Assembly (NCBI RefSeq): GCF_003367175.1
Contig: NZ_QRGA01000006.1
Location: forward strand, 124,001-188,000
From: Trinickia dinghuensis
GTDB taxonomy: Bacteria; Pseudomonadota; Gammaproteobacteria; Burkholderiales; Burkholderiaceae
Reading direction: 5' to 3'
Length of the DNA: 64,000 bases
The notes beneath the pieces are model-generated. The model was not told the origin of the DNA. It saw only the letters and a list, made by a program, of their open reading frames with translations, and did not search any database. This document shows, one piece after another, positions 1-64,000 of the stretch. Made by a program: the position numbers and the translations under genes. Position 1 is the stretch's first letter. Each line of letters opens with the position of its first letter.

Positions 1-1029
1 CAGGATCCAGCGCTCGCTAAAGGCGGCCCAGATGTCGCCGAGCGGCAGCAGGCGCAGCCTCGGCGCATCGCCGGCGAACAAGAACCCGCTCGCGAGCAGG
101 ACCGCTCGCGCGACGGCATAGACCTCGATCACGGTCTGCACGACGTCGGCTTCCTGGGTGCCGTCATCCGTCAGCAGCGACATCGCGACAACTGCCACGC
201 CGATGAACGCCGCGAGCGGAATCGCTTCGAGCAGCGTGTGCAGCAAGGCATAAGGCAGGCGCTGCAGCACCGACCAATGCTGGCCCGCGTGGGCCGCGTT
301 GCGCTGATTGCGAGCCGCGCGCAGCGCGTGTTCGTCGATGCTCGCGGCGGGCACGTTCGCATTGAGCGTGCTCACCTCGGCGTCGGCCCGCGCGTTGGCG
401 GCGTTCGCGGCATCCGTTCCACCGTTCGCACCCGCTTCGCTCTGGCCTTCGGCCTTGCCGACGGCCAGCGCGGCCACGCGCTTTCTAAGCAGCCAAGTGA
501 AGAACCAACTCACGAGCCACGCGGGAACAAGCGTGGCCACGAGCGTCCAGCCCAACTGTTCGAGCTGTGCGCGCCCCTCCTTGCTCGTGATTTCGTAGCC
601 CCACCAGGCGCGCACGGAGCGCACGTCGAGCAAGGCGCCCGCGGAATGGCGCAACGATGTCCCAACCTTCCGAATGGAGTTGACGGTGGAGTGAGAGATC
701 TGCGAGACGAGCCCGTTCGAGGCGATCGCCGACAGGACGGCCGATGCGCTTTTGGGGGGCGCGGCCGCGGGCGCGCTGGCGGCGGGCGGCGTGGCAAGCG
801 CGCCGGCCGCCGCAATGGCGCGCAGCGTGTCTTCCATCTGCGAGCGCGACTTCGGATCGCCGAGCACTTGCAGCGCGTGCTTGGCCTGCTCGGGTGTCAG
901 AACGACCGTGGAAGGGTTGGAGACGGGCTGCGCCGCCGCGGGCGCCGAAGCCGGCGCCGCATACGCGGAAGAATCGCAATACGATAAGAACAATAGGCAG
1001 AGTAAGCAGGCGGACAGAAATTTGCGCAT
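1..1029 (-). CDS. Mechanosensitive ion channel family protein (5' part, runs off left edge)
   Basis: An open frame reads leftward from ATG at 1029 to the window edge with no stop, giving the first 343 residues. It begins with a signal peptide (MRKFLSACLLCLLFLS...AYA), then an Ala/Pro-rich periplasmic stretch with a 'LTPEQAKHALQVLGDPKSR' segment, then hydrophobic segments near residues 165-185 and 275-310. This layout matches the long MscS-type channels (YbiO/YnaI-like) of proteobacteria, which open under membrane tension to release solutes. The conserved MscS pore and beta domain would lie beyond the edge, so the family call rests on the N-terminal architecture only. It is transcribed in the same direction as selD but lies 133 bp downstream of it and may have its own promoter. 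Confidence 0.7.
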   Translation of the reverse strand, partial: MRKFLSACLLCLLFLSYCDSSAYAAPASAPAAAQPVSNPSTVVLTPEQAKHALQVLGDPKSRSQMEDTLRAIAAAGALATPPAASAPAAAPPKSASAVLSAIASNGLVSQISHSTVNSIRKVGTSLRHSAGALLDVRSVRAWWGYEITSKEGRAQLEQLGWTLVATLVPAWLVSWFFTWLLRKRVAALAVGKAEGQSEAGANGGTDAANAANARADAEVSTLNANVPAASIDEHALRAARNQRNAAHAGQHWSVLQRLPYALLHTLLEAIPLAAFIGVAVVAMSLLTDDGTQEADVVQTVIEVYAVARAVLLASGFLFAGDAPRLRLLPLGDIWAAFSERWIL

Positions 1030-1162
1030 AGAAACGTGAGGAAGAAACGCCAAAGACAGGGAGCGCAAGCCGCGAATAGACCGTGGCAGCGCGCTCGATC
1101 CCCATCTGACTCCGTTCTTACCCGAACGATCCCGAAAACTTGCCGCCGGTCGCCTTCGACCG

Positions 1163-2236
1163 TCAAACCACCTCGATGCGCGGCGCCCCGCCGGTCATTT
1201 CTCCGATCACCGCGGCTCGGGCGAAGCCCTCGGCGCGAAAGCAGGCGAGCACGTCGTCGACCGCGCCGGGCGCGCACGCCGCGAGCAAGCCGCCCGAGGT
1301 CTGGGGATCGGTGAGCAATGAACGTGCCGCCTCGGGCAGCGCCGAATCGAGTTCGACTTCGGCACCATACGACGTCCAGTTGCGTGCCGATGCCCCCGTC
1401 ACGATGCCGCGCGCGGCCAATGCTTCGACCCCAGCCAGCCAAGGCAAGTCGCGATAGCGCAGACGAATGCCGCACGACGCGCCGCGCGCGAGTTCCAGCG
1501 CGTGCCCGAGCAAGCCGAAGCCCGTCACGTCCGTCAGCGCGTGAACGTCCGGCATGTCGGCGAGCGCGATGCCGGGACGGTTCAGCCGGGTGGCCGAGTC
1601 GATCATCTCGGCATATCCGGCCTGATCGAGTTCGTTTTTCTTCAGCGCGGCCGACAACACGCCGACGCCGAGCGGCTTGCCGAGCACGAGGACGTCCCCG
1701 GCGCGCGCGGTCGAGTTGCGCTTGACGCGTGCCGGATGCACGACGCCGAGCGCCGCCAAGCCGTAGATCGGCTCGACCGAATCGATCGAATGTCCGCCCG
1801 CCACCGGAATGCCGGCCTCCGCACAGACGCTTTCGCCGCCGCGCAGGATGGCAGCGATGGTCTGCCTCGGCAGCACGTTGATCGGCATGCCCACCAGCGC
1901 GAGCGCGAGAATCGGCCGCGCCCCCATCGCATAGAGATCGGACAAGGCATTGGTGGCGGCGATGCGGCCGAAGTCGTAGGGATCGTCGACGATCGGCATG
2001 AAAAAATCCGTCGTCGCGACGATCGCCTGCTCGTCGTTGAGCCGATAGACGGCGGCATCGTCGGCCGTCTCCCTGCCCACGAGCAAATCGGCGAAAGCCG
2101 CGGTGGGCAGCGGCGCGGCCTGCGTGGCAAGCAACTCGGCCAGCACGCCCGGCGCGATCTTGCAGCCGCAGCCGCCGCCGTGCGAAAGGCTCGTCAAACG
2201 CGGCACCGCGCCGCCCGCATCGTGTCGATCGTTCAT
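1163..2236 (-). CDS. selD: Selenide, water dikinase SelD
   Basis: Makes selenophosphate from selenide and ATP, the selenium donor for selenocysteine and for 2-selenouridine in tRNA. The N-terminus carries the catalytic SHGGGCGCK motif (Cys23 and Lys26 with the start used here, matching Cys17/Lys20 of E. coli). The ATP-binding AIRS-type core follows with TTDFFMPIVDDP near residue 85 and TDVTGFGLLGH near 240. The length of 357 aa is a little above the E. coli enzyme. The ATG at 2236 has a purine-rich AAGGAAG upstream; an ATG at 2248 and a TTG at 2260 overlapping the upstream stop are alternatives. It follows the glutamate dehydrogenase gene by about 20 bp and is probably co-transcribed. No selA or selB lies in this window, but selU does (41,916-42,965). 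Confidence 0.95.
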   Translation of the reverse strand: MNDRHDAGGAVPRLTSLSHGGGCGCKIAPGVLAELLATQAAPLPTAAFADLLVGRETADDAAVYRLNDEQAIVATTDFFMPIVDDPYDFGRIAATNALSDLYAMGARPILALALVGMPINVLPRQTIAAILRGGESVCAEAGIPVAGGHSIDSVEPIYGLAALGVVHPARVKRNSTARAGDVLVLGKPLGVGVLSAALKKNELDQAGYAEMIDSATRLNRPGIALADMPDVHALTDVTGFGLLGHALELARGASCGIRLRYRDLPWLAGVEALAARGIVTGASARNWTSYGAEVELDSALPEAARSLLTDPQTSGGLLAACAPGAVDDVLACFRAEGFARAAVIGEMTGGAPRIEVV

Positions 2237-2256
2237 TGCTTCCTTCATTCCTTGAA

Positions 2257-5200
2257 TCAACCCCTTTCCAATACCGTCATTTCACGGACGAGCACGAGCA
2301 GCATCGACAAGCTCGCACCGCCCGACGCGCGCTGTTCGGCAACCAGTTGCGCGAAGCGCGCGAGTTGGGGTGCACGCTGTTCGCGCCAAGCCTCCCCGAT
2401 CGCCTCGGCCGTCGCGCGCTCGGGCGCGCGGGCGAGCGCGCTGACCGTCAGCGCGCGCTTGAGCCGGGCGAGTTCGGCCAGCGCCGCGGCGCGCGCAAGC
2501 ATGTCCCAATGCGTGTGCGTCGGCAACGAATTCGCCCGCTCGGCGATGAAGCCGTAGTCGAGCATGGTTCCGAGCGAGAAGTAGACGCCCGCCACGAGCT
2601 CGATCGGCTGCGCGACGTTCGCGGCGACTTCGGCGACATCGAGCACCGCCACCGAGATTTCGCCGCTCGCGACGCGTCCCGCCAGCTCCGTATCCACGCC
2701 AGCCTGCTCGAGCGTACCGCGGCGCTCGTCGAGCGCCTCGAGTTCGGCGCTCGGCAGCAGCGCCGGCAACCTCGGCGCCAGCCGCGACGCCGCTTCACGG
2801 CAGCGATCGATCAGCGCGGCGACGCTCGAACCGTCGCGCGTATTCTGCTCGGTTTGCAATTGTCGCAGGAACCAGAGCGCCGCGCGCTCCATGAGCCGCG
2901 CCACGTCGACGAACATGCGTGCCTGGACGTCGTCGGCGACGCGATTGTCGAGCGCATCGATCCGGAGCCAGACGTCGTCGATATCGAACACGTCGCGCGC
3001 CATCATACAGGCACGCACGATGTCGCTGGCCTTGGCGTCGGTCTCCTCTTGCAGGCGCTGCACGAACGCGCAGCCCACGCGATTGACGAGCGCATTGGCC
3101 ACGTGCGTAGCCAAGATTTCGCGCTTCAACGGATGCCGCGAGGCCGCATCGGCGAAGCGCGTCTGCAACGGCTTCGGAAAATACTCGCGCAGCATGTCGG
3201 CGACGAGCGCGTCTTCCGGCAGGTCGGAATCGAGCAGCTCGTCGTAGAGCCACATTTTGCTGTAGGCCAGCAGCACCGCGCGTTCGGGCGACGTCAACCC
3301 GGCCTTGGCCCCCTGCCGCTCGGCGATTTCCTCGTCGTTCGGCAAGAACTCGATGGTCCGGTTCAAGCGGCCGATGCGTTCGAGCGAACGCATGAGCCGC
3401 ACTTCGGCTTCGAACAGCTCGCTCGCATAGCGTCCGCCGATGGCGAGCGCCTGCGTCTGCTGATAGTTGTCGCGCAACACGAGCAGCCCGACTTCGTCGG
3501 TCATCTCAGCCAGCAGCACGTTGCGCTGCTTTTCCGTCATCTCGCCGTCGGCCACGACGAGTCCGAGCAGGATCTTGATGTTGACTTCGTGATCCGAACA
3601 ATCGACGCCGGCCGAATTGTCGATCGCATCGGTGTTGATGCGTCCGCCCTTCTGCGCATACTCGATGCGGCCCAATTGCGTCAGCCCCAGGTTGCCGCCC
3701 TCGGCGACCACCTTCGCGCGCAATTGCGCGCCGTTCACGCGCACGGCGTCGCTCGCACGGTCGCCCGCCTGCGCGTGCGTTTCGCGCGTGGCTTTCACGT
3801 AAGTCCCGATGCCGCCGTTGTAGAGCAAATCGACCGGCGCGAGCAGGATCGCGCGAATGAGTTCGTTCGGCGCCAGCGCCGTCGCCGTGATGCCGAGCAC
3901 GGCCTGCACGGCGGGCGAGATCGGGATCGCCTTCGCCGTTCGAGGAAAGATGCCGCCGCCGGCCGAGATCTTCGTGTGATCGTAATCGGCCCAGCTCGAG
4001 CGCTCGAGCCCGAACAGCCGCTCGCGCTCGATGAAGCTCGCCTCCGGATCGGGATTCGGGTCGAGAAAGACATGCCGGTGATCGAACGCGGCCACGAGCC
4101 GGATGTGGCGCGAAAGCAGCATGCCGTTGCCGAACACGTCGCCCGACATATCGCCGACTCCGACGACCGTGAAGTCGGTCGTCTGTGTATCGACGCCCAT
4201 CTGGCGGAAGTGGCGCTTGACCGATTCCCAGGCGCCGCGCGCCGTGATGCCCATTTTCTTGTGGTCGTAGCCGACCGAACCGCCCGACGCGAACGCATCG
4301 TCGAGCCAAAATCCGTACTGGTGCGCGATCGCATTCGCGTAGTCGGAGAACGTGGCCGTGCCTTTGTCCGCCGCGACCACGAGGTAAGGATCGTCGCTGT
4401 CGTGGCGCACGACGTCGGGCGGCGCGACGATCGCGCCCGCTAGGCGATTGTCGGTCACGTCGAGCAGGCCGCGCAGGAACGTCTGGTAGCAGGCGATGCC
4501 TTCGCGCATCGCCGCTTCCCGATCGCCGCCGATGGGCGGATTCTTGACCACGAAGCCGCCCTTGGAGCCCACCGGCACGATGACCGTGTTCTTGACCATC
4601 TGCGCCTTCATGAGCCCGAGCACCTCGGTGCGAAAATCCTCGCGGCGATCCGACCAGCGCAAGCCGCCGCGCGCGACGCGCCCGCCCCGCAGATGCACGC
4701 CTTCGACGCGCGGCGAATACACCCAGATCTCGAACATCGGTTTGGGCTCGGGCAGCCCCGGCACGCGCGACGGATCGAGCTTGAACGAGACGTAAGGCAG
4801 CGGCTCGCCGTCCGCGCCGCGGCGAAAGTAATTCGTCCGTATCGTCGCATTGATGACGCCGAGGAACTGCCGCAAGATGCGGTCTTCGTCTAGGTTCGGG
4901 ACCTGATCGAGCGCGGCCTCGATGCCTTGCAGCAAGGACTCGGTGCGCATGGCGCGCGCGGGCCCGAGCGCCGGATCGAAGCGCGTCAGAAAGAGATCGA
5001 CGAGCCCGCGCGCGAGCGCCGGATTGCCCGTCACCGCGCGTTCGATATAGGCGTCGCTGAACGTCGAGCCCACCTGCCGCAGATACTTCGCATAGGCGCG
5101 CAGAATCGACACCTCACGCGCCGCGAGTTGGGCGCGCAGCACGAGCCGGTTGAAGTCGTCGTTCTCGACCTCCCCAGCCCAGACGCGCGCGAACGCTTCC

Positions 5201-7116
5201 TCGAACAACGCCTTGACGCGCTCGATGTCGAACTCGACGTCGTCCGTCAATTCCAGGCCGAAGTCGTGCACCCAAGCCGGCATCGAGCCGGCCGGCTCGA
5301 GCAGATAGGGACGCTCTTCGTCGACGCGCACGCCCAGGTGTTCCAGCATCGGCAAGCTGCGCGACAGCGCGATCGACTGCCCGGTGCGATAGACCTTGAA
5401 TCGAAACGCGCGCGGCGCCGCTTCGATCGGCCGGTACAGATTCATCGAAAGCGTTTCGCCGCGGTGGGCGGCTTCGACGAGTTCGATGTCGCGCACGGCC
5501 GTACGCGCCGCGTAGTCTTCGCGATAGCCGGCCGGAAACGAATCGCCGTAGCGCAGCAGCAGACGATTGCCCTCTTCTTCGCCGAAGCGTTCGAGCAATG
5601 CGTCGGCGAGATCGTCCTGCCAGCGGCGCGTGGCTTGGACGAGCCGCGTTTCGAGTTCGCGCGTGTCGACCTCGGGCAGCGCGCCGTTATTCGTGCGCAC
5701 GACGATGTGAATGCGCGCGAGCGGCGATTCCGAGAGTAGCGGAGTGAACTCCACGCTCGTGCCGTTGAACGCGTCGGCCAGCAGCTTGGCTATGCGCCGG
5801 CGCAAGTCGGTGTTGTACTTTTCGCGGGCGACGAAGATGAGGCACGAGACGAATCGCTCGAACCGGTCGCGCCGCACGAACACCCGCGTGCGCTGGTGCT
5901 CCTGCAGACGCAGGATCCCGAGCCCGATCTCGTAAAGCTCGTCTTCGCTTGTTTGAAACAGCTCATCGCGCGGGTACTGCTCGAGGACGGTCACCAGCGA
6001 TTTGTGCAAATGCCCTTTCGCAAGGAAGCCCACGCGCCGCATGAGATTCGCGCATTTTCGCCGCACGATGGGGATGTCGTTGATCGAACCGGTGTAGGCC
6101 GTCGATGTGTACAAGCCGAGCATCCGGCGCTCGCCGACGAGCTTGCCGTCGGGGCCGAACAGTTTGACGCCGACGTAGTCCAGATAGCCGGGCCGATGCA
6201 CCGTCGCTCGCGAATTGGCTTTCGTGAGAAAGATCGGCGACGGTCCGTCGATGATCTCCGCTGCCGCGCGCGGCAGCGGCGTCAGATCGGGCGCCTCCGC
6301 TCTGCGCAAGCTCTCTCGCAAAATACCCGTTCCGGTACCTTCCACGCCGCGTAATGCGAAGCCGCCGTCGTACGGCACGAGCGCGTAGTCGCGCAAGCCC
6401 AGGAACGTGAAATGGTCGGCCACCATCCATTCGAGAAACGCACGCGCCTCGATCGCGTCGTCTCCGGATTCGCGCGCGGCCAGTGCCTTGATCGTCTCCC
6501 TGGCAACGGCCTGCATCTTCGACCAATCCTCCACGGCGGCCCGCACGTCGCCGAGCACGCGCGCGATGTTGGCGCGCAGCTCGGCCAATTTCGCCGCCTC
6601 GCTGCAGCGGTCGATCTCGAAGTGGATGAACGACTCGAGACGCGAGCGATGCGCCGTGTCGTCCTCCTCGCTCGCCGCGCCGCCCGGCTCGATGCGCACG
6701 ATCGCGCCTTGCACGTCGCGCCAGACGCGATAGACCGGGTGAATGCCCGAATGCAGCGTGAGCCCGCAGCGGTTCACCTCCATCGTCACCGAATCGACGA
6801 GGAACGGCATGTCGTCGTTGACGATTTCGATGACGGTGTGATCGGAGTGCCAACCCTGCTCGTCGAGCACGGGGTTGTAGACACGCAGCGCGGCGGCGCC
6901 CGATGCGAATCGCTGGGCGGTTTGCCAATGCGCCATCGCCGCGCCGTAGAGATCGGCGATGCTGCGGCTTTGCAAATCTTGCACGTCGGCGAGTTCGAAG
7001 TAAAAACGCAGGAACGATTCGATCGGGCCGAAGGCGGTCTCCGACCATCGCCCTCGCGCGTACTCGACGACATCCGTAAGCAGGTGAGCGACGGCTTCTT
7101 CGTTGTTCGATAGCAT
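2257..7116 (-). CDS. gdhB: NAD-dependent glutamate dehydrogenase, large (~180 kDa) type
   Basis: Catalyses oxidative deamination of glutamate to 2-oxoglutarate and ammonia with NAD+, a catabolic entry of glutamate into the TCA cycle. The 1,619-aa length is typical of the large bacterial class. The long N-terminal regulatory half contains ACT-like regions. The dehydrogenase core lies around residues 790-1,260 and includes the conserved VPVGSKGGFVVKN segment and the SVGYDHKKMGITARGAWESV region. The start at 7116 has a perfect CGGAGG box five bases upstream; the frame stays open for another 50 codons upstream, but that stretch is Arg-rich and unlike protein. It follows an alpha/beta hydrolase gene by 64 bp and precedes selD. 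Family membership is certain; the symbol follows Pseudomonas usage. Confidence 0.95.
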   Translation of the reverse strand: MLSNNEEAVAHLLTDVVEYARGRWSETAFGPIESFLRFYFELADVQDLQSRSIADLYGAAMAHWQTAQRFASGAAALRVYNPVLDEQGWHSDHTVIEIVNDDMPFLVDSVTMEVNRCGLTLHSGIHPVYRVWRDVQGAIVRIEPGGAASEEDDTAHRSRLESFIHFEIDRCSEAAKLAELRANIARVLGDVRAAVEDWSKMQAVARETIKALAARESGDDAIEARAFLEWMVADHFTFLGLRDYALVPYDGGFALRGVEGTGTGILRESLRRAEAPDLTPLPRAAAEIIDGPSPIFLTKANSRATVHRPGYLDYVGVKLFGPDGKLVGERRMLGLYTSTAYTGSINDIPIVRRKCANLMRRVGFLAKGHLHKSLVTVLEQYPRDELFQTSEDELYEIGLGILRLQEHQRTRVFVRRDRFERFVSCLIFVAREKYNTDLRRRIAKLLADAFNGTSVEFTPLLSESPLARIHIVVRTNNGALPEVDTRELETRLVQATRRWQDDLADALLERFGEEEGNRLLLRYGDSFPAGYREDYAARTAVRDIELVEAAHRGETLSMNLYRPIEAAPRAFRFKVYRTGQSIALSRSLPMLEHLGVRVDEERPYLLEPAGSMPAWVHDFGLELTDDVEFDIERVKALFEEAFARVWAGEVENDDFNRLVLRAQLAAREVSILRAYAKYLRQVGSTFSDAYIERAVTGNPALARGLVDLFLTRFDPALGPARAMRTESLLQGIEAALDQVPNLDEDRILRQFLGVINATIRTNYFRRGADGEPLPYVSFKLDPSRVPGLPEPKPMFEIWVYSPRVEGVHLRGGRVARGGLRWSDRREDFRTEVLGLMKAQMVKNTVIVPVGSKGGFVVKNPPIGGDREAAMREGIACYQTFLRGLLDVTDNRLAGAIVAPPDVVRHDSDDPYLVVAADKGTATFSDYANAIAHQYGFWLDDAFASGGSVGYDHKKMGITARGAWESVKRHFRQMGVDTQTTDFTVVGVGDMSGDVFGNGMLLSRHIRLVAAFDHRHVFLDPNPDPEASFIERERLFGLERSSWADYDHTKISAGGGIFPRTAKAIPISPAVQAVLGITATALAPNELIRAILLAPVDLLYNGGIGTYVKATRETHAQAGDRASDAVRVNGAQLRAKVVAEGGNLGLTQLGRIEYAQKGGRINTDAIDNSAGVDCSDHEVNIKILLGLVVADGEMTEKQRNVLLAEMTDEVGLLVLRDNYQQTQALAIGGRYASELFEAEVRLMRSLERIGRLNRTIEFLPNDEEIAERQGAKAGLTSPERAVLLAYSKMWLYDELLDSDLPEDALVADMLREYFPKPLQTRFADAASRHPLKREILATHVANALVNRVGCAFVQRLQEETDAKASDIVRACMMARDVFDIDDVWLRIDALDNRVADDVQARMFVDVARLMERAALWFLRQLQTEQNTRDGSSVAALIDRCREAASRLAPRLPALLPSAELEALDERRGTLEQAGVDTELAGRVASGEISVAVLDVAEVAANVAQPIELVAGVYFSLGTMLDYGFIAERANSLPTHTHWDMLARAAALAELARLKRALTVSALARAPERATAEAIGEAWREQRAPQLARFAQLVAEQRASGGASLSMLLVLVREMTVLERG

Positions 7117-7180
7117 GGTGCCTCCGCAGGCGGGTGACGATGCTCGACAGTGAAAGTGGGGCTCGGCTACGTGAGCGCGA

Positions 7181-7975
7181 TTATGCGCTCGTCGACGGCG
7201 CCGGGACAGCCAAGGCATTCCCCACCCACGCCGTGATCGTATCGGCCAGCCATGCGGGATCGTCATGGGGCAAGTCGTGCCCCGCCCAAGGATGCTCGAT
7301 CAGCGGGACGCCCCAGCGAGCCGCCAGCTTTGCGGAGCAAGCGGGATGCACGAGCGCGTCGGCGCGCGAAACGAGCACGAGCACGGGACAGCGCGGCACC
7401 GACGGCGCACCGCGAAAACGCGCCGCGGCCGCGAGCTGCCGCAGCGTATTCGCGCGGGTCGGGGGCGCACTGTCGTAGATGGCGGTCCATGCCGCCAGAT
7501 CGGCCTCGCGCTCGTCCACGCGGCGGCACGTCAACGCGTGTATCGCAAGCTCCGCATCGCGCCTCGTACTCGCGCGCCAATGCCACGCCGCGCGCGAAAC
7601 GAGCGGCCACGCACTAGGCCGCAGCCGCTCGAACGATCCGTTGAAGCGGCCCATGCTCGTATTGATGAGCACGAGCCGCTCGATCTCGAGCGGAAAACGC
7701 TGCGCCCAATCGACGGCCACCATCGCCCCGAGCGAAAGCGCGACGATGCGATACGGCGGCGCATGCCCGCCCTGCGCGAGCCGCGCGCGCACGAAGTCCG
7801 TCGTCGCGGCGATGCATGCAGGCGCGCGCTCGCCTGCATGCTGCCCGCTGCCGGGCAGATCGGGACACACGATCGCGTCGTCCCGGCCCAGGCCGCATGC
7901 TCGCAGCCGCTCCGGAACCTGCGCCCAATGTCTCGCCTCGCGCGTCAGCCCGCGCAGCAAGATCCATGCGCTCAT
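7181..7975 (-). CDS. Alpha/beta-fold hydrolase
   Basis: A 264-aa single-domain hydrolase. An oxyanion-side segment (ILLRGLTREARHW) is followed by CPDLPGSG, a nucleophile elbow with serine (ALSLGAMVAVDWA, near residue 97), an acid (SRADALVHP, near 210) and a histidine (WAGHDLPHDDP, near 232). These are the parts of a Ser-Asp-His serine hydrolase; the substrate is unknown. ATG at 7975 overlaps the stop of the upstream M14 peptidase gene by four bases (ATGA), so the two are almost surely translationally coupled. The pairing could mean release of a small ester or lactone and a peptide-like substrate in one pathway, which is only inference. Confidence 0.8.
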   Translation of the reverse strand: MSAWILLRGLTREARHWAQVPERLRACGLGRDDAIVCPDLPGSGQHAGERAPACIAATTDFVRARLAQGGHAPPYRIVALSLGAMVAVDWAQRFPLEIERLVLINTSMGRFNGSFERLRPSAWPLVSRAAWHWRASTRRDAELAIHALTCRRVDEREADLAAWTAIYDSAPPTRANTLRQLAAAARFRGAPSVPRCPVLVLVSRADALVHPACSAKLAARWGVPLIEHPWAGHDLPHDDPAWLADTITAWVGNALAVPAPSTSA

Positions 7976-9012
7976 GCTCGCGGCCTCCGGTACCAATACT
8001 CGACCGCGCGCGTCATCAAGCGTTCGCGTCCCGTGCCGCTCGGGAGCCAGCGCTGCGAGGCATAGGCGGCGCGCGCGAGAAAGTCGAGCAGGTTCGTATG
8101 CCGGCGCAGCACACGTTCCGTACGATGGGCCTTGATGGGATTGAACATCCCTTCCCTGCGCAAGATCTGCAGCGGATTCTTCTTGATCCAAAGCCACGAG
8201 CCGAGTTCGAGCGTAAGCGGCAAGAAGATCGACGATGTGCCGCGCTTGTCGTACGCGTAGTCCCACAGATCGCCGTGCGCGAGGTACTGCATGCTCTGCG
8301 GCTCGAACACATAGCCGTGATGCGGGTGCGCTTGCTCGAACATCGCCTTGAGCAGGAACATCTCCGGCAAATGCCCGATGTGCCTTGTCGACTTCGCGTA
8401 AGGAAACCATATGCTGTCGCGAAAGCCGTAGCCCGAATGACAATCGAGCGCGAAGCTGAGCGGCCGTGTCAGCAACTCCTGCTCCACGACACGCAGCAGC
8501 GTCGCCGCCTCGACCTCCATCGGTGCCCCGCTCGCTCCGCGATACCAAGGGAGCCACGAGCCGATCCGCTGGCCGCCGGCCAGGAACGGCACGCGGCCTT
8601 CCGCGTTCTGCGGCGCATTGCGCATGAGGTCGACGCCGTTGGGGTTGGAGCGCCTCATGGCCCACATGCCGCCGGGATTGACGATCGGCATGAACACGAG
8701 CCGGACCGAGCGCAGCTCCTCCTGCAGCAGTTCGTCCCATTCGAGGCGAGCCACTAGCGAGCGCATGTAATCGAGCAATAGCCGCGTGCCGATCCGCTCG
8801 AGCCCATGGATGCCCGCGAAGAAACCGATGGCGGGCGCTTGCGGATCGAGCGAGCCGAGCGTGGCGACGTAGATCGGGAAAGTGCGTCCGAGGGTTGTGA
8901 CCTCGCAGGCGACGCTGGCCACCATCTGTCGGCTGCCCGCATCGAGAATCGCTTTCAGCTCTTCGTATTCGGCGAACGTAGTCTCGGGCAACGAGGGAAG
9001 AACGGCGGTCAT
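7972..9012 (-). CDS. M14-family zinc carboxypeptidase-like protein
   Basis: A 346-aa protein with the M14 zinc site: FFAGIHGLERIG (His and Glu of the HxxE motif, near residues 69-72) and the third ligand in ALDCHSGYG (near 190). The general-base glutamate is probably in LTLELGSW near residue 292. There is no signal peptide, so it is likely cytoplasmic. Members of this group act on small amidated or peptide-like substrates such as succinylglutamate-type or murein-derived compounds, but nothing here fixes the substrate. It is first in a minus-strand run with the alpha/beta hydrolase (ATGA overlap) and is divergent from gabT across a 278-bp gap. Confidence 0.8.
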   Translation of the reverse strand: MTAVLPSLPETTFAEYEELKAILDAGSRQMVASVACEVTTLGRTFPIYVATLGSLDPQAPAIGFFAGIHGLERIGTRLLLDYMRSLVARLEWDELLQEELRSVRLVFMPIVNPGGMWAMRRSNPNGVDLMRNAPQNAEGRVPFLAGGQRIGSWLPWYRGASGAPMEVEAATLLRVVEQELLTRPLSFALDCHSGYGFRDSIWFPYAKSTRHIGHLPEMFLLKAMFEQAHPHHGYVFEPQSMQYLAHGDLWDYAYDKRGTSSIFLPLTLELGSWLWIKKNPLQILRREGMFNPIKAHRTERVLRRHTNLLDFLARAAYASQRWLPSGTGRERLMTRAVEYWYRRPRA

Positions 9013-9160
9013 CGCTTACAACCGGGGGAGATCGAAGGAGGGAGAACCGCCGCGGCGGACAATCTACTCAATATAGGCCGTTTTGCGCGGCTTTCAGAGC
9101 GTCTTTCGCACGTTTTTCTCCTCCGCCGCCGACGCGGCACCGTCCCCTTTAGATTGAGAG

Positions 9161-9218
9161 TGGCTCCATCATATTGCCTTAAATGGCTCTGAAGTTAAGA
9201 GCCAAAGCTGGCTATAGT
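9161..9218 (+). promoter_or_regulatory. Candidate gabT promoter/operator with TGGCTC repeats
   Basis: The gap before gabT holds TGGCTC at 9161 and again at 9184, and TGGCTA at 9209, spaced 23 and 25 bp apart. The middle copy lies in a perfect inverted repeat, GGCTCT-7-AGAGCC (9185-9203). A TATAGT at 9213-9218 could be the -10 box. Spaced direct repeats of this kind are typical of MocR/GabR-type regulators of GABA genes, but no MocR gene is in the window. The assignment is inference. Confidence 0.35.
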
Positions 9219-9290
9219 CGCCGTATGGGGTCGGCAGTAAAAGCGCGCCGGCCCAGCCATCGTCGATCCGGCAAGACTCAGGAGAACAGC

Positions 9291-10574
9291 GTGAACAATT
9301 CCGATCTTCAAGCCCGCAAGAACGCCGCCACGCCGCGCGGCGTCGGCGTGATGTGCGACTTCTACGCGGCGCGCGCAGAGAACGCGGAGCTATGGGACGT
9401 CGAGGGCCGACGCTTCATCGATTTCGCCGCCGGCATCGCCGTCTTGAACACGGGCCATCGTCATCCGCGCATCGTCGCCGCGATTCGCGATCAGTTGGAG
9501 CGCTTCACGCACACGGCCTACCAGGTCGTGCCGTACGCTTCCTACGTCGAACTGGCCGAGAAGATCAACGCCCGCGCGCCCGGCGCGCATCCGAAGAAGA
9601 CAGCCTTCTTCACCACGGGCGCCGAGGCCGTCGAAAACGCCGTCAAGATCGCGCGCGCCGCAACGGGCCGCCCGGGTGTCATCGCCTTCGCCGGCGGCTT
9701 CCACGGGCGCACGCTGATGGGCATGGCGCTCACGGGCAAAGTGGCGCCGTACAAGGCCGGCTTCGGCCCGTTCCCGTCCGACGTCTATCACGCGCCGTTT
9801 CCGAACCGCGTTCACGGCGTCACGGCGGCCGATTCGCTGCATGCCGTCGAAACGCTGCTGAAGGCGGACATCGAGCCGGCCCGCGTGGCCGCGATCATCT
9901 TCGAGCCGGTGCAAGGCGAAGGCGGTTTCAACGCTGCCCCTCCCGAGTTCGTGCGCGGCCTGCGCCGCATCTGCGACGAACACGGCATCGTCCTGATCGC
10001 CGACGAAGTTCAGACCGGCTTCGCCCGCACCGGCAAGCTTTTTGCGATGGAGCACTACGACGTCACGGCCGATCTGATCACGATGGCGAAGAGCCTGGCC
10101 GGCGGCATGCCGCTGTCGGGCGTCGTGGGCCGGGCCGATCTGATGGATGCGGCCGCGCCGGGCGGGCTCGGCGGCACCTATGCGGGCAACCCGCTCGCGC
10201 TGGCCTCGGCGCTTGCGGTGCTCGACGTCATTGACGAAGAGCGTCTTTGCGAGCGGGCGGTGCAGCTAGGGGACACACTCAAGGCGCGTCTCGAAGCGTT
10301 GCGCGGCGCCATCCCGCAACTGGCCGACATCCGCGGTCCTGGGGCGATGGTCGCGGCTGAGTTTCTCGAAGCGGGCACGCACAAACCCGATGCAGCCTTC
10401 GTCAAACGCGTGCAGGGGCGCGCGCTCGAACGCGGCCTACTGCTGCTCGCCTGCGGCACCTACGGCAACGTCATTCGCTTCCTGTTTCCTCTCACCATCG
10501 AAACGGCGGTGTTCGACGAAGCGCTCGGGGTGCTCGAAGAAGTGTTGAAGGAAAGCGTCGGCGCGTTGGCATAA
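9291..10574 (+). CDS. gabT: 4-aminobutyrate (GABA) aminotransferase
   Basis: A class III PLP aminotransferase of 427 aa. It moves the amino group of GABA to 2-oxoglutarate, giving succinate semialdehyde. Features include FFTTGAEAVENAVKIAR (cofactor phosphate cup), AFAGGFHGRTLM, EPVQGEGGF, IADEVQTGFARTG and the PLP lysine in TMAKSLAGGMPLSGV (near residue 268). The GTG start at 9291 has AGGAGA nine bases upstream; a longer reading from 9183 has an Arg/Lys-rich leader that runs through the promoter repeats. It is followed 81 bp later by gabD on the same strand, the classic GABA shunt pair, and is divergent from the M14 peptidase gene. Confidence 0.93.
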   Translation: MNNSDLQARKNAATPRGVGVMCDFYAARAENAELWDVEGRRFIDFAAGIAVLNTGHRHPRIVAAIRDQLERFTHTAYQVVPYASYVELAEKINARAPGAHPKKTAFFTTGAEAVENAVKIARAATGRPGVIAFAGGFHGRTLMGMALTGKVAPYKAGFGPFPSDVYHAPFPNRVHGVTAADSLHAVETLLKADIEPARVAAIIFEPVQGEGGFNAAPPEFVRGLRRICDEHGIVLIADEVQTGFARTGKLFAMEHYDVTADLITMAKSLAGGMPLSGVVGRADLMDAAAPGGLGGTYAGNPLALASALAVLDVIDEERLCERAVQLGDTLKARLEALRGAIPQLADIRGPGAMVAAEFLEAGTHKPDAAFVKRVQGRALERGLLLLACGTYGNVIRFLFPLTIETAVFDEALGVLEEVLKESVGALA

Positions 10575-10655
10575 GCGAATTTCGTAAGCTGGCTTCCCTA
10601 TGCTGTCCTTTTAAAGCGTCTCTACGCTCTCCCGTTTCAAGCCGTTGGAGTCGAC

Positions 10656-12125
10656 ATGCAAAACCTGGAATCGATCGATCTGAAGGACCCGTCGCTGCTG
10701 CAGACGAAGGCATTTATCGCGGGAAACTGGCAAGACGCCGATAGCGGCGCCACGTTCGAAGTGCGCAATCCAGCCACGGGCGGCGCGCTCGCGCAAGTGC
10801 CGCAGATGGGCGCCGCCGAGACGCGCCGCGCCATCGAGGCGGCGAACGCGGCCTGGGGCGCCTGGCGCGCGCAAACAGCCAAGGCGCGCGGGGCCATCTT
10901 GCGCAAATGGTACGAGCTGATGCTGGCCAACGCCGACGATCTCGCCGCCATCATGACGGCCGAACAAGGCAAGCCGCTCGCCGAAGCCAAGGGCGAGATC
11001 CAGTACGCGGCCTCGTTCCTCGAATGGTTCGGCGAGGAAGGCAAGCGCGTCTACGGCGACACGATTCCGAGCCCGGCGGCCGACAGGCGGCTCGTCGTGG
11101 TCAAGGAGCCGATCGGCGTCTGCGCCGCCATCACCCCGTGGAATTTCCCGGCCGCGATGATCACGCGCAAGGCCGGCCCGGCACTGGCAGCCGGCTGCCC
11201 GATGGTCGTCAAGCCGGCCGAGGCCACGCCGCTGTCGGCATTGGCGCTGGCGCTGCTGGCCGAGCGCGCGGGCGTGCCGGCCGGCATCTTTAGCGTCGTG
11301 ACGGGCGATCCGAAGGCGATCGGCGCCGAGATGACGAGCAACGCGCTGGTGCGCAAGCTCTCGTTCACGGGGTCGACAGGGGTCGGCCGGCTGCTGATGT
11401 CACAGAGCGCGCCGACGATCAAGAAGCTCTCGCTCGAACTCGGCGGCAATGCGCCGTTCATCGTCTTCGACGACGCCGACCTCGATGCGGCCGTCGTCGG
11501 CGCGATCGCATCGAAGTACCGCAACAGCGGCCAAACCTGCGTCTGCGCGAACCGCATCTATGTGCACGAGAAAGTCTACGACGCATTCGCCGAAAAGCTG
11601 CGGGCCGCCGTCGCTCAGCAACTGAAGGTCGGCCGCGGCACCGAACCCGGCGTGACCCTGGGCCCGCTCATCAACGAAGCGGCCTTGCTGAAGGTAGAAG
11701 CGCACATTGCCGATGCGCTTTCCAAGGGCGCGCAAGTCGTGACCGGCGGCAAGCGCCATGCGCTCGGCCACCACTTCTTCGAGCCGACCATCCTGACCGG
11801 CGTCACGTCATCGATGATGGTTGCGAAGGAGGAAACGTTCGGCCCGGTGGCGCCGCTGTTCAAGTTCGGGAGCGACGATGAAGTGGTGCGCATGGCGAAC
11901 GACACCGAATTCGGCCTCGCCGCGTACTTCTACAGCCGCGACATCGGCCGCGTTTGGCGCGTGGCCGAAGCGCTGGAATACGGAATGGTCGGTATAAATA
12001 CAGGCCTGATCTCGAACGAAGTCGCGCCGTTTGGCGGTGTCAAACAATCTGGCCTCGGCCGTGAGGGATCGCACTACGGGATCGACGAATACGTCGTCGT
12101 CAAGTATTTGTGCATGGGCATTTGA
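10656..12125 (+). CDS. gabD: Succinate-semialdehyde dehydrogenase (NADP+)
   Basis: Oxidises succinate semialdehyde, the GabT product, to succinate. At 489 aa it has the full aldehyde dehydrogenase fold: TPWNFPAAMITRKAGPALAAG for cofactor binding, FTGSTGVGRLL, the general-base Glu in LELGGNAPFIVFDDAD (near residue 262) and the catalytic Cys in NSGQTCVCANR (near 296). The second Cys two residues on is the one known from GabD-type enzymes to form a redox-sensitive disulfide. It begins 81 bp after gabT and is probably in the same operon. ATG at 10656 is preceded by a weak purine stretch only. Confidence 0.95.
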   Translation: MQNLESIDLKDPSLLQTKAFIAGNWQDADSGATFEVRNPATGGALAQVPQMGAAETRRAIEAANAAWGAWRAQTAKARGAILRKWYELMLANADDLAAIMTAEQGKPLAEAKGEIQYAASFLEWFGEEGKRVYGDTIPSPAADRRLVVVKEPIGVCAAITPWNFPAAMITRKAGPALAAGCPMVVKPAEATPLSALALALLAERAGVPAGIFSVVTGDPKAIGAEMTSNALVRKLSFTGSTGVGRLLMSQSAPTIKKLSLELGGNAPFIVFDDADLDAAVVGAIASKYRNSGQTCVCANRIYVHEKVYDAFAEKLRAAVAQQLKVGRGTEPGVTLGPLINEAALLKVEAHIADALSKGAQVVTGGKRHALGHHFFEPTILTGVTSSMMVAKEETFGPVAPLFKFGSDDEVVRMANDTEFGLAAYFYSRDIGRVWRVAEALEYGMVGINTGLISNEVAPFGGVKQSGLGREGSHYGIDEYVVVKYLCMGI

Positions 12126-12467
12126 GTCGGATTGGGTCGAATTAAGTCGAATCTCGATTCGACATCGGCGGATTATTTCCAATTTAGCAAATATCGCAAT
12201 TGCGTCATGGACTTTCGAGGATTGATTCTTTGATGGGCGACGCAATGTCAAACCCCTGACCGGGCGGGCGTTGCGGGCCTTTCAAGATGTTGCGTTTCGT
12301 CGTCATCCGGTGTTTCATTAGCGGCGCCACTATTTTGTCGCGGTATGCTGTGCGCCGCGCTGCCGGCCTACGGCAGCCCGGGAAACCACCGGCCGCCTGC
12401 CACGAGCAGCGGCACCCCGATTCGGCCGATGCCGGATCGGGGACGATCGACCACTCGAGGAGTCAAC
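12126..12467. other. 342-bp gap between gabD and the binding-protein gene
   Basis: No gene is supported here. A perfect inverted repeat, GTCGAAT-ctcg-ATTCGAC (12146-12163), lies 20 bp after the gabD stop and could form a short hairpin, but no T-run follows it. The rest is unremarkable and must hold the promoter of the binding-protein gene, which I cannot place with confidence. Confidence 0.4.
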
Positions 12468-13238
12468 GTGAAAAAATTGTTAGCCGCCGTGACCATCGCC
12501 ACGCTCGCCGCATCGGCAGGCGTCGCGCAAGCGAAAGACTGGAAGCAAATTCGTATCGGTGTCGACGCGAGCTACGCCCCCTTCGAATCGAAAGCCGCGG
12601 ACGGCAAGCTCGTCGGCTTCGATATCGACCTCGGGAACGAGATCTGCAAACGCATGCATGCCAAATGCGTGTGGGTCGAAAACGACTTCGACGGCATGAT
12701 CCCCGGTTTGAAGGCCAAGAAGTTCGACGGCGTGCTGTCGTCGATGACGATCACGCCTGAGCGCGAAAAGGCGATCGCCTTCTCCAAGCCGCTCTTCGAC
12801 ACGCCGACTGCGCTTGTCGCGAAGAAGGGTTCCGGCCTGCTGCCCACGGCCGATTCGCTGAAGGGCAAGTCGGTCGGCGTCGAGCAAGGCACGATCCAGG
12901 AAACGTATGCGAAGGACAACTGGGAAAAGGCCGGCGTCAAGGTCGTCCCCTATCAGAACCAAGACCAGGTCTATCAAGACTTGATCTCGGGCCGTCTCGA
13001 CGCAGCGCTGCAAGACAAGGTACAGGCTGACATCGGCTTCCTGAAGCAGCCGCGCGGCGCGCAATTCCAGCAAGTCGGCGATTCGATCGCGAGCGGTTCC
13101 GCCGCCATGGGAATGCGCAAGGAAGATACGGATCTGAAGGCCGATGTCGACAAGGCCATCGACGGCATGATGAAGGACGGCACGTACCAGAAGCTCGAGA
13201 AGAAGTACTTCGACTTCGACGTCGCGCCGAAGAGCTGA
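12468..13238 (+). CDS. Periplasmic amino-acid-binding protein (Lys/Arg/Orn type) of an ABC transporter
   Basis: A 256-aa SBP_bac_3 protein with a clear signal peptide (MKKLLAAVTIATLAASAGVAQA, cleaved before KDW). The mature part opens with IRIGVDASYAPFESKAADGKLVGFDIDLGNEIC, which is the ArgT/HisJ/AotJ pattern for basic amino acids. A 'SSMTITPEREKAIAFSKPLF' hinge segment and a C-terminal GTYQKLEKKYFDFDV follow. GTG at 12468 has GAGGAG ten bases upstream. No permease or ATPase gene lies nearby, so it is an orphan binding protein that must work with a transporter encoded elsewhere. A strong terminator follows. Confidence 0.88.
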   Translation: MKKLLAAVTIATLAASAGVAQAKDWKQIRIGVDASYAPFESKAADGKLVGFDIDLGNEICKRMHAKCVWVENDFDGMIPGLKAKKFDGVLSSMTITPEREKAIAFSKPLFDTPTALVAKKGSGLLPTADSLKGKSVGVEQGTIQETYAKDNWEKAGVKVVPYQNQDQVYQDLISGRLDAALQDKVQADIGFLKQPRGAQFQQVGDSIASGSAAMGMRKEDTDLKADVDKAIDGMMKDGTYQKLEKKYFDFDVAPKS

Positions 13239-13307
13239 AAGCCCACGCCGGGCTGACCGTCCGCTACGGGCGCACCGCAGCCCTGTCGTGAAGCTTCAGC
13301 CGGCTAA

Positions 13308-13338
13308 AAGGCTCCGCGTTCGCAGCGGAGCCTTTTTT
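13308..13338 (+). terminator. Rho-independent terminator
   Basis: A 10-bp perfect stem AAGGCTCCGC / GCGGAGCCTT with a 7-nt loop is followed directly by TTTT, 70 bp after the binding-protein stop. Confidence 0.88.
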
Positions 13339-13442
13339 ATTTTGCGCGTCGCCTCCCGCATGGAACGCCGCGCTCGCGCCGACGTACAATCGAACACCAT
13401 CGACTCGTTGCGCGGCGCGCGGGAACGGCGCCGTGAATCGCC

Positions 13443-14558
13443 ATGCAAAAGAAGATCCATCCGCTGATTTCGCCTTCGCTCGGCACCGAGCGCACGTTGA
13501 CGAGCTTCCATTACGGCCCCGCAGGCGGGCAAAAGGTCTACGTGCAATCGTCGCTGCACGCGGACGAACTGCCGGGCATGCTCGCCGCTTGGGAATTGCG
13601 CCGCAAGCTGGGCGCCCTCGAAGCCGCCGGCAAGCTGCGCGGCGAAATTGTCGTCGTGCCGGTCCCGAATCCGATCGGGCTTAATCAGCACGTGCTCGGC
13701 CAAATGATCGGCCGCTTCGAAGCGAACACGGCGACGAACTTCAACCGCAACTTCTACGACCTCGCCGCGCTCGTGATACCACGCATCGAGAGCCGTTTGA
13801 CGGGCGATGCCAAGGAGAACTTGCGCGCGGTGCGAGAGTCGATGCGCGAAGCGCTCGATGCGCAAACGCCGCGCACGGAACTCGAATCGCAACGCCTCGC
13901 GCTGCAGCGGCTTTCGTACGACGCCGACATCGTGCTCGATCTGCATTGCGATTTCGAAGGCGCGATGCACGTGTACACGAACCCCGAGCTGTGGGCCGAC
14001 GTCGAACCGCTCGCGCGCTACCTCGACGCGAAGGCCTCGCTGCTCGCGCTCAATTCGATCGGCAATCCGTTCGACGAAATTCACAGCTTCTGCTGGTCGG
14101 AGTTGCGCGCGCGTTTCGGCAGCCGCTTCCCGATTCCCAACGGCTCGATTTCGGTGACGGTCGAACTGCGCGGCCAAGCCGACGTGTCGTATGCGCACGC
14201 CGAGCACGACTCGCAAGCGATCGTCGAATACTTGACGCAGCGCGGGCTGATCGAGGGTACGCCGGCTCACATGCCGCCGCTCGCGTTCCCCGCCACGCCG
14301 CTCGCCGGCACCGAACCGCTCGTCGCCCCGATCTCCGGCGTGCTCGTGTTCCGGACACCGGCCGGCATTTGGATCGAGAAAGGCCAGGAAATCGCCGACA
14401 TCGTCGATCCGCTGACCGATCGCGTCGAAACGGTCAGGGCAGGCACGGCCGGCGTCCTATATGCGAGACATCGCACCCGCTTCGCCACGGCCGGCATGGA
14501 AGTGGCGCGCATCGCCGGCGCGACGCCCCTGCGCGGCGGCTCGTTATTGTCCGCCTGA
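13443..14558 (+). CDS. AstE/AspA-family deacylase (succinylglutamate desuccinylase/aspartoacylase family)
   Basis: A 371-aa zinc-dependent amide hydrolase of the M14-like AstE/AspA family. The zinc ligands are His39 and Glu42 in SSLHADELPG and a third histidine in IVLDLHCDFEGAMH near residue 162. A catalytic glutamate is likely in SVTVELRGQADV (near 241). The C-terminus (residues 290-365) resembles a biotinyl/lipoyl-like beta barrel (VAPISGVLVFRTPAGIWIEKGQ), as in many members. True AstE sits in the arginine succinyltransferase operon; here no ast genes are present, so the acyl-amino-acid substrate is open. Its place after a basic-amino-acid binding protein is suggestive only, because a terminator separates them. 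Confidence 0.82.
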   Translation: MQKKIHPLISPSLGTERTLTSFHYGPAGGQKVYVQSSLHADELPGMLAAWELRRKLGALEAAGKLRGEIVVVPVPNPIGLNQHVLGQMIGRFEANTATNFNRNFYDLAALVIPRIESRLTGDAKENLRAVRESMREALDAQTPRTELESQRLALQRLSYDADIVLDLHCDFEGAMHVYTNPELWADVEPLARYLDAKASLLALNSIGNPFDEIHSFCWSELRARFGSRFPIPNGSISVTVELRGQADVSYAHAEHDSQAIVEYLTQRGLIEGTPAHMPPLAFPATPLAGTEPLVAPISGVLVFRTPAGIWIEKGQEIADIVDPLTDRVETVRAGTAGVLYARHRTRFATAGMEVARIAGATPLRGGSLLSA

Positions 14559-14665
14559 CGCATCGGTAGCTGGGCGCCTCGGTACCTGCGCGTTGCAGTA
14601 TGTCGCCGCCTGAGTACCCGGGCGCCTCGCTTTCGCTTCGTTCGCCCTCGTTTCGCATCGCCCGC

Positions 14666-14697
14666 ACGCCCGCTCCACGCGGGCGTTCGTCTTTTTT
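14666..14697 (+). terminator. Rho-independent terminator of the deacylase gene
   Basis: Stem ACGCCCGC / GCGGGCGT with a 5-nt loop is followed by TCGTCTTTTTT, 108 bp after the deacylase stop. Confidence 0.82.
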
Positions 14698-14710
14698 CCG
14701 CCTCTTAAGT

Positions 14711-14786
14711 TTGGCTTAATTCTGGACTGCGACTATGCACCCATACCACCCCTGTTGAGCCGCCGGAGCATCGGCGGCGTCTTTTT
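14711..14786 (+). promoter_or_regulatory. Promoter-like stretch, 7-codon ORF and second terminator hairpin
   Basis: TTGGCT (14711) and TATGCA (14734) with a 17-bp spacer resemble a sigma70 promoter. A tiny ORF, ATG at 14735 (MHPYHPC, stop at 14756-14758), ends exactly where a hairpin begins: GCCGCCG / CGGCGGC (14759-14778), then GTCTTTTTG. The layout could be a short RNA or an attenuator-like leader for the next gene, though the ORF start overlaps the proposed -10 box. Only the hairpin plus T-run is firm. Confidence 0.4.
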
Positions 14787-14841
14787 GTCCCCTACGCGTG
14801 GCTGCCGCACAGCGCGTGCGGTGCCGTAAATGGAAACGGCG

Positions 14842-15096
14842 ATGATCGAAGATACGGTGTTCAAGCATCTGCGCACGATGCTCAAGCGCGAACATGCGCT
14901 ACCGGTCCAAAGCTGCCGCGTCTCGACGCCCGTGCAGCGCCCTTGGGGGCGTACCTACCGGCTGGTCGAGTGGACCATGCATAAGGATTCCCCTTCGTAC
15001 CGCTGCGTCGTCCCGGCCGAGTACACCGATACCGATATCGCGCGCCTCGTTGCATCCCACGTTCCCGGGCGCGTATACGCCGAAGAAGTCTGCTGA
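14842..15096 (+). CDS. Small conserved-type hypothetical protein (84 aa)
   Basis: A short soluble protein starting MIEDTVFKHL, with a basic N-terminal helix and a mixed beta-rich remainder (GRTYRLVEWTMHKDS...YRCVVPAEY). It looks like a real gene by composition and isolation between a terminator and the next gene. It may belong to DUF2866, a small Burkholderia family, but I cannot verify this. An ATG at 14830 would add four residues but lacks a ribosome site; the one at 14842 has GGAAA six bases before it. Function unknown. A four-copy 8-bp repeat follows the stop (15099-15130). Confidence 0.6.
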   Translation: MIEDTVFKHLRTMLKREHALPVQSCRVSTPVQRPWGRTYRLVEWTMHKDSPSYRCVVPAEYTDTDIARLVASHVPGRVYAEEVC

Positions 15097-15098
15097 GC

Positions 15099-15130
15099 GC
15101 CAAGAACCCAAGGACCCAAGCACCCACGCA
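15099..15130. repeat. 8-bp imperfect tandem repeat, 4 copies
   Basis: Units gccaagaa, cccaagga, cccaagca and cccacgca run head to tail, starting two bases after the stop of the 84-aa gene. Confidence 0.6.
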
Positions 15131-15289
15131 GCGCAAACCCGGCACCACGCCGTCGGTTACCCTCACTTCAGGTGCCGAGCAGCATGACCGTCATGCCGCG
15201 ACATCGCGCCCAATGACGCATTGGCGCGATCTCTGCTAGGCTTGCGAATCACCACCGTTATTTCTTTATTTCCTTTCCAACGTTTCTCG

Positions 15290-15682
15290 ATGGACAACAC
15301 CTTCAACGAGCGTGGCGTCATGATCACGCGCAACGGGCTGAGCGCGGGCGGCCAGATTTTTTCGTTGCGCGAGATTCAAAACGCACGCGTCGAGACGATT
15401 CAAAAGAACAGGATCCTGCCACTCTCGCTTTCGCTGTCCGGCCTAGCCGTCGCCATCGGCGGCGGGATTTCGGTCTCCGGCGCGGCGATGACGATCGGCG
15501 TGATGCTGCTCGTCGTCGGCTACCTCGCGTGGACCACCCAGGACATCAAGCACCGGCTCATGGTGCGGACGCAAGGCGGGGATCGCGAAGCATTGATCAG
15601 CCCCGATCTCGAGTTCGTGAAGCGCGTCGAGCAAGCACTCCAGAACTCGCGCGCGTCGCTCACTCCAACGACAGCGGCTTGA
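15290..15682 (+). CDS. Small membrane protein, DUF6232-like
   Basis: A 130-aa protein. It opens with a short PH-like cytoplasmic part (MDNTFNERGVMITRNGLSAG...YSLREI-type pattern), followed by two closely spaced hydrophobic segments near residues 43-60 and 65-82 (LPLSLSLSGLAVAIGGG, AMTIGVMLLVVGYLAW), then a soluble tail. The 'immediate N-terminal NxxGV + two TM' pattern resembles DUF6232 proteins; this family call is from memory and not certain. Function unknown. Its 3' end overlaps the 3' end of the convergent glycogen phosphorylase gene by 23 bp, so there is no room for a separate terminator. Confidence 0.65.
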   Translation: MDNTFNERGVMITRNGLSAGGQIFSLREIQNARVETIQKNRILPLSLSLSGLAVAIGGGISVSGAAMTIGVMLLVVGYLAWTTQDIKHRLMVRTQGGDREALISPDLEFVKRVEQALQNSRASLTPTTAA

Positions 15683-18113
15683 CGCGCCAGATCTTCGTCG
15701 CGTACTCGCCGATGGTCCTGTCCGACGAAAACCGTCCCATCCCGGCCACGTTCTCGATCGCACTCGCCGTCCACGCGCGCGGGTCGCGAAAGCGCGCGTC
15801 GACAAGATTCTGCGCGGCCGCGAACGCGGCGAAATCGGCCAGCACCATGTAGTGGTCGCCCCAATCCACGAGCGTGTGGAAGATGTCCGAAAAACGATGC
15901 GGGTCGCCGTCGGAGAAATAGCCGCTGCGGATTTGGTCGAGTGCCAGCCGCAATTCCGGATCGCGCTCGTAGATCTCGCGCGGCCGATAGCCCGACGCGC
16001 GTAAATCGCTAACGCCGTCGGCCGTGAGCCCGAAGATGAACATGTTCTCCCGCCCTACCGCATCGCATATTTCGATGTTGGCGCCGTCCATCGTGCCGAT
16101 CGTCAACGCGCCGTTCAGCGCGAGCTTCATGTTCCCGGTGCCTGACGCTTCGGTGCCGGCCATCGAAATCTGCTCCGACAAATCGGCGGCCGGGATCATG
16201 AGCTCGGCCACGCTGACGCCGTAGTTCGGCACGAACACGACCTTCAGACGATCACCCACGACCGGATCGTGGTTGACCTTCTCGCTGACGTCGCCGATGA
16301 GCTTGATGATCGTCTTCGCCATTTTGTAGGCCGACGCCGCCTTGCCCGCGAAGATGACGACGCGGGGCACCCAATCGTCGTTCGGCCGGGCGCGAATGCG
16401 GTTGTAGCGGACGATCACGTGCAGCACGTTCAGCAGTTGCCGCTTGTACTCGTGGATCCGCTTCACTTGCAGATCGAACAGCGCATCGGGATGAATCGTA
16501 CAGCCGGTCTCGTGTAGAAAGCGCTGTGCGAGCCGAATCTTGTTGCGCCGCTTCGCCGTACGAAACTCGGACGTGAAGGCCGGATCGTCCTTGAGCGAGC
16601 GCAGCTTCGACAGCTCGAACAAATCCGTGCGCCAGCGCTTGCCGATGTGCTTGTCGATCAGTTTCGACAGCGGCTGATTCGCCTGCGAGAGCCAGCGCCG
16701 CGGCGTGATGCCGTTGGTCACGTTCGTGAATCGTTCGGGGAACACACGCGCGAACTCGCTGAAGAATTCGCGTTCCATCAATTGCGAATGGAGCTGCGAG
16801 ACACCGTTGACCTTTTGGCTAGCGACGATGGCGAGGTGCGCCATGCGTACACGCCGCTGACCGTACTCGTCGACGAGAGAGACACGACGTATCACCTCGA
16901 TATCGTGCCCGAAATGCTCGCTCGCGCTCTTCAGAAAATCGGCATTGATCTCGAAGATGATTTCGAGGTGCCGCGGCAGCAAACGCGCGAGCATGTCGAC
17001 GTCCCAGGTCTCGAGCGCTTCGGGCATCAACGTGTGATTCGTGTACGAAAACACCTGATGCACCATCTTCCAGGCGCGGTCCCAAGGCACATGGTGGATG
17101 TCGACGAGCAAGCGCATGAGTTCGGGGATCGCGAGCACCGGGTGCGTGTCGTTCAGATGGATCGCGACCTTCTCGGTGAAACGCCCGAACGTGCTGTGCG
17201 TGCGCTGATAGCGGCGAATGAGGTCCTGCATCGTCGCGGATACGAAGAAGTACTCCTGACGCAGCCGCAACTCGCGGCCGGCGAGCGTCGAGTCGTCGGG
17301 GTACAGCAGTCTCGACACGTTCTCGGAGTGCTCCTTGGCTTCGACGGCACGGCGATAGTCGCCCTGATTGAACGCCGACAGATCGAGCTCCTCCGTCGCA
17401 CGCGCGGACCACAAACGCAGCGTGTTCGTCGCGCTCGTGCCGAACCCCGGAATCACCGTGTCGAATGCCATCGCATTGACGTGCTCGGTCTCGACCCATT
17501 CGACGTGTCCGTCTCGCGCAATCGTACGTCCGCCGAAGTGAACGATGTACTGCACCTCGGGGCGCGGAAACTCCCACGGATTGCCCGCATGCAGCCAATA
17601 ATCGGGCGTCTCGACCTGCTCTCCCTGAACGATCTGCTGACGGAACATGCCGTAGTCGTATCGAATGCCGTAGCCGAAGCCGGGAATCGCGAGCGTCGCC
17701 ATCGAATCGAGGAAGCAAGCCGCCAGCCGGCCGAGGCCGCCGTTGCCCAGCGCGGCGTCGTGCTCGAGGTCGATCACGGCCTCCATGTCGACGCCGAGAA
17801 GCGCCAGCGCTTCCTTCATCTGATCGTAGATGCCCAGCGCGAGCAAAGCATTCGTGAACGTGCGGCCGATGAGAAATTCCATCGACAAGTAGTAGACGCG
17901 CTTGGCGTCTTGCTCGTACTGCTCGCGCGTGGTTTTCATCCAGCGGGCGACGAGCCGGTCGCGCACGGCGAGCGCCGCGGCGTTGAGCCAATCCTGCGGC
18001 CGAGCCGTGACGGCATCTTTCCCGACGCCGTACATCAACCGGTTGGAGATGGAGCGCTTGAGCGCATCGACGGTACTGTTGAGCTGGTCGAATTCCAGAT
18101 CGACGGCTGTCAT
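15660..18113 (-). CDS. glgP: Glycogen/maltodextrin phosphorylase
   Basis: Phosphorolyses alpha-1,4-glucan chains to glucose 1-phosphate. At 817 aa it matches the family (E. coli GlgP is 815). Conserved parts include YYLSMEFLIGRTF near residue 70, HDAALGNGGLGRLAACFLDS, HLNDTHPVLAIPELMR, TNGITPRRWL, and the PLP region EASGTGNMKLALNGALTIG near residue 655, where the Lys holds PLP. The start at 18113 has AGAGGAGG seven bases upstream; the frame continues upstream as unlikely Arg/Ala-rich sequence. No other glycogen genes are adjacent. It is divergent from a small unknown gene at 18367. Confidence 0.95.
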   Translation of the reverse strand: MTAVDLEFDQLNSTVDALKRSISNRLMYGVGKDAVTARPQDWLNAAALAVRDRLVARWMKTTREQYEQDAKRVYYLSMEFLIGRTFTNALLALGIYDQMKEALALLGVDMEAVIDLEHDAALGNGGLGRLAACFLDSMATLAIPGFGYGIRYDYGMFRQQIVQGEQVETPDYWLHAGNPWEFPRPEVQYIVHFGGRTIARDGHVEWVETEHVNAMAFDTVIPGFGTSATNTLRLWSARATEELDLSAFNQGDYRRAVEAKEHSENVSRLLYPDDSTLAGRELRLRQEYFFVSATMQDLIRRYQRTHSTFGRFTEKVAIHLNDTHPVLAIPELMRLLVDIHHVPWDRAWKMVHQVFSYTNHTLMPEALETWDVDMLARLLPRHLEIIFEINADFLKSASEHFGHDIEVIRRVSLVDEYGQRRVRMAHLAIVASQKVNGVSQLHSQLMEREFFSEFARVFPERFTNVTNGITPRRWLSQANQPLSKLIDKHIGKRWRTDLFELSKLRSLKDDPAFTSEFRTAKRRNKIRLAQRFLHETGCTIHPDALFDLQVKRIHEYKRQLLNVLHVIVRYNRIRARPNDDWVPRVVIFAGKAASAYKMAKTIIKLIGDVSEKVNHDPVVGDRLKVVFVPNYGVSVAELMIPAADLSEQISMAGTEASGTGNMKLALNGALTIGTMDGANIEICDAVGRENMFIFGLTADGVSDLRASGYRPREIYERDPELRLALDQIRSGYFSDGDPHRFSDIFHTLVDWGDHYMVLADFAAFAAAQNLVDARFRDPRAWTASAIENVAGMGRFSSDRTIGEYATKIWRVKPLSLE

Positions 18114-18366
18114 CGAGTTCCTCCTCTGGCAAGCAGCGGCATGTGCCTTGCTGACGCGCGGCCCCAAGACACCTACCGCGGGATTATTCAGATTACGCCA
18201 TTTCGAGCGGACATGAAGTCGGCGTTTCCGAGCACTGGGCACCGCGCTACAACAGCACGCGCCTTGCTCCGCGCGAGTGCGCCGTGCTCGCGCACGCGTG
18301 CGGCGTTGGCGTGCCGACGAGCGCCGGTCTAGTATGAAAGGACCGGCGGCGACCCTCGGAGTCGAT

Positions 18367-18606
18367 ATGACAACGCAAACGAACATCCATTCGGTCATCG
18401 GCATGCTTCACGCGCAAGAACTGCTGACGCTCTCGGTTATCCGCGCGCTACCGCCCGACATGCGAGGCAGAATCGCCGACGAATTGAAAGCGCACGCGGA
18501 ACTCGCGACGCAGCCGCAGCCGAGCGTGTCGGGCGAACGCGACACGCTCGAGGCGTTCCGTACTCATGTGAAGCGGCTGTCGATCCTGCTGACGTCGATG
18601 TCCTAG
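18367..18606 (+). CDS. Small hypothetical protein (79 aa)
   Basis: A short, mainly helical protein (MTTQTNIHSVIGMLHAQELLTLSVIRALP...). The ATG at 18367 has GGAG seven bases upstream. It has no signal peptide or membrane segment. It lies divergent from glgP and convergent with the LysM/LytM lipoprotein gene. I do not recognise a family. Composition and the ribosome site support a real gene. Confidence 0.6.
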   Translation: MTTQTNIHSVIGMLHAQELLTLSVIRALPPDMRGRIADELKAHAELATQPQPSVSGERDTLEAFRTHVKRLSILLTSMS

Positions 18607-18655
18607 GTGCCCGGCAAGGTCCCCAGCACAACCGGTGCCAGGCAGGCGGATACGA

Positions 18656-19366
18656 TCAGCGCGGCAGGTAGGCGAGGGGATCGACGGGCTTGCCGGCCCG
18701 GCGGATTTCGAACTCGACGGTGCCTCGCCCGGAAGAGTCGGCCCCCATCTGCGCGATGGGCTGGCCCTTCTTGACGGTGTCGCCTTCCTTCACGAGGACA
18801 TCGCCGTTCACGGCATAGCCGGTCACGACATCGCCGCCATGTTTGACGACGACGAGCGATTTGTACTGATCCACGCCGGTGCCGACGTAGATCACGCTGC
18901 CGTCGGCCGACGCTTTGACGGCTTCCTCGGGGCGCCCGAGGATCACGATGCCTTTGACGTTGTTGCTGCCCGCATCGGTCACCCGCGTAACTTGCCCGTA
19001 CGCCGGCCAGGCCGGCCGAACGACGAGCCCTTCGTTCGAAGCGGGATTCACCCCCGGCTGAGGCGCGACGCGCAGGATTTGCCCCGGCGTCAGCATCGCC
19101 GTGCGCGGCAGGTTGTTCCATGCGGCTAGGTCGTCCACGCGCTGGCCGAACGCGGCCGCGATACCGGGCAGCGTATCGCCGGGGTTGACGCGATAGAAAC
19201 CGGCCGGCACGCGCGCCGGCTGGGAAGATTGGGATTGCGATTCGAACGGCGATTGGCCCATCCAACCGCCCGTCGCGCAGCCTCCCAGAAACATCGCGCC
19301 GGACAATGCCAACGCCGTCCGCGCCCACGCGCGGCGCTGTCGTGCAGGAATGCGTACCGTCTTCAC
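18656..19366 (-). CDS. LysM + degenerate LytM/M23 lipoprotein (NlpD-like)
   Basis: A 236-aa envelope protein. The GTG start at 19366 has GAGGG six bases upstream. An N-terminal signal ends in a lipobox (LALSGAMFLGGC, Cys near 33), so it is probably an outer- or inner-membrane lipoprotein. A LysM domain follows (FYRVNPGDTLPGIAAAFGQ...LTPGQILRV, residues 60-105), then an M23/LytM fold (residues 135-236). The usual catalytic histidines are not seen: the YxH position reads TGYAVNGD, and no HxGxD zinc site is present. This is the pattern of NlpD/EnvC-like amidase activators, which control daughter-cell separation without cutting peptidoglycan themselves. That role is inferred. Confidence 0.82.
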   Translation of the reverse strand: MKTVRIPARQRRAWARTALALSGAMFLGGCATGGWMGQSPFESQSQSSQPARVPAGFYRVNPGDTLPGIAAAFGQRVDDLAAWNNLPRTAMLTPGQILRVAPQPGVNPASNEGLVVRPAWPAYGQVTRVTDAGSNNVKGIVILGRPEEAVKASADGSVIYVGTGVDQYKSLVVVKHGGDVVTGYAVNGDVLVKEGDTVKKGQPIAQMGADSSGRGTVEFEIRRAGKPVDPLAYLPR

Positions 19367-19456
19367 CCTCGGCCCTCGATCGATGCGATGCTGCTTTCCG
19401 AACCCGATTCGACGGCAGCCTGACAAACGGCTTGCGCGACGAGACGGGCGCCTATC

Positions 19457-19477
19457 GTTCTTCGTTCTTCATTCTTC
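19457..19477. repeat. 7-bp tandem repeat, 3 copies
   Basis: gttcttc, gttcttc and attcttc run in tandem, about 90 bp upstream of the start of the minus-strand lipoprotein gene. Confidence 0.6.
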
Positions 19478-19515
19478 ACGATCGTACTAGCCGAGCATCG
19501 TACACGACACGCGAG

Positions 19516-19561
19516 GCCAAAAACGAAACCGGCTCGCGCCCCCTTGCGGGGGCCGCGAGCC
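19516..19561 (-). terminator. Rho-independent terminator of the DUF4148 gene
   Basis: Read on the minus strand, a GC-rich stem (GGCTCGCG paired with CGCGAGCC, then CCCCC with GGGGG, loop ttgc; 19531-19561) is followed by GGTTTCGTTTTTGG. Confidence 0.7.
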
Positions 19562-19672
19562 AGTGAGTGCCGCTAACCGATCGCTACGGTGTGACCCGCA
19601 GGGTGCGATCGCGTTCCGTCGACGGTGCTGATCCGATGCTGATCCGAGCCCTATCCAGTGCTTGTCGGGCCC

Positions 19673-19996
19673 TTAGCGGCCGAAAAACAACGACGGGGTG
19701 CCGCTGTCGTCCGCCGCGTGCGCCCGCTCCATCTGGATCGGCGCGCCGGCCTGCGACGTACCCGCCGCGACACCGCCGTAGGCTTGCTGCGAGTTCACGC
19801 GCTGCTCGGCCGCTTGGATGTCGTCCGGATAGTACGGGCTCTTTGCAGCGGGGTTGTAACCCGCTTGTTCGACATTGATCAGGTCTTGACGCACTTGAGC
19901 GCGCGTGACGGGACCGTTGTCGGTCGATTGAGCGAACGAGGCCAGCGGAATCGACAAAGCGGAAGCCGCAACCATTGCATACACGAGTGACTTCAT
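19673..19996 (-). CDS. DUF4148 domain-containing periplasmic protein
   Basis: A 107-aa secreted protein with a signal peptide (MKSLVYAMVAASALSIPLASFAQ). The mature part has the DUF4148 pattern of Burkholderiales: VTRAQVRQDLINVEQAGYNPA...YYPDDIQAAEQRV. These proteins occur in many copies per genome; their function is not known. ATG at 19996 has GGAGG seven bases upstream. It is a single-gene unit with its own terminator, and an AT-rich promoter region lies upstream (20040-20110). Confidence 0.85.
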   Translation of the reverse strand: MKSLVYAMVAASALSIPLASFAQSTDNGPVTRAQVRQDLINVEQAGYNPAAKSPYYPDDIQAAEQRVNSQQAYGGVAAGTSQAGAPIQMERAHAADDSGTPSLFFGR

Positions 19997-20156
19997 GATC
20001 AACCTCCGAAACTGTGATTCGCCGCATGCGGGAGTGCCGCAGCGATTAATCACAGTTTATTCGGCCGAACATCTAGGGAAAACCACTAATTTGACGAAAT
20101 AGAATTTCTAAAGAAGCAACAGTTCCAACCATGGCCACCGCGTTTCATGTGCAAAA

Positions 20157-21566
20157 CTAAGCCCACGTCGCGTGGAAGCTACCCTCGCGGTCGATACGCT
20201 CGAACGTGTGCGCGCCGAAGAAGTCCCGCTGCGCCTGCACGAGGTTCGCCGGCAGCCGCTCGGAGCGGTAGGCGTCGAAATAGGCGATCGCCGAGGCGAA
20301 CGTCGGAACGGGCACGCCGGCCGTGACGGCGGCCACGACGATCTCGCGCAACGCAGCCTGATAGTGCTCCGAAATCTCGCGGAAATACGGGTCGAGCAGC
20401 AGGTTGGCGAGCGCCGGATCGTGCGTGTAAGCGTCGGTGATCTTCTGCAGGAATCGCGCCCGGATGATGCAGCCTGCCCGGAAAATCTTGGCGATACCGC
20501 CGAAGTCGAGGCTCCATTTGTACTCTTCGGAAGCCGCGCGCAATTGCGCGAAGCCTTGGGCATAGGAGATCACCTTGCTCAAGTACAGTGCGCGGCGCAC
20601 GGCTTCGATGAAGGCCGCGCGATCGCCCGAGAACGGTCTGGCTTGCGGCCCTGAGAGCACTTTGCTCGCGGCGACGCGCTGCGTTTTCAGCGACGACAGC
20701 ACGCGCGCGAAAACCGATTCGGTGATGAGCGGCAGCGGCACGCCGAGATCGAGCGCGTTCTGGCTCGTCCACTTGCCCGTCCCCTTTTGCGCCGCGCGGT
20801 CGAGGATGACGTCGACGAGGTCCTTGCCCGTTTCCTCGTCGCGCTTGGCGAAGATCTTGGCCGTGATATCGATGAGGTAGCTATCGAGTTCGCCCTCGTT
20901 CCATTCCGTGTAGACCTTCCCCAGCTCCGCATTGGTCAGCCCCGCGACCTGCTTGAGCACGGCATAGCTTTCGGCGATCAATTGCATGTCGCCATATTCG
21001 ATGCCGTTGTGCACCATCTTCACGAAGTGACCGGCGCCGTCGGGGCCGATATAGGCCACGCAGGGCTCTCCATCCGGCGCCTTCGCCGCGATCTGCGTCA
21101 AGATCGGCGCGACGAGATCGTAGGCATCGCGCGGGCCACCCGGCATGATCGCGGGCCCTTTGAGCGCGCCCTCCTCGCCGCCCGACACGCCCGTGCCGAT
21201 GAAGTGCAGCCCCGCCTGCGCGAGTTCCTGGTTGCGGCGGATCGTATCGGTGAAATGCGTATTGCCGCCGTCGATGAGCACGTCGCCCTTGTCGAGCAGC
21301 GGCTTGAGCGCCGCGATCGTCGCATCCGTCGGCCCACCGGCCTTGACCATCAGCAAAATGCGCCGCGGCTTTTCGAGCGAATCGACGAACTGTTCGAGCG
21401 ACGCGGCCGGCACGAGCTTGCGATCGGGAAATTGGGCGACGAATTCGTCCGTCTTCTCGCGGGTGCGGTTGTAGACCGCGACCGTATAGCCGCGGCTTTC
21501 GATGTTGAGCGCGAGGTTGCGGCCCATTACCGCAAGTCCGACGACGCCGATGGCTGGTTTGCCCAT
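20157..21566 (-). CDS. gnd: 6-phosphogluconate dehydrogenase, decarboxylating
   Basis: Converts 6-phosphogluconate to ribulose 5-phosphate, CO2 and NADPH in the oxidative pentose phosphate pathway. The 469-aa length equals the long dimeric form (E. coli Gnd 468). Visible motifs: [15 protein letters not shown] for the dinucleotide, [43 protein letters not shown] with the catalytic Lys and the Asn, and the C-terminal [13 protein letters not shown] at 21566 fits the family start [10 protein letters not shown]. It follows the sirtuin gene by 72 bp on the same strand. Confidence 0.95.
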
Positions 21567-21638
21567 TTGTCGAATTCTCCAAGAGAAGAGGCCGACGTGC
21601 CGGCGGATCGCGCCGCGCACGTCACGACGGAACGACCG

Positions 21639-22568
21639 TCAACGATAAGAAACAGAGGAAACAGAAGAAACCGAAGGCGCGACGCGCGCGGCCAACGCGG
21701 CCAACGCCTCGCCGCACGGCGCCTGCACCTTCAGCGAGAACAGCGCGTCGGCCCGTGTTACCCCGATATTGATCGCGGCAATCGGCGTGCCAGCCTTCGC
21801 TGCCCACATGCAAAAGCGATAGCCTGAAAAAACCATCAGCGACGAACCGACCACGAGCATCGCATCGGCAGCCTCGAGCGCAACGCCTGCCGCCTCGACT
21901 CGCTCGCGCGGCACGTTCTCGCCGAAAAACACCACGTCGGGCTTGAGCATGCCGCCGCAGTGCGAACAGGTCGGCACGCGAAAGACGTCGAGCCCATCCC
22001 ATTCGAGGTGTGCGTCGCCGTCGGCGGAAACCGCGGCGCTCGCATCGGCGAGGGAGGGATTATCGCGCAACAGCAGCGTTTGGATCTCGGCGCGCGCATG
22101 GCGCGTCCCGCAGCCTAGGCAGACCACGTCGTCGATGCTGCCGTGCAGTTCGACAACGTCGAGACTGCCCGCGCGCTGATGAAGCCCGTCGACGTTCTGT
22201 GTCACGAGACGGCCGATACGGCCCGCGGCGCCTAGCTGCGCCAGCGCGCAGTGGGCCGCGTTCGGCCGCGCCTTGGCGAGCATCGGCCAGCCGACCATGC
22301 TGCGGGCCCAATACCGGCGCCGCGCATGCTCGGAATCGCGAAAGGCCTGCCATTGAATCGGTTGCGCGCGCATCCAATCGCCGTTCAGATCGCGGTAGCC
22401 GGGGATGCCCGACGCGACGCTGACGCCCGCGCCCGTCAAGACGAACAGCCGCTTGTGCGATGCGGCGAACTCGCTCAGGGCGTCGATGGCCGCGGCGCTG
22501 GAAGCCGGCTCATGAAACGAAGGCTCGGGTAGTCGAATCGAAGCGGACGAAGCAGACGATTCGGTCAT
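21639..22568 (-). CDS. NAD-dependent protein deacylase, SIR2 family (SIRT4-like, class II)
   Basis: A 309-aa sirtuin. NAD-binding and catalytic motifs are complete: LTGAGVSVASGIPGYRD (near residue 44), TQNVDGLHQRAG with the following ELHGS containing the catalytic His, and VVGSSLMVFSGYR. Two CxxC pairs (CLGC and CSHC) form the zinc site. The extended insert and FFGENVPRERV resemble the class II/SIRT4-like group. It uses NAD+ to remove acyl groups from lysines, possibly on metabolic enzymes. The C-terminal tail (VSSVSSVSYR) is encoded by a 9-bp tandem repeat, so it is probably not conserved. It lies upstream of gnd on the same strand. Confidence 0.92.
   Translation of the reverse strand: MTESSASSASIRLPEPSFHEPASSAAAIDALSEFAASHKRLFVLTGAGVSVASGIPGYRDLNGDWMRAQPIQWQAFRDSEHARRRYWARSMVGWPMLAKARPNAAHCALAQLGAAGRIGRLVTQNVDGLHQRAGSLDVVELHGSIDDVVCLGCGTRHARAEIQTLLLRDNPSLADASAAVSADGDAHLEWDGLDVFRVPTCSHCGGMLKPDVVFFGENVPRERVEAAGVALEAADAMLVVGSSLMVFSGYRFCMWAAKAGTPIAAINIGVTRADALFSLKVQAPCGEALAALAARVAPSVSSVSSVSYR
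21649..21675. repeat. 9-bp tandem repeat, 3 copies, inside the sirtuin 3' end
   Basis: gaaacagag, gaaacagaa and gaaaccgaa in tandem. Because the unit is a multiple of three it adds Val/Ser triplets to the sirtuin tail without a frameshift. Confidence 0.65.
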
Positions 22569-22611
22569 GATGAGCGGCGGCTCCTTTGACGATACATCGA
22601 CGACGATAACA

Positions 22612-22632
22612 CTGACACGCTACTGACACGCG
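22612..22632. repeat. 11-bp tandem repeat, 2 copies, upstream of the sirtuin gene
   Basis: actgacacgct followed by actgacacgc(g), 44-64 bp upstream of the sirtuin ATG, in the 169-bp gap to the LysR gene. Confidence 0.5.
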
Positions 22633-22737
22633 GACGGCAACGTCGCGCATTCTACGCCGATCGACGCCGATGCGCCGGCATGCGGGCCGGAGCGGGCGCT
22701 CGGAAGAGCCTCCGATCTTTACAACTTGGCTGCAAGC

Positions 22738-23640
22738 TCAAAGTTTCTCCCCGGCCAGCCGAGCCGCCAGAAAATCGATCAGCAGGCGCGTGCGCGCCGG
22801 CATCTTGCGCGTACGCGGCCATAACGCGAACAAAGGAAGCGGCGACGGCTCGTACTCGGGCAGCACGACGCTCACGTGGCCCGCGTCGAGCGCGTCGCGG
22901 ATCTGCCAGAATGCGGCGAGCCCGACTCCAAGCCCGCCCAGCACCGCCCCATTGACGGCGGCGACTTGATCGCTCTCGAAGCGGCCCCCCACGGCGACCG
23001 ACACCTCGGCCCCGGTGCGCGCCTTGAAATTCCAACGATAGGGATTTTGCATCCCCGTTCGCACGACGCACGCATGCGAGGCGAGATCCTCGGGCGTGCG
23101 CGGGTGTCCATGCGCGGCGAGGTAGGACGCGGACGCGAACGCCACGCGCCGCACATCGGCAAGCTTACGTGCCACTAAACGAGAGTCCGGCGTCGCTCCG
23201 ATGCGCACCGTGACGTCCGCGCCGCTCGTCGCCGGATCGTTGAACTCGTCGGAGAGCGTCACGGCGGCGCTCAGATCCGGATGGCGCTGCAGGAACTCCG
23301 AGACGAGCGGCACGACGAAGCGCGGCCCGAACAGCGTCGGCGCGTTCACGCGCAGCCGTCCCGTCAAGCGTCTGGCGTCCTCCGCGAGTTCCGTCTGGGC
23401 AATCTCGAGATCGGCGAGTATCGCCTTCACCCGCTTATAGAACCGCTCTCCGGCGTCGCTCAACCGAGACGTGCGCGTGGTGCGCACGACGAGCGTCGCG
23501 CCCATCTCGCTCTCGAGCGTCTGCAACCCCCGGCTCACGGCCTGCAGCGATCGACCGAGCCGCCGCGCCGCGCCCGTAAGGCTTCTCTCCTCCGCGATCG
23601 CAACGAACGTCTCCAGTTCGAGCAGCGACTGCATCGTCAT
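22738..23640 (-). CDS. LysR-family transcriptional regulator
   Basis: A 300-aa LTTR. The winged HTH is in residues 1-60 (LLELETFVAIAEERSLTGAARRLGRSLQAVSRGLQTLE), followed by a two-lobed effector domain (VRIGATPDSRLVARKLADVRR, AVLGGLGVGLAAFWQIRDALDAG). The C-terminal pattern belongs to the CrgA-like/AaeR-like group. It is divergent from an MFS transporter and hydrolase pair, so it most probably controls them and itself through the 163-bp gap. The inducer is unknown. Confidence 0.9.
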   Translation of the reverse strand: MTMQSLLELETFVAIAEERSLTGAARRLGRSLQAVSRGLQTLESEMGATLVVRTTRTSRLSDAGERFYKRVKAILADLEIAQTELAEDARRLTGRLRVNAPTLFGPRFVVPLVSEFLQRHPDLSAAVTLSDEFNDPATSGADVTVRIGATPDSRLVARKLADVRRVAFASASYLAAHGHPRTPEDLASHACVVRTGMQNPYRWNFKARTGAEVSVAVGGRFESDQVAAVNGAVLGGLGVGLAAFWQIRDALDAGHVSVVLPEYEPSPLPLFALWPRTRKMPARTRLLIDFLAARLAGEKL

Positions 23641-23767
23641 TCTCCCGATTTTGTGGATTATGTCTCTACCTTATCGCCGATTACGACGGCGAATCGAGAG
23701 AGTAGCATCGATCGGGCTCTCGATATGAACGTCGCAGAACGTACCAAGATAATTCGGACGCACCAAG

Positions 23768-23781
23768 AAGTATTCGTACTT
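23768..23781. promoter_or_regulatory. Inverted repeat in the LysR/MFS divergent gap
   Basis: AAGTA-ttcg-TACTT is a perfect 5-4-5 inverted repeat ending 22 bp before the MFS start, in an AT-rich patch. It may be part of the LysR or promoter region; a hairpin is equally possible. Confidence 0.3.
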
Positions 23782-23803
23782 AACTAAAAAACGAGGTGTT
23801 CTC

Positions 23804-25042
23804 ATGGACCTGTGCCCGCAAACCGCAACGTCGCCCCCCTCGCCTGCTTCGGCTCCGGCGTCGAGCAGCAAGGGCGTTCCCATCTTGCTGTTCGCCACGC
23901 TGGTCGGCGTGACGGTGCTGCCGCTGTACGCATCGCAAGTGATGCTCGGCGCGCTCGATGCCTCGCTGCACCTGCGCGCGTGGACCACGCTCGTCACCGC
24001 GCTCACGATGTTCGGCTATGCCGTGGGACTCGTCGCGCTCGTTCCGCTCGTCGATCGGCTGCCGAATCGTCCGCTCATCGGCGCGACGCTCGCGGCACAA
24101 GCGGTTTGTCTCGCCGCTGCCGCGCTTGCGCCAACGCCTATCGTGTTCCTCGCGGCATCGTTCGCGATCGGTGTCACGGCCAGCGCGATCCAAATGCTCG
24201 TGCCCGCCGCCGCCTCGCTGGTACCGCCGCAAGCGCGTGGCGCGGTGGTCGGCAACGTCATGAGCGGACTCATGCTCGGCATTCTGCTGTCACGCCCCCT
24301 TGCCAGCATCGCGACGCGCGCGCTCGGATGGCGCGGCTTCTTCTTCGCCGACGCCGCTCTGCTCGCCGTCGTCGCGTTGTGCGCGGTGCCCCGCCTGCCT
24401 CCGCTCCTGCCCATCGGCAAGCCGTCCTATCGGTCGCTGATCGCCTCGCTCGGACATCTGGTCGTGTCCATCGATACCTTGCGCCGGCATGCACTTTATC
24501 AAGGACTCCTAATGATTGGCTTCAACACGTTCTGGACGAGCGTTGCCGTGGTGCTCTCGCGTGCGCCGTTCCATTGCAGCGCGACGCAAATCGCCGTGTT
24601 CGCGCTTGCCGGCGCGGGCGGTGCCGTGGCCGCGCCAATCGCCGGACGGGCGGCCGATCGCGGCCATGCGCGGCGAGCCAAGCAGACGGCACACGTCATC
24701 GCGATTGTCGCCATCGTCACGGCCGCTTGGGCGCTGACCGCGCCGATACCGCACACGCTTGCAATCGCGATCGCCGCTGCCGCGGCCTTTCTGCTCGATG
24801 CCGGCGTCATCGCGGATCAGGCACTGGGACGCCGCGCGATCAACTTGCTCGCGCCCGAATCGCGCGGACGCGTCAACGGTCTTTTTACTGGGCTATTCTT
24901 CGTCGGTGGCGCAATCGGTGCCGCGTTGTCCGGTCCGACGCTTGCTTCGATCGGATGGCTCGGCGTGAGTAGTGTCACACTCATGGCATTCGCTGCCGCC
25001 GCACTGATTCATATGACGCATCGAGATCGCACGCCGTCCTGA
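23804..25042 (+). CDS. MFS transporter (YnfM-like)
   Basis: A 412-aa, 12-TM major facilitator of the drug/metabolite antiporter type. The N-terminal tail is Ser/Pro/Ala-rich. TM1 starts near residue 25 (ILLFATLVGVTVLPLYASQVMLG), and the loop 2-3 motif is degenerate (VPLVDRLPNRPLIG). The second half contains a similar GRAADRGHARR loop. GAGGTG lies five bases before ATG 23804. It precedes the alpha/beta hydrolase by 28 bp, so the two are likely an operon controlled by the divergent LysR. It could import the hydrolase substrate or export a product. Confidence 0.88.
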   Translation: MDLCPQTATSPPSPASAPASSSKGVPILLFATLVGVTVLPLYASQVMLGALDASLHLRAWTTLVTALTMFGYAVGLVALVPLVDRLPNRPLIGATLAAQAVCLAAAALAPTPIVFLAASFAIGVTASAIQMLVPAAASLVPPQARGAVVGNVMSGLMLGILLSRPLASIATRALGWRGFFFADAALLAVVALCAVPRLPPLLPIGKPSYRSLIASLGHLVVSIDTLRRHALYQGLLMIGFNTFWTSVAVVLSRAPFHCSATQIAVFALAGAGGAVAAPIAGRAADRGHARRAKQTAHVIAIVAIVTAAWALTAPIPHTLAIAIAAAAAFLLDAGVIADQALGRRAINLLAPESRGRVNGLFTGLFFVGGAIGAALSGPTLASIGWLGVSSVTLMAFAAAALIHMTHRDRTPS

Positions 25043-25070
25043 CTCACGCATACCTGCCTAGGAGAATCAA

Positions 25071-25955
25071 ATGAATTGGACCCGCGCAAACATCCGATAT
25101 AAGACCGTCACCGTCGACGGACTGGACATCTTTTACCGCGAGGCCGGCCCGCGGGATGCCCCGGTGCTTTTGCTGCTGCATGGCTTTCCGTCATCGTCGC
25201 GAATGTATGAAACCCTGCTGGCGCCGCTTGCCGACCGCTATCGCCTCATTGCACCCGACTACCCAGGCTTCGGCCTAAGCACCTCCTTGCCGCCGACGGA
25301 ATTCGTCTACACGTTCGATCGGCTCGCTCAAGTCATGACTGCATTCGTCAATCGGCTCGAACTCGATCGCTTTGCGTTGTTCGTACAAGATTACGGCGGC
25401 CCTGTCGGATTCCGGATGGCGCAAGCCCAACCCGAGCGCATTCGCGGAATCGTCGTGCAAAACGCGGTGGCGCACGAAGAAGGGCTCGGGCCGCTGTGGG
25501 ATACACGCAAGGCGTTCTGGGCCGATCGGCCCCGGCACGAAGCCGCATTGCGGGCGAATCTGCTTTCGTTCGATGCGACGCGGCTGCGGCACGTCGGCCG
25601 TACGCCGCACCCCGAGCGATACGACCCGGACGCATGGCACGACGAGTTCGCGTTCCTGTCGAGCCCCGGACAAATCGACATTCAGACCGAACTTTTTTAC
25701 GACTATCGAACGAACGTCGAAAACTACCCGCGGTGGCAGCAATATATGCGCGAGCATCGGCCGCCGATGCTCGTCGTATGGGGCAAGCACGATCCGTCGT
25801 TCATGGTCGAAGGCGCCCACGCATATCTGCGTGACGTACCCGAAGCGCAAGTTCACCTGCTAGAGGCGGGGCACTTTGCGCTCGATGAGGCCTGCGATGA
25901 AGTGGCCTCGCTCACGCGCGGCTTCATGGCATCGCTGGAGGGCGACGGCGCGTAG
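25071..25955 (+). CDS. Alpha/beta hydrolase with Asp nucleophile (haloalkane dehalogenase/epoxide hydrolase type)
   Basis: A 294-aa hydrolase. HGFPSSSRMYE is the oxyanion HG segment, and the nucleophile elbow reads FVQDYGGPVGFRMA (near residue 107) with aspartate in place of serine. VVWGKHDPSFM gives a second acid, and LEAGHFALDE (near 272) gives the catalytic His. An Asp nucleophile is the mark of haloalkane dehalogenases and epoxide hydrolases. The Trp beside the nucleophile typical of dehalogenases (DW) is Tyr here, so epoxide hydrolase-like or another activity is possible. AGGAGAATCAA lies before ATG 25071. It is in an operon with the MFS gene. Confidence 0.85.
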   Translation: MNWTRANIRYKTVTVDGLDIFYREAGPRDAPVLLLLHGFPSSSRMYETLLAPLADRYRLIAPDYPGFGLSTSLPPTEFVYTFDRLAQVMTAFVNRLELDRFALFVQDYGGPVGFRMAQAQPERIRGIVVQNAVAHEEGLGPLWDTRKAFWADRPRHEAALRANLLSFDATRLRHVGRTPHPERYDPDAWHDEFAFLSSPGQIDIQTELFYDYRTNVENYPRWQQYMREHRPPMLVVWGKHDPSFMVEGAHAYLRDVPEAQVHLLEAGHFALDEACDEVASLTRGFMASLEGDGA

Positions 25956-25988
25956 TGTTTTGTTTTGCGGTTTTGCGCAGCGAAGTTC

Positions 25989-26016
25989 GTGCAAGCGAGG
26001 CGCCGCCCGCTTGCAC
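25989..26016. terminator. Hairpin between convergent genes
   Basis: GTGCAAGCG and CGCTTGCAC form a 9-bp perfect stem with a 10-nt GC-rich loop between the convergent hydrolase and M24 genes. No T-run follows on either strand, so termination would have to be factor-assisted. Confidence 0.4.
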
Positions 26017-26033
26017 CAGCGATATTCAGCGCA

Positions 26034-27929
26034 TCACTGCGCTAGAGGGCTATGGCTATGCGCTACCGGGCTGCCGGATTGCAGCAACGGGCAAGCCGTG
26101 ACGCTGTTGCCGAGCTCCGCGCATAGCTGTTCATACTCGCGCAGGTAGCGCCGCTCGTCGTCGTCGAGCATGTCGATGTCGATCAAATCCCAGTCGTATC
26201 CGACTGCAACGAGATTTTCGAATTCGACCTTTCCTTGATCGCTCGCGCTCGGATGGATGACGACGATGTTCTCGATGCGAACCCCGCCCTTGCCGGCCAC
26301 ATAGATGCCCGGTTCGACCGAGATGACGGCATTCGGAACGAGGCCGTACTTCGAGCCCGGCGCAAAACGCACACCGCCTTCGTGCACGTGAATGCCGATG
26401 CCGTGGCCGGTGCCGTGATTGAAGTCGTAGCCGCGCGCGCGGCAAACGTCGCGCACCGCTTCGTCCACCTCCTCGCCCGTGAGGTCGGCGCGGAAGGGCG
26501 TAATCAGCCCTTTGATGCAGGCCTTGAGCGTGGTCGTATAGATCTCGCGCTGCCACGGCTGGGCCTGCGTGCCGGCGTCGGTCTTGCGCAGCACGACACG
26601 CGTGCAGTCCGTCGCGAAGCCGCCTTCGTAGTAGGCCCCGCTATCGAGCAGCAGCAATTCGCCGTCGTCGAGCGCGATGTCCTTGCTCGCCGCCGCATAA
26701 TGCGCCAATGCGCTGTTCGCGCCGTGCGCGGCGATCGTCGTAAACGATAGCCCTACGGCGCCGCGCGCGGCGTAGGCATCGTTGATCTTGCGCGCGAGAT
26801 CGTATTCGGAATGCCGTTGCCCCGCCTCGCCGTATTTCGCCCAACGCATCGTCTGCGCGATCGCGGCGCTACTGCGCGCGAATGCATCGCGAAACTGCGC
26901 CAGCACCTGCGGCGTTTTCGACACGCGCATCGATTCGACGGGACTGAAGTTCGAGTGGCGCGCATGCGGCCAGACGCGGCCCAACGCATCGGGCATCGCG
27001 CAATTGACCGACTCGGCACCGTAGCAGACATGATCGACGTCGAACAGCGCGAGAAAACGGCCCAGCGCGGCCAGGTCGTTGCGGAACACTTGCAGCTTCG
27101 GATAAGCCTCAAGCTGAACCGGGCAGCGCTCGCAGCCCTCGGGCAAATACAGCGCCACCTGATCGCCGACGACGAACAAATACCCGAGATGCGACGACGC
27201 GTTCGGCATGTGATAGCCGCGGCTGTTGAGCAGGTAGCCGATGTCGTCGGCCGCGCACGTCATCCAGCAAACGCGGGCGCCGGCGTTGCCGAGATGCCCG
27301 CGCAAGCGGTCGTTCAGCGCGGCGATGTTGCCGGCCACGGCGGTACCCGTCATCGACTCGGGCAACTCGAAGATCGGCCGATCGACCTGCCAGCCCGGCA
27401 AGTCGATCGCGCGATCGATCTCGCGTGACGTGAGCCCCGTCCATCGGAGCGCGCCGTGCCGCGTGTCGGCGAACAGCCGGTCGCGTTGCGCGACGCTCAC
27501 GCGCAGTGCGTCGTAACCCACGGAGCGCAGCACGCCGGCGTGCGTCGAGAGCCACATCGCGAGCGCCGACCAGATCGGCAATCCGAGCTCGAGCTTTTGG
27601 AGATGCACGTGCGCCTTGTCGCACTGCGACTCGGCTTGCAGGTGATAGCGGCCGTCGACGAACAGCACGAACCGCGGTACGCCGATTCGCGCGGCCGCCG
27701 CTTCGCTGAGGAAGATGCCCGATCCCGCCGAGCCGTCGAAGCCCGACAGCGCGAAACGCTGGCTATTTCGGCGCGGCACGTATTCGGAAATGAATTCGTC
27801 TTGCGACGTGACGACAAGCGCGTCGAGTTCGAGACGTTCGATGAACGTGCCGAGACGCGCATGCATCTGCGCTACCGAAGGTTCGTAGGACGGAAGATCG
27901 GAAAAGTTGTATTCAAGTCGGTCGATCAT
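26034..27929 (-). CDS. Xaa-Pro aminopeptidase (M24B)
   Basis: A 631-aa metallopeptidase with two creatinase N-like domains (residues 1-340) and an M24 pita-bread catalytic domain (355-600), the long three-domain form like eukaryotic APP1. Metal ligands are visible: LLLDSGAYYEGGFATDCTR (two Asp), FNHGTGHGIGIHVHEGG (His), NAVISVEPGIYV (Glu), and GVRIENIVVI (Glu). It removes N-terminal residues that precede proline, in the cytoplasm. The C-terminal 25 residues (SGSPVAHSHSPLAQ) are low complexity. It is a single gene, convergent with the hydrolase at 25,955. Confidence 0.93.
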   Translation of the reverse strand: MIDRLEYNFSDLPSYEPSVAQMHARLGTFIERLELDALVVTSQDEFISEYVPRRNSQRFALSGFDGSAGSGIFLSEAAAARIGVPRFVLFVDGRYHLQAESQCDKAHVHLQKLELGLPIWSALAMWLSTHAGVLRSVGYDALRVSVAQRDRLFADTRHGALRWTGLTSREIDRAIDLPGWQVDRPIFELPESMTGTAVAGNIAALNDRLRGHLGNAGARVCWMTCAADDIGYLLNSRGYHMPNASSHLGYLFVVGDQVALYLPEGCERCPVQLEAYPKLQVFRNDLAALGRFLALFDVDHVCYGAESVNCAMPDALGRVWPHARHSNFSPVESMRVSKTPQVLAQFRDAFARSSAAIAQTMRWAKYGEAGQRHSEYDLARKINDAYAARGAVGLSFTTIAAHGANSALAHYAAASKDIALDDGELLLLDSGAYYEGGFATDCTRVVLRKTDAGTQAQPWQREIYTTTLKACIKGLITPFRADLTGEEVDEAVRDVCRARGYDFNHGTGHGIGIHVHEGGVRFAPGSKYGLVPNAVISVEPGIYVAGKGGVRIENIVVIHPSASDQGKVEFENLVAVGYDWDLIDIDMLDDDERRYLREYEQLCAELGNSVTACPLLQSGSPVAHSHSPLAQ

Positions 27930-28013
27930 CGGATCTGCTCGGTCGGTCCACGCTCGCAGCGCTCGCGGCTGCCCCCATCGTGAAAACTACCGCCGACGAT
28001 AATTTAAGTCAAG

Positions 28014-28042
28014 CTAAAATTTTTGTGGGACTAAAATTTTTG
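28014..28042. repeat. Direct repeat CTAAAATTTTTG x2
   Basis: Two identical 12-bp copies (28014-28025 and 28031-28042) are separated by 5 bp, a 17-bp period, in an AT-rich island within a 280-bp gap. They lie upstream of the M24 gene start, reading outward. They could be a regulator site or a DNA-bending (nucleoid protein) site. Confidence 0.6.
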
Positions 28043-28209
28043 ACGGAGACTGCCGGAGCGCGTGCTGCGCGACCTGTGGCTCGAGAATGGGATGGATTGG
28101 GGACGTCGACCCGAGCGATGCGAGGATCGAAAGGGCATCCAGCCCCTTCGGTCCATGCGAACCGAGCCGGCCGGATGACGGGCCGCTTCGAGAATCCGCG
28201 CGCTATGCG

Positions 28210-28974
28210 CTATAGCGAGCCAAGCAACTGGTGGAACCAGCCCTGCTCGTGCAGTTGTGCCGGCGGCACGGCCAAGGGCGGCGTCGTGTACGTTTGATCG
28301 ATCGGCGCCAGGGTCTCGTTGTCTCGGCCTTCGTACCAGGCGGACACTTGCTTCGGTCCCGCGGAGCCATCGTCCTGCACGCTGCCTTGTTTCATGTACA
28401 GCAGTTGGCCCTCGGCGTCGCCGGCGGAATCGCGCGTGGGCGCAACGATCACCGCCGCGAGCGAGTGACTCGCCGGGTTCCGAAGATCCGGGGCGATATC
28501 GACGGAAATCGCCGCCATATCGCCGCTTTGCGCTTGCAGCGTCACCAATTGATTGCGTTGGTTATCGCCGTCCAAGGGCACCTGAGAGAGGTCCTCGGAT
28601 GCGAGATTCCCATCGTTGACGAGACTGCCGTCGGAGTCGTAATGAAACGTCGACGAGAGCGGCTTTCCCGAGGAGGGATCGACGTCGGGCTTCCCCGTAC
28701 TCGGATCGTATTTCGTCACCGAGACCGTATTGTTGCTGCTGTCGACCGCGACTTGGCCGACGATCTGATCCTGGCTGTTCTTGACCGTCGCGGTTGCGAT
28801 CTGGCCGTCGCCGCTGGCGGTCCAAACCAAATTGGCGTTGCCTGCCGTGACACCCGACGCCGGCCAGGGATTGGGCCCCGTGTTGGGATCGGGCGGCACG
28901 GGCCTGTCCGCGAATGACTGGAGGGAAGACGGTAGCATGCGTCCGGCGCCGAGCGGATCTGCCATATAAGACAC
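28210..28974 (-). CDS. Unknown 254-aa protein, Asp/Ser/Asn-rich
   Basis: I do not recognise this family. The GTG start at 28974 has AGGAG seven bases upstream (ATG at 28965 is the alternative). There is no signal peptide or membrane segment. The body is acidic and rich in Asp, Ser, Asn and Thr, with beta-strand-like and turn-rich repeats (ATATVKNSQDQIVGQVAVDSSNN; YDPSTGKPDVDPSSGKP). The composition resembles secreted or surface beta-rich proteins, or effectors exported without a cleaved signal. It ends QLHEQGWFHQLLGSL. Function unknown. A 29-codon ORF and a 455-bp non-coding stretch lie upstream. Confidence 0.65.
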   Translation of the reverse strand: MSYMADPLGAGRMLPSSLQSFADRPVPPDPNTGPNPWPASGVTAGNANLVWTASGDGQIATATVKNSQDQIVGQVAVDSSNNTVSVTKYDPSTGKPDVDPSSGKPLSSTFHYDSDGSLVNDGNLASEDLSQVPLDGDNQRNQLVTLQAQSGDMAAISVDIAPDLRNPASHSLAAVIVAPTRDSAGDAEGQLLYMKQGSVQDDGSAGPKQVSAWYEGRDNETLAPIDQTYTTPPLAVPPAQLHEQGWFHQLLGSL

Positions 28975-29429
28975 GATGATTCTCCTAAATTCCTGATGGC
29001 TTGACGGCGACGCGCCTTCCGACTCCGGTTGGAAGAAGTGATGAAGTAGACGAAGCAAACGCGCCGACTAGGTGGACCGGTCGATCCGCTTGGAGTATTG
29101 GGCACGCGCCACGCAGCCGGAGCCGGCTCTTCCGTAGTCGTTACGCGGCAATGCTTCGAATGTCGGTTAGGGACTGCGGACCCATGCCCATGCCCCACCA
29201 GAACTTGTAGGCTTTGAAAGCACCGGCCATATCCCGCGCGGCCCCCTACGCGAATTCGCACCGCGCGCCGGCCGCACCGGTTCCAGGGCGCGAACAGCGC
29301 GGTACAATGCGCCGAAGTTGCTGCCGGGCAGCCGCCGACGCGCCGATCCGCGCCGGCGCGCAGTCGGTCTGTCATACCGCGCCGATCGCCGGCTCGACGG
29401 GCTTACGGCAATCGCCTTCAAGAGGATTC
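28975..29429. other. 455-bp gap with one possible 29-codon ORF
   Basis: Lies between the start of the unknown 254-aa gene (minus) and the start of the XRE-cupin gene (plus). Apart from the small ORF at 29141-29230 I see no gene. Promoters for both flanking genes must lie here; none is clear enough to mark. Confidence 0.4.
29141..29230 (-). CDS. Possible small protein (29 aa), Trp/Gly/Met-rich
   Basis: ATG at 29230 to TAA at 29141 encodes 29 residues with a striking centre, YKFWWGMGMGPQS, and an ordinary end, LTDIRSIAA. Composition is far from random high-GC readthrough (no Arg/Pro runs). Upstream is only a weak GGGAT purine stretch. It is co-directional with the unknown 254-aa gene, 166 bp before it. 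It could be a small membrane-surface protein or peptide precursor; it could also be chance. Confidence 0.3.
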   Translation of the reverse strand: MAGAFKAYKFWWGMGMGPQSLTDIRSIAA

Positions 29430-30176
29430 ATGGATTCGGATATCAATCACATCGGCCAGCGCATTCGACGGCTGCGCCGGGAATCGAAGATGACGCTGCT
29501 CGAAGTGGCCACGGCGTCGCGCTTGTCGGTGGGATTCTTGTCGCAAGTCGAGCGCAACCTGACCGGCATTTCGATATCGTCGCTCGTCAACGTCGCGAAA
29601 GCGTTGAACGTGCCGCTCGGCTCGCTGCTCGAGCATCCCCGTCAAGTTCAGCCCGATTCGCACGAAGGGCGGCGCGAATCGTACCAAGTCGGGCCGATGC
29701 GGCAAAAGTACGAGCGGCTTTCCACGACGTTCGACGGCAGCATGCTCAACGCCGTCAAAGTGCTGATGATGGAAGGCTACGCTTCCGAATGGGTGGCGCA
29801 CGGCGGCGACGAGTTCGTGTACGTGCTGTCCGGTAAAGTCCGCTACACGCTGCGCAAGAAGGACTACGAACTGACGGCGGGCGATTCGCTGCATTTCGAT
29901 GCCCAGCATCGGCACCGCGTCGTCAACGTCGGCCCCGGGCCGGCCGAAGTCATCGCGGTGGGCACGCTACCGCTGTTCGACGACGGCCACGCAGAATTCA
30001 CGCCGCTCTCGCGCACGCCGAAGGGCCGCGGCGCCGTGACGGCAAAGAAGACGGCCGCCGTACCGGCATCGGTGCCGATGCCGGCACCCAAGAAGCCGAG
30101 CGCGACCGCCAAATCACCGCGAGCGAAAACGGTAGCAGCCAAGAAGACTGCCCGAGCGAGCGGTAGCAAACGTTGA
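29430..30176 (+). CDS. XRE-family regulator with cupin domain and histone-H1-like tail
   Basis: A 248-aa regulator. It has an HTH_3 domain at residues 5-62 (IGQRIRRLRRESKMTLLEVATASRLSVGFLSQVERN), a cupin_2 sensor at 95-185 (HGGDEFVYVLSGKVRY, LTAGDSLHFDAQHRHRVVN), then a 60-residue C-terminal tail made of Lys, Ala, Pro, Ser and Thr with repeated AKK, APKKPS and AAKK units. XRE-cupin proteins usually control amino-acid, polyamine or osmolyte genes and bind a small ligand in the cupin. The basic tail is an addition to the usual family length of about 185 and should bind DNA non-specifically. ATG at 29430 has AGAGGA upstream. No obvious target operon is adjacent. Confidence 0.88.
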   Translation: MDSDINHIGQRIRRLRRESKMTLLEVATASRLSVGFLSQVERNLTGISISSLVNVAKALNVPLGSLLEHPRQVQPDSHEGRRESYQVGPMRQKYERLSTTFDGSMLNAVKVLMMEGYASEWVAHGGDEFVYVLSGKVRYTLRKKDYELTAGDSLHFDAQHRHRVVNVGPGPAEVIAVGTLPLFDDGHAEFTPLSRTPKGRGAVTAKKTAAVPASVPMPAPKKPSATAKSPRAKTVAAKKTARASGSKR

Positions 30177-30358
30177 TCTCGATGGGCGCGGCGGTAGCCT
30201 ACCCCGCGCCCGGCGTCATCCGGTCGATACGCATGGCTCGATCAGTCGGATGAAGCAGCATCGCCTCTCCGCGCACCGCTATCGCCTGGCGAGGCCGCCA
30301 ACGCGCTATGTCCTGGCGCGCCAATGCGCATCCGCGCAATGATCGACGGAGAAAGCCG

Positions 30359-32071
30359 ATGCAAGACGAAACGCCGAAAGTGCCGCCCCACGCAGCGCCG
30401 GAATCGAACGACGAAGACCGGCCGGCAAGCCCCGAACGCCGCCGCGTGCTCGGTGGCCTCGCAGCAATGGGCATGGGGCTTGCCTTGCCCGCCTGCACGC
30501 CCCCGACGAGCCATGCGGCGCAACCCGGCCGAGCCATCGCAAGAACAGCCGCGGAAGAAAAACTCGACGCCGCCTTGCACGCGCGCGTGCGCCACGTCGT
30601 CGTCATCTACGCCGAGAATCGCAGCTTCACGAATCTGTACGGCCACTTCCCCGGCGTGCTGCAGCCGATCGATGCCGCCGCCGCGCGGGCCCCGTTGCAG
30701 TTGGATCGCGACGGCAAGACCCCGCTGCCCTATCTGCCGAAGATCTGGGGCGGGCTCGTGCCGCAAGCGCAGCAAGTCGGCATGACGCGCTACATGATCG
30801 GCCAGGACGACATCACGCACTTCCCGAATCGCCCGTTCGTCGTGTCCGATGCCGAAGGCAAGCCGCTGCCGAACGCCGTCATCACGCGCGATCTATGGCA
30901 CCGCTTCTATCAGAATCAGATGCAGATCAACGGCGGGCGCAACGATCAATTCGTCGCCTGGGCCGATTCGGGCGCGCTCGTGATGGGCCATTACCGCAAT
31001 TCGGCGCAAACGCTGCGGCTTTGGAATCTCGCGCAGCAATACACGCTGTGCGACAACTTCTTCATGGCCGCGTTCGGCGGCTCTTGGCTCAATCACATCT
31101 TCCTGATTTCCGCGCAAGCGCCGTTCTACCCGAACATTGCGGCGAGCCCCGCGCAGCATTTGGTGTCGGTGCTCGAAGGCAACGATCCGCTCGGCACGCG
31201 GCTCAAGATCGCGCCCAACGCTAAAGCGTCGGCGCTCGACGGGCCGCCGAAGTTCGTTCGCGACGGCCTGTTCACGCCGGACGGATATGCCGTCAACACG
31301 ATGGCCCCGCCTTACCAGCCGAGCTTCGTCGCACCCGCGCCGGGGGGCGATTCAACGTTGGCCGATCCGGCGAATCCCAAGGTCATGCCGCCGCAAGCGT
31401 ATGCGACCATCGGCGACCGCCTCTCCGACAAAGGCGTCGATTGGGCCTGGTACAGCGGCGCTTGGCAATACGCGCTCGAGCATCGCGATACGGGCATGAG
31501 GCCGGACTTTCAATACCATCATCAACCGTTCAACTACTTCTCCCGCTACGCGCCCGGCACCGAGGCCCGCGCACGGCATTTGCGCGACGCGGGCGTCGGC
31601 GACGACGCATCGACAAACCGCTTCATCGCCGATATCGACGCGGGCCGCCTGCCCGCCGTCTCGTTCTACAAGCCGCAGGGCAATCTCAACATGCACGCGG
31701 GCTATGCCGACATCGAATCGGGCGACAAGCACATCGCGAACGTCATCGATCACATCCGCAATGGGCCGCAGTGGAAGGAAACGGTCATCGTGATGACGCA
31801 CGACGAGAACGGCGGGTGGTGGGATCCCGTCGCGCCGCCCAAAGGCGACCGCTGGGGCCCCGGCTCCCGCATTCCGGCACTCGTGATCGCACCGTTCGCG
31901 AAGAAGGGATACGTCGATCACACGTTCTACGACACGAACTCGATCCTGCGCTTCATCGATCGCGTTCACGGCTTGCAGCCGCTCGATGGGGTCGCGGCAC
32001 GCAATCATGCGTTCGCGGAACGTGGCGAGACGCCGCCGGGGGATCTGACGCGGGCGCTCGATTTGGGGTGA
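30359..32071 (+). CDS. AcpA/phospholipase C-family phosphoesterase (acid phosphatase)
   Basis: A 570-aa exported phosphoesterase (PF04185). The N-terminus has a Tat-like PERRRVLGGLAAMGMGLALPAC signal, with a possible lipobox at the Cys, so it may be a Tat-exported lipoprotein. Catalytic parts: HVVVIYAENRSFTNLYGHFPG with the metal-binding Glu-Asn, AFGGSWLNHIFLISA, PAVSFYKPQGNLNMHAGYADIESGDKHI, VMTHDENGGWWDPVAPP (Asp/Glu) and WGPGSRIPALVIAPF. The closest familiar group is the acid phosphatase AcpA rather than haemolytic PLC, judging from the short length and missing C-terminal repeats. GGAGAAAG lies before ATG 30359. It is convergent with the Crp/Fnr gene. Confidence 0.88.
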   Translation: MQDETPKVPPHAAPESNDEDRPASPERRRVLGGLAAMGMGLALPACTPPTSHAAQPGRAIARTAAEEKLDAALHARVRHVVVIYAENRSFTNLYGHFPGVLQPIDAAAARAPLQLDRDGKTPLPYLPKIWGGLVPQAQQVGMTRYMIGQDDITHFPNRPFVVSDAEGKPLPNAVITRDLWHRFYQNQMQINGGRNDQFVAWADSGALVMGHYRNSAQTLRLWNLAQQYTLCDNFFMAAFGGSWLNHIFLISAQAPFYPNIAASPAQHLVSVLEGNDPLGTRLKIAPNAKASALDGPPKFVRDGLFTPDGYAVNTMAPPYQPSFVAPAPGGDSTLADPANPKVMPPQAYATIGDRLSDKGVDWAWYSGAWQYALEHRDTGMRPDFQYHHQPFNYFSRYAPGTEARARHLRDAGVGDDASTNRFIADIDAGRLPAVSFYKPQGNLNMHAGYADIESGDKHIANVIDHIRNGPQWKETVIVMTHDENGGWWDPVAPPKGDRWGPGSRIPALVIAPFAKKGYVDHTFYDTNSILRFIDRVHGLQPLDGVAARNHAFAERGETPPGDLTRALDLG

Positions 32072-32104
32072 AGTGCTCCAGCGGTTAAGGCAGGCCGCGC
32101 CGCA

Positions 32105-32845
32105 CTATCGCAGCGCCGTTCGGCTTCGCAACCCGTCGAGATCGATGACGACGATTCCCCCGTACTCGATCTCGATCAACCCGGCTTCGGCCAGGCGGCG
32201 CAAGGCCGCATTGCACCGTTGCCGAGACAGCCCCGATAGATTCGCGATTTCCTCCTGCGACACACGCAGGTGCGGATCGCTGAGCGGATGCAGCCACGGA
32301 TGGAAGAGGCCCGCGAGCGCGCGTGCGACGTTGCCGTCGGTGTCGAGCAGATGATGCGCGGCAAAATTGCCGAGAAACCACTGCATCCGCTCGTTGATCT
32401 GACGCAGCAGAAATTCGCCGAATGAGGTTTCGTTCGCACGCAGCCAAGCGAACGTATCGGCTGGCAATAGCGCCACGCGGCTCGGCTTCAGCGCGATGAT
32501 GTCCGCGCTGTGCGCGGGGCCCTGCATCAGGGTGCCTTCGCCGAACCAGCTTCCCGTCGATAGCCCGCCGAGCGTGACCGAGCGTCCGTCGTCGCGCGTG
32601 ACCGACCACTTCAGCAGACCGTCGATCGTGCCGTACCAGTATCGCGGCTTGTCGCCGCGCCGGCACAGCGCATGCCCCATCGATACATCCAGTTCGCGAA
32701 TGCGCGCCCGTACTTCTGAGCGAGCCGGCTCGCTCAGCCCCACGTACCAAACCGACTGCGCAAGCAAAGCATCGAGCGTTCGTGCCTGAGAGGGTGAATT
32801 CGACACGCTCGCGCGGTGACGGGAAGGCTGCTTCGAGAGGGACAT
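32105..32845 (-). CDS. Crp/Fnr-family transcriptional regulator
   Basis: A 246-aa regulator with a cyclic-nucleotide-binding-type sensor (MGHALCRRGDKPRYWYGTIDGLLKWSV, GGLSTGSWFGEGTLMQG) at residues 50-150 and a winged HTH at 165-235 (VSQEEIANLSGLSRQRCNAALRRLAEAGLIEIEYGGIVVID). There are no N-terminal Cys residues for an Fnr iron-sulfur cluster. It is divergent from the beta-keto acid cleavage enzyme gene across 197 bp, where no TGTKC palindrome is visible, so it may control the 33-35 kb pair in place of the TetR protein. Confidence 0.88.
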   Translation of the reverse strand: MSLSKQPSRHRASVSNSPSQARTLDALLAQSVWYVGLSEPARSEVRARIRELDVSMGHALCRRGDKPRYWYGTIDGLLKWSVTRDDGRSVTLGGLSTGSWFGEGTLMQGPAHSADIIALKPSRVALLPADTFAWLRANETSFGEFLLRQINERMQWFLGNFAAHHLLDTDGNVARALAGLFHPWLHPLSDPHLRVSQEEIANLSGLSRQRCNAALRRLAEAGLIEIEYGGIVVIDLDGLRSRTALR

Positions 32846-33042
32846 GTGAATGTGCGGCGCGCGCCGGCGCTCGATACGCGTTAACCCTGGCGCAGATTGT
32901 CGTCGCGATGACTGATCGGCGCATGCGGAGGATGAAGAATCTTACTGCACTGGAAAGCCGGCCGGTGCCGTGGTGTCGATGACGCTTCGGGCAAGAACAC
33001 AGCACGCGCCTCCCCGGTCGGCCCATCACAAACGGAGACACC

Positions 33043-33963
33043 ATGGCAAAACGCAAGGTCATCGTCACGATCGCCCCGACCGGCGGGATGGCGCACAAAT
33101 CGCAGAACCCGCAGTTGCCGACCCAACCCGAGGAAATCGCCGACGACGTCGTGCAATGCTGGAAAGCCGGCGCAAGCGTCGCGGCGATCCACGCGCGCCG
33201 TCCCGACGACGGCGCAACCTGCGACGCGTCGATCTACCGCGAGATCAATCGACGTATCCGCGATGCCGGCTGTGACGTCGTGTTGAACAATTCGACCGGA
33301 GGCGGCGTTCATGGCGACATGATCCGCGCGCTACCGGGCGACCGGTGGGAGATCGCGTGGGAGGAACGCATCAAGGGCATGGACGCGGGCGCGGAGATGT
33401 GCACGCTCGATGCGACGACATTGAATCTCACGTTCGGCGACCGGGAAATCCTCATGGATACGCCGATATCGAAAGGCCGCGCGCTCGCGCGAGGCATGAA
33501 GGAACGCGGCATCAAGCCCGAGTGGGAAGTCTTCAATCACACGCATGTGCTGCAGGACGTCACCACGCTGATCGGCGAGGGGCACGACGAAGCGCCGCAT
33601 TTCGTCAACCTCGTGATGAACGTGCATCGGAACTTCCAAAACGCCATGCCCTTCTCCGTACGCTACCTTCAACAGATGGTCGACACGCTGCCGCCGAACA
33701 GCATCTTCTGCGTGAGCGGCATCGGCCCGTCGCAGCTGGAAGCCAACGTCGCGTCCTTGTTGCTCGGTGGACACGCACGTGTCGGTCTCGAAGACAACCT
33801 GTATTTCCGGCATGGCGAACTCGCCACGAACCTGCAGCTCACCGAACGCATCGTCCGAATCATCCGCGAAATGGATATGGAACCGGCAACGCCCGCGGAA
33901 GCGCGGGACATGATGGGGCTGCCCCGCGGGAGCAGTCCAAGACCCGAGTTCGCGCCACGTTGA
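33043..33963 (+). CDS. Beta-keto acid cleavage enzyme (BKACE, DUF849)
   Basis: A 306-aa TIM-barrel enzyme. Known BKACEs (founder: Kce, 3-keto-5-aminohexanoate cleavage enzyme) condense a beta-keto acid with acetyl-CoA and split it to acetoacetate plus a new acyl-CoA, using Zn2+. Visible: VTIAPTGGMAHKSQNPQLP at the N-terminus, AAIHARRPDDG (metal His), CDVVLNNSTGG, PEWEVFNHTHV and FCVSGIGPSQL. GGAGA precedes ATG 33043. It is followed 80 bp later by the phosphotriesterase-like gene. The aminotransferase at 37.9 kb could generate its beta-keto acid. The acyl specificity cannot be read from the sequence. Confidence 0.9.
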   Translation: MAKRKVIVTIAPTGGMAHKSQNPQLPTQPEEIADDVVQCWKAGASVAAIHARRPDDGATCDASIYREINRRIRDAGCDVVLNNSTGGGVHGDMIRALPGDRWEIAWEERIKGMDAGAEMCTLDATTLNLTFGDREILMDTPISKGRALARGMKERGIKPEWEVFNHTHVLQDVTTLIGEGHDEAPHFVNLVMNVHRNFQNAMPFSVRYLQQMVDTLPPNSIFCVSGIGPSQLEANVASLLLGGHARVGLEDNLYFRHGELATNLQLTERIVRIIREMDMEPATPAEARDMMGLPRGSSPRPEFAPR

Positions 33964-34043
33964 ACGTCGCTGACTGGCCGAAACGAATCGGAAATGTCCC
34001 GCTTCGCGCAACGTCATCCTTCACGATCGAGAAAGCGCTTCCA

Positions 34044-35087
34044 ATGACCGAACCCGTCGCCTGCAAAGGCAAGATCCAGACCGTGCTGGGGCCGATCGAA
34101 CCCGAAAGCCTCGGCCCCACGTTGATGCACGAGCATCTGCTGATCGATCTCGTGCCGCCGAGCCTCGCGGAAGACGCCGATCGCGATCAGACCGAGATCG
34201 ATCTGTGCAACTGCTGGAAGATCAACTATGGTCAACAGCGCGCGCTCAAGAACTATCGGTTGAATCAGAAAGACGTCGCAGCGGAAGAACTTCTCGAGAT
34301 GAAGGCCGCCGGCGGGCGCGCGATCGTCGATCTAACGACAGGCGGCCTCAAACCGGACCCGCGGGGCCTCGCACAGATCTCGAGTGAAACGGGTATCCCT
34401 GTCGTGATGGGCTGCGGCCACTACGTGCACGAATATCAGCACCCACGCAACGCAAGTCGCACGGTCGACGATTTCGCCGGCGAGATGATCGAGCACATGA
34501 CGATCGGCGCCTGGGGCACAGAGGTGCGCGCGGGCATCATCGGTGAAATCGGCTGCCAATCGCCGTGGACCGAGCAGGAACAGCGCGTCCTGCATGGCGC
34601 GCTGATCGCTCAGCAGGAAACCGGCGCGGCGTTGAACGTCCATCCCGGCCGTCATCCGGACCAGCCACGGGAAGTCGTCGACCGGATTCGCGAACTCGGT
34701 TTTCCGGTCGAGCGCGCGATCATGAGTCATATCGACCGCACGATTTTCGACGACGACCGCTTGCTGCGCCTCGCCGACAGCGGATGCGTAATCGAATTCG
34801 ATCTGTTCGGATGGGAGCAATGCGCGTATCCGATGTCGGACATCGACATGCCGAACGACGGTACGCGCATGCGGATGGTGCGCCTGCTGTTCGACCGCGG
34901 TCATGGCGAACGCATTCTCATCAGCCACGACATCTGCACACGCACCCGATTGAGCCGATACGGAGGACACGGATATCAGCATATCTTCTCGAACATCGTC
35001 CCTAGGATGCTTCGCCGCGGCTTCACTCAAAATGAAATCGACACGCTGCTGATCGATACGCCTCGACGCCTGCTCGCGCTCGCTTGA
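34044..35087 (+). CDS. Phosphotriesterase-homology (PHP/lactonase-type) amidohydrolase
   Basis: A 347-aa TIM-barrel metallohydrolase. The metal-site HxH is His29-x-His31 in TLMHEHLLID; further ligands are in ALNVHPGRHPD, IMSHIDRT and ILISHDICTRTRLSRYGG (Asp near 295). The position of the carbamylated lysine of true phosphotriesterase reads Glu in IIGEIGCQ, as in E. coli PHP. So organophosphate hydrolysis is unlikely; lactone, carboxylic-ester or amide hydrolysis is more likely. ATG at 34044 was chosen because the family starts just before the GPI...GPTLMHEH block. It lies downstream of the BKACE gene and ends 278 bp before the porin. Confidence 0.85.
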   Translation: MTEPVACKGKIQTVLGPIEPESLGPTLMHEHLLIDLVPPSLAEDADRDQTEIDLCNCWKINYGQQRALKNYRLNQKDVAAEELLEMKAAGGRAIVDLTTGGLKPDPRGLAQISSETGIPVVMGCGHYVHEYQHPRNASRTVDDFAGEMIEHMTIGAWGTEVRAGIIGEIGCQSPWTEQEQRVLHGALIAQQETGAALNVHPGRHPDQPREVVDRIRELGFPVERAIMSHIDRTIFDDDRLLRLADSGCVIEFDLFGWEQCAYPMSDIDMPNDGTRMRMVRLLFDRGHGERILISHDICTRTRLSRYGGHGYQHIFSNIVPRMLRRGFTQNEIDTLLIDTPRRLLALA

Positions 35088-35277
35088 ACTTGAAGGGCGC
35101 GCTTCGCGCCCCACGGCAGTCACCGCGCATCCATCGAACTCGTTGTCTTCAGCGAGGGCGACCGGATGCGCTCGCGCTTTGCCTTCTCGCTTTTCCCCTC
35201 CCGACACCTTTCCCCATCGCTAGAGAAATCGACGAATTTCGTTGCCAATCGTTTTTGTTCGTCATATAACGTTTTCC

Positions 35278-35290
35278 TGTTCAGTGAACA
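35278..35290. promoter_or_regulatory. Palindromic operator site A (porin)
   Basis: TGTTCAGTGAACA, a perfect 5-3-5 palindrome followed by AT, 76 bp upstream of the porin start. It matches sites B (37813) and C (40846); together TGTKCASNGWACAAT. Likely target of the TetR protein at 40,923. Confidence 0.6.
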
Positions 35291-35365
35291 ATGATTCGCG
35301 TTCCTAACGACAGGCGGCGGAATTCCTGCCGGACGATAACAACCATCGCTGCATCGGAGACATTC

Positions 35366-36448
35366 ATGGATTGGAAAACTTTCGGTGGCGGACTAGCGTT
35401 CACGCTCTCCGCTTTCGCGCATGCGCAGTCGAGCGTCACGCTGTACGGCGTCATCGACGACGGCCTGACGTATGTGAACAACCAGCAAGGCCATTCGGTC
35501 TACCGAATGGACGACAGCATCAGTCAAGGCGACCGGTTCGGCCTGCGTGGAGCCGAAGACCTCGGGGGCCGCCTCAAGGCGATCTTCAACCTCGAAAACG
35601 GGTTCAATCCGAATACCGGCGCATTGCGGCAAGGCGGCCTCGAGTTCGGCAGGCAGGCGTACGTCGGCCTGCAAAGCGATGCGTACGGCACCCTGCGCCT
35701 CGGGCGCACCTACGATCAGATGACCACCACGCTGATCCAGTATCACCCCGGCTACTGGAGCGGAATTTACGCGTTCAACATCGGCGACAACGATCGCATT
35801 TCCGGAAACTGGCTAAACAATGCGATCTCGTACACGAGCCCCAACCTTCGAGGTCTGACGTTCAACGCCCAATACAGCTTGAATTCGCTGGGCGCGCCAT
35901 CCAACGGCTATGGCCCTGCCTACAGTCTTAGCGCGAGCTATGCCAACGGTCCGTTCAGCATCGGTGCGGCGACGACGAGCATCCATGACTATGCGGTGAC
36001 GCCGGGCAGCAGTCTCGGCGTCGCCAATTTTCTCGGCGCAGCCGTCGACTTCTCGTCGCAAACCGTCGTCGTGAATCGCTACCGCACGGCGGGCATCGGC
36101 GCTTCGTACTCGTTCGGCACGTTCGGCGTTTCGGGCCTCTATAGCAATACCCGCTACGAAACCGCTACGAACGCGCAAACGCTCCAGAGTATCGATGCCG
36201 TCGCGCACTACTCCGTGCGACCGGACATCGTGATCGCAGGCGGCTACGACTATTCGAGGATGTCGGGATATCGATGGAACGAGTTCAGCGCGGTCGTCGA
36301 TTACCTGCTCTCCAAACGCACCGACGTCTACGTCACGGCCAACTATGACAAGGCTTCCGGCGGCGCCCGCGCGGTGCTCGTCACGCTGCCGTCTTCGAGC
36401 ACCGAGAAGCAGCTCGCGCTGCGCATCGGCATCCGTCACAAGTTCTGA
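35366..36448 (+). CDS. Gram-negative porin (Burkholderia type)
   Basis: A 360-aa outer-membrane beta-barrel protein with a short signal peptide (MDWKTFGGGLAFTLSAFAHA) and mature start QSSVTLYGVIDDGLTYVNNQ. It has the porin_4 pattern: SRFGLRG-like segment (GDRFGLRGAEDLGGRLKAIFNLENGF), EFGRQAYVGL, GTLRLGRTYDQ and a terminal aromatic (GIRHKF) for barrel assembly. GGAGA lies five bases before ATG 35366. It leads a two-gene unit with the MHS transporter 44 bp on. With site A upstream, it appears to be a substrate-specific porin of the catabolic cluster and not a general housekeeping one. Confidence 0.92.
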   Translation: MDWKTFGGGLAFTLSAFAHAQSSVTLYGVIDDGLTYVNNQQGHSVYRMDDSISQGDRFGLRGAEDLGGRLKAIFNLENGFNPNTGALRQGGLEFGRQAYVGLQSDAYGTLRLGRTYDQMTTTLIQYHPGYWSGIYAFNIGDNDRISGNWLNNAISYTSPNLRGLTFNAQYSLNSLGAPSNGYGPAYSLSASYANGPFSIGAATTSIHDYAVTPGSSLGVANFLGAAVDFSSQTVVVNRYRTAGIGASYSFGTFGVSGLYSNTRYETATNAQTLQSIDAVAHYSVRPDIVIAGGYDYSRMSGYRWNEFSAVVDYLLSKRTDVYVTANYDKASGGARAVLVTLPSSSTEKQLALRIGIRHKF

Positions 36449-36492
36449 CACGCGTCCGCGCGGTTTCGGCGGGCACTACAACGGTAAGGATC

Positions 36493-37794
36493 ATGAATCT
36501 CACTTCGCACTCGGCGGCGGGATCGGAAACGCCGCACGTCATCTCCGGCAACGGCGAGCAGCGGCGCGCCATCATTGCGGGCACGGTCGGCTACGTGCTC
36601 GAATGGTTCGACTTCGGCGCCTACGGTTTTCTCGCCGCGGTCATCGCGCACAACTTCTTTCCGGCTTCAAACGAGGTCACGTCGCTGCTCGCTTCGTTCG
36701 GCGTGTTTGGAGTCGGCTTCATCTCGCGCCCGATCGGCTCTCTGGTGCTCGGACGTCTCGCGGATTTGCAAGGGCGCCACCTCACGCTCGCGATGACGAT
36801 GATCCTGATGGCGTGCAGCACAGTCGCCATCGGTCTGCTTCCGACTTACGAGCGCATCGGCATTTGGGCACCGGTACTGCTCGTCGCCGCAAGGTTGATT
36901 CAGGGCTTCGCCGCGGGCGGCGAATGGGGCACGGCGGCCGCGTTTCTCGTCGAATGGGGTGGCGCCAGCCGGCGCGGCTTCTTTGGAGCGTTCCAGCAAT
37001 CGAGCATCGCAGCGGGCCTTCTGCTCGGCTCTCTAACCGCAGCCGTGCTAAGCACGACGCTCACCTCCGACGCGCTCGAATCGTGGGGTTGGCGCATTCC
37101 GTTCGTCCTCGGTGCGGTGCTCGGTCCCGTCGGCATGTACGTGCGCCGCCACGTACAGGATTCTCCGATGTATGAGAACGATACGAGCGCTTACACGAAA
37201 GCCGACGGCGCGGCATTCTCCAGATCGATCTTCCATGCGTTTGCGTTCGTGATCTTCTGGGCGGTCAGTTCGTACATGGTCGCCGTCTACATGCCGACCT
37301 TCGCGAGCAAATATGGTCATATCTCGCGCTCGCAAGCGCTGTGGACCAGTTCGTTGTCGCTGGCGATCGTCACGGTCGCGGCGCCGCTGATGGGCGCGCT
37401 GTCCGATCGCATCGGACGCAAACCGGTGCTGCTCGCGAGCTGCCTCTTCTTTCTCGTGCTGTCGTACCCCCTCTACCGGCTGATCACCGCGACGACGGAC
37501 TTCATGACGTTCTTCTGCGTCCAACTAGTGATGAACGTCGTCTTCACGATGTTCTCCGGCGCGGGCCCGGCGGCGCTCGCCGAAATGTTTCCGACACGGT
37601 CTCGGTCGACCGGCGTTTCCGTCGGCGGCGCGCTGGCAACGATCCTAGGCGGCTTCTCGCCTTTCCTGACGACGTGGACGATTTCGCTGACCACCGCACC
37701 GGCCTCGGCCGGATGGCTGCTCGCCGCGAGCGCGACGATTACGCTGCCCGCCTTGCTGGTGATGAAGGATCGCGCTCGCGCGACGGCGATCTGA
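36493..37794 (+). CDS. MHS-family (metabolite:H+ symporter) MFS transporter
   Basis: A 433-aa, 12-TM transporter of the MHS/ShiA/ProP/KgtP type. Diagnostic parts are VGYVLEWFDFGAYGFLA in TM1, RPIGSLVLGRLADLQGR (MFS motif A), QGFAAGGEWGTAAAFLVEW, and GALSDRIGRKPVLL in the second half. MHS members import carboxylated metabolites with protons. It follows the porin by 44 bp. The natural reading is import of the amino or acyl-amino acid consumed by the downstream aminotransferase and amidase. Confidence 0.92.
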   Translation: MNLTSHSAAGSETPHVISGNGEQRRAIIAGTVGYVLEWFDFGAYGFLAAVIAHNFFPASNEVTSLLASFGVFGVGFISRPIGSLVLGRLADLQGRHLTLAMTMILMACSTVAIGLLPTYERIGIWAPVLLVAARLIQGFAAGGEWGTAAAFLVEWGGASRRGFFGAFQQSSIAAGLLLGSLTAAVLSTTLTSDALESWGWRIPFVLGAVLGPVGMYVRRHVQDSPMYENDTSAYTKADGAAFSRSIFHAFAFVIFWAVSSYMVAVYMPTFASKYGHISRSQALWTSSLSLAIVTVAAPLMGALSDRIGRKPVLLASCLFFLVLSYPLYRLITATTDFMTFFCVQLVMNVVFTMFSGAGPAALAEMFPTRSRSTGVSVGGALATILGGFSPFLTTWTISLTTAPASAGWLLAASATITLPALLVMKDRARATAI

Positions 37795-37810
37795 GTGTTT
37801 GTGAAAATTC

Positions 37811-37827
37811 ATTGTTCACCGTACAAT
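37811..37827. promoter_or_regulatory. Palindromic operator site B (aminotransferase-amidase)
   Basis: ATTGTTCACCGTACAAT holds the 13-mer TGTTCACCGTACA (37813-37825), 77 bp upstream of ATG 37902. TACAAT within the right arm lies 17 bp after TTGTGA (37799), a plausible -10/-35 pair, so a bound repressor would cover the -10 box. Confidence 0.6.
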
Positions 37828-37901
37828 AATTTAATTGTCCAACGCATTACCGGCGCTCTCTCGAACGCTGGCGAAAATCCAATCCACCGCCTCCTATCGT
37901 G

Positions 37902-39215
37902 ATGACATCCACTGCTCCGCTCGCCGTCGCGCTCGAATCCGCGCGCCAAGGATTTATCGCCGCCAACCCGCAAAGCGAGCGTCAATATCGACAAGCCACC
38001 GAGGTCATGCCCGGCGGCAACACGCGCTCCGTGTTGTTCTACGAGCCGTTCCCACTTGCGATCGCGCGAGGAGAAGGCTGCCGCCTTTGGGACGTCGACG
38101 GCCATGAATACGCCGACTTCATCGCGGAATTCAGCGCAGGCATATACGGCCATTCGAATCCGTCGATTCGCGCCGCGATCGACAAGGCGCTCGACGACGG
38201 CATCAATCTGAGCGGCCACAATCTGCTCGAAGCGCGCCTCGCACAGGCCCTCTGCGAGCGCTTTCCGTCGATCGAATCGGTGCGCTTCACCAACTCGGGC
38301 ACCGAAGCGAATCTGATGATGCTGGCCGCGGCCAAGGCCTTCACCGGGCGGCAAAAGGTGATCGTGTTCATCGGCGGCTATCACGGCGGCGTGCTGACGT
38401 TCGCGCGCGGGCCGAGCAGCGTGAACGTGCCGCACGAGTTCCTCTACGCCGAATACAACGATCTTGACAGCGTGCGGCGTCTGTTCGACGAGCATCGCGG
38501 CGAAGTCGCCGCCGTGCTCGTCGAGCCCATGCAGGGCGCCTCCGGCTGCATCGTCGCAGAGGCGTCGTTTCTCGCGGGGCTTCGCGAACTGACATCGGCG
38601 CACGACACCTTGCTGCTGTTCGATGAAGTGATGACTTCCCGGCTCGCGCCGGCCGCGTATCAATCCGTACTCGGCATCGCGCCGGACATGACGTCGGTCG
38701 GCAAATACATCGGCGGCGGAATGTCATTCGGTGCATTCGGCGGACGCAAGGACATCATGAGCCTGTTCGATCCGCGCATTCGCAACGCACTTCAGCACGC
38801 GGGCACGTTCAACAACAACGTGTTGACGATGGCCGCGGGCTACGCGGGCCTCACGTCGGTTTATACTCCGCAGGCTGCGGTTGAGCTCAACGCTCGCGGC
38901 GAGCGTCTACGTGCAACGCTCAACACGCGTTTCGAAGAAGCATCGTTGGACATACGGTTCAACGGCATCGGATCGCTGATGAATCTGCAGATCACCGCGC
39001 GCACGATCCGCTCCGTGCGCGACATCGATGCGTCGCGGAACGACATTAAGGATTTGTTCTTCTTCCACTTGATCGAGCACGGTGTGTACATCGCGCGGCG
39101 CGGCTATGTCGTGCTGAGCCTGCCGGTCGGCAGTGCCGAACTGGAGCGCTTCGACGGGGCCGTGGCGAGCTTCATCGATCGGTACCGCAATCTCCTGCCG
39201 CGCGAAACGCTATGA
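37902..39215 (+). CDS. Class III aminotransferase, beta-phenylalanine aminotransferase-like
   Basis: A 437-aa PLP enzyme of the glutamate-1-semialdehyde aminotransferase-like group. It matches, almost block by block, what I recall of the Variovorax paradoxus beta-phenylalanine aminotransferase: MPGGNTRSVLFYEPFPL with the substrate-carboxylate Arg (near residue 42), HEYADFIAEFSAGIYGHS, SGHNLLEARLAQALCERFP, FTNSGTEANLM, GGYHGGVL, VEPMQGASGCI, FDEVMTSRL, PLP lysine in SVGKYIGGGMSFGAFGG and RRGYVVLSLP with the second Arg (near 400). These enzymes convert beta-amino acids to beta-keto acids with 2-oxoglutarate. A GTG at 37899 is the alternative start. Its stop overlaps the amidase start (ATGA). 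Confidence 0.88.
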   Translation: MTSTAPLAVALESARQGFIAANPQSERQYRQATEVMPGGNTRSVLFYEPFPLAIARGEGCRLWDVDGHEYADFIAEFSAGIYGHSNPSIRAAIDKALDDGINLSGHNLLEARLAQALCERFPSIESVRFTNSGTEANLMMLAAAKAFTGRQKVIVFIGGYHGGVLTFARGPSSVNVPHEFLYAEYNDLDSVRRLFDEHRGEVAAVLVEPMQGASGCIVAEASFLAGLRELTSAHDTLLLFDEVMTSRLAPAAYQSVLGIAPDMTSVGKYIGGGMSFGAFGGRKDIMSLFDPRIRNALQHAGTFNNNVLTMAAGYAGLTSVYTPQAAVELNARGERLRATLNTRFEEASLDIRFNGIGSLMNLQITARTIRSVRDIDASRNDIKDLFFFHLIEHGVYIARRGYVVLSLPVGSAELERFDGAVASFIDRYRNLLPRETL

Positions 39216-40747
39216 CGACCGCGCACGAACTCGTTACTTTGAGCGCCGCGACACTGCGGCAGATGATCGCGCGCAAGGCCATCTCGCCGGTCGAACTATT
39301 GGACGCATGCATCGCTCGGATCGAGGATCTGAATCCGTTCGTCAACGCGATCGCCGCGACCGATTTCGATACCGCGCGCGCTGCCGCCCGCGCCGCCGAA
39401 GTGCAGGTATTGCGCGGCGAACGGAATGGACTGCTGCACGGCCTGCCCGCCGGCATCAAGGACCTCGAGGCCACCGCGGGACTGTTGACCACGCACGGCT
39501 CGCCGCTCTACCGCAACGACGTGCCCAGCGCCGACAACCTGCTCGTCGCGCGCCTGCGCAAGGCGGGCGCGATCATCGTCGGCAAGACCAACGTGCCGGA
39601 ACTCGGCGCCGGCGCGAACACGCGCAATCCCGTTTGGGGCGCGACGGGCAATCCGTTCGATCCGAATATGACCGCGGGCGGTTCGTCGGGCGGCTCGGCG
39701 GCGGCGCTCGCCTGCGACATGCTGCCCGTTTGCACCGGATCGGACACGGGCGGCTCGCTACGCATTCCGGCGGCGCTGTGCGGTGTCGTCGGATTTCGTC
39801 CATCGCCGGGTCTGGTGCCGAGCCCGCGGAAGCTGCTCGGCTGGACCCCGATTTCCGTGGTCGGGCCGATGGGCCGTTCGGTGGCCGACGCGCGTCTGCA
39901 ATTGGCGGCGACGGCTGGAGTCGATCACGGCGATCCGCTCAGCTATCCGCTTTCGCCGCACGCGTTCGCGCAACACCGTCCGATCGACCTGGCTACACTG
40001 AAAGTGGGCTGGACCGAGGACTTCGGCGTGTGCGCCGTCGACGACGACATTCGCCGAACGTTCCGCGAAAAGCTGTCGGCGATGCGTTCGATGTTTGGAA
40101 GCTGCGAACAGGTATCGATCGATTGCGCGGATGCGCATCGCGTTTTCGACGTGATTCGAGCCGAGAGTTTCGTCGCCGGACTCCGCGCGCAGTACGAGAG
40201 GGATCCCGGCTCGCTCGGCCCGAACACACGCGCGAACTACGAACTCGGCGCCCAAATGACGCTCGCCGACGCCGCGTGGGCGCATGCCGCGCAGACTGCA
40301 TTGACGCGGCGCTTTCAGACGCTCTTCGAACACTGCGACGTCATCCTCGCGCCGACCACTCCCGTGTCGCCGTTCGCATGGACATCGATGTTTCCGCCCG
40401 TCGTCGGCGGAGAAACGCAGACGAACTACTATCGCTGGCTTGCGCTCACCTATGTCGTCACGCTGTTCGCGAATCCGGTCGTGACGCTGCCTTGCGGCGT
40501 CGACCATGCAAACATGCCGTTCGGGATCCAACTGATCGGACGGTTTCGCGCGGACACGAAAGCACTCGACATCGCCGAATCGTTCGAACACGCGTTCGCA
40601 TCGTCACCCGCGCTCGCGCGGCCGCGTCCCGACCTGCAAAAACTGCGGACCGTGACGATCGCACCGGCGCTCACGTCGATCGTCACGGCCCCGCCTTCGC
40701 TTGCGGGCGATCGCATCGCAGGCTCGCCGGCCACGTCGCTCGTCTAG
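39212..40747 (+). CDS. Amidase-signature hydrolase
   Basis: A 511-aa amidase with the full Ser-cisSer-Lys triad: Lys83 in LPAGIKDLEAT, cis-Ser158 in AGGSSGGSAAAL and nucleophile Ser182 in GSDTGGSLRIPAA. It is cytoplasmic (no signal). ATG 39212 overlaps the aminotransferase stop by four bases, so the two proteins are made together. The likely role is to release a beta-amino acid from its amide or N-acyl form, or to hydrolyse a carbamoyl or amide group on the substrate before transamination. The 40 C-terminal residues are Ala/Pro/Ser-rich and probably unstructured. Confidence 0.88.
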   Translation: MTTAHELVTLSAATLRQMIARKAISPVELLDACIARIEDLNPFVNAIAATDFDTARAAARAAEVQVLRGERNGLLHGLPAGIKDLEATAGLLTTHGSPLYRNDVPSADNLLVARLRKAGAIIVGKTNVPELGAGANTRNPVWGATGNPFDPNMTAGGSSGGSAAALACDMLPVCTGSDTGGSLRIPAALCGVVGFRPSPGLVPSPRKLLGWTPISVVGPMGRSVADARLQLAATAGVDHGDPLSYPLSPHAFAQHRPIDLATLKVGWTEDFGVCAVDDDIRRTFREKLSAMRSMFGSCEQVSIDCADAHRVFDVIRAESFVAGLRAQYERDPGSLGPNTRANYELGAQMTLADAAWAHAAQTALTRRFQTLFEHCDVILAPTTPVSPFAWTSMFPPVVGGETQTNYYRWLALTYVVTLFANPVVTLPCGVDHANMPFGIQLIGRFRADTKALDIAESFEHAFASSPALARPRPDLQKLRTVTIAPALTSIVTAPPSLAGDRIAGSPATSLV

Positions 40748-40845
40748 CCGATTACATCCGCCCTCCTACCGTGCCGCCCTTCGATGTGGTGGCACGGCGC
40801 CCCTCGATCGCCGTCCGCTTCCACGAACGCAGCAGTCGTTCTCCC

Positions 40846-40858
40846 TGTGCAGGGTACA
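40846..40858. promoter_or_regulatory. Palindromic operator site C (tetR)
   Basis: TGTGCAGGGTACA followed by AT, 65 bp upstream of the tetR GTG. It matches sites A and B and again contains a TACAAT that could be a -10 box. This fits autorepression. Confidence 0.55.
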
Positions 40859-40922
40859 ATCCCGACTTGTCCGAAATCCAATCGCGCCGGCCCGGCGAAT
40901 ACGGTTATCAGCAGACCTTCAC

Positions 40923-41771
40923 GTGACTTCGAAAGCAAGCAAACCTGCCGCGCCGACATCGTCGCGGCGTGCAGCGCTCAAAAAGCCCGCTAACGCACCG
41001 GCCGTCAAACGCGCGCGCGCGGACGCGGCGCGAAACGACGTCGTGCAGGACGACAAGGCATTGAGCCGGGACCGGATCGTTGCCGTCGCGCTCGAGCAGA
41101 TCGATCGCCACGGACTCGCTGCGCTGACTGTCCGGGAAGTAGCTCGTCAACTCGACGTCTATCCCACTGCGATCTACTGGCACGTCCCGAACCGCGACGC
41201 ATTGCTGGCGGCCGTGGTCGAACAGACCATGTCCGGTGTCACGCCAGATCTCGGCAGTGCGACCTGGCAAGACTGGCTGCGCGAGCTATTCGTGCGCTAC
41301 CGAAAAGCCGTCGGCCAGCACCCCAACGTCGCGCAACTCGTCGGCGCGCAACTCGTGAGCAATGCGAACCTCAGCCCGCTGCTGATCGACCGCATCCTGT
41401 GCGTGCTGCTGGCCGCCGGCTGTCCGGAAGACCACCTCGCCGACATGTACAACGTCGTGATCGCAGGCATGGTCGGTTTCGTGACCCTCGAATTCGCGCC
41501 GCTCCCCACCGACGACTCGGCCAACTGGGCCGCACAGCTTCAAGAGCGCGTGCATTCCATTCGCGCGATGGAGTTTCCGACGCTGGCGCGGCATTTACCG
41601 GCGCTCGCCAACAAAGCGTTCATCGTTCGGTGGCAAAGCGGCAGCGAAGTGCCGATGGAATCGGCGTTCAATGCCCATGTCGAAGTCACGATCGCCGGCA
41701 TCGAGCGAATGCTGGAAGCGCCGGAGCCGGCGAACGCCGCGTCTCCACGGCGTAGCCGCGGCAGCCGCTGA
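40923..41771 (+). CDS. TetR-family regulator of the beta-amino acid cluster
   Basis: A 282-aa regulator. A 38-residue Lys/Ala/Pro/Arg-rich N-terminal arm precedes a TetR HTH at about residues 45-95 (LSRDRIVAVALEQIDRHGLAALTVREVARQLDVYPTAIYWHVPNRDALLAAVVEQ). The C-terminal ligand domain resembles TetR_C_1 (TetR/AcrR with an NVAQLVGAQLVSN segment). The GTG start at 40923 lacks a clear ribosome site; upstream sequence in frame is Arg-rich. It closes the catabolic cluster, and the three TGTKC palindromes nearby are its likely operators. Confidence 0.85.
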   Translation: MTSKASKPAAPTSSRRAALKKPANAPAVKRARADAARNDVVQDDKALSRDRIVAVALEQIDRHGLAALTVREVARQLDVYPTAIYWHVPNRDALLAAVVEQTMSGVTPDLGSATWQDWLRELFVRYRKAVGQHPNVAQLVGAQLVSNANLSPLLIDRILCVLLAAGCPEDHLADMYNVVIAGMVGFVTLEFAPLPTDDSANWAAQLQERVHSIRAMEFPTLARHLPALANKAFIVRWQSGSEVPMESAFNAHVEVTIAGIERMLEAPEPANAASPRRSRGSR

Positions 41772-41915
41772 GTGGAGCCTGCGACCCTGCCTTAAGGGAG
41801 CACAGGCCGTTCCACCGCCGGCAGCGCCGCCATCCCCGCGGTCGCGCTTACCGCCCCCACCGGCCGTGTCATAATCGCCGTCACGTTCGCTCTATTTATC
41901 CGCTTCTCTTAGCCC

Positions 41916-42965
41916 TTGAAAGACATCAGCGTCAGCCTCGATCGCTTGGCCGATTTCGACGAAATCGTCGACGTGCGCACCCCGCTCGAATTCGCCGAAG
42001 ACCACATCCCCGGCGCGATCAATGCCCCCGTGCTCGACAACGAAGAACGCGTCGTCGTCGGCACGCTCTATGTGCAATCCTCGCCGTTCGAAGCAACGCG
42101 CATCGGCGCGGCGATGGTCGCACGCAACATCGCGCGGCATTTGGAAACGACGTTCGCCGACCGCCCTCGCGGGTGGCGCCCCTTCGTTTATTGCTGGCGC
42201 GGCGGCAAGCGATCCGAATCGCTGGCCGTCTGGCTCAATTTGATGGGGTGGCAAGCACGCAAGCTCGACGGCGGCTACAAAACTTACCGCCGGTCGGTAC
42301 TCGATACGCTCGCCGCGTTGCCGCCGCAATTCGAATACATCGTGCTGACGGGCTCGACGGGCAGCGGCAAAACGCGGCTATTGCGCGCGCTCGGGAATGC
42401 CGGCGCGCAGGCGCTCGACCTCGAACAGCTTGCGGCGCATCGCGGGTCCTTGCTCGGCGCGGTCAAAGGGGCGCCGCAGCCCTCGCAAAAGGCGTTCGAG
42501 ACGGCACTGGTGCAAACGCTGCGCGGTTTCAAGGCCGATCGGCCCGTGTTCATCGAAGCGGAGAGCCGCACCATCGGCCGCGTCGCACTGCCCGACGCAC
42601 TGCTCGGGGCCATGCATCGATCCCGCTGCGTCTCGGTCCAAGCGACGGAGAGCGAGCGCATTGCATTCCTGCTCGACGACTACGCGCACCTCTTCGAGAA
42701 ACCCGATGCGTTCAAAGGCCAACTGAGGAAATTGGTCGGGCTGCACAGTCACGAACGCGTGGCCCGCTGGTGCAGCCTGATCGACGCAAACGAGCGAGCC
42801 GAACTCTTCGGCGAGCTAATCGCGCTGCATTACGATCCCGCTTACGCGCGCAGCAGCAAGGGGCACTTCGTCGAACTGCCGCGCGCGCTGCCGTTCGAGC
42901 TGCGCCCCAACGACGCCGACATCGATGCCCAAGCAAAAGCGCTCCTCGAGCGTTTGGGGATGTGA
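41916..42965 (+). CDS. selU: tRNA 2-selenouridine synthase
   Basis: Replaces sulfur by selenium at the wobble 2-thiouridine (mnm5s2U34) of Lys, Glu and Gln tRNAs, through a geranylated intermediate, with selenophosphate as donor. The 349-aa protein has a rhodanese domain with catalytic Cys93 in FVYCWRGGKRS, then a P-loop GSTGSGKT (146-153) and the DLEQLAAHRGS segment. TTG at 41916 is the start that fits the family N-terminus; no ATG lies in frame upstream. It depends on SelD, encoded 40 kb away in this window. Also known as MnmH or YbbB. Confidence 0.95.
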   Translation: MKDISVSLDRLADFDEIVDVRTPLEFAEDHIPGAINAPVLDNEERVVVGTLYVQSSPFEATRIGAAMVARNIARHLETTFADRPRGWRPFVYCWRGGKRSESLAVWLNLMGWQARKLDGGYKTYRRSVLDTLAALPPQFEYIVLTGSTGSGKTRLLRALGNAGAQALDLEQLAAHRGSLLGAVKGAPQPSQKAFETALVQTLRGFKADRPVFIEAESRTIGRVALPDALLGAMHRSRCVSVQATESERIAFLLDDYAHLFEKPDAFKGQLRKLVGLHSHERVARWCSLIDANERAELFGELIALHYDPAYARSSKGHFVELPRALPFELRPNDADIDAQAKALLERLGM

Positions 42966-42973
42966 ACGAAGTA

Positions 42974-43010
42974 CAAAAAGAGCGGCGAGCGCGTAGCGCA
43001 TCGCCGCTCT
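42974..43010 (-). terminator. Rho-independent terminator of the chemoreceptor gene
   Basis: On the minus strand AGAGCGGCGA pairs with TCGCCGCTCT, with an inner GCGC/GCGC stem, followed by TTTTTGTAC. It lies between the convergent selU and chemoreceptor genes and serves the latter. Confidence 0.8.
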
Positions 43011-43072
43011 GCCTTCGGGGTCGCGCCGGTTGCCTTGCGCCCCTCAGTGCTCTGCCACTCAGTACGCTTTAA

Positions 43073-44632
43073 TCAACGCGTCGCAGCGTTCACACGGAAC
43101 GTGTGTACGACGTCGGCCAGCAAGCGCGCCTGCTCTTGCATCGACTGCGCGGCCCCGGCCGCCTCCTCGACCATGGCCGCGTTTTGCTGCGTCGTCTGGT
43201 CCATCTGCGCAATGGCGATGTTCACCTGCTCGATGCCGCGGCTTTGCTCTTCCGACGCGGCCGAGATTTCGCTGATGATGTCGGTCACGCGCTTGACCGA
43301 ATGCACGAGCGACTGCATCTTGCTGCCCGCGCTCTCGACGAGCGTCTTGCCGTCTTCGACGCTGCCGACCGATTCCTCGATCAGCCCCTTGATCTCCTTG
43401 GCCGCCTCGGAGCTGCGGCGCGCGAGGTTGCGCACTTCACCGGCCACCACCGCAAAGCCGCGCCCCTGCTCGCCGGCGCGCGCGGCCTCGACCGCTGCGT
43501 TCAGTGCAAGGATGTTCGTCTGGAATGCGATGCCTTCGATGACCGAGATGATGTCGACGACACGTGCCGAACTCGCCGCGATGCTCTGCATCGTGGTGAC
43601 GACCTGCTGCACCGCTTCGCCGCCTTCGCCTGCGATACGCGACGTGTCCGCCGCCATTTGATTGGCTTGGCGTGCGTTGTCCGCGTTTTGCTTGACCGTG
43701 GCCGTGAGCTGCTCCATGCTCGCCGCCGTTTCGCCGAGCGAGGAGGCTTGCTGCTCGGTACGGGAGGACAAGTCGAGATTGCCGGCCGCGATTTGCTGCG
43801 CGGCGTCGTTGATCGTCTCGGTGCCCCCGCGGATGCGGTGCATCGTCTCCGCGAGGCGATGCTGCATGCGCTGCATCGCGAACACCATGCTGCCGTTGTC
43901 GCCCTCTCTCACGACGACGTCGTGCGTCAGGTCGCCGTCGGCGATCTGTTCGGCAACACCCGCCGCATAGGCGGGCTCGCCGCCGAGGCTGCGCTTCACA
44001 TTGCGGATGATCATCACGAGCGCGATAGAGCTGAGGCTGCCCAAGAGGAGGATCGCGAGGAAATTGCTGAACAGGCGCACCCGAAAGGCCGAGTTGATGT
44101 CATCGATATAGACGCCCGACGCGATATACCAGTCCCAGGGCTCGAAACGCTTGACGTAGGAAATCTTCGGCACTTCGGTCGTTTTGCCGGGCAGCCGCGC
44201 CATGTAATCGACGAAGCCCGAGCCCTCGGCCCTAGCGATCTTCAGCAGATCGACGAACAGGTATTTGCCGTTGACGTCCTTGTAATTGCTCTGGTCCTTG
44301 CCCACGAGCTGCGGCAGGACCGGGTGCATGATCACGACCGTGTTCGCATTCGTGATGAACAGATAGCCGTTGCCCGGGTAGCGCATCGCGGCGAGCGTCG
44401 CCATCGCGCGGTGCTTGGCTTCGTCCTCCGACAGTTCGTGGCGCTCGACCCTTTGCTCGTACTGGGCGACGACGCTCGTGCCGGCCTCGACGATGTTGCG
44501 GATCGCTGCCTTGCGCCCGGCCAACATCGTCTCGCGGGTTTGCACGGCGGCCCAGCCCCCGAAGAACAACAAGCCGAGCCACATGACGAGCAAGGCCAGC
44601 CCCAGTTTCTTACTTAGTGTCAGACGATCCAC
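43073..44632 (-). CDS. Methyl-accepting chemotaxis protein with Cache sensor
   Basis: A 519-aa chemoreceptor. TM1 is near residues 8-28 ([18 protein letters not shown]). A periplasmic single Cache domain follows (residues 30-185; [42 protein letters not shown]), then TM2 (190-210), HAMP-like linker and a methyl-accepting domain with the conserved tip [47 protein letters not shown] hairpin (near 370-410). The start is GTG at 44632 with GAGGAAA upstream; the frame is open ten codons further. There is no C-terminal CheR-docking pentapeptide (ends FRVNAATR). The sCache class often binds small carboxylates; ligand unknown. Confidence 0.93.
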
Positions 44633-44837
44633 ACTTTCCTCGCAGGCAGAGCCGATGCACATCGCTGGTGCGATTGCCGCCGGCAGGTCATAAACAATGG
44701 TTTCTCATCGTTTAACGGCGCGCGCCGGCAATTCTGCAGGTGGGGTTAATTCGGAGTGCGGATTATTTTTTCAAATGTCGACTCAAGGGAAATTACCGAA
44801 AAGTCAGATTAATTAATCGTGTCGTCGATACGCGCGC

Positions 44838-46385
44838 TCAAGACGGTGGTTGCAGCCTGTGCATGAGCGGCTTCAGCGCCGGGTAAAGATCCGTATAGAC
44901 GCCGAAACGCTGGGTATACATAGCGTGGCGGCCGGCGTCCGGCCGCGCGCGCTCGACCAGCTTGGCCCATCCGCCCTGCGCAACGTCATGCGACACGAGT
45001 TTGGCCCCGATGGCAGCCAGCAGCGCCGCCCCCATCGCTGCTTCGACTTCCTGCTCGATCGTCCAGACCGGGTAGCCGGTGATGTCCGCGATGATTTGCA
45101 TCCACAATTTGGAATGCGCGGCGCCGCCGACGACGATGAGTCTGTCGTCGAGCGACTGCGCCCCTCGCCGCCCCGCTTCGATGTTGTGCTTTAGGGCGAA
45201 CGACACCCCTTCGAGCACGGCGCGATAAAGATGAGCGCGCGTATGGACGAGATTGAGTCCGACGAATGCTCCACTCGCCTTGGCGTCCCATATCGGGCTG
45301 CGTTCACCCATGAGATAGGGCAGGAACATCACGCCCTCCGAGCCGGCGGGAATCGTTGCGGCGGCGTCTTCCAGCAACCGGTGCGGATCGCCGTGCGGCA
45401 GCGCGCGCGCGGCTTCGATTTCCGCTTGGCAGAACTGCTCGCGGTACCAAGTCACGGACGCACCCGCCGTAATCGCCCCCCCGAACACATAGAGGTCACG
45501 TCGGCCGTTGAACACGTGGGGCATGCTGACGAGGCCATGCCGCGCATCGACTTGGCTGTTGATGTACCCCCAGCACATGCTGGTGCCGATCATCGCGACA
45601 TGCTGCCCCGTGCGCGTGGCCCCGGCGGCGAAAGTCGCGACGGCCGCGTCGACGCCGCCCGCGACGACGGGCGTGCCGGCCGACAACCCAAGGCGCTCCG
45701 TCCATTGCGACAACAATCCGCCGACGACGTCCGTCGATTCGACGAGCCGCTCCGGCATCATCGTTGCGGGAATGCCGAGCATGTCGAGGGTCGTGTCGGA
45801 CCAGTCGCGCCGCGCGACGTCGTAGACACCGCCGATATTGCCGGCCGAACTATGATCGACGGCGATCTCGCCGGTGAGCAGGTAGATCACGTACGCGTTG
45901 GGCGGCAAGAAGTAGCGCGTGTTGGCCCACACGTCCGGCCGATGCTCGCGCAGCCACAGCATCTTGGTGAAGCCGTAATAGCTGTCGACGCCGTTGCCGG
46001 TGATTTCGAGCAGCCGGTCGAGATCGACGCGTTCGCGCACCCAGTCGACTTGCGCGGTCGCGCGGCGGTCCATCCAGATGAGGCACGGATGCAGCGGCCG
46101 TATATCGTTATCGACCGGAATCCCCGACCCGCCATACAAGCTGCTCACGCAGATCGCGCGAATCGCCGACGCGTCGATTTCCCGCTCTCTGGCCGACTCG
46201 ACGCAGCGCACGATGCATTCGAGCACCGCATCGAACCAGACCGACGGCCATTGCTCGGCCCAAAGCGGCTTCGGCGTGTCGGGCTGATAACTCGACGCAT
46301 GGTGGGCGACGATCTCGCCGTTGCGATCGACGAGCAGTGCCTTGGTACTCTGTGTGCCGATGTCGATACCGATCACGTATTCCAT
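44838..46385 (-). CDS. FGGY-family carbohydrate kinase (xylulokinase-like)
   Basis: A 515-aa sugar kinase. The ATP-binding N-terminus is VIGIDIGTQSTKALLVD. Catalytic Asp is in VVAGGVDAAVATFAAG (near residue 244). GTSMCWGY and the C-terminal VVGGAAHSKLWMQIIADITGYPV are FGGY signatures. It phosphorylates the ketose or polyol product of the upstream SDR, giving a pentose-phosphate entry. ATG 46385 has GGAG five bases before it. It is last in the AraC-binding protein-ATPase-permease-SDR-kinase unit, all on the minus strand. Confidence 0.9.
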   Translation of the reverse strand: MEYVIGIDIGTQSTKALLVDRNGEIVAHHASSYQPDTPKPLWAEQWPSVWFDAVLECIVRCVESAREREIDASAIRAICVSSLYGGSGIPVDNDIRPLHPCLIWMDRRATAQVDWVRERVDLDRLLEITGNGVDSYYGFTKMLWLREHRPDVWANTRYFLPPNAYVIYLLTGEIAVDHSSAGNIGGVYDVARRDWSDTTLDMLGIPATMMPERLVESTDVVGGLLSQWTERLGLSAGTPVVAGGVDAAVATFAAGATRTGQHVAMIGTSMCWGYINSQVDARHGLVSMPHVFNGRRDLYVFGGAITAGASVTWYREQFCQAEIEAARALPHGDPHRLLEDAAATIPAGSEGVMFLPYLMGERSPIWDAKASGAFVGLNLVHTRAHLYRAVLEGVSFALKHNIEAGRRGAQSLDDRLIVVGGAAHSKLWMQIIADITGYPVWTIEQEVEAAMGAALLAAIGAKLVSHDVAQGGWAKLVERARPDAGRHAMYTQRFGVYTDLYPALKPLMHRLQPPS

Positions 46386-46412
46386 GGGATCTCCACTCCA
46401 CGAATCACAATT

Positions 46413-46430
46413 GGACCTGAGGGACCTGAG
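46413..46430. repeat. 9-bp tandem repeat, 2 copies
   Basis: ggacctgag twice in tandem, in the 66-bp gap between the SDR stop and the kinase start. Confidence 0.5.
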
Positions 46431-46451
46431 CCGCTTCGCCAACGTCGAAGA

Positions 46452-47180
46452 TCATAGATCCACGTTGTTCGGCAGGATCACCAGATCGCGTATCGTCACG
46501 TTGCGAGGCCGCGTCAACATGAAGAGCACGGCATCGGCAACTTCCACCGGCTGCATCAGGCTGCCGGACGCGAGCGCCTCTTCCATCTTCGCTTTCGGCC
46601 AGTCGTCCAGCAACGCCGTGACGACGGGGCCCGGCGCGACGGCGCCGACACGCACCCCATGTTTGGCCACCTGGCGCCGAGTCGTGTGGACGAACGCTTG
46701 AACCGCAAACTTGGACGCAGTGTAGATCGGCTCCCAGACGACCGGCACGATGCCGGCGATCGAACTGGTGAAGACGATGTCGCCGGCCTTGCGCGCGACC
46801 ATGTGCGGCAGCACCGCGTGGACCGATCGGAATGCGGCGTTGATGTTGAGATTGAGCACGCGGTCCCACTCGTCCGGATTGCCGTCGACCACCTCGCCGC
46901 CGATGTAAGCGCCGGCGTTGGCGTGAAAGATGTCGAGCCCGCCGGCGAGGCCGAGTATCTTCGGCAGCAGCGCGGAAACCTCCGGCGGCTGCAGCAGATC
47001 GACGACGAGCGGCAGCGCATCGGGGCCGAGTTCGGCGCAGCATGCATCGAGCCTCGCCTTGGCGCGATCGATCAAGACAACCCTCGCCCCCTGCCCAATC
47101 AATGCGCGCGCGCACTCCAGGCCGATTCCCGATGCCGCGCCGGTGATGGCGGCGACCTTTCCCTTCAACGATTCAGACAT
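46452..47180 (-). CDS. Short-chain dehydrogenase (polyol dehydrogenase type)
   Basis: A 242-aa SDR with [12 protein letters not shown] (cofactor), HANAGAY, and the catalytic Ser-Tyr-Lys in FTSSIAG and [15 protein letters not shown] segment follows. Asp39 in VLIDRAKA after the second strand favours NAD+ over NADP+. It most resembles ribitol or sorbitol dehydrogenases, and so would oxidise an imported sugar alcohol to a ketose for the FGGY kinase. It starts 25 bp after the permease gene. Confidence 0.88.
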
Positions 47181-47205
47181 TCACTGCTCTCCTAGATTGC
47201 AGGGA

Positions 47206-48495
47206 TTACGCGCGGCCGTGCGAAACGCGGGACTGCCGCGCGAGCGAATCGACGATCACCGCGATGGCAAGCACCGCCCCGGTAATCATGAAACGCAAGG
47301 ACGACGACAGATTCAGCAGCGTGAGGCCGCTGGCGATCGACTGGATCACGATGATCCCCAAGACGGCCGAATACGCGCTGCCGCGGCCGCCGAACAGGCT
47401 GGTCCCGCCGATCACGGCCGCGGCGATCGCGTTCAGGTTCACATCGCCGGTGCCGGCCTGCTGACTGGCCGACGCCAGCCGCGCCGCGGTCAGTACGCCG
47501 CCGAGCGCGGCGAGACTCGCGCACAGAACAAAGGCACTGGTGTAGATGGCGCCGACCTTGATGCCAGCCCGCCGCGCGGCTTCGCGGTTGCCGCCGACGG
47601 CGTTCATCGAACGGCCCCAGCGCGTGCGGGTCAGCGCGTAGTGCATCAGCACGGTCAAGCCGAGGAAGATCCCGAACATCACTGGAACGCCGCGCCCTCG
47701 GTTCAGGTAGGCGACGACGATCTCCAGGAACACCGTCAGCGCGCCGGCGCGAACGAGCAGGCCCGCGACCGACTGCGCGGACAGGTTCGCGGCATGGCGA
47801 CGCGACCGCGTGCGCATGCCCACGAGCAGGATGGCCACGCCTGGCAGCAGCGCGAGCAGATGCGACACGATCGGGGGAATGATCATGAGTTGACCGAGGC
47901 TCACGAGTTGCGAGCCGTAGGGCAGATTGATCGACCCCGCGGCACCCAGGACGTAAAGCTGCAACCCGAGAATCGCAAGCAGCCCGGCCAGCGTGGAGAC
48001 GAAGCTCGGCATCCCGAGCCGATTGAACAGCAGGGCGTATAAGCCGCCCGCCAGCGCGCCGGCGGCGATCGCCACGACAATGGCGAGCCAGACAGGCCAA
48101 TCGTGATTCACCCAAAGCATGCCGACGAGGGCCGAAGCAAAGCCGCTCATCGAGCCGACCGACAGATCGATCTCCCCGAGCAGCAGCACGCAGACGATAC
48201 CCAGGGAGATCACCCCGACCGTCGAGCAATCGAACAGCAGGTTCACGAGGTTGTCGGCCGAGAGAAACACCGGGTTCAAGCTCGTGAACACGGTCCAGAT
48301 GATGATCAGGCCGACGATGACCGGCACCGATCCCAGGTCGCCCGACCGTACTCGATCGATGAAGGCGGCGACGACGTCGCCGATGCTGGCGGCGTGCTTG
48401 ACCCGGACATCGCTACGGTCAAGGGGCGTGGGGGCGGGTGAGGCCGGGGCCGGTTGCGCTCCATGTTGCGGAGCAGGTGGCGTTCGATGGCTCAT
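47206..48495 (-). CDS. Sugar ABC transporter permease (XylH/RbsC family)
   Basis: A 429-aa inner-membrane permease with a Pro/Ala-rich cytoplasmic N-terminal tail and about ten TM segments, longer than RbsC (321) and close to XylH. The EAA-like signature is GLGGxxxA-type: NREAARRAGIKVGAIYTSAFVLCASLAALGGVLTAAR-like block near residues 300-335, then IGGTSLFGGRGSAYSAVLG. The ATG at 48495 has AAAGGA six bases upstream; an ATG at 48501 overlaps the ATPase stop but has no ribosome-site spacing. It works with the ATPase and binding protein encoded just upstream. Confidence 0.92.
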   Translation of the reverse strand: MSHRTPPAPQHGAQPAPASPAPTPLDRSDVRVKHAASIGDVVAAFIDRVRSGDLGSVPVIVGLIIIWTVFTSLNPVFLSADNLVNLLFDCSTVGVISLGIVCVLLLGEIDLSVGSMSGFASALVGMLWVNHDWPVWLAIVVAIAAGALAGGLYALLFNRLGMPSFVSTLAGLLAILGLQLYVLGAAGSINLPYGSQLVSLGQLMIIPPIVSHLLALLPGVAILLVGMRTRSRRHAANLSAQSVAGLLVRAGALTVFLEIVVAYLNRGRGVPVMFGIFLGLTVLMHYALTRTRWGRSMNAVGGNREAARRAGIKVGAIYTSAFVLCASLAALGGVLTAARLASASQQAGTGDVNLNAIAAAVIGGTSLFGGRGSAYSAVLGIIVIQSIASGLTLLNLSSSLRFMITGAVLAIAVIVDSLARQSRVSHGRA

Positions 48496-48497
48496 GG

Positions 48498-49313
48498 TCA
48501 TTCCTTTGTCCGTGCCGCCTGTTCGGCTTGGCGTCGGCCCGCGCGGCGCGACACGGCGTTCTCGGTCGCACCGGTGATCGCCGCGACCAATTCCTGGTTC
48601 GAAGAGTCGGGATAGAAGACGCCGTTGTTGCGGCCAAGCCGGAGCACGACGATTCGGTCGGCCACGGCGCGCACGTCCTCCATGTTGTGGCTGATCATGA
48701 TCACCGCGTGACCGCGGTCGCGCACCCGCTCGATCAAGTTCAGGACTTCCGCCGTCTGGGCCACGCCGAGTGCCGCCGTCGGCTCGTCGAGCATGATCAG
48801 CTTCGGGTCGAGCAGCAGCGAACGCGCGATCGCGACGGTTTGGCGCTGCCCGCCCGACAGCGAGGCGACGACGTCGCGCACGTCCGGGATGCGCGCGGAG
48901 AGTTCGTTCAGGAGCGTCCACGCCCGGACCTCCATCGAGACCTCGTCGAGCCGCCACGGCGCCATCTCTCGTCCGAGGAAGATGTTCGCCACGACATCGA
49001 GGTTTTCGCAGAGCGCGAGATCCTGGAACACGGTGGCGATGCCGAGATCGAGCGCCGTGCCCGGATCGGACAAGGCCACTTCCCTGCCGCCGAAGGTGAT
49101 CGTGCCGGCGCTCGGCTGGTGGACACCGGCAAGGACTTTCACGAGGGTCGATTTGCCGGCCCCGTTGTCGCCGACCAAGGCGACCACCTCGCCGGCGTGC
49201 ACGTCCAGTTCGATATCGGTCAGGGCGGAAACCGCCCCGAAGTGCTTCGAGACGCCGCGCAGGCTCAGCACCAACTCGCCGGCCTTTGCGCGCGCCCTTG
49301 GATTTTCAGTCAT
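48498..49313 (-). CDS. Sugar ABC transporter ATP-binding protein (single domain)
   Basis: A 271-aa ATPase with Walker A GDNGAGKST, signature LSGGQRQ, Walker B KLIMLDEP and the switch His in MISHNMED. Sugar CUT2 transporters usually have a fused double ATPase of about 500 aa (RbsA, XylG); this one has one domain, like FrcA, so it should act as a homodimer. It starts 78 bp after the binding-protein gene. The C-terminal 30 residues are Arg/Ala/Glu-rich. Confidence 0.92.
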   Translation of the reverse strand: MTENPRARAKAGELVLSLRGVSKHFGAVSALTDIELDVHAGEVVALVGDNGAGKSTLVKVLAGVHQPSAGTITFGGREVALSDPGTALDLGIATVFQDLALCENLDVVANIFLGREMAPWRLDEVSMEVRAWTLLNELSARIPDVRDVVASLSGGQRQTVAIARSLLLDPKLIMLDEPTAALGVAQTAEVLNLIERVRDRGHAVIMISHNMEDVRAVADRIVVLRLGRNNGVFYPDSSNQELVAAITGATENAVSRRAGRRQAEQAARTKE

Positions 49314-49391
49314 GAGACGGTACCTCTTCGTTTCCGGAGGACCCGGCAGCGCCGGGCTTCTCCGCCATCGCGCCGGATCACCGGATCAGCA

Positions 49392-50450
49392 TCAGTGCGT
49401 GATTCCGAGCTTCTTGCAGCCGTCCGCATAACGGCCTGTACACAGCTGCGCGGCCGTGGCAATGCCCTTGTCGACGACTTCCGCCTTGAGGTTCTCCTGC
49501 GTGATGACCGCCGGCTTGAAGAGCTGGGTGGGCGTTTTGAAGAGCGTCGTCTCGGCCTTCGGCGTCTGACCCGAGAGGAAGGCGACGGCGACCTTCGCGG
49601 CGGCGCCCGCGACGATTTCGCTCGGCTTCAGGATCGTGTTGTATTGATCGCCCGCAATGATCAGTTGCAGCCCCGCGATCGTCGCATCGTTGCCGGTGAC
49701 GGGCGGCACCGGGTTGACCCCCGCGGCCTTGAAAGCGGCGATCGTCCCGCCGGCCGTCCCGTCGTTGGCCGCTACGACGCCGACGATCTGCGAGCCGAAG
49801 CGCGTAATCTGGCCGCTGACCCACTGTTGCGCCTTCGGCGGCGCCCAGTCCGGCGTGTCGTACTCGGAGAGCGTCTTGTACCCGCTACCCTGCAGCCCCT
49901 CGTGGATCCCTTTCCGGATGAGCCCGGCGGCGGCGTCGGTCGGCGAGCCGTTGACCTCGAGCACGCCGCCCTTGGCGGTCGACACCCCCGTGGCTTTCAT
50001 ATGTTCGACGAGCGACTGCGCGACTGCCTTGCCGATGCCTTCGTTGTCGAACGAGACGTAGTAGTCGGCCGGCGTCGAAGGCACCGGCCTGTCATAGGCG
50101 ATCACCTTGATGCCACGGCTCTGCGCCATGTGCACCAGGGACGCGGCGGCCGTCGAGTCCACCGGGTCCAGGACGATGACCTTGGCCCCCTGAGCGATCG
50201 CCGAGTTGAACTGTTGCTGCTGCTGCGCAACCTCGGCGTTGGCGTTCTGGTAAAGCAGCTTGCAGTCGGGGCAAAGCTTTTTCATCGCTGCCTCGAAGCC
50301 GGGGAAATCGTGCTGTTCGTAACGCGTCGAAGCCTCGTCGGGCATCAGGAAGGCAACCGTTCCGCTGGGCGCGGCAAACGCCGCCGTGCTGCCGAGCAGG
50401 CTCAGCGCCAGCGCGCCGGCGCCAATGAGTCGGGTGGGAAATTGGGTCAT
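49392..50450 (-). CDS. Periplasmic sugar-binding protein (CUT2, XylF/ChvE-like)
   Basis: A 352-aa Peripla_BP_4 protein with a signal peptide (MTQFPTRLIGAGALALSLLGSTAAFA). The mature part shows VAFLMPDEASTRYEQHDFPGFEAAMK, as in XylF, then VIVLDPVDSTAAASLV, GVVAANDGTAGGTIAAF and VTGNDATIAGLQLIIAGDQYNTI. Four Cys (CPDC and two near the C-terminus) may form disulfides. Likely ligand is a pentose, hexose or polyol; the SDR and kinase downstream favour a sugar alcohol. It is the first transport gene of the unit, 121 bp after the AraC gene. Confidence 0.92.
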   Translation of the reverse strand: MTQFPTRLIGAGALALSLLGSTAAFAAPSGTVAFLMPDEASTRYEQHDFPGFEAAMKKLCPDCKLLYQNANAEVAQQQQQFNSAIAQGAKVIVLDPVDSTAAASLVHMAQSRGIKVIAYDRPVPSTPADYYVSFDNEGIGKAVAQSLVEHMKATGVSTAKGGVLEVNGSPTDAAAGLIRKGIHEGLQGSGYKTLSEYDTPDWAPPKAQQWVSGQITRFGSQIVGVVAANDGTAGGTIAAFKAAGVNPVPPVTGNDATIAGLQLIIAGDQYNTILKPSEIVAGAAAKVAVAFLSGQTPKAETTLFKTPTQLFKPAVITQENLKAEVVDKGIATAAQLCTGRYADGCKKLGITH

Positions 50451-50571
50451 CGTCTGTCTCCGGTTGTATGAAGCTTTTTGGTTATTGAGGGTGTGTGCAA
50501 CCCCCGCGCCCGAAACGGCACGGCGGTCTGGGAACGACTGAAACTGAAACGGGAAAGGAACGGCGCTGACG

Positions 50572-51549
50572 TCAGCCTGGAGGCGCGGCTACCGCGGGAC
50601 GGGTTGCGTTCTGCGGCCTGCCTGGCAGCGAGACGCCGTCGAAGGCGTCGGCTTCGTCCCCGGCCACGTGAACCGCGACATCACGACTGCGAGCGTTAAG
50701 GCGCTGCAGCGATCTGAACTCGGAGGGCGACATGCCCTTCGCCGTGCGAAACTGACGATTGAAGTTCGATACGTTGTTGAACCCGGATTGAAAGCACACT
50801 TCGGTGATGCTCGCGTCGTCGGCCAGCAGCATCTGGCAGGCGGATTCGATCCGCAGGCGGTTCACGTATTGCACGAAAGGCATGCCGGTGTGGCGATGGA
50901 ACGCTCGCGAAAATGCGCTGATGCTCTGTCCCGCGAGTTGAGCCAGGTCCGATTCGCGTAGTTCCGACGTGAGGTTCTTGCCGATATAAGACAGCGCGTG
51001 GCTAAGCCGTGTCGAAGCCGCGTTCGGCTGGCTAGCCGCGTGACTCGCGAGCGCCGTGCGCTGCGCGGCGCCGCAAAGCTGCTCGAGCAGCAGCAGGAAC
51101 AGCGAGGTGCGGCGTATCCCATGCGCGGTCAGCAGTTCTTCGAGGAGGGGCGCGACGGCTACGCCGGTCGCTTCGTCGAACGCGACGCCTCGATGCGCGT
51201 CGTCAAGCAGGCTCTGCGCCTCTCGGCATTCCGGGAATGCGTCCATGCAGCGGCGCACGAAGTCTTGACTGAACTGAAGGACGATATTGCGGCGCTCGAT
51301 CGTTTCGCCCTCCGCGACATCGCTCACCCAGTTGTGCGGCAGGTTCGGACCGACCAGGACGAGATGGCCCGGGCCGAACGAACCGATGTGATCGCCCACG
51401 AAATACTTGCCTTGCGTCGCCACGATCAAGTGCAGCTCGAACTCCGGATGGAAGTGCCAGCGGATCGTCCGATAGGGATAACCGTGCGACCAAACCTTGA
51501 ACGATTCGTCACGTCGTACTTCGACCACCTCAAGATCCGGCCGCATCAT
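50572..51549 (-). CDS. AraC-family regulator of the polyol unit
   Basis: A 325-aa regulator with an N-terminal cupin-like sensor (residues 20-110; RWHFHPEFELHLIVATQGKYFVGDHIG) and a C-terminal double HTH (about 205-295; ELRESDLAQLAGQSISAFSRAFHRHTGMPFVQYVNRLRIESACQMLL, ITEVCFQSGFNNVSNFNRQFRTAKGMSPSEFR). The ATG at 51549 has GGAGA six bases upstream; a GTG at 51561 is possible. Its upstream region holds seven copies of an 8-bp repeat (51582-51636). It lies at the head of the minus-strand transport unit and surely controls it. Confidence 0.9.
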   Translation of the reverse strand: MMRPDLEVVEVRRDESFKVWSHGYPYRTIRWHFHPEFELHLIVATQGKYFVGDHIGSFGPGHLVLVGPNLPHNWVSDVAEGETIERRNIVLQFSQDFVRRCMDAFPECREAQSLLDDAHRGVAFDEATGVAVAPLLEELLTAHGIRRTSLFLLLLEQLCGAAQRTALASHAASQPNAASTRLSHALSYIGKNLTSELRESDLAQLAGQSISAFSRAFHRHTGMPFVQYVNRLRIESACQMLLADDASITEVCFQSGFNNVSNFNRQFRTAKGMSPSEFRSLQRLNARSRDVAVHVAGDEADAFDGVSLPGRPQNATRPAVAAPPG

Positions 51550-51581
51550 GGCTGTCTCCACTTTTCGAAGCTATGGGTTCC

Positions 51582-51636
51582 GCTCTTCGCTCTTTCGCTC
51601 TTTCGCTCTTTCGCTCTTTCGCTCTTTCGCTCTTTC
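51582..51636. repeat. 8-bp tandem repeat GCTCTTTC, ~7 copies, upstream of araC-type gene
   Basis: One 7-bp copy (51582-51588) and six perfect 8-bp copies of gctctttc (51589-51636), read GAAAGAGC on the coding strand. It ends 33 bp upstream of the regulator ATG, within the leader or promoter. Unit length 8 makes slippage likely. Confidence 0.9.
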
Positions 51637-51688
51637 GCGGAACTACGATCGATCGTCGCGTTGACTGAAATTTAGGGCGATCGTCAGC

Positions 51689-52102
51689 TTGGCTCCACCA
51701 ACTTTACGCCTATTTTTCGATACTTTTTTGCTCTTCCGGCGGACCAGGGTCACACGGCGGCAAATTTGTGCAATGCGGCACTCGTATTCCCAGTTGGTAC
51801 TGCCCGCCGCTTTGGCTCGGTTCGAGCCTTTCGGCGATCCCCTACCGGATACGACGCGCGACCTTCATGTGCTGGGCTATACGCGCTCGGCACCCGCCCT
51901 GCCTTTCATCGCATCGCGAAGCCTCGGTCCCGAAACGCTCCGTCTGCTTGCGCCGACCTTGGCGGACATCATCGGCTCCCGCCCCGCCCTTGCGGCCAGG
52001 CTGCGCCTACGAGGCCTAGTGACGATTTCGTCCGATGCCCACCGGACTATCCTCGATATGGAAGACGAAGCCCTGCGGGCCGGCTATCCCAAGCTTGCCT
52101 AA
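51689..52102 (+). pseudogene. Probable C-terminal remnant of a PhnD-like phosphate/phosphonate binding protein
   Basis: The open frame of 137 codons contains a protein-like block (residues 29-137; AALARFEPFGD, LHVLGYTRSAPALPFIASR, LRLRGLVTI, ILDMEDEALRAGYPKLA) that resembles the last third of PhnD-like periplasmic binding proteins. The first 28 residues are Arg/Phe-rich and unlike a start, and no signal peptide or N-terminal lobe is found upstream. So I read it as a truncated gene. A real small protein starting at an internal codon cannot be excluded. Confidence 0.4.
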
Positions 52103-52121
52103 AAGCGCACGATGCGAGGCT

Positions 52122-52157
52122 CGGTTCGCCCGGTTCGCTCGGTTCGCCCGGTTCGAT
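52122..52157. repeat. 9-bp tandem repeat, 4 copies
   Basis: cggttcgcc, cggttcgct, cggttcgcc and cggttcgat run in tandem, ending 18 bp before the arsR -35 box. Confidence 0.75.
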
Positions 52158-52175
52158 TGGCGATTTAAATATTCC

Positions 52176-52205
52176 TTGACGTTCATATAACCTCATGAGT
52201 ATATT
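52176..52205 (+). promoter_or_regulatory. sigma70 promoter of the arsR-SRPBCC operon, with internal palindrome
   Basis: TTGACG (52176-52181), an 18-bp spacer and TATATT (52200-52205). CTCATGAG, a perfect 8-bp palindrome in an AT-rich surround (52191-52198), fills the spacer and is a likely operator for the ArsR protein. The expected transcript start falls at or within a base or two of the ATG at 52213. Confidence 0.65.
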
Positions 52206-52212
52206 TTGACCC

Positions 52213-52542
52213 ATGGAATCCACATTTGCCGTCATCGCTGAACCGAGCCGCCGCGCCATCCTGAGTCTGCTCGCCGCATCCGAGCGCTCGGTGGGCGACA
52301 TCGAGCAGGAACTGAACCTCTCGCAGCCCTCGGTTTCGAAGCATTTGCGGGTGCTTCGCGAAGCGGGCTTCGTGGAATCGCGCATCGATGCCCAACGACG
52401 CCTCTATCGCATCCGCCCCGAACCGTTGATGGAAATCGACGCCTGGCTCGCCCCGTTCCGTCAGTTCTGGTCCACGCATCTCGACGCACTCGAACGCCAT
52501 CTCGATGAAACGAATCCCCCACCAAACCGAAGAGGTAAGTAG
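52213..52542 (+). CDS. ArsR-family regulator
   Basis: A 109-aa winged-HTH repressor (FAVIAEPSRRAILSLLAASERSVGDIEQELNLSQPSVSKHLRVLREAGFVESRIDAQRRLYRI). It has no Cys, so it is not a metal sensor of the classic type; it belongs to the group found with SRPBCC/AHSA1 partners. No ribosome site precedes the ATG and the promoter is so close that the mRNA may be leaderless. It ends two bases before the SRPBCC start. Confidence 0.92.
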   Translation: MESTFAVIAEPSRRAILSLLAASERSVGDIEQELNLSQPSVSKHLRVLREAGFVESRIDAQRRLYRIRPEPLMEIDAWLAPFRQFWSTHLDALERHLDETNPPPNRRGK

Positions 52543-52544
52543 CC

Positions 52545-53072
52545 ATGAGCAAGCGCGATGAATACAAGCCCGGCGCCGCGGCCGGGGCGGAAGTCCAGAA
52601 AGACGGCGATAAATGGACGCTCGTCGTCGTGCGAGAACTGCGCCACTCGCCCGAGAAGGTTTGGGTCGCGCTGACCGATCCGGCCAGCCTGCGCGAATGG
52701 GCGCCGTACGATGCCGACGAAAGCCTCGCCGCGGTCGGGCCGGTCAAGCTATCGACGGTCGGCGCCCCGACGCCCACAGTGAGCGATACCTACGTGACAC
52801 GCGCCGATGCGCCGAGCGTGCTCGAATACCGCTGGGGCAACAACGATATGCGTTGGACGCTCGAGGCGCGCGGCGCCGGCACGCGCCTGACGCTATGGCA
52901 CAACATCGATCGCGGCTTCATTGCGATGGGCGCGGCGGGCTGGCACATCTGCCTCGACGTACTCGATCGCCTTGTCGGGGACGAACCGATCGGGCGTATC
53001 GTCGGCGGTGAAGCGATGAAGTTCGAGTGGCCGCGCTTGAACGAAGAGTACGCCAAGCAATTCGGGATCTAG
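52545..53072 (+). CDS. SRPBCC/AHSA1-family protein
   Basis: A 175-aa START-like protein (ELRHSPEKVWVALTDPASLREWAPYDADESLA, RWTLEARGAGTRLTLWHNIDRGFIAMGAAGWHICLDVLDRLVGDEP). These form a hydrophobic cavity for small ligands; many are encoded with an ArsR repressor and their function is poorly known. It is co-transcribed with arsR (2-bp gap). The downstream DUF1801 gene may be in the same transcript. Confidence 0.9.
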   Translation: MSKRDEYKPGAAAGAEVQKDGDKWTLVVVRELRHSPEKVWVALTDPASLREWAPYDADESLAAVGPVKLSTVGAPTPTVSDTYVTRADAPSVLEYRWGNNDMRWTLEARGAGTRLTLWHNIDRGFIAMGAAGWHICLDVLDRLVGDEPIGRIVGGEAMKFEWPRLNEEYAKQFGI

Positions 53073-53135
53073 GCACCCTAAGCCCCCTAGGCGCCGTTGC
53101 CCTAACCCACGAAACCAGGCTGAGGTCGAAACATC

Positions 53136-53561
53136 ATGACAAAAACGAGTACGGCCGAAACCAAGCCGGCATCCGAGTTGATCGACGAGCGCATCGACAG
53201 TCTCAAGGACTGGCGCGGCGTAACCTTGAGCAGAATGCGCGGGCTCATCAAAGAAGCCGAACCCGGTGTCGTCGAAGAATGGAAATGGATGGGTACGCCC
53301 GTTTGGTCGCACGACGGCATCCTCTGCACCGGCGAGTCCTACAAGGCGATCGTCAAGCTGACGTTCATGAAGGGCGCGTCGCTGAAGGACCCGTCGAAGC
53401 TCTTCAACTCGAGCCTCGACGGCAACGCGAGGCGCGCCATCGACATCCACGAGGGCGAACAAATCGACGAGAAGGCGTTCAAGGCACTCATCCGCGAGGC
53501 CGTCGAACTCAATGCGTCCAGCGCCAAGGCAAAAGCAAAACCGAAAAAGGCCAAGCAGTAG
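53136..53561 (+). CDS. DUF1801 domain-containing protein
   Basis: A 141-aa protein with the YdhG-like fold (WRGVTLSRMRGLIKEAEPGVVEEWKWMGTPVWSHDGILCTGESYKAIVKLTFMKGASL). The C-terminal 15 residues are Lys/Ala/Pro (AKAKAKPKKAKQ), a basic tail. Function unknown; DUF1801 genes are often found beside ArsR/SRPBCC pairs, as here. ATG 53136 follows the SRPBCC stop by 63 bp. Confidence 0.88.
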   Translation: MTKTSTAETKPASELIDERIDSLKDWRGVTLSRMRGLIKEAEPGVVEEWKWMGTPVWSHDGILCTGESYKAIVKLTFMKGASLKDPSKLFNSSLDGNARRAIDIHEGEQIDEKAFKALIREAVELNASSAKAKAKPKKAKQ

Positions 53562-53639
53562 GCGACAAGCAGCGAGGCACCCGCCTATCGCTGCCGGCGT
53601 TGCGTATTGCGTGTGCCTCCCGCTCCGACGAGAACAACG

Positions 53640-54272
53640 ATGACCGAACGATCAGCGCAAAAGCAATTCAAACCTCGCAAGGCGCCGAGCCAATCCCGCG
53701 CGGAAGAAACCGTGGCATCGATCGTCGAGGCAGCCGCGCAGGTGCTCGAAAGCGAGGGGCTGGAAGGATTCAACACGAATGCGGTCGCGCGCCGCGCCGG
53801 CGTGAGCATCGGATCGCTCTATCAATATTTCCCAGGCAAAGACGCGTTGACCGTCGCCCTCATTCAACGCGAAACGAAGCGCTTCTATGACGACATGGCC
53901 GTCGCGCTCACCAAGCGCGGCGGCAAGGCCGCACTGGAGTACCTGATCGGCGCCGCGGTAAGACAGCAGTTGCAGCGGCCCATGCTGGCCAAACTGCTCG
54001 ACATCGAAGAAAGCCGCCCCGGATTGCGCGGCGAGGTCGGCAAGCCTGAATTGGAAAACTTGTTCGCGACCGTCATCCAACGCGCGATACCCAAGCATCC
54101 CCATCCCGAAGTCGCGGCGGGCGATTTGTTCGCCATTACCCGAGGCATGGTCGATGCCGCGGGCGAGCGCGGCGAGACCGACATCGAAAATCTGGAGCAC
54201 CGGCTGCGAGCCGCAGTGTTCGGATACCTGTCCAAGATCGGCAAGGACCAGGCAATAAGCGATAGGCGATAG
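53640..54272 (+). CDS. TetR-family regulator
   Basis: A 210-aa regulator. The HTH is at about residues 22-70 (AEETVASIVEAAAQVLESEGLEGFNTNAVARRAGVSIGSLYQYFPGKDALTVALIQRE), followed by a TetR_C ligand domain. An upstream TTG at 53607 would add 11 residues, but ATG 53640 gives the usual N-terminus. The target is not obvious; the VOC gene downstream is a candidate. Its stop codon lies inside a 7-bp tandem repeat (54259-54279). Confidence 0.88.
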   Translation: MTERSAQKQFKPRKAPSQSRAEETVASIVEAAAQVLESEGLEGFNTNAVARRAGVSIGSLYQYFPGKDALTVALIQRETKRFYDDMAVALTKRGGKAALEYLIGAAVRQQLQRPMLAKLLDIEESRPGLRGEVGKPELENLFATVIQRAIPKHPHPEVAAGDLFAITRGMVDAAGERGETDIENLEHRLRAAVFGYLSKIGKDQAISDRR

Positions 54273-54279
54273 GCGATAC
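54259..54279. repeat. 7-bp tandem repeat, 3 copies, spanning the tetR stop
   Basis: gcgatag, gcgatag and gcgatac in tandem; the TAG stop at 54270-54272 is in the second copy. Each copy provides a possible stop in one frame, so copy change alters only the last residues. Confidence 0.6.
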
Positions 54280-54481
54280 GCAGCGGTCGCATCCGCAAAT
54301 GCGAGCAACCGCGGCAGGCGAGCCGAGGCCATCGGCCGCCGCAGCCCCTATGCATGAGCATTGCGCCGGCGCCCAGACGGCGCTCGGAATGCGAGTTGTT
54401 GAATGTGAGCTTTTACTTATATTCTGAAGTCCTCGAGCGGCACACGGCATCGGGCCGGCGCCACGATATGAGAGATGAACG

Positions 54482-54901
54482 ATGACTGCTTTTACGACAG
54501 CGATGAAGCTCAATCACCTGAGCTTTCCTTCGGCCGACGCGGCCACCACGGCCCAATTCTTCGAACGGCAACTGGGTTTCACGGTTGCGGGGACCTGGGA
54601 CCGATCGTATATCCTCAAACGCCCCGGTTTTGACGTCGTGATCGAACACGTCGGCGACGATATTCCGGAGAATATTCCGCAATGGCCGACGAATTTTCAC
54701 CTTGGATTCGAATTGCCGAGCCTGCCGGCAGTTCAAGACTTATACGATCGCTTCAAGGCGGAAGGAATCGAGTTGAAGACGGAAATCTTCAATAACGGAC
54801 GCGGCTCGCGCTTCTTTTGCGCGGAACCGGGTGGAATATTGTTCGAAATCAATACGCGCTCGGATGCCGCCCCCGAATATCGCGGTACGTTCGACAACTG
54901 A
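54482..54901 (+). CDS. VOC (glyoxalase/dioxygenase-fold) protein
   Basis: A 139-aa single VOC domain protein (MKLNHLSFPSADAATTAQFFERQLGFTV, FHLGFELPSLPAVQDLYDRFKAEGIEL, RFFCAEPGGILFEINTRS). Metal-binding His (NHLSF), His (FHLGF) and Glu (FEIN) positions are kept, so it could be an active metalloenzyme or a resistance protein. A start at 54503 (MKLNHL) is possible. Substrate unknown. Confidence 0.85.
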   Translation: MTAFTTAMKLNHLSFPSADAATTAQFFERQLGFTVAGTWDRSYILKRPGFDVVIEHVGDDIPENIPQWPTNFHLGFELPSLPAVQDLYDRFKAEGIELKTEIFNNGRGSRFFCAEPGGILFEINTRSDAAPEYRGTFDN

Positions 54902-55088
54902 AACCCCAGCAAAGAAATCCGAACGACCGTGCCGTATCGCTGTTTCGGCAGTGAGGCGTCCGGCACGGGTGCTCTCAGGGCAATCCAGCGCTTCAGAATT
55001 CCCACGTTTAGCCGTTATCCATGCAGTTGGCGCGCGCTCGCGCGCAGGCGCCATACCGCCCCGCAATCCTAGACTCGGGCGGCAATGC

Positions 55089-58046
55089 ATGGACACTCAG
55101 TCTTTTGACGGCATGGAAAACCCTGGGATCGACAACGAAGACGAATACCGCGTGCCTGTCGGCGAGCTGCATGTCGCCGTCATCCGGTACGACGCGTACG
55201 GCCGGCGGCGCTACATGAACCGCGCCGCGACGGACATGATGAGCGTGCTGGTCGACGGCTCGCGGGTCGTCCTCCCCGAAGCGCAATTGCTGTCGCCCCC
55301 GACGCTCCAGCGCTATCTCGACGCGGTCGCCGAAGTGGCGTCGACCGGCCTGACGCGCGAGATGGAGTTGACGTTCGACGCACTGCCCGAAGAGCAGCGC
55401 GAGCATTACCTCGTGCAGCTCGTGACCGATCCGGTTCGAGACCAGGATTCGGGCGTCCTCGCGCTCTGCTTCAACATCAGCCCGCGCAAGCGCGCCGAGG
55501 CCAAGCTGCGCGAGCGCGAATCGTTTCTCGAATCGCTGCTCGATACGATTCCCATTCCTGTTTTCTCCAAGGATAGACAGGGACGCTATCTCCAGCTGAA
55601 TAAGGCCTTTCAAGAGTTCCTCGGCGTCCCCAAGGAGCATTTCGTCGGCAAGTCCGTGTTCGAGATCAACCCTTACGAACTGGCCAAGGTTTACTTCGTC
55701 AAGGACGAGGAGCTGTTCGCGTCCGAAGGGATTCAGCGATACGAATTCAGGGCTCGGAACGCCCAAAAGGAGGACCGCGAGGTGGAGTACACCAAGGCGG
55801 TCTTTCACGATGCCGAAGGCAGGCAGGCCGGGATAATCGGCGCGATCATGGACATTACCGAGCGCAAGCGGGCGGAAGCCGAGTTGCGTTCGCAGTACGA
55901 AAAGATTCTGCAGCTCAACAAGCGCCTCGAAGACAAAGCGCGCGAACTGTCGGAAGCGCGCGCGCATCTGATGAACGTGCTGCACACCATTCCCGATATG
56001 GTTTGGTTGAAGAGCACGAGCGGCGTGTTCACGCTGTGCAATCATGGCGTCGAGCGATTCGTCGGCAAATCGAAAACCGACATCCTGGGCAAAACCGACT
56101 ACGCGTTCTTCGAAACGGGATTGGCCGACTTTTTCCGCGAACGGGAAAAGGCCGCGATCGACGCGATGCGGATCTGCGTCAACGACGAATGGGTGATCAG
56201 CCCCGCGACCGGTGAATCCGTCTTGCTGGAGACACGCCGGCTTCCCGTCTTCGATGCGCAAGGCGAAGTCACGGGCGTGCTGGGCGTGGCACGCGACATC
56301 ACGGAGCGCCGGCGCTTCGACGAAACGCTGGCCCGACGCGAGCGCGAGTTCCGCACCCTGGTCGAGCACTCGCCCGACACGGTGGCCCGCTACGACAAGA
56401 ACCTTCGGCGCCTTTACGTCAATCCCACGTTCGCGGGGCTAGCCGCGGGCGGGGTGGAAGCCTTGCTCGGCAAAACGCCGTCGGAGTATCCGGGCGGCCC
56501 GAGCACGGTCGTATACGAACACGAGCTTGCCCAAGTATTCATCAGCGGAGCGGATCGGCAATTCGAATTGCGGTGGCTGCCGGCGCACGGCGAGCAACTC
56601 TGTCACCTCATTCGATTGACAGCCGAGCTTGGACCCGACGGCACGGTGGAAACCGTCCTCGCGGTGGGGCGCGACATCACCGAGCTGCACGTTTCGCGAG
56701 AAAAGATTCATCGGATGGCGTATTTCGATGCGCTGACGGGACTGCCGAATCGGACGTCGTTCAACGAGAAGCTGCGGCGGCTCACGTCCACCGAGGCGCA
56801 AGATCGTTTGACGGCCGTGATGATGATCGACATGGATCGCTTCAAGAGCGTCAACGATACGATGGGTCACGCGGTCGGCGACGAGCTGCTGCGAGAAGCG
56901 GCTGCCCGCTTGCTGTCGTCCGTGCGCCCCGGCGACACCGTTGCGCGCTTCGGCGGGGACGAGTTCGCCGTTCTGCTTCCCGACGTCGGCAACCGAAGGA
57001 CGATCGAGCAGATATCGGCCACGATCATCAAGCGGCTCGGAGAGCGTTTCGTGCTGGACGGGAAGGAGGTCTTCATCTCGTGCAGCCTCGGCATCTCGCT
57101 CTATCCGATCGACAGCGCCGATGCCGACGACCTCTTGAAGTACGCGGATTCTGCGATGTATTTGGCGAAGCGCTCGGGCCGCCGCGGCTTCCGCTTTTAC
57201 ACGCACGATCTGACGGTCGAGGCCGCGGCCAACCTTCAGCTCGAATCGCAGCTTCGGCGCGCGATCGACCGCGGCGAACTCGAACTGTATTACCAGCCTC
57301 AAGTCGCGTTTCGCGATGCCGAAGTGCTGGGGTCCGAAGCGTTGTTGAGATGGCATCGTCCAGGATTCGGCTTCATCTCGCCCGAACAGTTCATTCCGGT
57401 GGCCGAGGAAACGGGCTTGATCGCCGAGATCGGCCGGTGGGTGCTGCGCGAAGCCTGCCGGGCCGCGGCGGAATGGAATGGGCGTGGCGGCCCGGTTCAT
57501 GTGGTCGCCGTGAATCTGTCCGCTCGGCAGTTTCAGTCGCGCGGCCTGGTGCAGATGGTCGAGAAGATCCTTGCCGAAACGGGTTGCCGCCCCGAGTGGC
57601 TAGAGTTCGAGATTACCGAGAGCTTGCTGCTCGACGACGACGACACGGTGGCGCATGCGCTCGCCGCGTTCAAGCGCATCGGACTCTCGATCGCGATCGA
57701 CGATTTCGGCACGGGCTACTCGGCGCTCAGTTATCTGACGCGTTTCCCGATCGATACGCTCAAGATCGACCGGAGCTTCGTGCAGAAGGTGACGACCGAT
57801 CCCCGCCATGCCGAACTCGTCAAGGCGATCCTGTCGATCTCGCGCTGTCTTGGGCATCGCGTCGTAGCCGAGGGCGTCGAAACGATGGAGCAAGCGGCGT
57901 TTCTCAATGTGTACGGTTGCGAGATCGCGCAAGGTTTCCTCTATAGCAGGCCGCTGCCGAAACGGGAGATCCCATCGCTGCCGCGCTATTTGACGCCGCA
58001 TAGCAAGGTCGATACGCCCGTGGATGCGGAAAGCACGGGGCGCTGA
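55089..58046 (+). CDS. PAS-PAS-PAS-PAS-GGDEF-EAL cyclic-di-GMP protein
   Basis: A 985-aa cytoplasmic signalling protein, no TM segment. Four PAS-type domains occupy about residues 25-140, 145-275, 300-425 and 425-545 (PAS/PAC ends at DITERKRAEAE, DITERRRFDET, DITELHVSREK). The GGDEF domain (550-715) has intact ARFGGDEFAV and an RPGD inhibitory site just before it, so diguanylate cyclase activity with feedback is possible. The EAL domain (725-965) has SEALLRW, EITESLL and DDFGTGYSALSYL, so phosphodiesterase residues also look intact. The start choice is ATG 55089; ATG 55113 is an alternative. No haem or flavin signature is obvious, so the PAS input is unknown. Confidence 0.92.
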   Translation: MDTQSFDGMENPGIDNEDEYRVPVGELHVAVIRYDAYGRRRYMNRAATDMMSVLVDGSRVVLPEAQLLSPPTLQRYLDAVAEVASTGLTREMELTFDALPEEQREHYLVQLVTDPVRDQDSGVLALCFNISPRKRAEAKLRERESFLESLLDTIPIPVFSKDRQGRYLQLNKAFQEFLGVPKEHFVGKSVFEINPYELAKVYFVKDEELFASEGIQRYEFRARNAQKEDREVEYTKAVFHDAEGRQAGIIGAIMDITERKRAEAELRSQYEKILQLNKRLEDKARELSEARAHLMNVLHTIPDMVWLKSTSGVFTLCNHGVERFVGKSKTDILGKTDYAFFETGLADFFREREKAAIDAMRICVNDEWVISPATGESVLLETRRLPVFDAQGEVTGVLGVARDITERRRFDETLARREREFRTLVEHSPDTVARYDKNLRRLYVNPTFAGLAAGGVEALLGKTPSEYPGGPSTVVYEHELAQVFISGADRQFELRWLPAHGEQLCHLIRLTAELGPDGTVETVLAVGRDITELHVSREKIHRMAYFDALTGLPNRTSFNEKLRRLTSTEAQDRLTAVMMIDMDRFKSVNDTMGHAVGDELLREAAARLLSSVRPGDTVARFGGDEFAVLLPDVGNRRTIEQISATIIKRLGERFVLDGKEVFISCSLGISLYPIDSADADDLLKYADSAMYLAKRSGRRGFRFYTHDLTVEAAANLQLESQLRRAIDRGELELYYQPQVAFRDAEVLGSEALLRWHRPGFGFISPEQFIPVAEETGLIAEIGRWVLREACRAAAEWNGRGGPVHVVAVNLSARQFQSRGLVQMVEKILAETGCRPEWLEFEITESLLLDDDDTVAHALAAFKRIGLSIAIDDFGTGYSALSYLTRFPIDTLKIDRSFVQKVTTDPRHAELVKAILSISRCLGHRVVAEGVETMEQAAFLNVYGCEIAQGFLYSRPLPKREIPSLPRYLTPHSKVDTPVDAESTGR

Positions 58047-58099
58047 CGATCGGCTAATATACGGCCCGCAATTTAACCCCCGATGAGCGGAGCCTCTCA

Positions 58100-58432
58100 G
58101 TGATCGAACCGACCAACGTATTCAAAGACAACCTCTCCCTGCTGCCCTCGATCGATGCCGTCGAGCGCGTCGATCTCGTCGACGAGACGGGTGCCGTCGC
58201 GGCAAGCATCGAAAACAAGCCGGGCAAACAAGGCTCGCTGGCGGTGTATCACTACCTGCGGCAAGCGTTCGGCAAGCTCGACGCACAAGCGGCCGAGCAC
58301 GGCCTCGCGGTATTCGCCGAACATACGGCCGACGCACGGAACCGTCCCGGCGCGCATCCCAACGTCGATCGACTGCTGGAGGTCGTGGCCGGGGGGAAAG
58401 CGCTGCGGATCGAGGTGATTCGGAAGGCATAG
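58100..58432 (+). CDS. Small conserved protein, DUF2322-like
   Basis: A 110-aa protein with GTG start at 58100. It opens FKDNLSLLPSIDAVERVDLVDETG, then ASIENKPGKQGSLAVYHYLRQAFGKLDA, as I recall for DUF2322. No membrane segment. It ends LRIEVIRKA, eight bases before the convergent MFS stop. Function unknown. Confidence 0.75.
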   Translation: MIEPTNVFKDNLSLLPSIDAVERVDLVDETGAVAASIENKPGKQGSLAVYHYLRQAFGKLDAQAAEHGLAVFAEHTADARNRPGAHPNVDRLLEVVAGGKALRIEVIRKA

Positions 58433-58439
58433 GCGCCCC

Positions 58440-59879
58440 TCACCGCGACAACACCTCCAGCCGCACCCCGTTGGTCCGCGGCCCGAACCCGCCGATAGCA
58501 ATCATCACGGCCACCATGCAGGCCGTGATGCCGGCAAACACCCCCGTCACGCCAAAGTCGCGCAGCAACGACGCGATCACAAACCCCGACAGCATCGCCC
58601 CGACTCGGCTCGCGGAATAGACAATGCCGTTGGCGCGGCAACGCACGGCGGTGGGAAACAACTCGGCCTGATAGGCGTGGTAACAAACCGAGATCATCTG
58701 CCCCGCGAGACTGATCAGCACACCAAGTACGACAAGCCACACCACGGGGCCGCCCTTCGCAAACAGCAAACCGAATACGATGACGGCAAATGCCGACGAG
58801 ACGATGAGCCATTTCCGTTCGATACGATCGGCCACGAGCATGCCGAGCACCGGCCCGACCGGCAGCGCGACGGCGATGACGAACGAGTAGAACAGGCTCT
58901 TCGTAACCGTGATGCCTTGCCCGATCAACAAGGTCGGGACCCAGTTCGCGAACCCGTAATATCCGATTGCCTGACAGAAATTGAAAACGATCAGCAGTAT
59001 CAGGCGCGACCGATAAGGCGGACGCCACAATTCAGCCAGCGAAGCACGCCGGTGCGCCGGTAACTCCAGCACCTGCGCCGGTGCTGGCAATTCGCCGCGC
59101 AATACCGCTTCGGCATCTCGCTCCATGCCCGACACGATCGCCTCGCTCTGCTCGACGCGGCCATGCGCCGCCAACCAGCGCGGGCTCTCCGGCACGGCCC
59201 GACGAACAAACCAAACGAGTACCGCACCCACGGCTCCGACCAGTACTACCCATCGCCACCCCTCCAAACCCAGCATATGCGTGGGCACGAGCCAATATGA
59301 AAGAATCGCCGCCACGGGCGCAGCCATGAACATCACAGCCTGGTTGAACGCCATCGCACGGCCGCGCATCGACTGCGGTACGAGTTCCGTGACATAGCTG
59401 TCGATCGTCACGATCTCGATGCCGACGCCGATGCCCGTCACGAAGCGCCATAGCACGAGCCCCGCCGACGTGTGCTGGAACGCCATCGCGATCGAGCCGG
59501 CCGAATACCAAAGCAACGAAAGCGTGAACACGGAGCGGCGCCCATAGCGGTCCGGCAGCCAACCCAGCGCGAATGTGCCGATGAATAAGCCCGCGAACGT
59601 CGCGGCAATGAAACCCGCGATGCCGTTCATGCCGAAAAATGCCGCTGTCGTCGTCTGCAGCAAACCGCTCTTGGCCATGCCCGGTGCGACATAGCCCGTG
59701 AAGATCAAATCGTAGACCTCGAAGAAACCTCCGATCGATATCAAAAAGACAAGCCGCCACAGATGCCGCGACACTGGAAGGCGGTCGATGCGAGCCGCGA
59801 GTCGAGCGGCCGCGAGCGCATCGTCTTCGATTACCGTCCGCGCAAGCGGCGGCGCACTGCTTTGCAATGTGGGCTGCAT
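58440..59879 (-). CDS. MFS transporter (sugar/aromatic acid porter-like)
   Basis: A 479-aa, 12-TM symporter. TM1 is FLISIGGFFEVYDLIFTGYVAPG, followed by motif A-type GWLPDRYGRRSVFTLSLL, GIGVGIEIVTIDSYVTELVPQSMRGRAMAFNQAVMF, and a central cytoplasmic loop of about 60 residues. The pattern is that of organic-acid and sugar importers (SV2/AAHS-like). ATG 59879 has GGAGA six bases upstream. It is third after the lyase-like and CoA-transferase genes, all on the minus strand, and so probably imports their acid substrate. Confidence 0.88.
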   Translation of the reverse strand: MQPTLQSSAPPLARTVIEDDALAAARLAARIDRLPVSRHLWRLVFLISIGGFFEVYDLIFTGYVAPGMAKSGLLQTTTAAFFGMNGIAGFIAATFAGLFIGTFALGWLPDRYGRRSVFTLSLLWYSAGSIAMAFQHTSAGLVLWRFVTGIGVGIEIVTIDSYVTELVPQSMRGRAMAFNQAVMFMAAPVAAILSYWLVPTHMLGLEGWRWVVLVGAVGAVLVWFVRRAVPESPRWLAAHGRVEQSEAIVSGMERDAEAVLRGELPAPAQVLELPAHRRASLAELWRPPYRSRLILLIVFNFCQAIGYYGFANWVPTLLIGQGITVTKSLFYSFVIAVALPVGPVLGMLVADRIERKWLIVSSAFAVIVFGLLFAKGGPVVWLVVLGVLISLAGQMISVCYHAYQAELFPTAVRCRANGIVYSASRVGAMLSGFVIASLLRDFGVTGVFAGITACMVAVMIAIGGFGPRTNGVRLEVLSR

Positions 59880-60001
59880 GTCTGTCTCCGTAGCGCCCCG
59901 CATCTGAGGCGGAATCGCTCATTAATTAGGACTACGATCTATTTCCGATAGACAGCAGCGCGAACCGATATGTCCACGCGGCCGTCAGGAAGTCGCGCTA
60001 C

Positions 60002-61165
60002 CTACTCCTTGCCGCCTTCGCTCGCTTTTGCTTTCAACCGCCCCAAGATTTCCTGTGTATGCTCGCCGATCTTGGCGAGCGCGCGCCGCACGCCAGGGCG
60101 CCGCCCGCCCATCGAGAGCGGCAGCAATACCGTGTCCGTCGTCCCGCCGTCTTCGGTCGTCATCGGCACGAGCCCCCCGCTCGCTTTCAGATGCGGATCG
60201 TCGAGCAACTGCTCGGGCCTGACGATCGGCGCATAAGGAATCCCCGCCGCCTCGAACTTGGGCACGAGATCGTCGACGCGATGGTCTTTCAGAATCTCGG
60301 CGAGCATCGGAATCAAATCGGCACGCGTCGCCACTCGCTCCGAGTTGGTGGCAAAGCGAGGATCCGCAGCAAGATCGGCGCGCCCGAGCACGCCGCAAAG
60401 CGCGACGAACTGCTTGTCGCTGACCGCGCCGATGAATAGTTGCTCGTCCTGCGCAAGCGTGAAAACGTCGTACACGCTCCAAGCGGAAACGCGCGCCGGC
60501 ATCGGCGGCAGCGGCTGCTGCGTCATCGCGTATTGCATCATGTGCTGCGAACACAGAAACACGCAGTTTTCGAACAGCGCGCTCTGCACCTCCTGCCCGC
60601 GCCCCGTGAGATCGCGTTCGCGCAATGCGGCCAAGATGCCGATCGCGCCGAACATGCCGCCCATGATGTCGTTCACCGATGCGCCCGCGCGCAGCGGACG
60701 GCCCACGGGCCCGGTCATATACGCCAGCCCGCCCATCATCTGCACGACTTCGTCGAGCGCGAGCCGCTTGTCGTACGGCCCCGGCAAAAAGCCCTTATGC
60801 GAGGCGTACACGAGCCGCGGATAACGCTTGGCCAAGGTCTCGTAATCGAGCCCGAACTCGCGCATGAGCCCAGGCCGGAAGTTCTCGATCACCACGTCGC
60901 ACTCGCCGATCAGATCGGCCGCCGCTGCCTGCCCAGCGGGCGTCGAGATGTCGATGACGACACTCTTCTTGTTGCGATTGAATGTACGGAAAAAGCCGAT
61001 CCCGAGCCCCGGCAGCCGGCGCGTCTTGTCGCCGCCGGGCGGCTCGACTTTGATGACCTCGGCTCCGAGGTCGGCGAGGATCATGCCGCACGTCGGCCCC
61101 ATGACCATATGCGTGAATTCGACGACACGGATGCCGTCGAGAGGAAGCGAGGCAGCCGTGCTCAT
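60002..61165 (-). CDS. Class III (CaiB/BaiF) CoA-transferase
   Basis: A 387-aa enzyme that moves CoA from an acyl-CoA, often succinyl-CoA, to a carboxylic acid. Family marks: VVEFTHMVMGPTCGMILADLGAEVIKVEPPGGD near the N-terminus, KKSVVIDISTPAG, VVIENFRPGLM, and the catalytic Asp near 169 in GASVNDIMGGMFGA. ATG 61165 overlaps the lyase stop by four bases (ATGA), so the two are coupled. The partner lyase suggests the acid is a 3-hydroxy-dicarboxylate such as 3-hydroxy-3-methylglutarate; the eukaryotic SUGCT enzyme of this class accepts such acids. Confidence 0.92.
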   Translation of the reverse strand: MSTAASLPLDGIRVVEFTHMVMGPTCGMILADLGAEVIKVEPPGGDKTRRLPGLGIGFFRTFNRNKKSVVIDISTPAGQAAAADLIGECDVVIENFRPGLMREFGLDYETLAKRYPRLVYASHKGFLPGPYDKRLALDEVVQMMGGLAYMTGPVGRPLRAGASVNDIMGGMFGAIGILAALRERDLTGRGQEVQSALFENCVFLCSQHMMQYAMTQQPLPPMPARVSAWSVYDVFTLAQDEQLFIGAVSDKQFVALCGVLGRADLAADPRFATNSERVATRADLIPMLAEILKDHRVDDLVPKFEAAGIPYAPIVRPEQLLDDPHLKASGGLVPMTTEDGGTTDTVLLPLSMGGRRPGVRRALAKIGEHTQEILGRLKAKASEGGKE

Positions 61166-62124
61166 CGGATATCCGCAGTCGAATCGTTAGGGGAGCGAAC
61201 GGTAAACGTCTTGGGCAAACCGGCGCGCGACAAGCTGCCGTGCAGCATCTCGTTCGGCAGCCAGCGAACGAGATCGGCTCGCAATGCCAGCAATGCCACG
61301 ATGTCGAGCCCTGTCTCGATGCCCATCTCGTCGAGCATGAACGCCAGATCTTCCGTCGAGGCGTTGCCGCTTGCCCCTGGCGCGTGCGGACATCCGCCGA
61401 TGCCGCCCAGCGACGCATCGAACCGCTCGATGCCGGTTTCGAGCGCCGCATGGACGTTGGCCAGCGCCAGCCCGCGCGTATCGTGGAAATGCGCGCATGC
61501 AAGCCGATCTCCTGCAATGCGCCGTGCCTTTTCGAACAATTCGCGCACCGCGCCCGGCCCCGCATAGCCGACCGTATCGGCCAATCCGACCTGGTCGGCG
61601 CCGGCATCGAGGACGGCCTGCAAGCAGCGCAGCACTTCTTCATGCGGCACCTCGCCCTGGATCGTGCAGCCGAACGCCGTGCTGATGCCCACCTCGATCC
61701 GCGTCTTCGATCCGGCTGCGTCGCGCACCGCGCGCATGCGCGCGATTTCGGCCACGACTTCGTCGGGAGTCTTGCGCAGATTCGCGAGACTATGTGCGTG
61801 GCTGGCAGAGAGCGGGACGAGCATGGCATGCGCGCCCGTTTCCAAAGCGCGCTCCGCGCCTTTCAAGTTCGGCACGAGCACCGACACCACGAGATCCAGC
61901 AGCGTCTTCGCGAACGCGACGACCTCGGCCGTATCGGCCAGTTGCGGCAGCAAGCGAGCCGGAACGTACGAACCGACCTCCATTTCACGCTGGCCGGCCT
62001 CATAAGCCCGACGAATCCACTCGCACTTCAACTCGGTAGGCAGAATCGTCTGGATGCTTTGCAAACCGTCGCGCAATCCGACTTCTCGGATGACGGCACG
62101 CGATGGGAACGACGTCTTAAGCAT
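61162..62124 (-). CDS. HMG-CoA lyase-like enzyme
   Basis: A 320-aa TIM-barrel lyase of the DRE-TIM superfamily. IREVGLRDGLQSI near the N-terminus holds the metal Asp and base Arg; FHDTRGLALANVHAAL gives the HxH-type metal site (usually HxHxTRG; here AHFHDTRG), and GIGGCPHAPGASGNASTEDLAFML carries the active-site Cys. This signature is that of hydroxymethylglutaryl-CoA lyase, which yields acetoacetate and acetyl-CoA. Related citramalyl-CoA-type lyases cannot be excluded. ATG 62124 has GGAGA eight bases upstream. It is first in a minus-strand unit divergent from the LysR gene. Confidence 0.9.
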   Translation of the reverse strand: MLKTSFPSRAVIREVGLRDGLQSIQTILPTELKCEWIRRAYEAGQREMEVGSYVPARLLPQLADTAEVVAFAKTLLDLVVSVLVPNLKGAERALETGAHAMLVPLSASHAHSLANLRKTPDEVVAEIARMRAVRDAAGSKTRIEVGISTAFGCTIQGEVPHEEVLRCLQAVLDAGADQVGLADTVGYAGPGAVRELFEKARRIAGDRLACAHFHDTRGLALANVHAALETGIERFDASLGGIGGCPHAPGASGNASTEDLAFMLDEMGIETGLDIVALLALRADLVRWLPNEMLHGSLSRAGLPKTFTVRSPNDSTADIR

Positions 62125-62215
62125 AAGCAATGTCTCCTTTGGGTCCGCCGACGGCTTGCGCGCCGGCTCCATGCTTGCTAACTTTAGACATTCCCTACGA
62201 TCCATCAAGCGTTAT

Positions 62216-62238
62216 TTCGGAACCGGAAACATTCCGAA
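62216..62238. promoter_or_regulatory. LysR-type operator, TTCGGAA-9-TTCCGAA
   Basis: A perfect 7-bp inverted repeat with a 9-bp spacer lies in the 176-bp gap between the lyase and LysR genes. The T-N-A-containing dyad of about this size is the usual LysR recognition site. Confidence 0.6.
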
Positions 62239-62300
62239 CGGGAAACCCACATGAAACGTACATGCCTCCGCAAACCCCGCCATTTGGAGCCGGACATTCG

Positions 62301-63206
62301 ATGCGCGACATCGACCTGAAGACGCTGCGCCTATTCGTCGCCGTTTGCGAGCACCGCAACATGGCGCGCGCCGCGCAGGAGATGCATATCGAGCCGTCGG
62401 CGATCAGCAAGCGCATCGCCCAGTTCGAAAGCGATCTCGGCGTGCCCCTGCTCGTCCGGGCGCGCCGAGGCGTACAACCCACGCCGGCCGGCATCGTGCT
62501 GCTCGAACATGCCCGCAACGCCCTGTTCACGATGGAGCGCATCGCCACCGACGTTTCCGGCTTCAAGCGCGGACTCGTGGGCAGCGTGTCGGTGTGCGCT
62601 TCGGCATCGGCGATCGCCGAGACACTGCTCGACGACATCGCCACGTTCATGCGGCAGCCCGAGCATGAGAACGTGAAAGTCAGCGTCGAGGAATTGATCT
62701 CGCTCGAAATCGTACGCCGAGTGAGAGACGGCGAGACTTCGATCGGCGTGTGCTGGGACACCGTGGATCTTCATGGGCTCACGCATCGGCCCTATCGGGA
62801 GGATCACCTCGCGCTGGCGGTACATCCGGGGCATCCGCTCGCGCACCTCGCCTCGGTTTCGCTCGAGCAGACGCTGGACTTCGAACACGTGGGCATGCCG
62901 CCGTCCACCGCCGTGCATACGATGCTACGGCGCGCCGCGGGGGCGATCGGACGCGGTGTGTCGTACCGCATGATCGTTTCGACCTTCGACGCAACGTTTC
63001 GCGTGGTGGCGGCCAATCTCGGAATCAGCGTCGTACCTGTCGAAGTGGGCCGCACCTACGCGCGGGTCTTCGATATGAAGATCGTGCCGCTAACAGATGA
63101 GTGGGCGACGCGGCGCTTCGCGATTTGTTTCAAGGACTACGAAGGATTGCAGCCGGCAGCGAGGCGGCTCGTCGATCATTTGACGATGCGGGCGCGGCAG
63201 CCGTAG
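62301..63206 (+). CDS. LysR-family regulator of the CoA-transferase/lyase/MFS unit
   Basis: A 301-aa LTTR with HTH at residues 4-62 (LKTLRLFVAVCEHRNMARAAQEMHIEPSAISKRIAQFESDLGVPLLVRARRGVQPT) and an effector domain of the AbgR/CbbR-like type. It is divergent from the lyase gene with an inverted repeat between. ATG 62301 has GGA-rich sequence (GGAGCCGGA) upstream. The reading frame continues upstream through the promoter region but has no better start. Confidence 0.9.
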   Translation: MRDIDLKTLRLFVAVCEHRNMARAAQEMHIEPSAISKRIAQFESDLGVPLLVRARRGVQPTPAGIVLLEHARNALFTMERIATDVSGFKRGLVGSVSVCASASAIAETLLDDIATFMRQPEHENVKVSVEELISLEIVRRVRDGETSIGVCWDTVDLHGLTHRPYREDHLALAVHPGHPLAHLASVSLEQTLDFEHVGMPPSTAVHTMLRRAAGAIGRGVSYRMIVSTFDATFRVVAANLGISVVPVEVGRTYARVFDMKIVPLTDEWATRRFAICFKDYEGLQPAARRLVDHLTMRARQP

Positions 63207-63250
63207 GCCGCTGCCGCGCATCGCCGTCGCTAGTCGCTGTCTCTCACCCG

Positions 63251-64000
63251 CTATGTCTGCTGCCGCGCGGCAGCCCCGACGCCGGGCGGCTTCTGGCCGC
63301 CCCTCCCCATGCTCTCCAACGAATGCGCATCCCCGCTGCCTTGATTCACATGCGAGTCGAAACCCTGTTTGACGCCTTCGCCGAAACCGGTGCGCGCGGA
63401 CGCCAATTGCCCGCCGATCCATGAGAACAGATTGTCGGGAAGCGTATGCACGAGGCTGAATGCCGAATTGCAGAGTGTCTGGCACATCCCCGTGTAAAGC
63501 ACGATGAATCCGATGAGCGTCACGAGCCCCGACGTCGAACCATACTGTGTGTTTTGCACCGCGATGCCGAACATCGTATTGAGCAAACTGCCGAGCACGA
63601 TGACGCCCGCCCCTGCGAGCAAAAAGCCGAACACCATGACGACAGGGCGCAGCATGACGTTCAACAGGAAGACATAGCCGTGCTGGGTTCGCTGTCCGAG
63701 CCCCTCTCCGTCGCCGTCGAGGTGAGTCATCGCCCATAGGGGGGAAGCCACCATCGCCTCGGCCACGACCATGAACCACGACACTACCCCGCCGAACCAG
63801 ACAATGAACGGCAACATCGGCATATAGACGGACAGCATCACACCGAAGAAAAACAGCGTGACGGCCATCGCCACAATGAGCGGGCCGATCGGACCCGCGG
63901 CACTTCCTTGCCCCGCGGGGGGCGTCGTGACAGCGCTGCCCGTCGATGAACCCGCAGAAGTCTTGGCGTTTGAATTGCCGGTGCTCGGGGCAAGACTACC
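63251..64000 (-). CDS. DotA/TraY-family membrane protein, C-terminal part (runs off right edge)
   Basis: The frame is open from the window edge to the stop at 63251, about 249 residues. Several long hydrophobic segments are visible (VAMAVTLFFFGVMLSVYMPMLPFIVWFGGVVSWFM; MLRPVVMVFGFLLAGAGVIVLGSLL; LVTLIGFIVLYTGMCQTLC). A YMPMLPFIVWFGG...VVAEAMVASPLWAMTHLDGDGEGLGQRTQHGYVFLLN block is typical of DotA/TraY, the large inner-membrane protein of type IVB secretion and IncI-type conjugation. A hydrophilic Ser/Gly/Thr linker lies near the edge. The C-terminal tail is Gly-rich. No partner gene is seen inside the window; they would lie to the right. Confidence 0.8.
   Translation of the reverse strand, partial: GSLAPSTGNSNAKTSAGSSTGSAVTTPPAGQGSAAGPIGPLIVAMAVTLFFFGVMLSVYMPMLPFIVWFGGVVSWFMVVAEAMVASPLWAMTHLDGDGEGLGQRTQHGYVFLLNVMLRPVVMVFGFLLAGAGVIVLGSLLNTMFGIAVQNTQYGSTSGLVTLIGFIVLYTGMCQTLCNSAFSLVHTLPDNLFSWIGGQLASARTGFGEGVKQGFDSHVNQGSGDAHSLESMGRGGQKPPGVGAAARQQT

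Follow-up and report, generated by a model that had tools for sequence, protein, structure and literature searches.

Two Paraburkholderia strains, BS115 and PsJN, transaminate (S)-beta-phenylalanine, and the later fate of the resulting keto acid has been called uncertain (PMC6150868). Acetophenone accumulated from beta-phenylalanine in that study, in BS115 to a nearly equimolar amount; capture of the keto acid is therefore not universal. The term 'CoA' occurs twice in the paper's main text, both times about beta-alanine; thus, its main text proposes no CoA-dependent capture of the keto acid. For BKACEs, three zinc ligands have been named (an H-x-H pair and a Glu) and the zinc is called catalytically requisite, and one DUF849 enzyme, described in the same flavophos paper, has a different chemistry (PMC12871164). 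A beta-transaminase feeding a BKACE has been engineered as a module of the E. coli CORE cycle, where beta-alanine:pyruvate transaminase is combined with BKACE15 (PMC11961710); unlike the locus described here, that module is synthetic, has an aliphatic substrate and uses a canonical BKACE. Lysine fermentation likewise removes a beta-amino group before Kce acts, there by a dehydrogenase, and in a variant of this anaerobic pathway a HemL-like beta-transaminase, Kat, acts after Kce on a CoA ester (PMC3149608). An earlier sequence-only reading of our locus had considered the joining of a beta-aminotransferase and a DUF849 enzyme in one regulated route to be new; these two systems narrow that claim, and our literature searches found no natural route from an aminotransferase to a DUF849 enzyme. 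A functional analogy for the conversion of hydroxyphenyl-beta-ketopropionates to hydroxybenzoates is offered by Sphingobium SYK-6, in which VceA and the aroyl-CoA thioesterase VceB convert vanilloyl acetic acid to vanillate. We take VceA to be a DUF849 protein.

We analyzed a 64,000-nucleotide stretch of Trinickia dinghuensis DNA, hereafter the window. The sequence-only reading had described seven gene families in one plus-strand run, and open reading frames together with profile and PDB matches bore this out. In order, the run comprises a DUF849/BKACE-family enzyme (33043..33963), a phosphotriesterase homologue that we call the PTER-like amidohydrolase (34044..35087, ATG at 34044; PF02126, 241 bits), a Gram-negative porin (35366..36448; PF13609), an MHS-family metabolite/H+ symporter (36493..37794; TIGR00883, 369 bits, below its cut-off of 443), a class III beta-aminotransferase, or AT (37902..39215), an amidase-signature hydrolase that overlaps the AT gene by 4 bp (39212..40747; PF01425, 319 bits), and a TetR-family regulator (40923..41771; PF00440). 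The porin's reading frame opens at 35291, and reading of the sequence placed the likelier start codon at about 35366. Porin, symporter and TetR genes accompany the AT in several relatives, with TetR homologues in loci L001–L007, L107 and L108.

The AT is of the VpAT type. Its best PDB match was the beta-phenylalanine aminotransferase 4ao9, aligned end-to-end (529.5 bits, residues 6–435), followed by the beta-transaminases 6iz9 and 2yku. A signature motif has been given as P17, V38, T47 and E70 in StoTA numbering (PMC10589169); at these positions the AT has P, V, A and E, or three of four as counted by eye. The locus shares with beta-phenylalanine degradation in the related Paraburkholderia strains an AT family and, likely, the first catabolic step.

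The genes, their families, their recurrent linkage, the neighborhoods of the DUF849 clade and the conserved PTER residues were directly observed; every reaction, substrate and direction of flow in the following scheme is what we infer from them. Porin and MHS symporter would import an aromatic beta-amino acid in N-acylated (or free) form, and the PTER-like amidohydrolase, perhaps with the amidase, would free the beta-amino acid. Transamination by the AT, with an alpha-keto acid as acceptor, would then yield an aroylacetate (3-aryl-3-oxopropanoate), which the DUF849 enzyme would cut ahead of its decarboxylation to an acetophenone, most likely with acetyl-CoA to give aroyl-CoA and acetoacetate. 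The aroyl-CoA could enter the Box pathway, or a thioesterase could release the aromatic acid. The island itself encodes no thioesterase; a thioesterase gene is present elsewhere in the T. dinghuensis genome, which also encodes BoxB and PobA. That the island is such an uptake, deacylation, transamination and cleavage route for aromatic beta-amino acids is the reading we hold with slightly more confidence than doubt. It would supply a candidate gene for capture of the beta-phenylalanine-derived keto acid whose fate was called uncertain (PMC6150868).

We asked how often the two enzyme families occur together. AT and DUF849 genes were both present in 6 of the 12 examined loci whose AT was at least 61% identical to that of the window (L001–L003, L005, L006 and L107); the 61% cut was chosen after the loci were seen, and adding L009 (60%, without DUF849) gives 6/13. 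The AT loci were the best 80 of 433 relatives found. The DUF849 clade lay near the AT in five of these 80, the five with the highest AT identities (66–76%), and in one further genome (L107). The clade is rare: with up to five candidates scored per genome, at least 7 of the 399 genomes sampled from the order had it at E ≤ 1e-90. Absences in the genome samples are soft, because the first look scored only some candidates (e.g., 4 of 24). Given this rarity, the adjacency of AT and DUF849 exceeds chance. No DUF849 gene was detected by tblastn (1e-15) in any of the 72 loci L009–L080, Variovorax loci included (11 of these loci were shorter than 10 kb); the pairing is thus restricted to one AT lineage, and the idea that it is widely shared was rejected. 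Nor was a DUF849 gene found near the AT (61–65%) on two Paraburkholderia plasmids (L120, L121). When sampling started from DUF849 instead, just one of the 16 places examined had an AT. In Paraburkholderia graminis, the soil species of L001, the plasmid pair H1/H41 has the same spacing as in L001, and it was not recounted on the AT side.

Gene orders of AT and DUF849 varied among the loci, and some formed apparent operons with a thioesterase: AT–thioesterase–DUF849 in L005, and AT–AT2–thioesterase–DUF849 in L107. The two genes were co-directional in L005, L006 and L107. The seven AT-linked DUF849 proteins did not form one clade (AU test, p 7e-6), and the pairing therefore probably arose more than once. 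The neighborhood search suggested by the sequence-only reading thus gave a divided answer: the joining of the two families recurs, in several gene orders and with more than one origin by the tree, in half of the close loci, but it is confined to one AT lineage.

The neighborhoods of the DUF849 clade pointed to its substrate. Clade members mostly adjoin aromatic-catabolism genes, which makes an aroylacetate derived from an aromatic beta-amino acid the probable beta-keto acid; one published BKACE group takes benzoylacetate (PMC4922564). One clade member adjoins a gentisate dioxygenase gene (L090) and another a phenol-hydroxylase-type monooxygenase gene (L084). The L087 member lies beside a biotin-carboxylase/HAD set composed like the published Hpe cluster for aryl-ketone carboxylation, and the L115 member lies beside a hydantoinase A/B pair that is akin to the subunits of acetophenone carboxylase but scores higher as caprolactamase. 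Thioesterases were also found among the neighbors. Of the 15 examined DUF849 places without an AT, 7 had a 3HCDH, an enzyme that could reach this keto acid by oxidizing the corresponding beta-hydroxy acid.

The 3HCDH genes also bear on an aminocarnitine route, in which the AT would make dehydrocarnitine from (N-acyl-)aminocarnitine and the DUF849 protein would act as a dehydrocarnitine cleavage enzyme, with a betainyl-CoA thioesterase for the next step. Locus L003 combines a DUF849 gene with genes for a thioesterase and a 3HCDH, the latter matching L-carnitine dehydrogenase best among NCBIfam families, and the same three families occur in Citricoccus L117, where the 3HCDH is 52% identical to that of L003. 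However, the L003 enzyme scored 352 bits against a cut-off of 414, and the L117 DUF849 protein, which has the H-x-H motif, is 38% identical to the window's and lies outside its clade (support 100/100). Reading L117 as a carnitine operon is our own interpretation of genes annotated by family only, and its DUF849 protein is therefore a proxy for CdhC; in the tree, the window protein did not group with this member of a cdh-like gene set. The clade's neighbors are instead mostly aromatic genes, and two MFS neighbors (L084:5993-7387 and L003:15389-16960) have the 4-hydroxyphenylacetate permease HpaX as second-best match. These three points lowered the aminocarnitine reading, and we regard it as very improbable. 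A literature search on aminocarnitine, covering titles and the starts of abstracts of the papers listed, yielded no account of its bacterial catabolism.

The DUF849 protein matched PF05853 over its full length (264.4 bits, profile positions 1–274 of 274), and it shares with the BKACE/Kce family the catalytic Glu and one His, Arg, Glu and Asp. The Glu is E162, invariant in all 28 rows of the comparison, which we mapped to E171 of BKACE15 by our own reading of its spacing to Tyr173; H50, R246, E250 and D251 are also retained. In contrast, the first zinc-ligand His is replaced, giving A48-x-H50 with E250, and the position is Ala in 22 of 22 clade members examined and His in all six comparison sequences, two of which (L118 and 3c6c) do not differ in any of the columns shown. 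The CoA-contact Arg of the GIGR motif is likewise gone (P229 in the window; P, A, T or M in 22/22); it corresponds to Arg226 of BsfD if chain 9zsc is BsfD, which residues 48, 50 and 226 of that chain, counted by eye, fit. The position of the catalytic Tyr145 of Kce is F164 here, and five of the six comparison rows likewise have Phe. Met16 occupies the place of a Kce Glu that we take to be Glu14. An AlphaFold2 model built on six aligned sequences was of low quality (mean pLDDT 50.2) and did not locate a residue standing in for the lost His.

The analysis thus brought to light a DUF849 clade without one of the zinc ligands that characterized BKACEs have. Because this ligand and the CoA-contact Arg are both missing, the BKACE step that had been proposed (acetyl-CoA consumed, acyl-CoA and acetoacetate formed) is weakened. 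It has the backing of the full-length family match and the catalytic Glu, and we infer the chemistry itself. The same two losses would suit an enzyme that acts on aroylacetate by water- or CoA-dependent C–C cleavage, or by decarboxylation, with its metal site rebuilt or absent. This alternative overlaps the favored route except in the last enzyme step, and there are published DUF849 groups that show no BKACE activity or act as decarboxylases (PMC4922564). Against it stand the retained E162, H50, R246, E250 and D251, as well as thioesterase neighbors that suggest an acyl-CoA product, and we judge it somewhat unlikely. More broadly, the A-x-H clade may be an enzyme type of its own, its metal site rebuilt, whose role is to capture the aroylacetates that arise by transamination of aromatic beta-amino acids, 3-aryl-3-hydroxypropanoate dehydrogenation and aryl ketone carboxylation. 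With a beta-aminotransferase and a bacterial PTER-type N-acyl-beta-amino acid deacylase, it would form a natural route mineralizing N-acyl aromatic beta-amino acids with no keto acid lost as acetophenone, a proposal we offer tentatively, at rather less than even confidence.

The PTER-like enzyme is 41% identical to PTER (9efa, 9efb), an N-acetyltaurine and N-acetyl-beta-alanine hydrolase reported to regulate feeding in mice, and its predicted model had a pLDDT of 79.9. All six metal ligands were kept in 10 of 10 sequences (H28, H30, E167, H199, H228 and D295, numbered without the first Met), their mouse counterparts being H26, H28, E169, H201, H230 and D298, as assigned by eye from the alignment with 9efa. 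The substrate residues Arg204 and Arg233 of PTER correspond to R202 and R231, which were conserved in 10/10 and are absent in the other PTE-family chains shown (3k2g and 3rhg), and Tyr263 is shared as well. Unlike PTER, the window enzyme is bacterial and encoded in an AT cluster, and PTER His300 is Cys297 in all 10 sequences. The enzyme is probably an N-acyl-beta-amino acid deacylase, which suggests that bacterial PTER relatives deacylate beta-amino acids. The amidase, previously assigned the liberating step, is present and reached no NCBIfam cut-off among the matches listed (25 of 26 families); the deacylating role may belong to the PTER-like enzyme no less than to the amidase.

PTER also bears on whether the substrate is aliphatic (beta-alanine or 3-aminobutyrate) or a taurine-like compound, with the DUF849 enzyme taking an aliphatic beta-keto acid. 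PTER prefers N-acetyl-beta-alanine to N-acetyl-alpha-alanine, and the mouse R204 mutant lost N-acetyltaurine activity and doubled its N-acetyl-beta-alanine activity (PMC13311154); R204, required for N-acetyltaurine, is conserved in the PTER-like enzyme. A retained R204 alone thus does not favor a beta-amino carboxylic acid, and this result slightly lowered the aromatic route and slightly raised the aliphatic or taurine-like one. BKACEs do accept malonate semialdehyde and aliphatic beta-keto acids. However, the AT is closest to a beta-phenylalanine aminotransferase, the clade's neighborhoods are aromatic, and His300, a predicted substrate contact, is Cys in 10/10; we therefore consider an aliphatic or taurine-like substrate unlikely.

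Regulation was examined through operator-like sites. A TetR-type motif was derived by visual comparison of the window with L001, L002 and L107. L003–L006 did not enter into it, and in each of these four loci 3 or 4 sites with at most one mismatch were then counted. Candidate sites in the window precede the porin (CTGTTCAGTGAACAA, 35277..35291, one mismatch) and the AT (TTGTTCACCGTACAA, 37812..37826, no mismatch) only, with none before the DUF849 or PTER-like gene at up to two mismatches. At three mismatches (S at position 8), the window held 11 sites against 5.48 expected, and 2 of 100 shuffles were as high; since the motif is not strong at that level, we claim only the 0- and 1-mismatch sites. 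A scan for promoters and terminators gave no excess over shuffles.

Divergent from the DUF849 gene lies a minus-strand gene for a Crp/Fnr-family regulator (32105..32845; PF00027 and PF13545), omitted from the sequence-only reading. A homologue (71% over 225 aa) lies beside the nearest DUF849 relative, in L109. Upstream of the window's DUF849 gene is a candidate Crp/Fnr-type palindrome (TGTCGTCGCGATGACT, 32898..32913) similar to one preceding the L109 DUF849 gene, from which the search pattern was taken. At up to three mismatches the window has two sites where 0.56 would be expected, a number that 10 of 100 shuffles also attain, so the palindrome is weak alone. The window genes thus seem split between two kinds of operator-like site, and the notion of one regulated route fits the relatives better. 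Such a split would suit a DUF849 enzyme that served another, adjacent pathway while the aroylacetate decarboxylated to an acetophenone; acetophenone release has been seen in Paraburkholderia (PMC6150868). The closest DUF849 relatives (78–81%, L109–L111) have genes for a Crp/Fnr regulator and an ABC binding protein as neighbors, and no AT. However, the repeated origin of the pairing and the co-directional genes of L005, L006 and L107 argue against this uncoupling, which we rate as quite unlikely. Separately, the TetR-type site at L006:7205 coincides with the predicted start of an open reading frame.

All seven genes of the island lie on the plus strand in open reading frames, with Pfam and NCBIfam in agreement: a DUF849/BKACE-family protein (33043–33963), a phosphotriesterase-family protein (PTER-like; 34044–35087, beginning with ATG), a porin (ending at 36448), an MHS-family symporter (36493–37794), a class III aminotransferase (AT; 37902–39215), an amidase-signature protein (39212–40747) and a TetR regulator (40923–41771). 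This bore out the seven-gene island described in the sequence-only reading. The flanking genes are, on the upstream side, an acid phosphatase and a divergently transcribed Crp/Fnr regulator and, on the downstream side, a tRNA 2-selenouridine synthase; ARAGORN found no tRNA genes in the window. The same reading had proposed uptake of an amide or N-acyl derivative of a beta-amino acid, transamination, and cleavage of the beta-keto acid by a BKACE. That route stood in part and was sharpened: judged by sequence, the island is probably a route for N-acyl aromatic beta-amino acids, and its DUF849 enzyme appears unusual rather than a BKACE in the strict sense.

Among solved structures, AT came closest to 4ao9, a beta-phenylalanine aminotransferase (residues 6–435, 529.5 bits), followed by two beta-transaminases. 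Counted by eye, AT holds three of the four positions in the motif that PMC10589169 assigns to aromatic beta-aminotransferases; according to that paper, the motif is not confined to aromatic substrates. Two genomes of the same genus carry a second class III aminotransferase after AT (L107, 10187–11629; L108, 9117–10559), 26–28% identical to the window's AT.

Pairing of AT with DUF849 recurs where AT is at least 61% identical, a cut chosen after the loci were seen (6 of 12 inspected loci: L001–L008, L107, L108, L120, L121). Across 80 loci (the best 80 of 433 AT relatives), DUF849 was in the stretch around AT in five (L001, L002, L003, L005, L006). From the DUF849 side, AT lay nearby in one of 16 inspected places (plasmid match H1, judged by coordinates); the other 15 (L084, L086–L092, L109–L115) contained no AT match at 1e-15. 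DUF849 precedes the PTER-like gene in the window and is divergent from it in L001. It follows an amidase and a thioesterase in L002, AT and a thioesterase in L005, AT directly in L006, and AT, a second AT and a thioesterase in L107; in L003 it lies on the opposite strand with a thioesterase and a 3HCDH. The L004 sequence, which includes a thioesterase-like gene, stops about 700 bases past AT. L120 and L121 are Paraburkholderia plasmid records (AT 61–65%) whose fetched stretch is unannotated, with no DUF849 gene nearby. Near the L001 cluster lies a phage-integrase gene (2845–3768), which may point to transfer.

The palindrome TTGTWCRNYGWACAA was found at one mismatch or fewer in 8 of 80 loci (L001–L006, L008, L016), mostly ahead of cluster genes. 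Candidate sites in the window lie before AT (37812, no mismatches) and before the porin (35277, one mismatch). At two mismatches or fewer there were three positions in the window versus 0, 0, 1, 0 and 0 in five shuffles preserving local base content only. No copy lies upstream of the window's DUF849 or PTER-like gene; one precedes the PTER-like gene in L001, L003, L004 and L005, the L001 copy sitting in the interval that separates this gene from its divergent DUF849 neighbour. If, as we infer, the genes of L005, L006 and L107 are each transcribed as one unit, the site ahead of AT there would cover DUF849 as well. This TetR-type palindrome also stands near the AT or TetR gene in L008 (9891) and L016 (6865–6887), which lack DUF849.

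A plasmid search with the window's DUF849 protein returned 597 records; among the best 40, 13 were at least 53% identical (H1–H13), below which identity fell to about 40%. Seven of the 13 neighbourhoods were inspected, from an incomplete gene table. Near these clade members we found a gentisate dioxygenase and FAD monooxygenase (L090), a cupin, fumarylacetoacetate-hydrolase and maleylacetoacetate-isomerase set (L089), a ring-cleavage-type dioxygenase and maleylacetate reductase (L092), 4-oxalocrotonate decarboxylase and its neighbours (L088), a Crp/Fnr–MFS–DUF849–3HCDH set (L091), surrounding transposases (L086), and a biotin-carboxylase and HAD set (L087) with the make-up of the aryl-ketone carboxylation set described in PMC9618137. 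Among the genes listed, at least four of the seven include thioesterases (L087, L090, L091, L092). On the L087 Sphingobium plasmid a UPF0261 (Tm-1-like) gene (7939–9171) lies directly 3' of DUF849, adjoining the biotin-carboxylase set.

A second clade DUF849, 62% identical to the window's, occurs in the same genome (L084, 4658–9290; contig C49) beside Crp/Fnr (54%), MFS transporter, 3HCDH and phenol-hydroxylase-type monooxygenase genes, and a thioesterase-like gene scoring below its own family cut-off; this set looks like a route for 3-hydroxy-3-arylpropanoates. Seven of the 15 inspected places without AT hold a 3HCDH homologue (L084, L089, L090, L091, L109, L112, L114), which could produce the same keto acid by oxidising a beta-hydroxy acid. 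For the hydantoinase A/B pair of L115, caprolactamase gave the top match (517 and 239 bits), ahead of the subunits of acetophenone carboxylase (365 and 176 bits); none of these scores reached its cut-off. Plainly aromatic neighbour genes were absent at L086, L110, L111 and L113. In L113, DUF849 adjoins a polysaccharide-deacetylase/PuuE-like gene (8655–10517), possibly another amide-cleaving partner. Taken together, the clade neighbourhoods point to 3-aryl-3-oxopropanoates as the likely substrates. SYK-6 VceA is presumably also a DUF849 member. One published BKACE group accepts benzoylacetate (PMC4922564).

We aligned 22 clade members with three outgroup plasmid proteins and three PDB chains. 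The first histidine of the H-x-H zinc motif is alanine in all 22 clade members and histidine in all six comparison rows; L118 and PDB 3c6c do not differ in any of the columns shown and could be a single protein, which makes these rows less than fully independent. The GIGR arginine is likewise absent in 22 of 22. According to PMC12871164, the zinc ligands are His48, His50 and Glu247 and zinc is requisite; one DUF849 enzyme with different chemistry is also described there. Because the zinc-ligand histidine and GIGR arginine are missing across the clade, we do not class the window's predicted enzyme as a strict-sense BKACE. It may work like one all the same. The clade keeps the glutamate proposed as base in PMC11961710, plus one histidine, arginine, glutamate and aspartate.

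Our literature searches, with most subscription papers outside their coverage, showed no natural AT–DUF849 route among the papers listed. Beta-alanine transaminase and a BKACE have been coupled in E. coli (PMC11961710), and lysine fermentation uses a dehydrogenase and then Kce, with a variant placing a beta-transaminase after Kce (PMC3149608). Two Paraburkholderia strains transaminate (S)-beta-Phe, acetophenone arising by decarboxylation; PMC6150868 describes as uncertain what then becomes of the keto acid.

When 25 DUF849 proteins were placed in a maximum-likelihood tree, the seven AT-linked ones required three changes, at least two of them forced by well-supported branches; these changes could include losses of linkage. 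The AT-linked group was defined with the linkage already known but the tree not yet built, and constraining it to one clade cost 73.9 log units (p-AU 7e-6). The window's DUF849 groups with L109–L111 (78–81% identical), which lie together with genes for a Crp/Fnr regulator and an ABC binding protein. The simplest reading is that the island fuses two modules, Crp/Fnr–DUF849 and PTER–porin–MHS–AT–amidase–TetR, and that relatives brought these together separately.

The genome encodes BoxB (928 bits; cut-off 499) and PobA (669 bits; cut-off 539), and therefore has outlets for benzoyl-CoA and 4-hydroxybenzoate. In counts that each include the window's genome, with few candidates scored per genome in the large samples, AT occurred in 3 of 11 genus genomes (E ≤ 1e-120), in 3 of the 200 genomes sampled from the family (E ≤ 1e-140) and in 2 of the 399 sampled from the order (E ≤ 1e-130), the DUF849 clade (E ≤ 1e-90) in 2 of 11 genus genomes and in 7 of the 399 from the order, and the PTER-like gene (E ≤ 1e-110) in 1 of 11 genus genomes.
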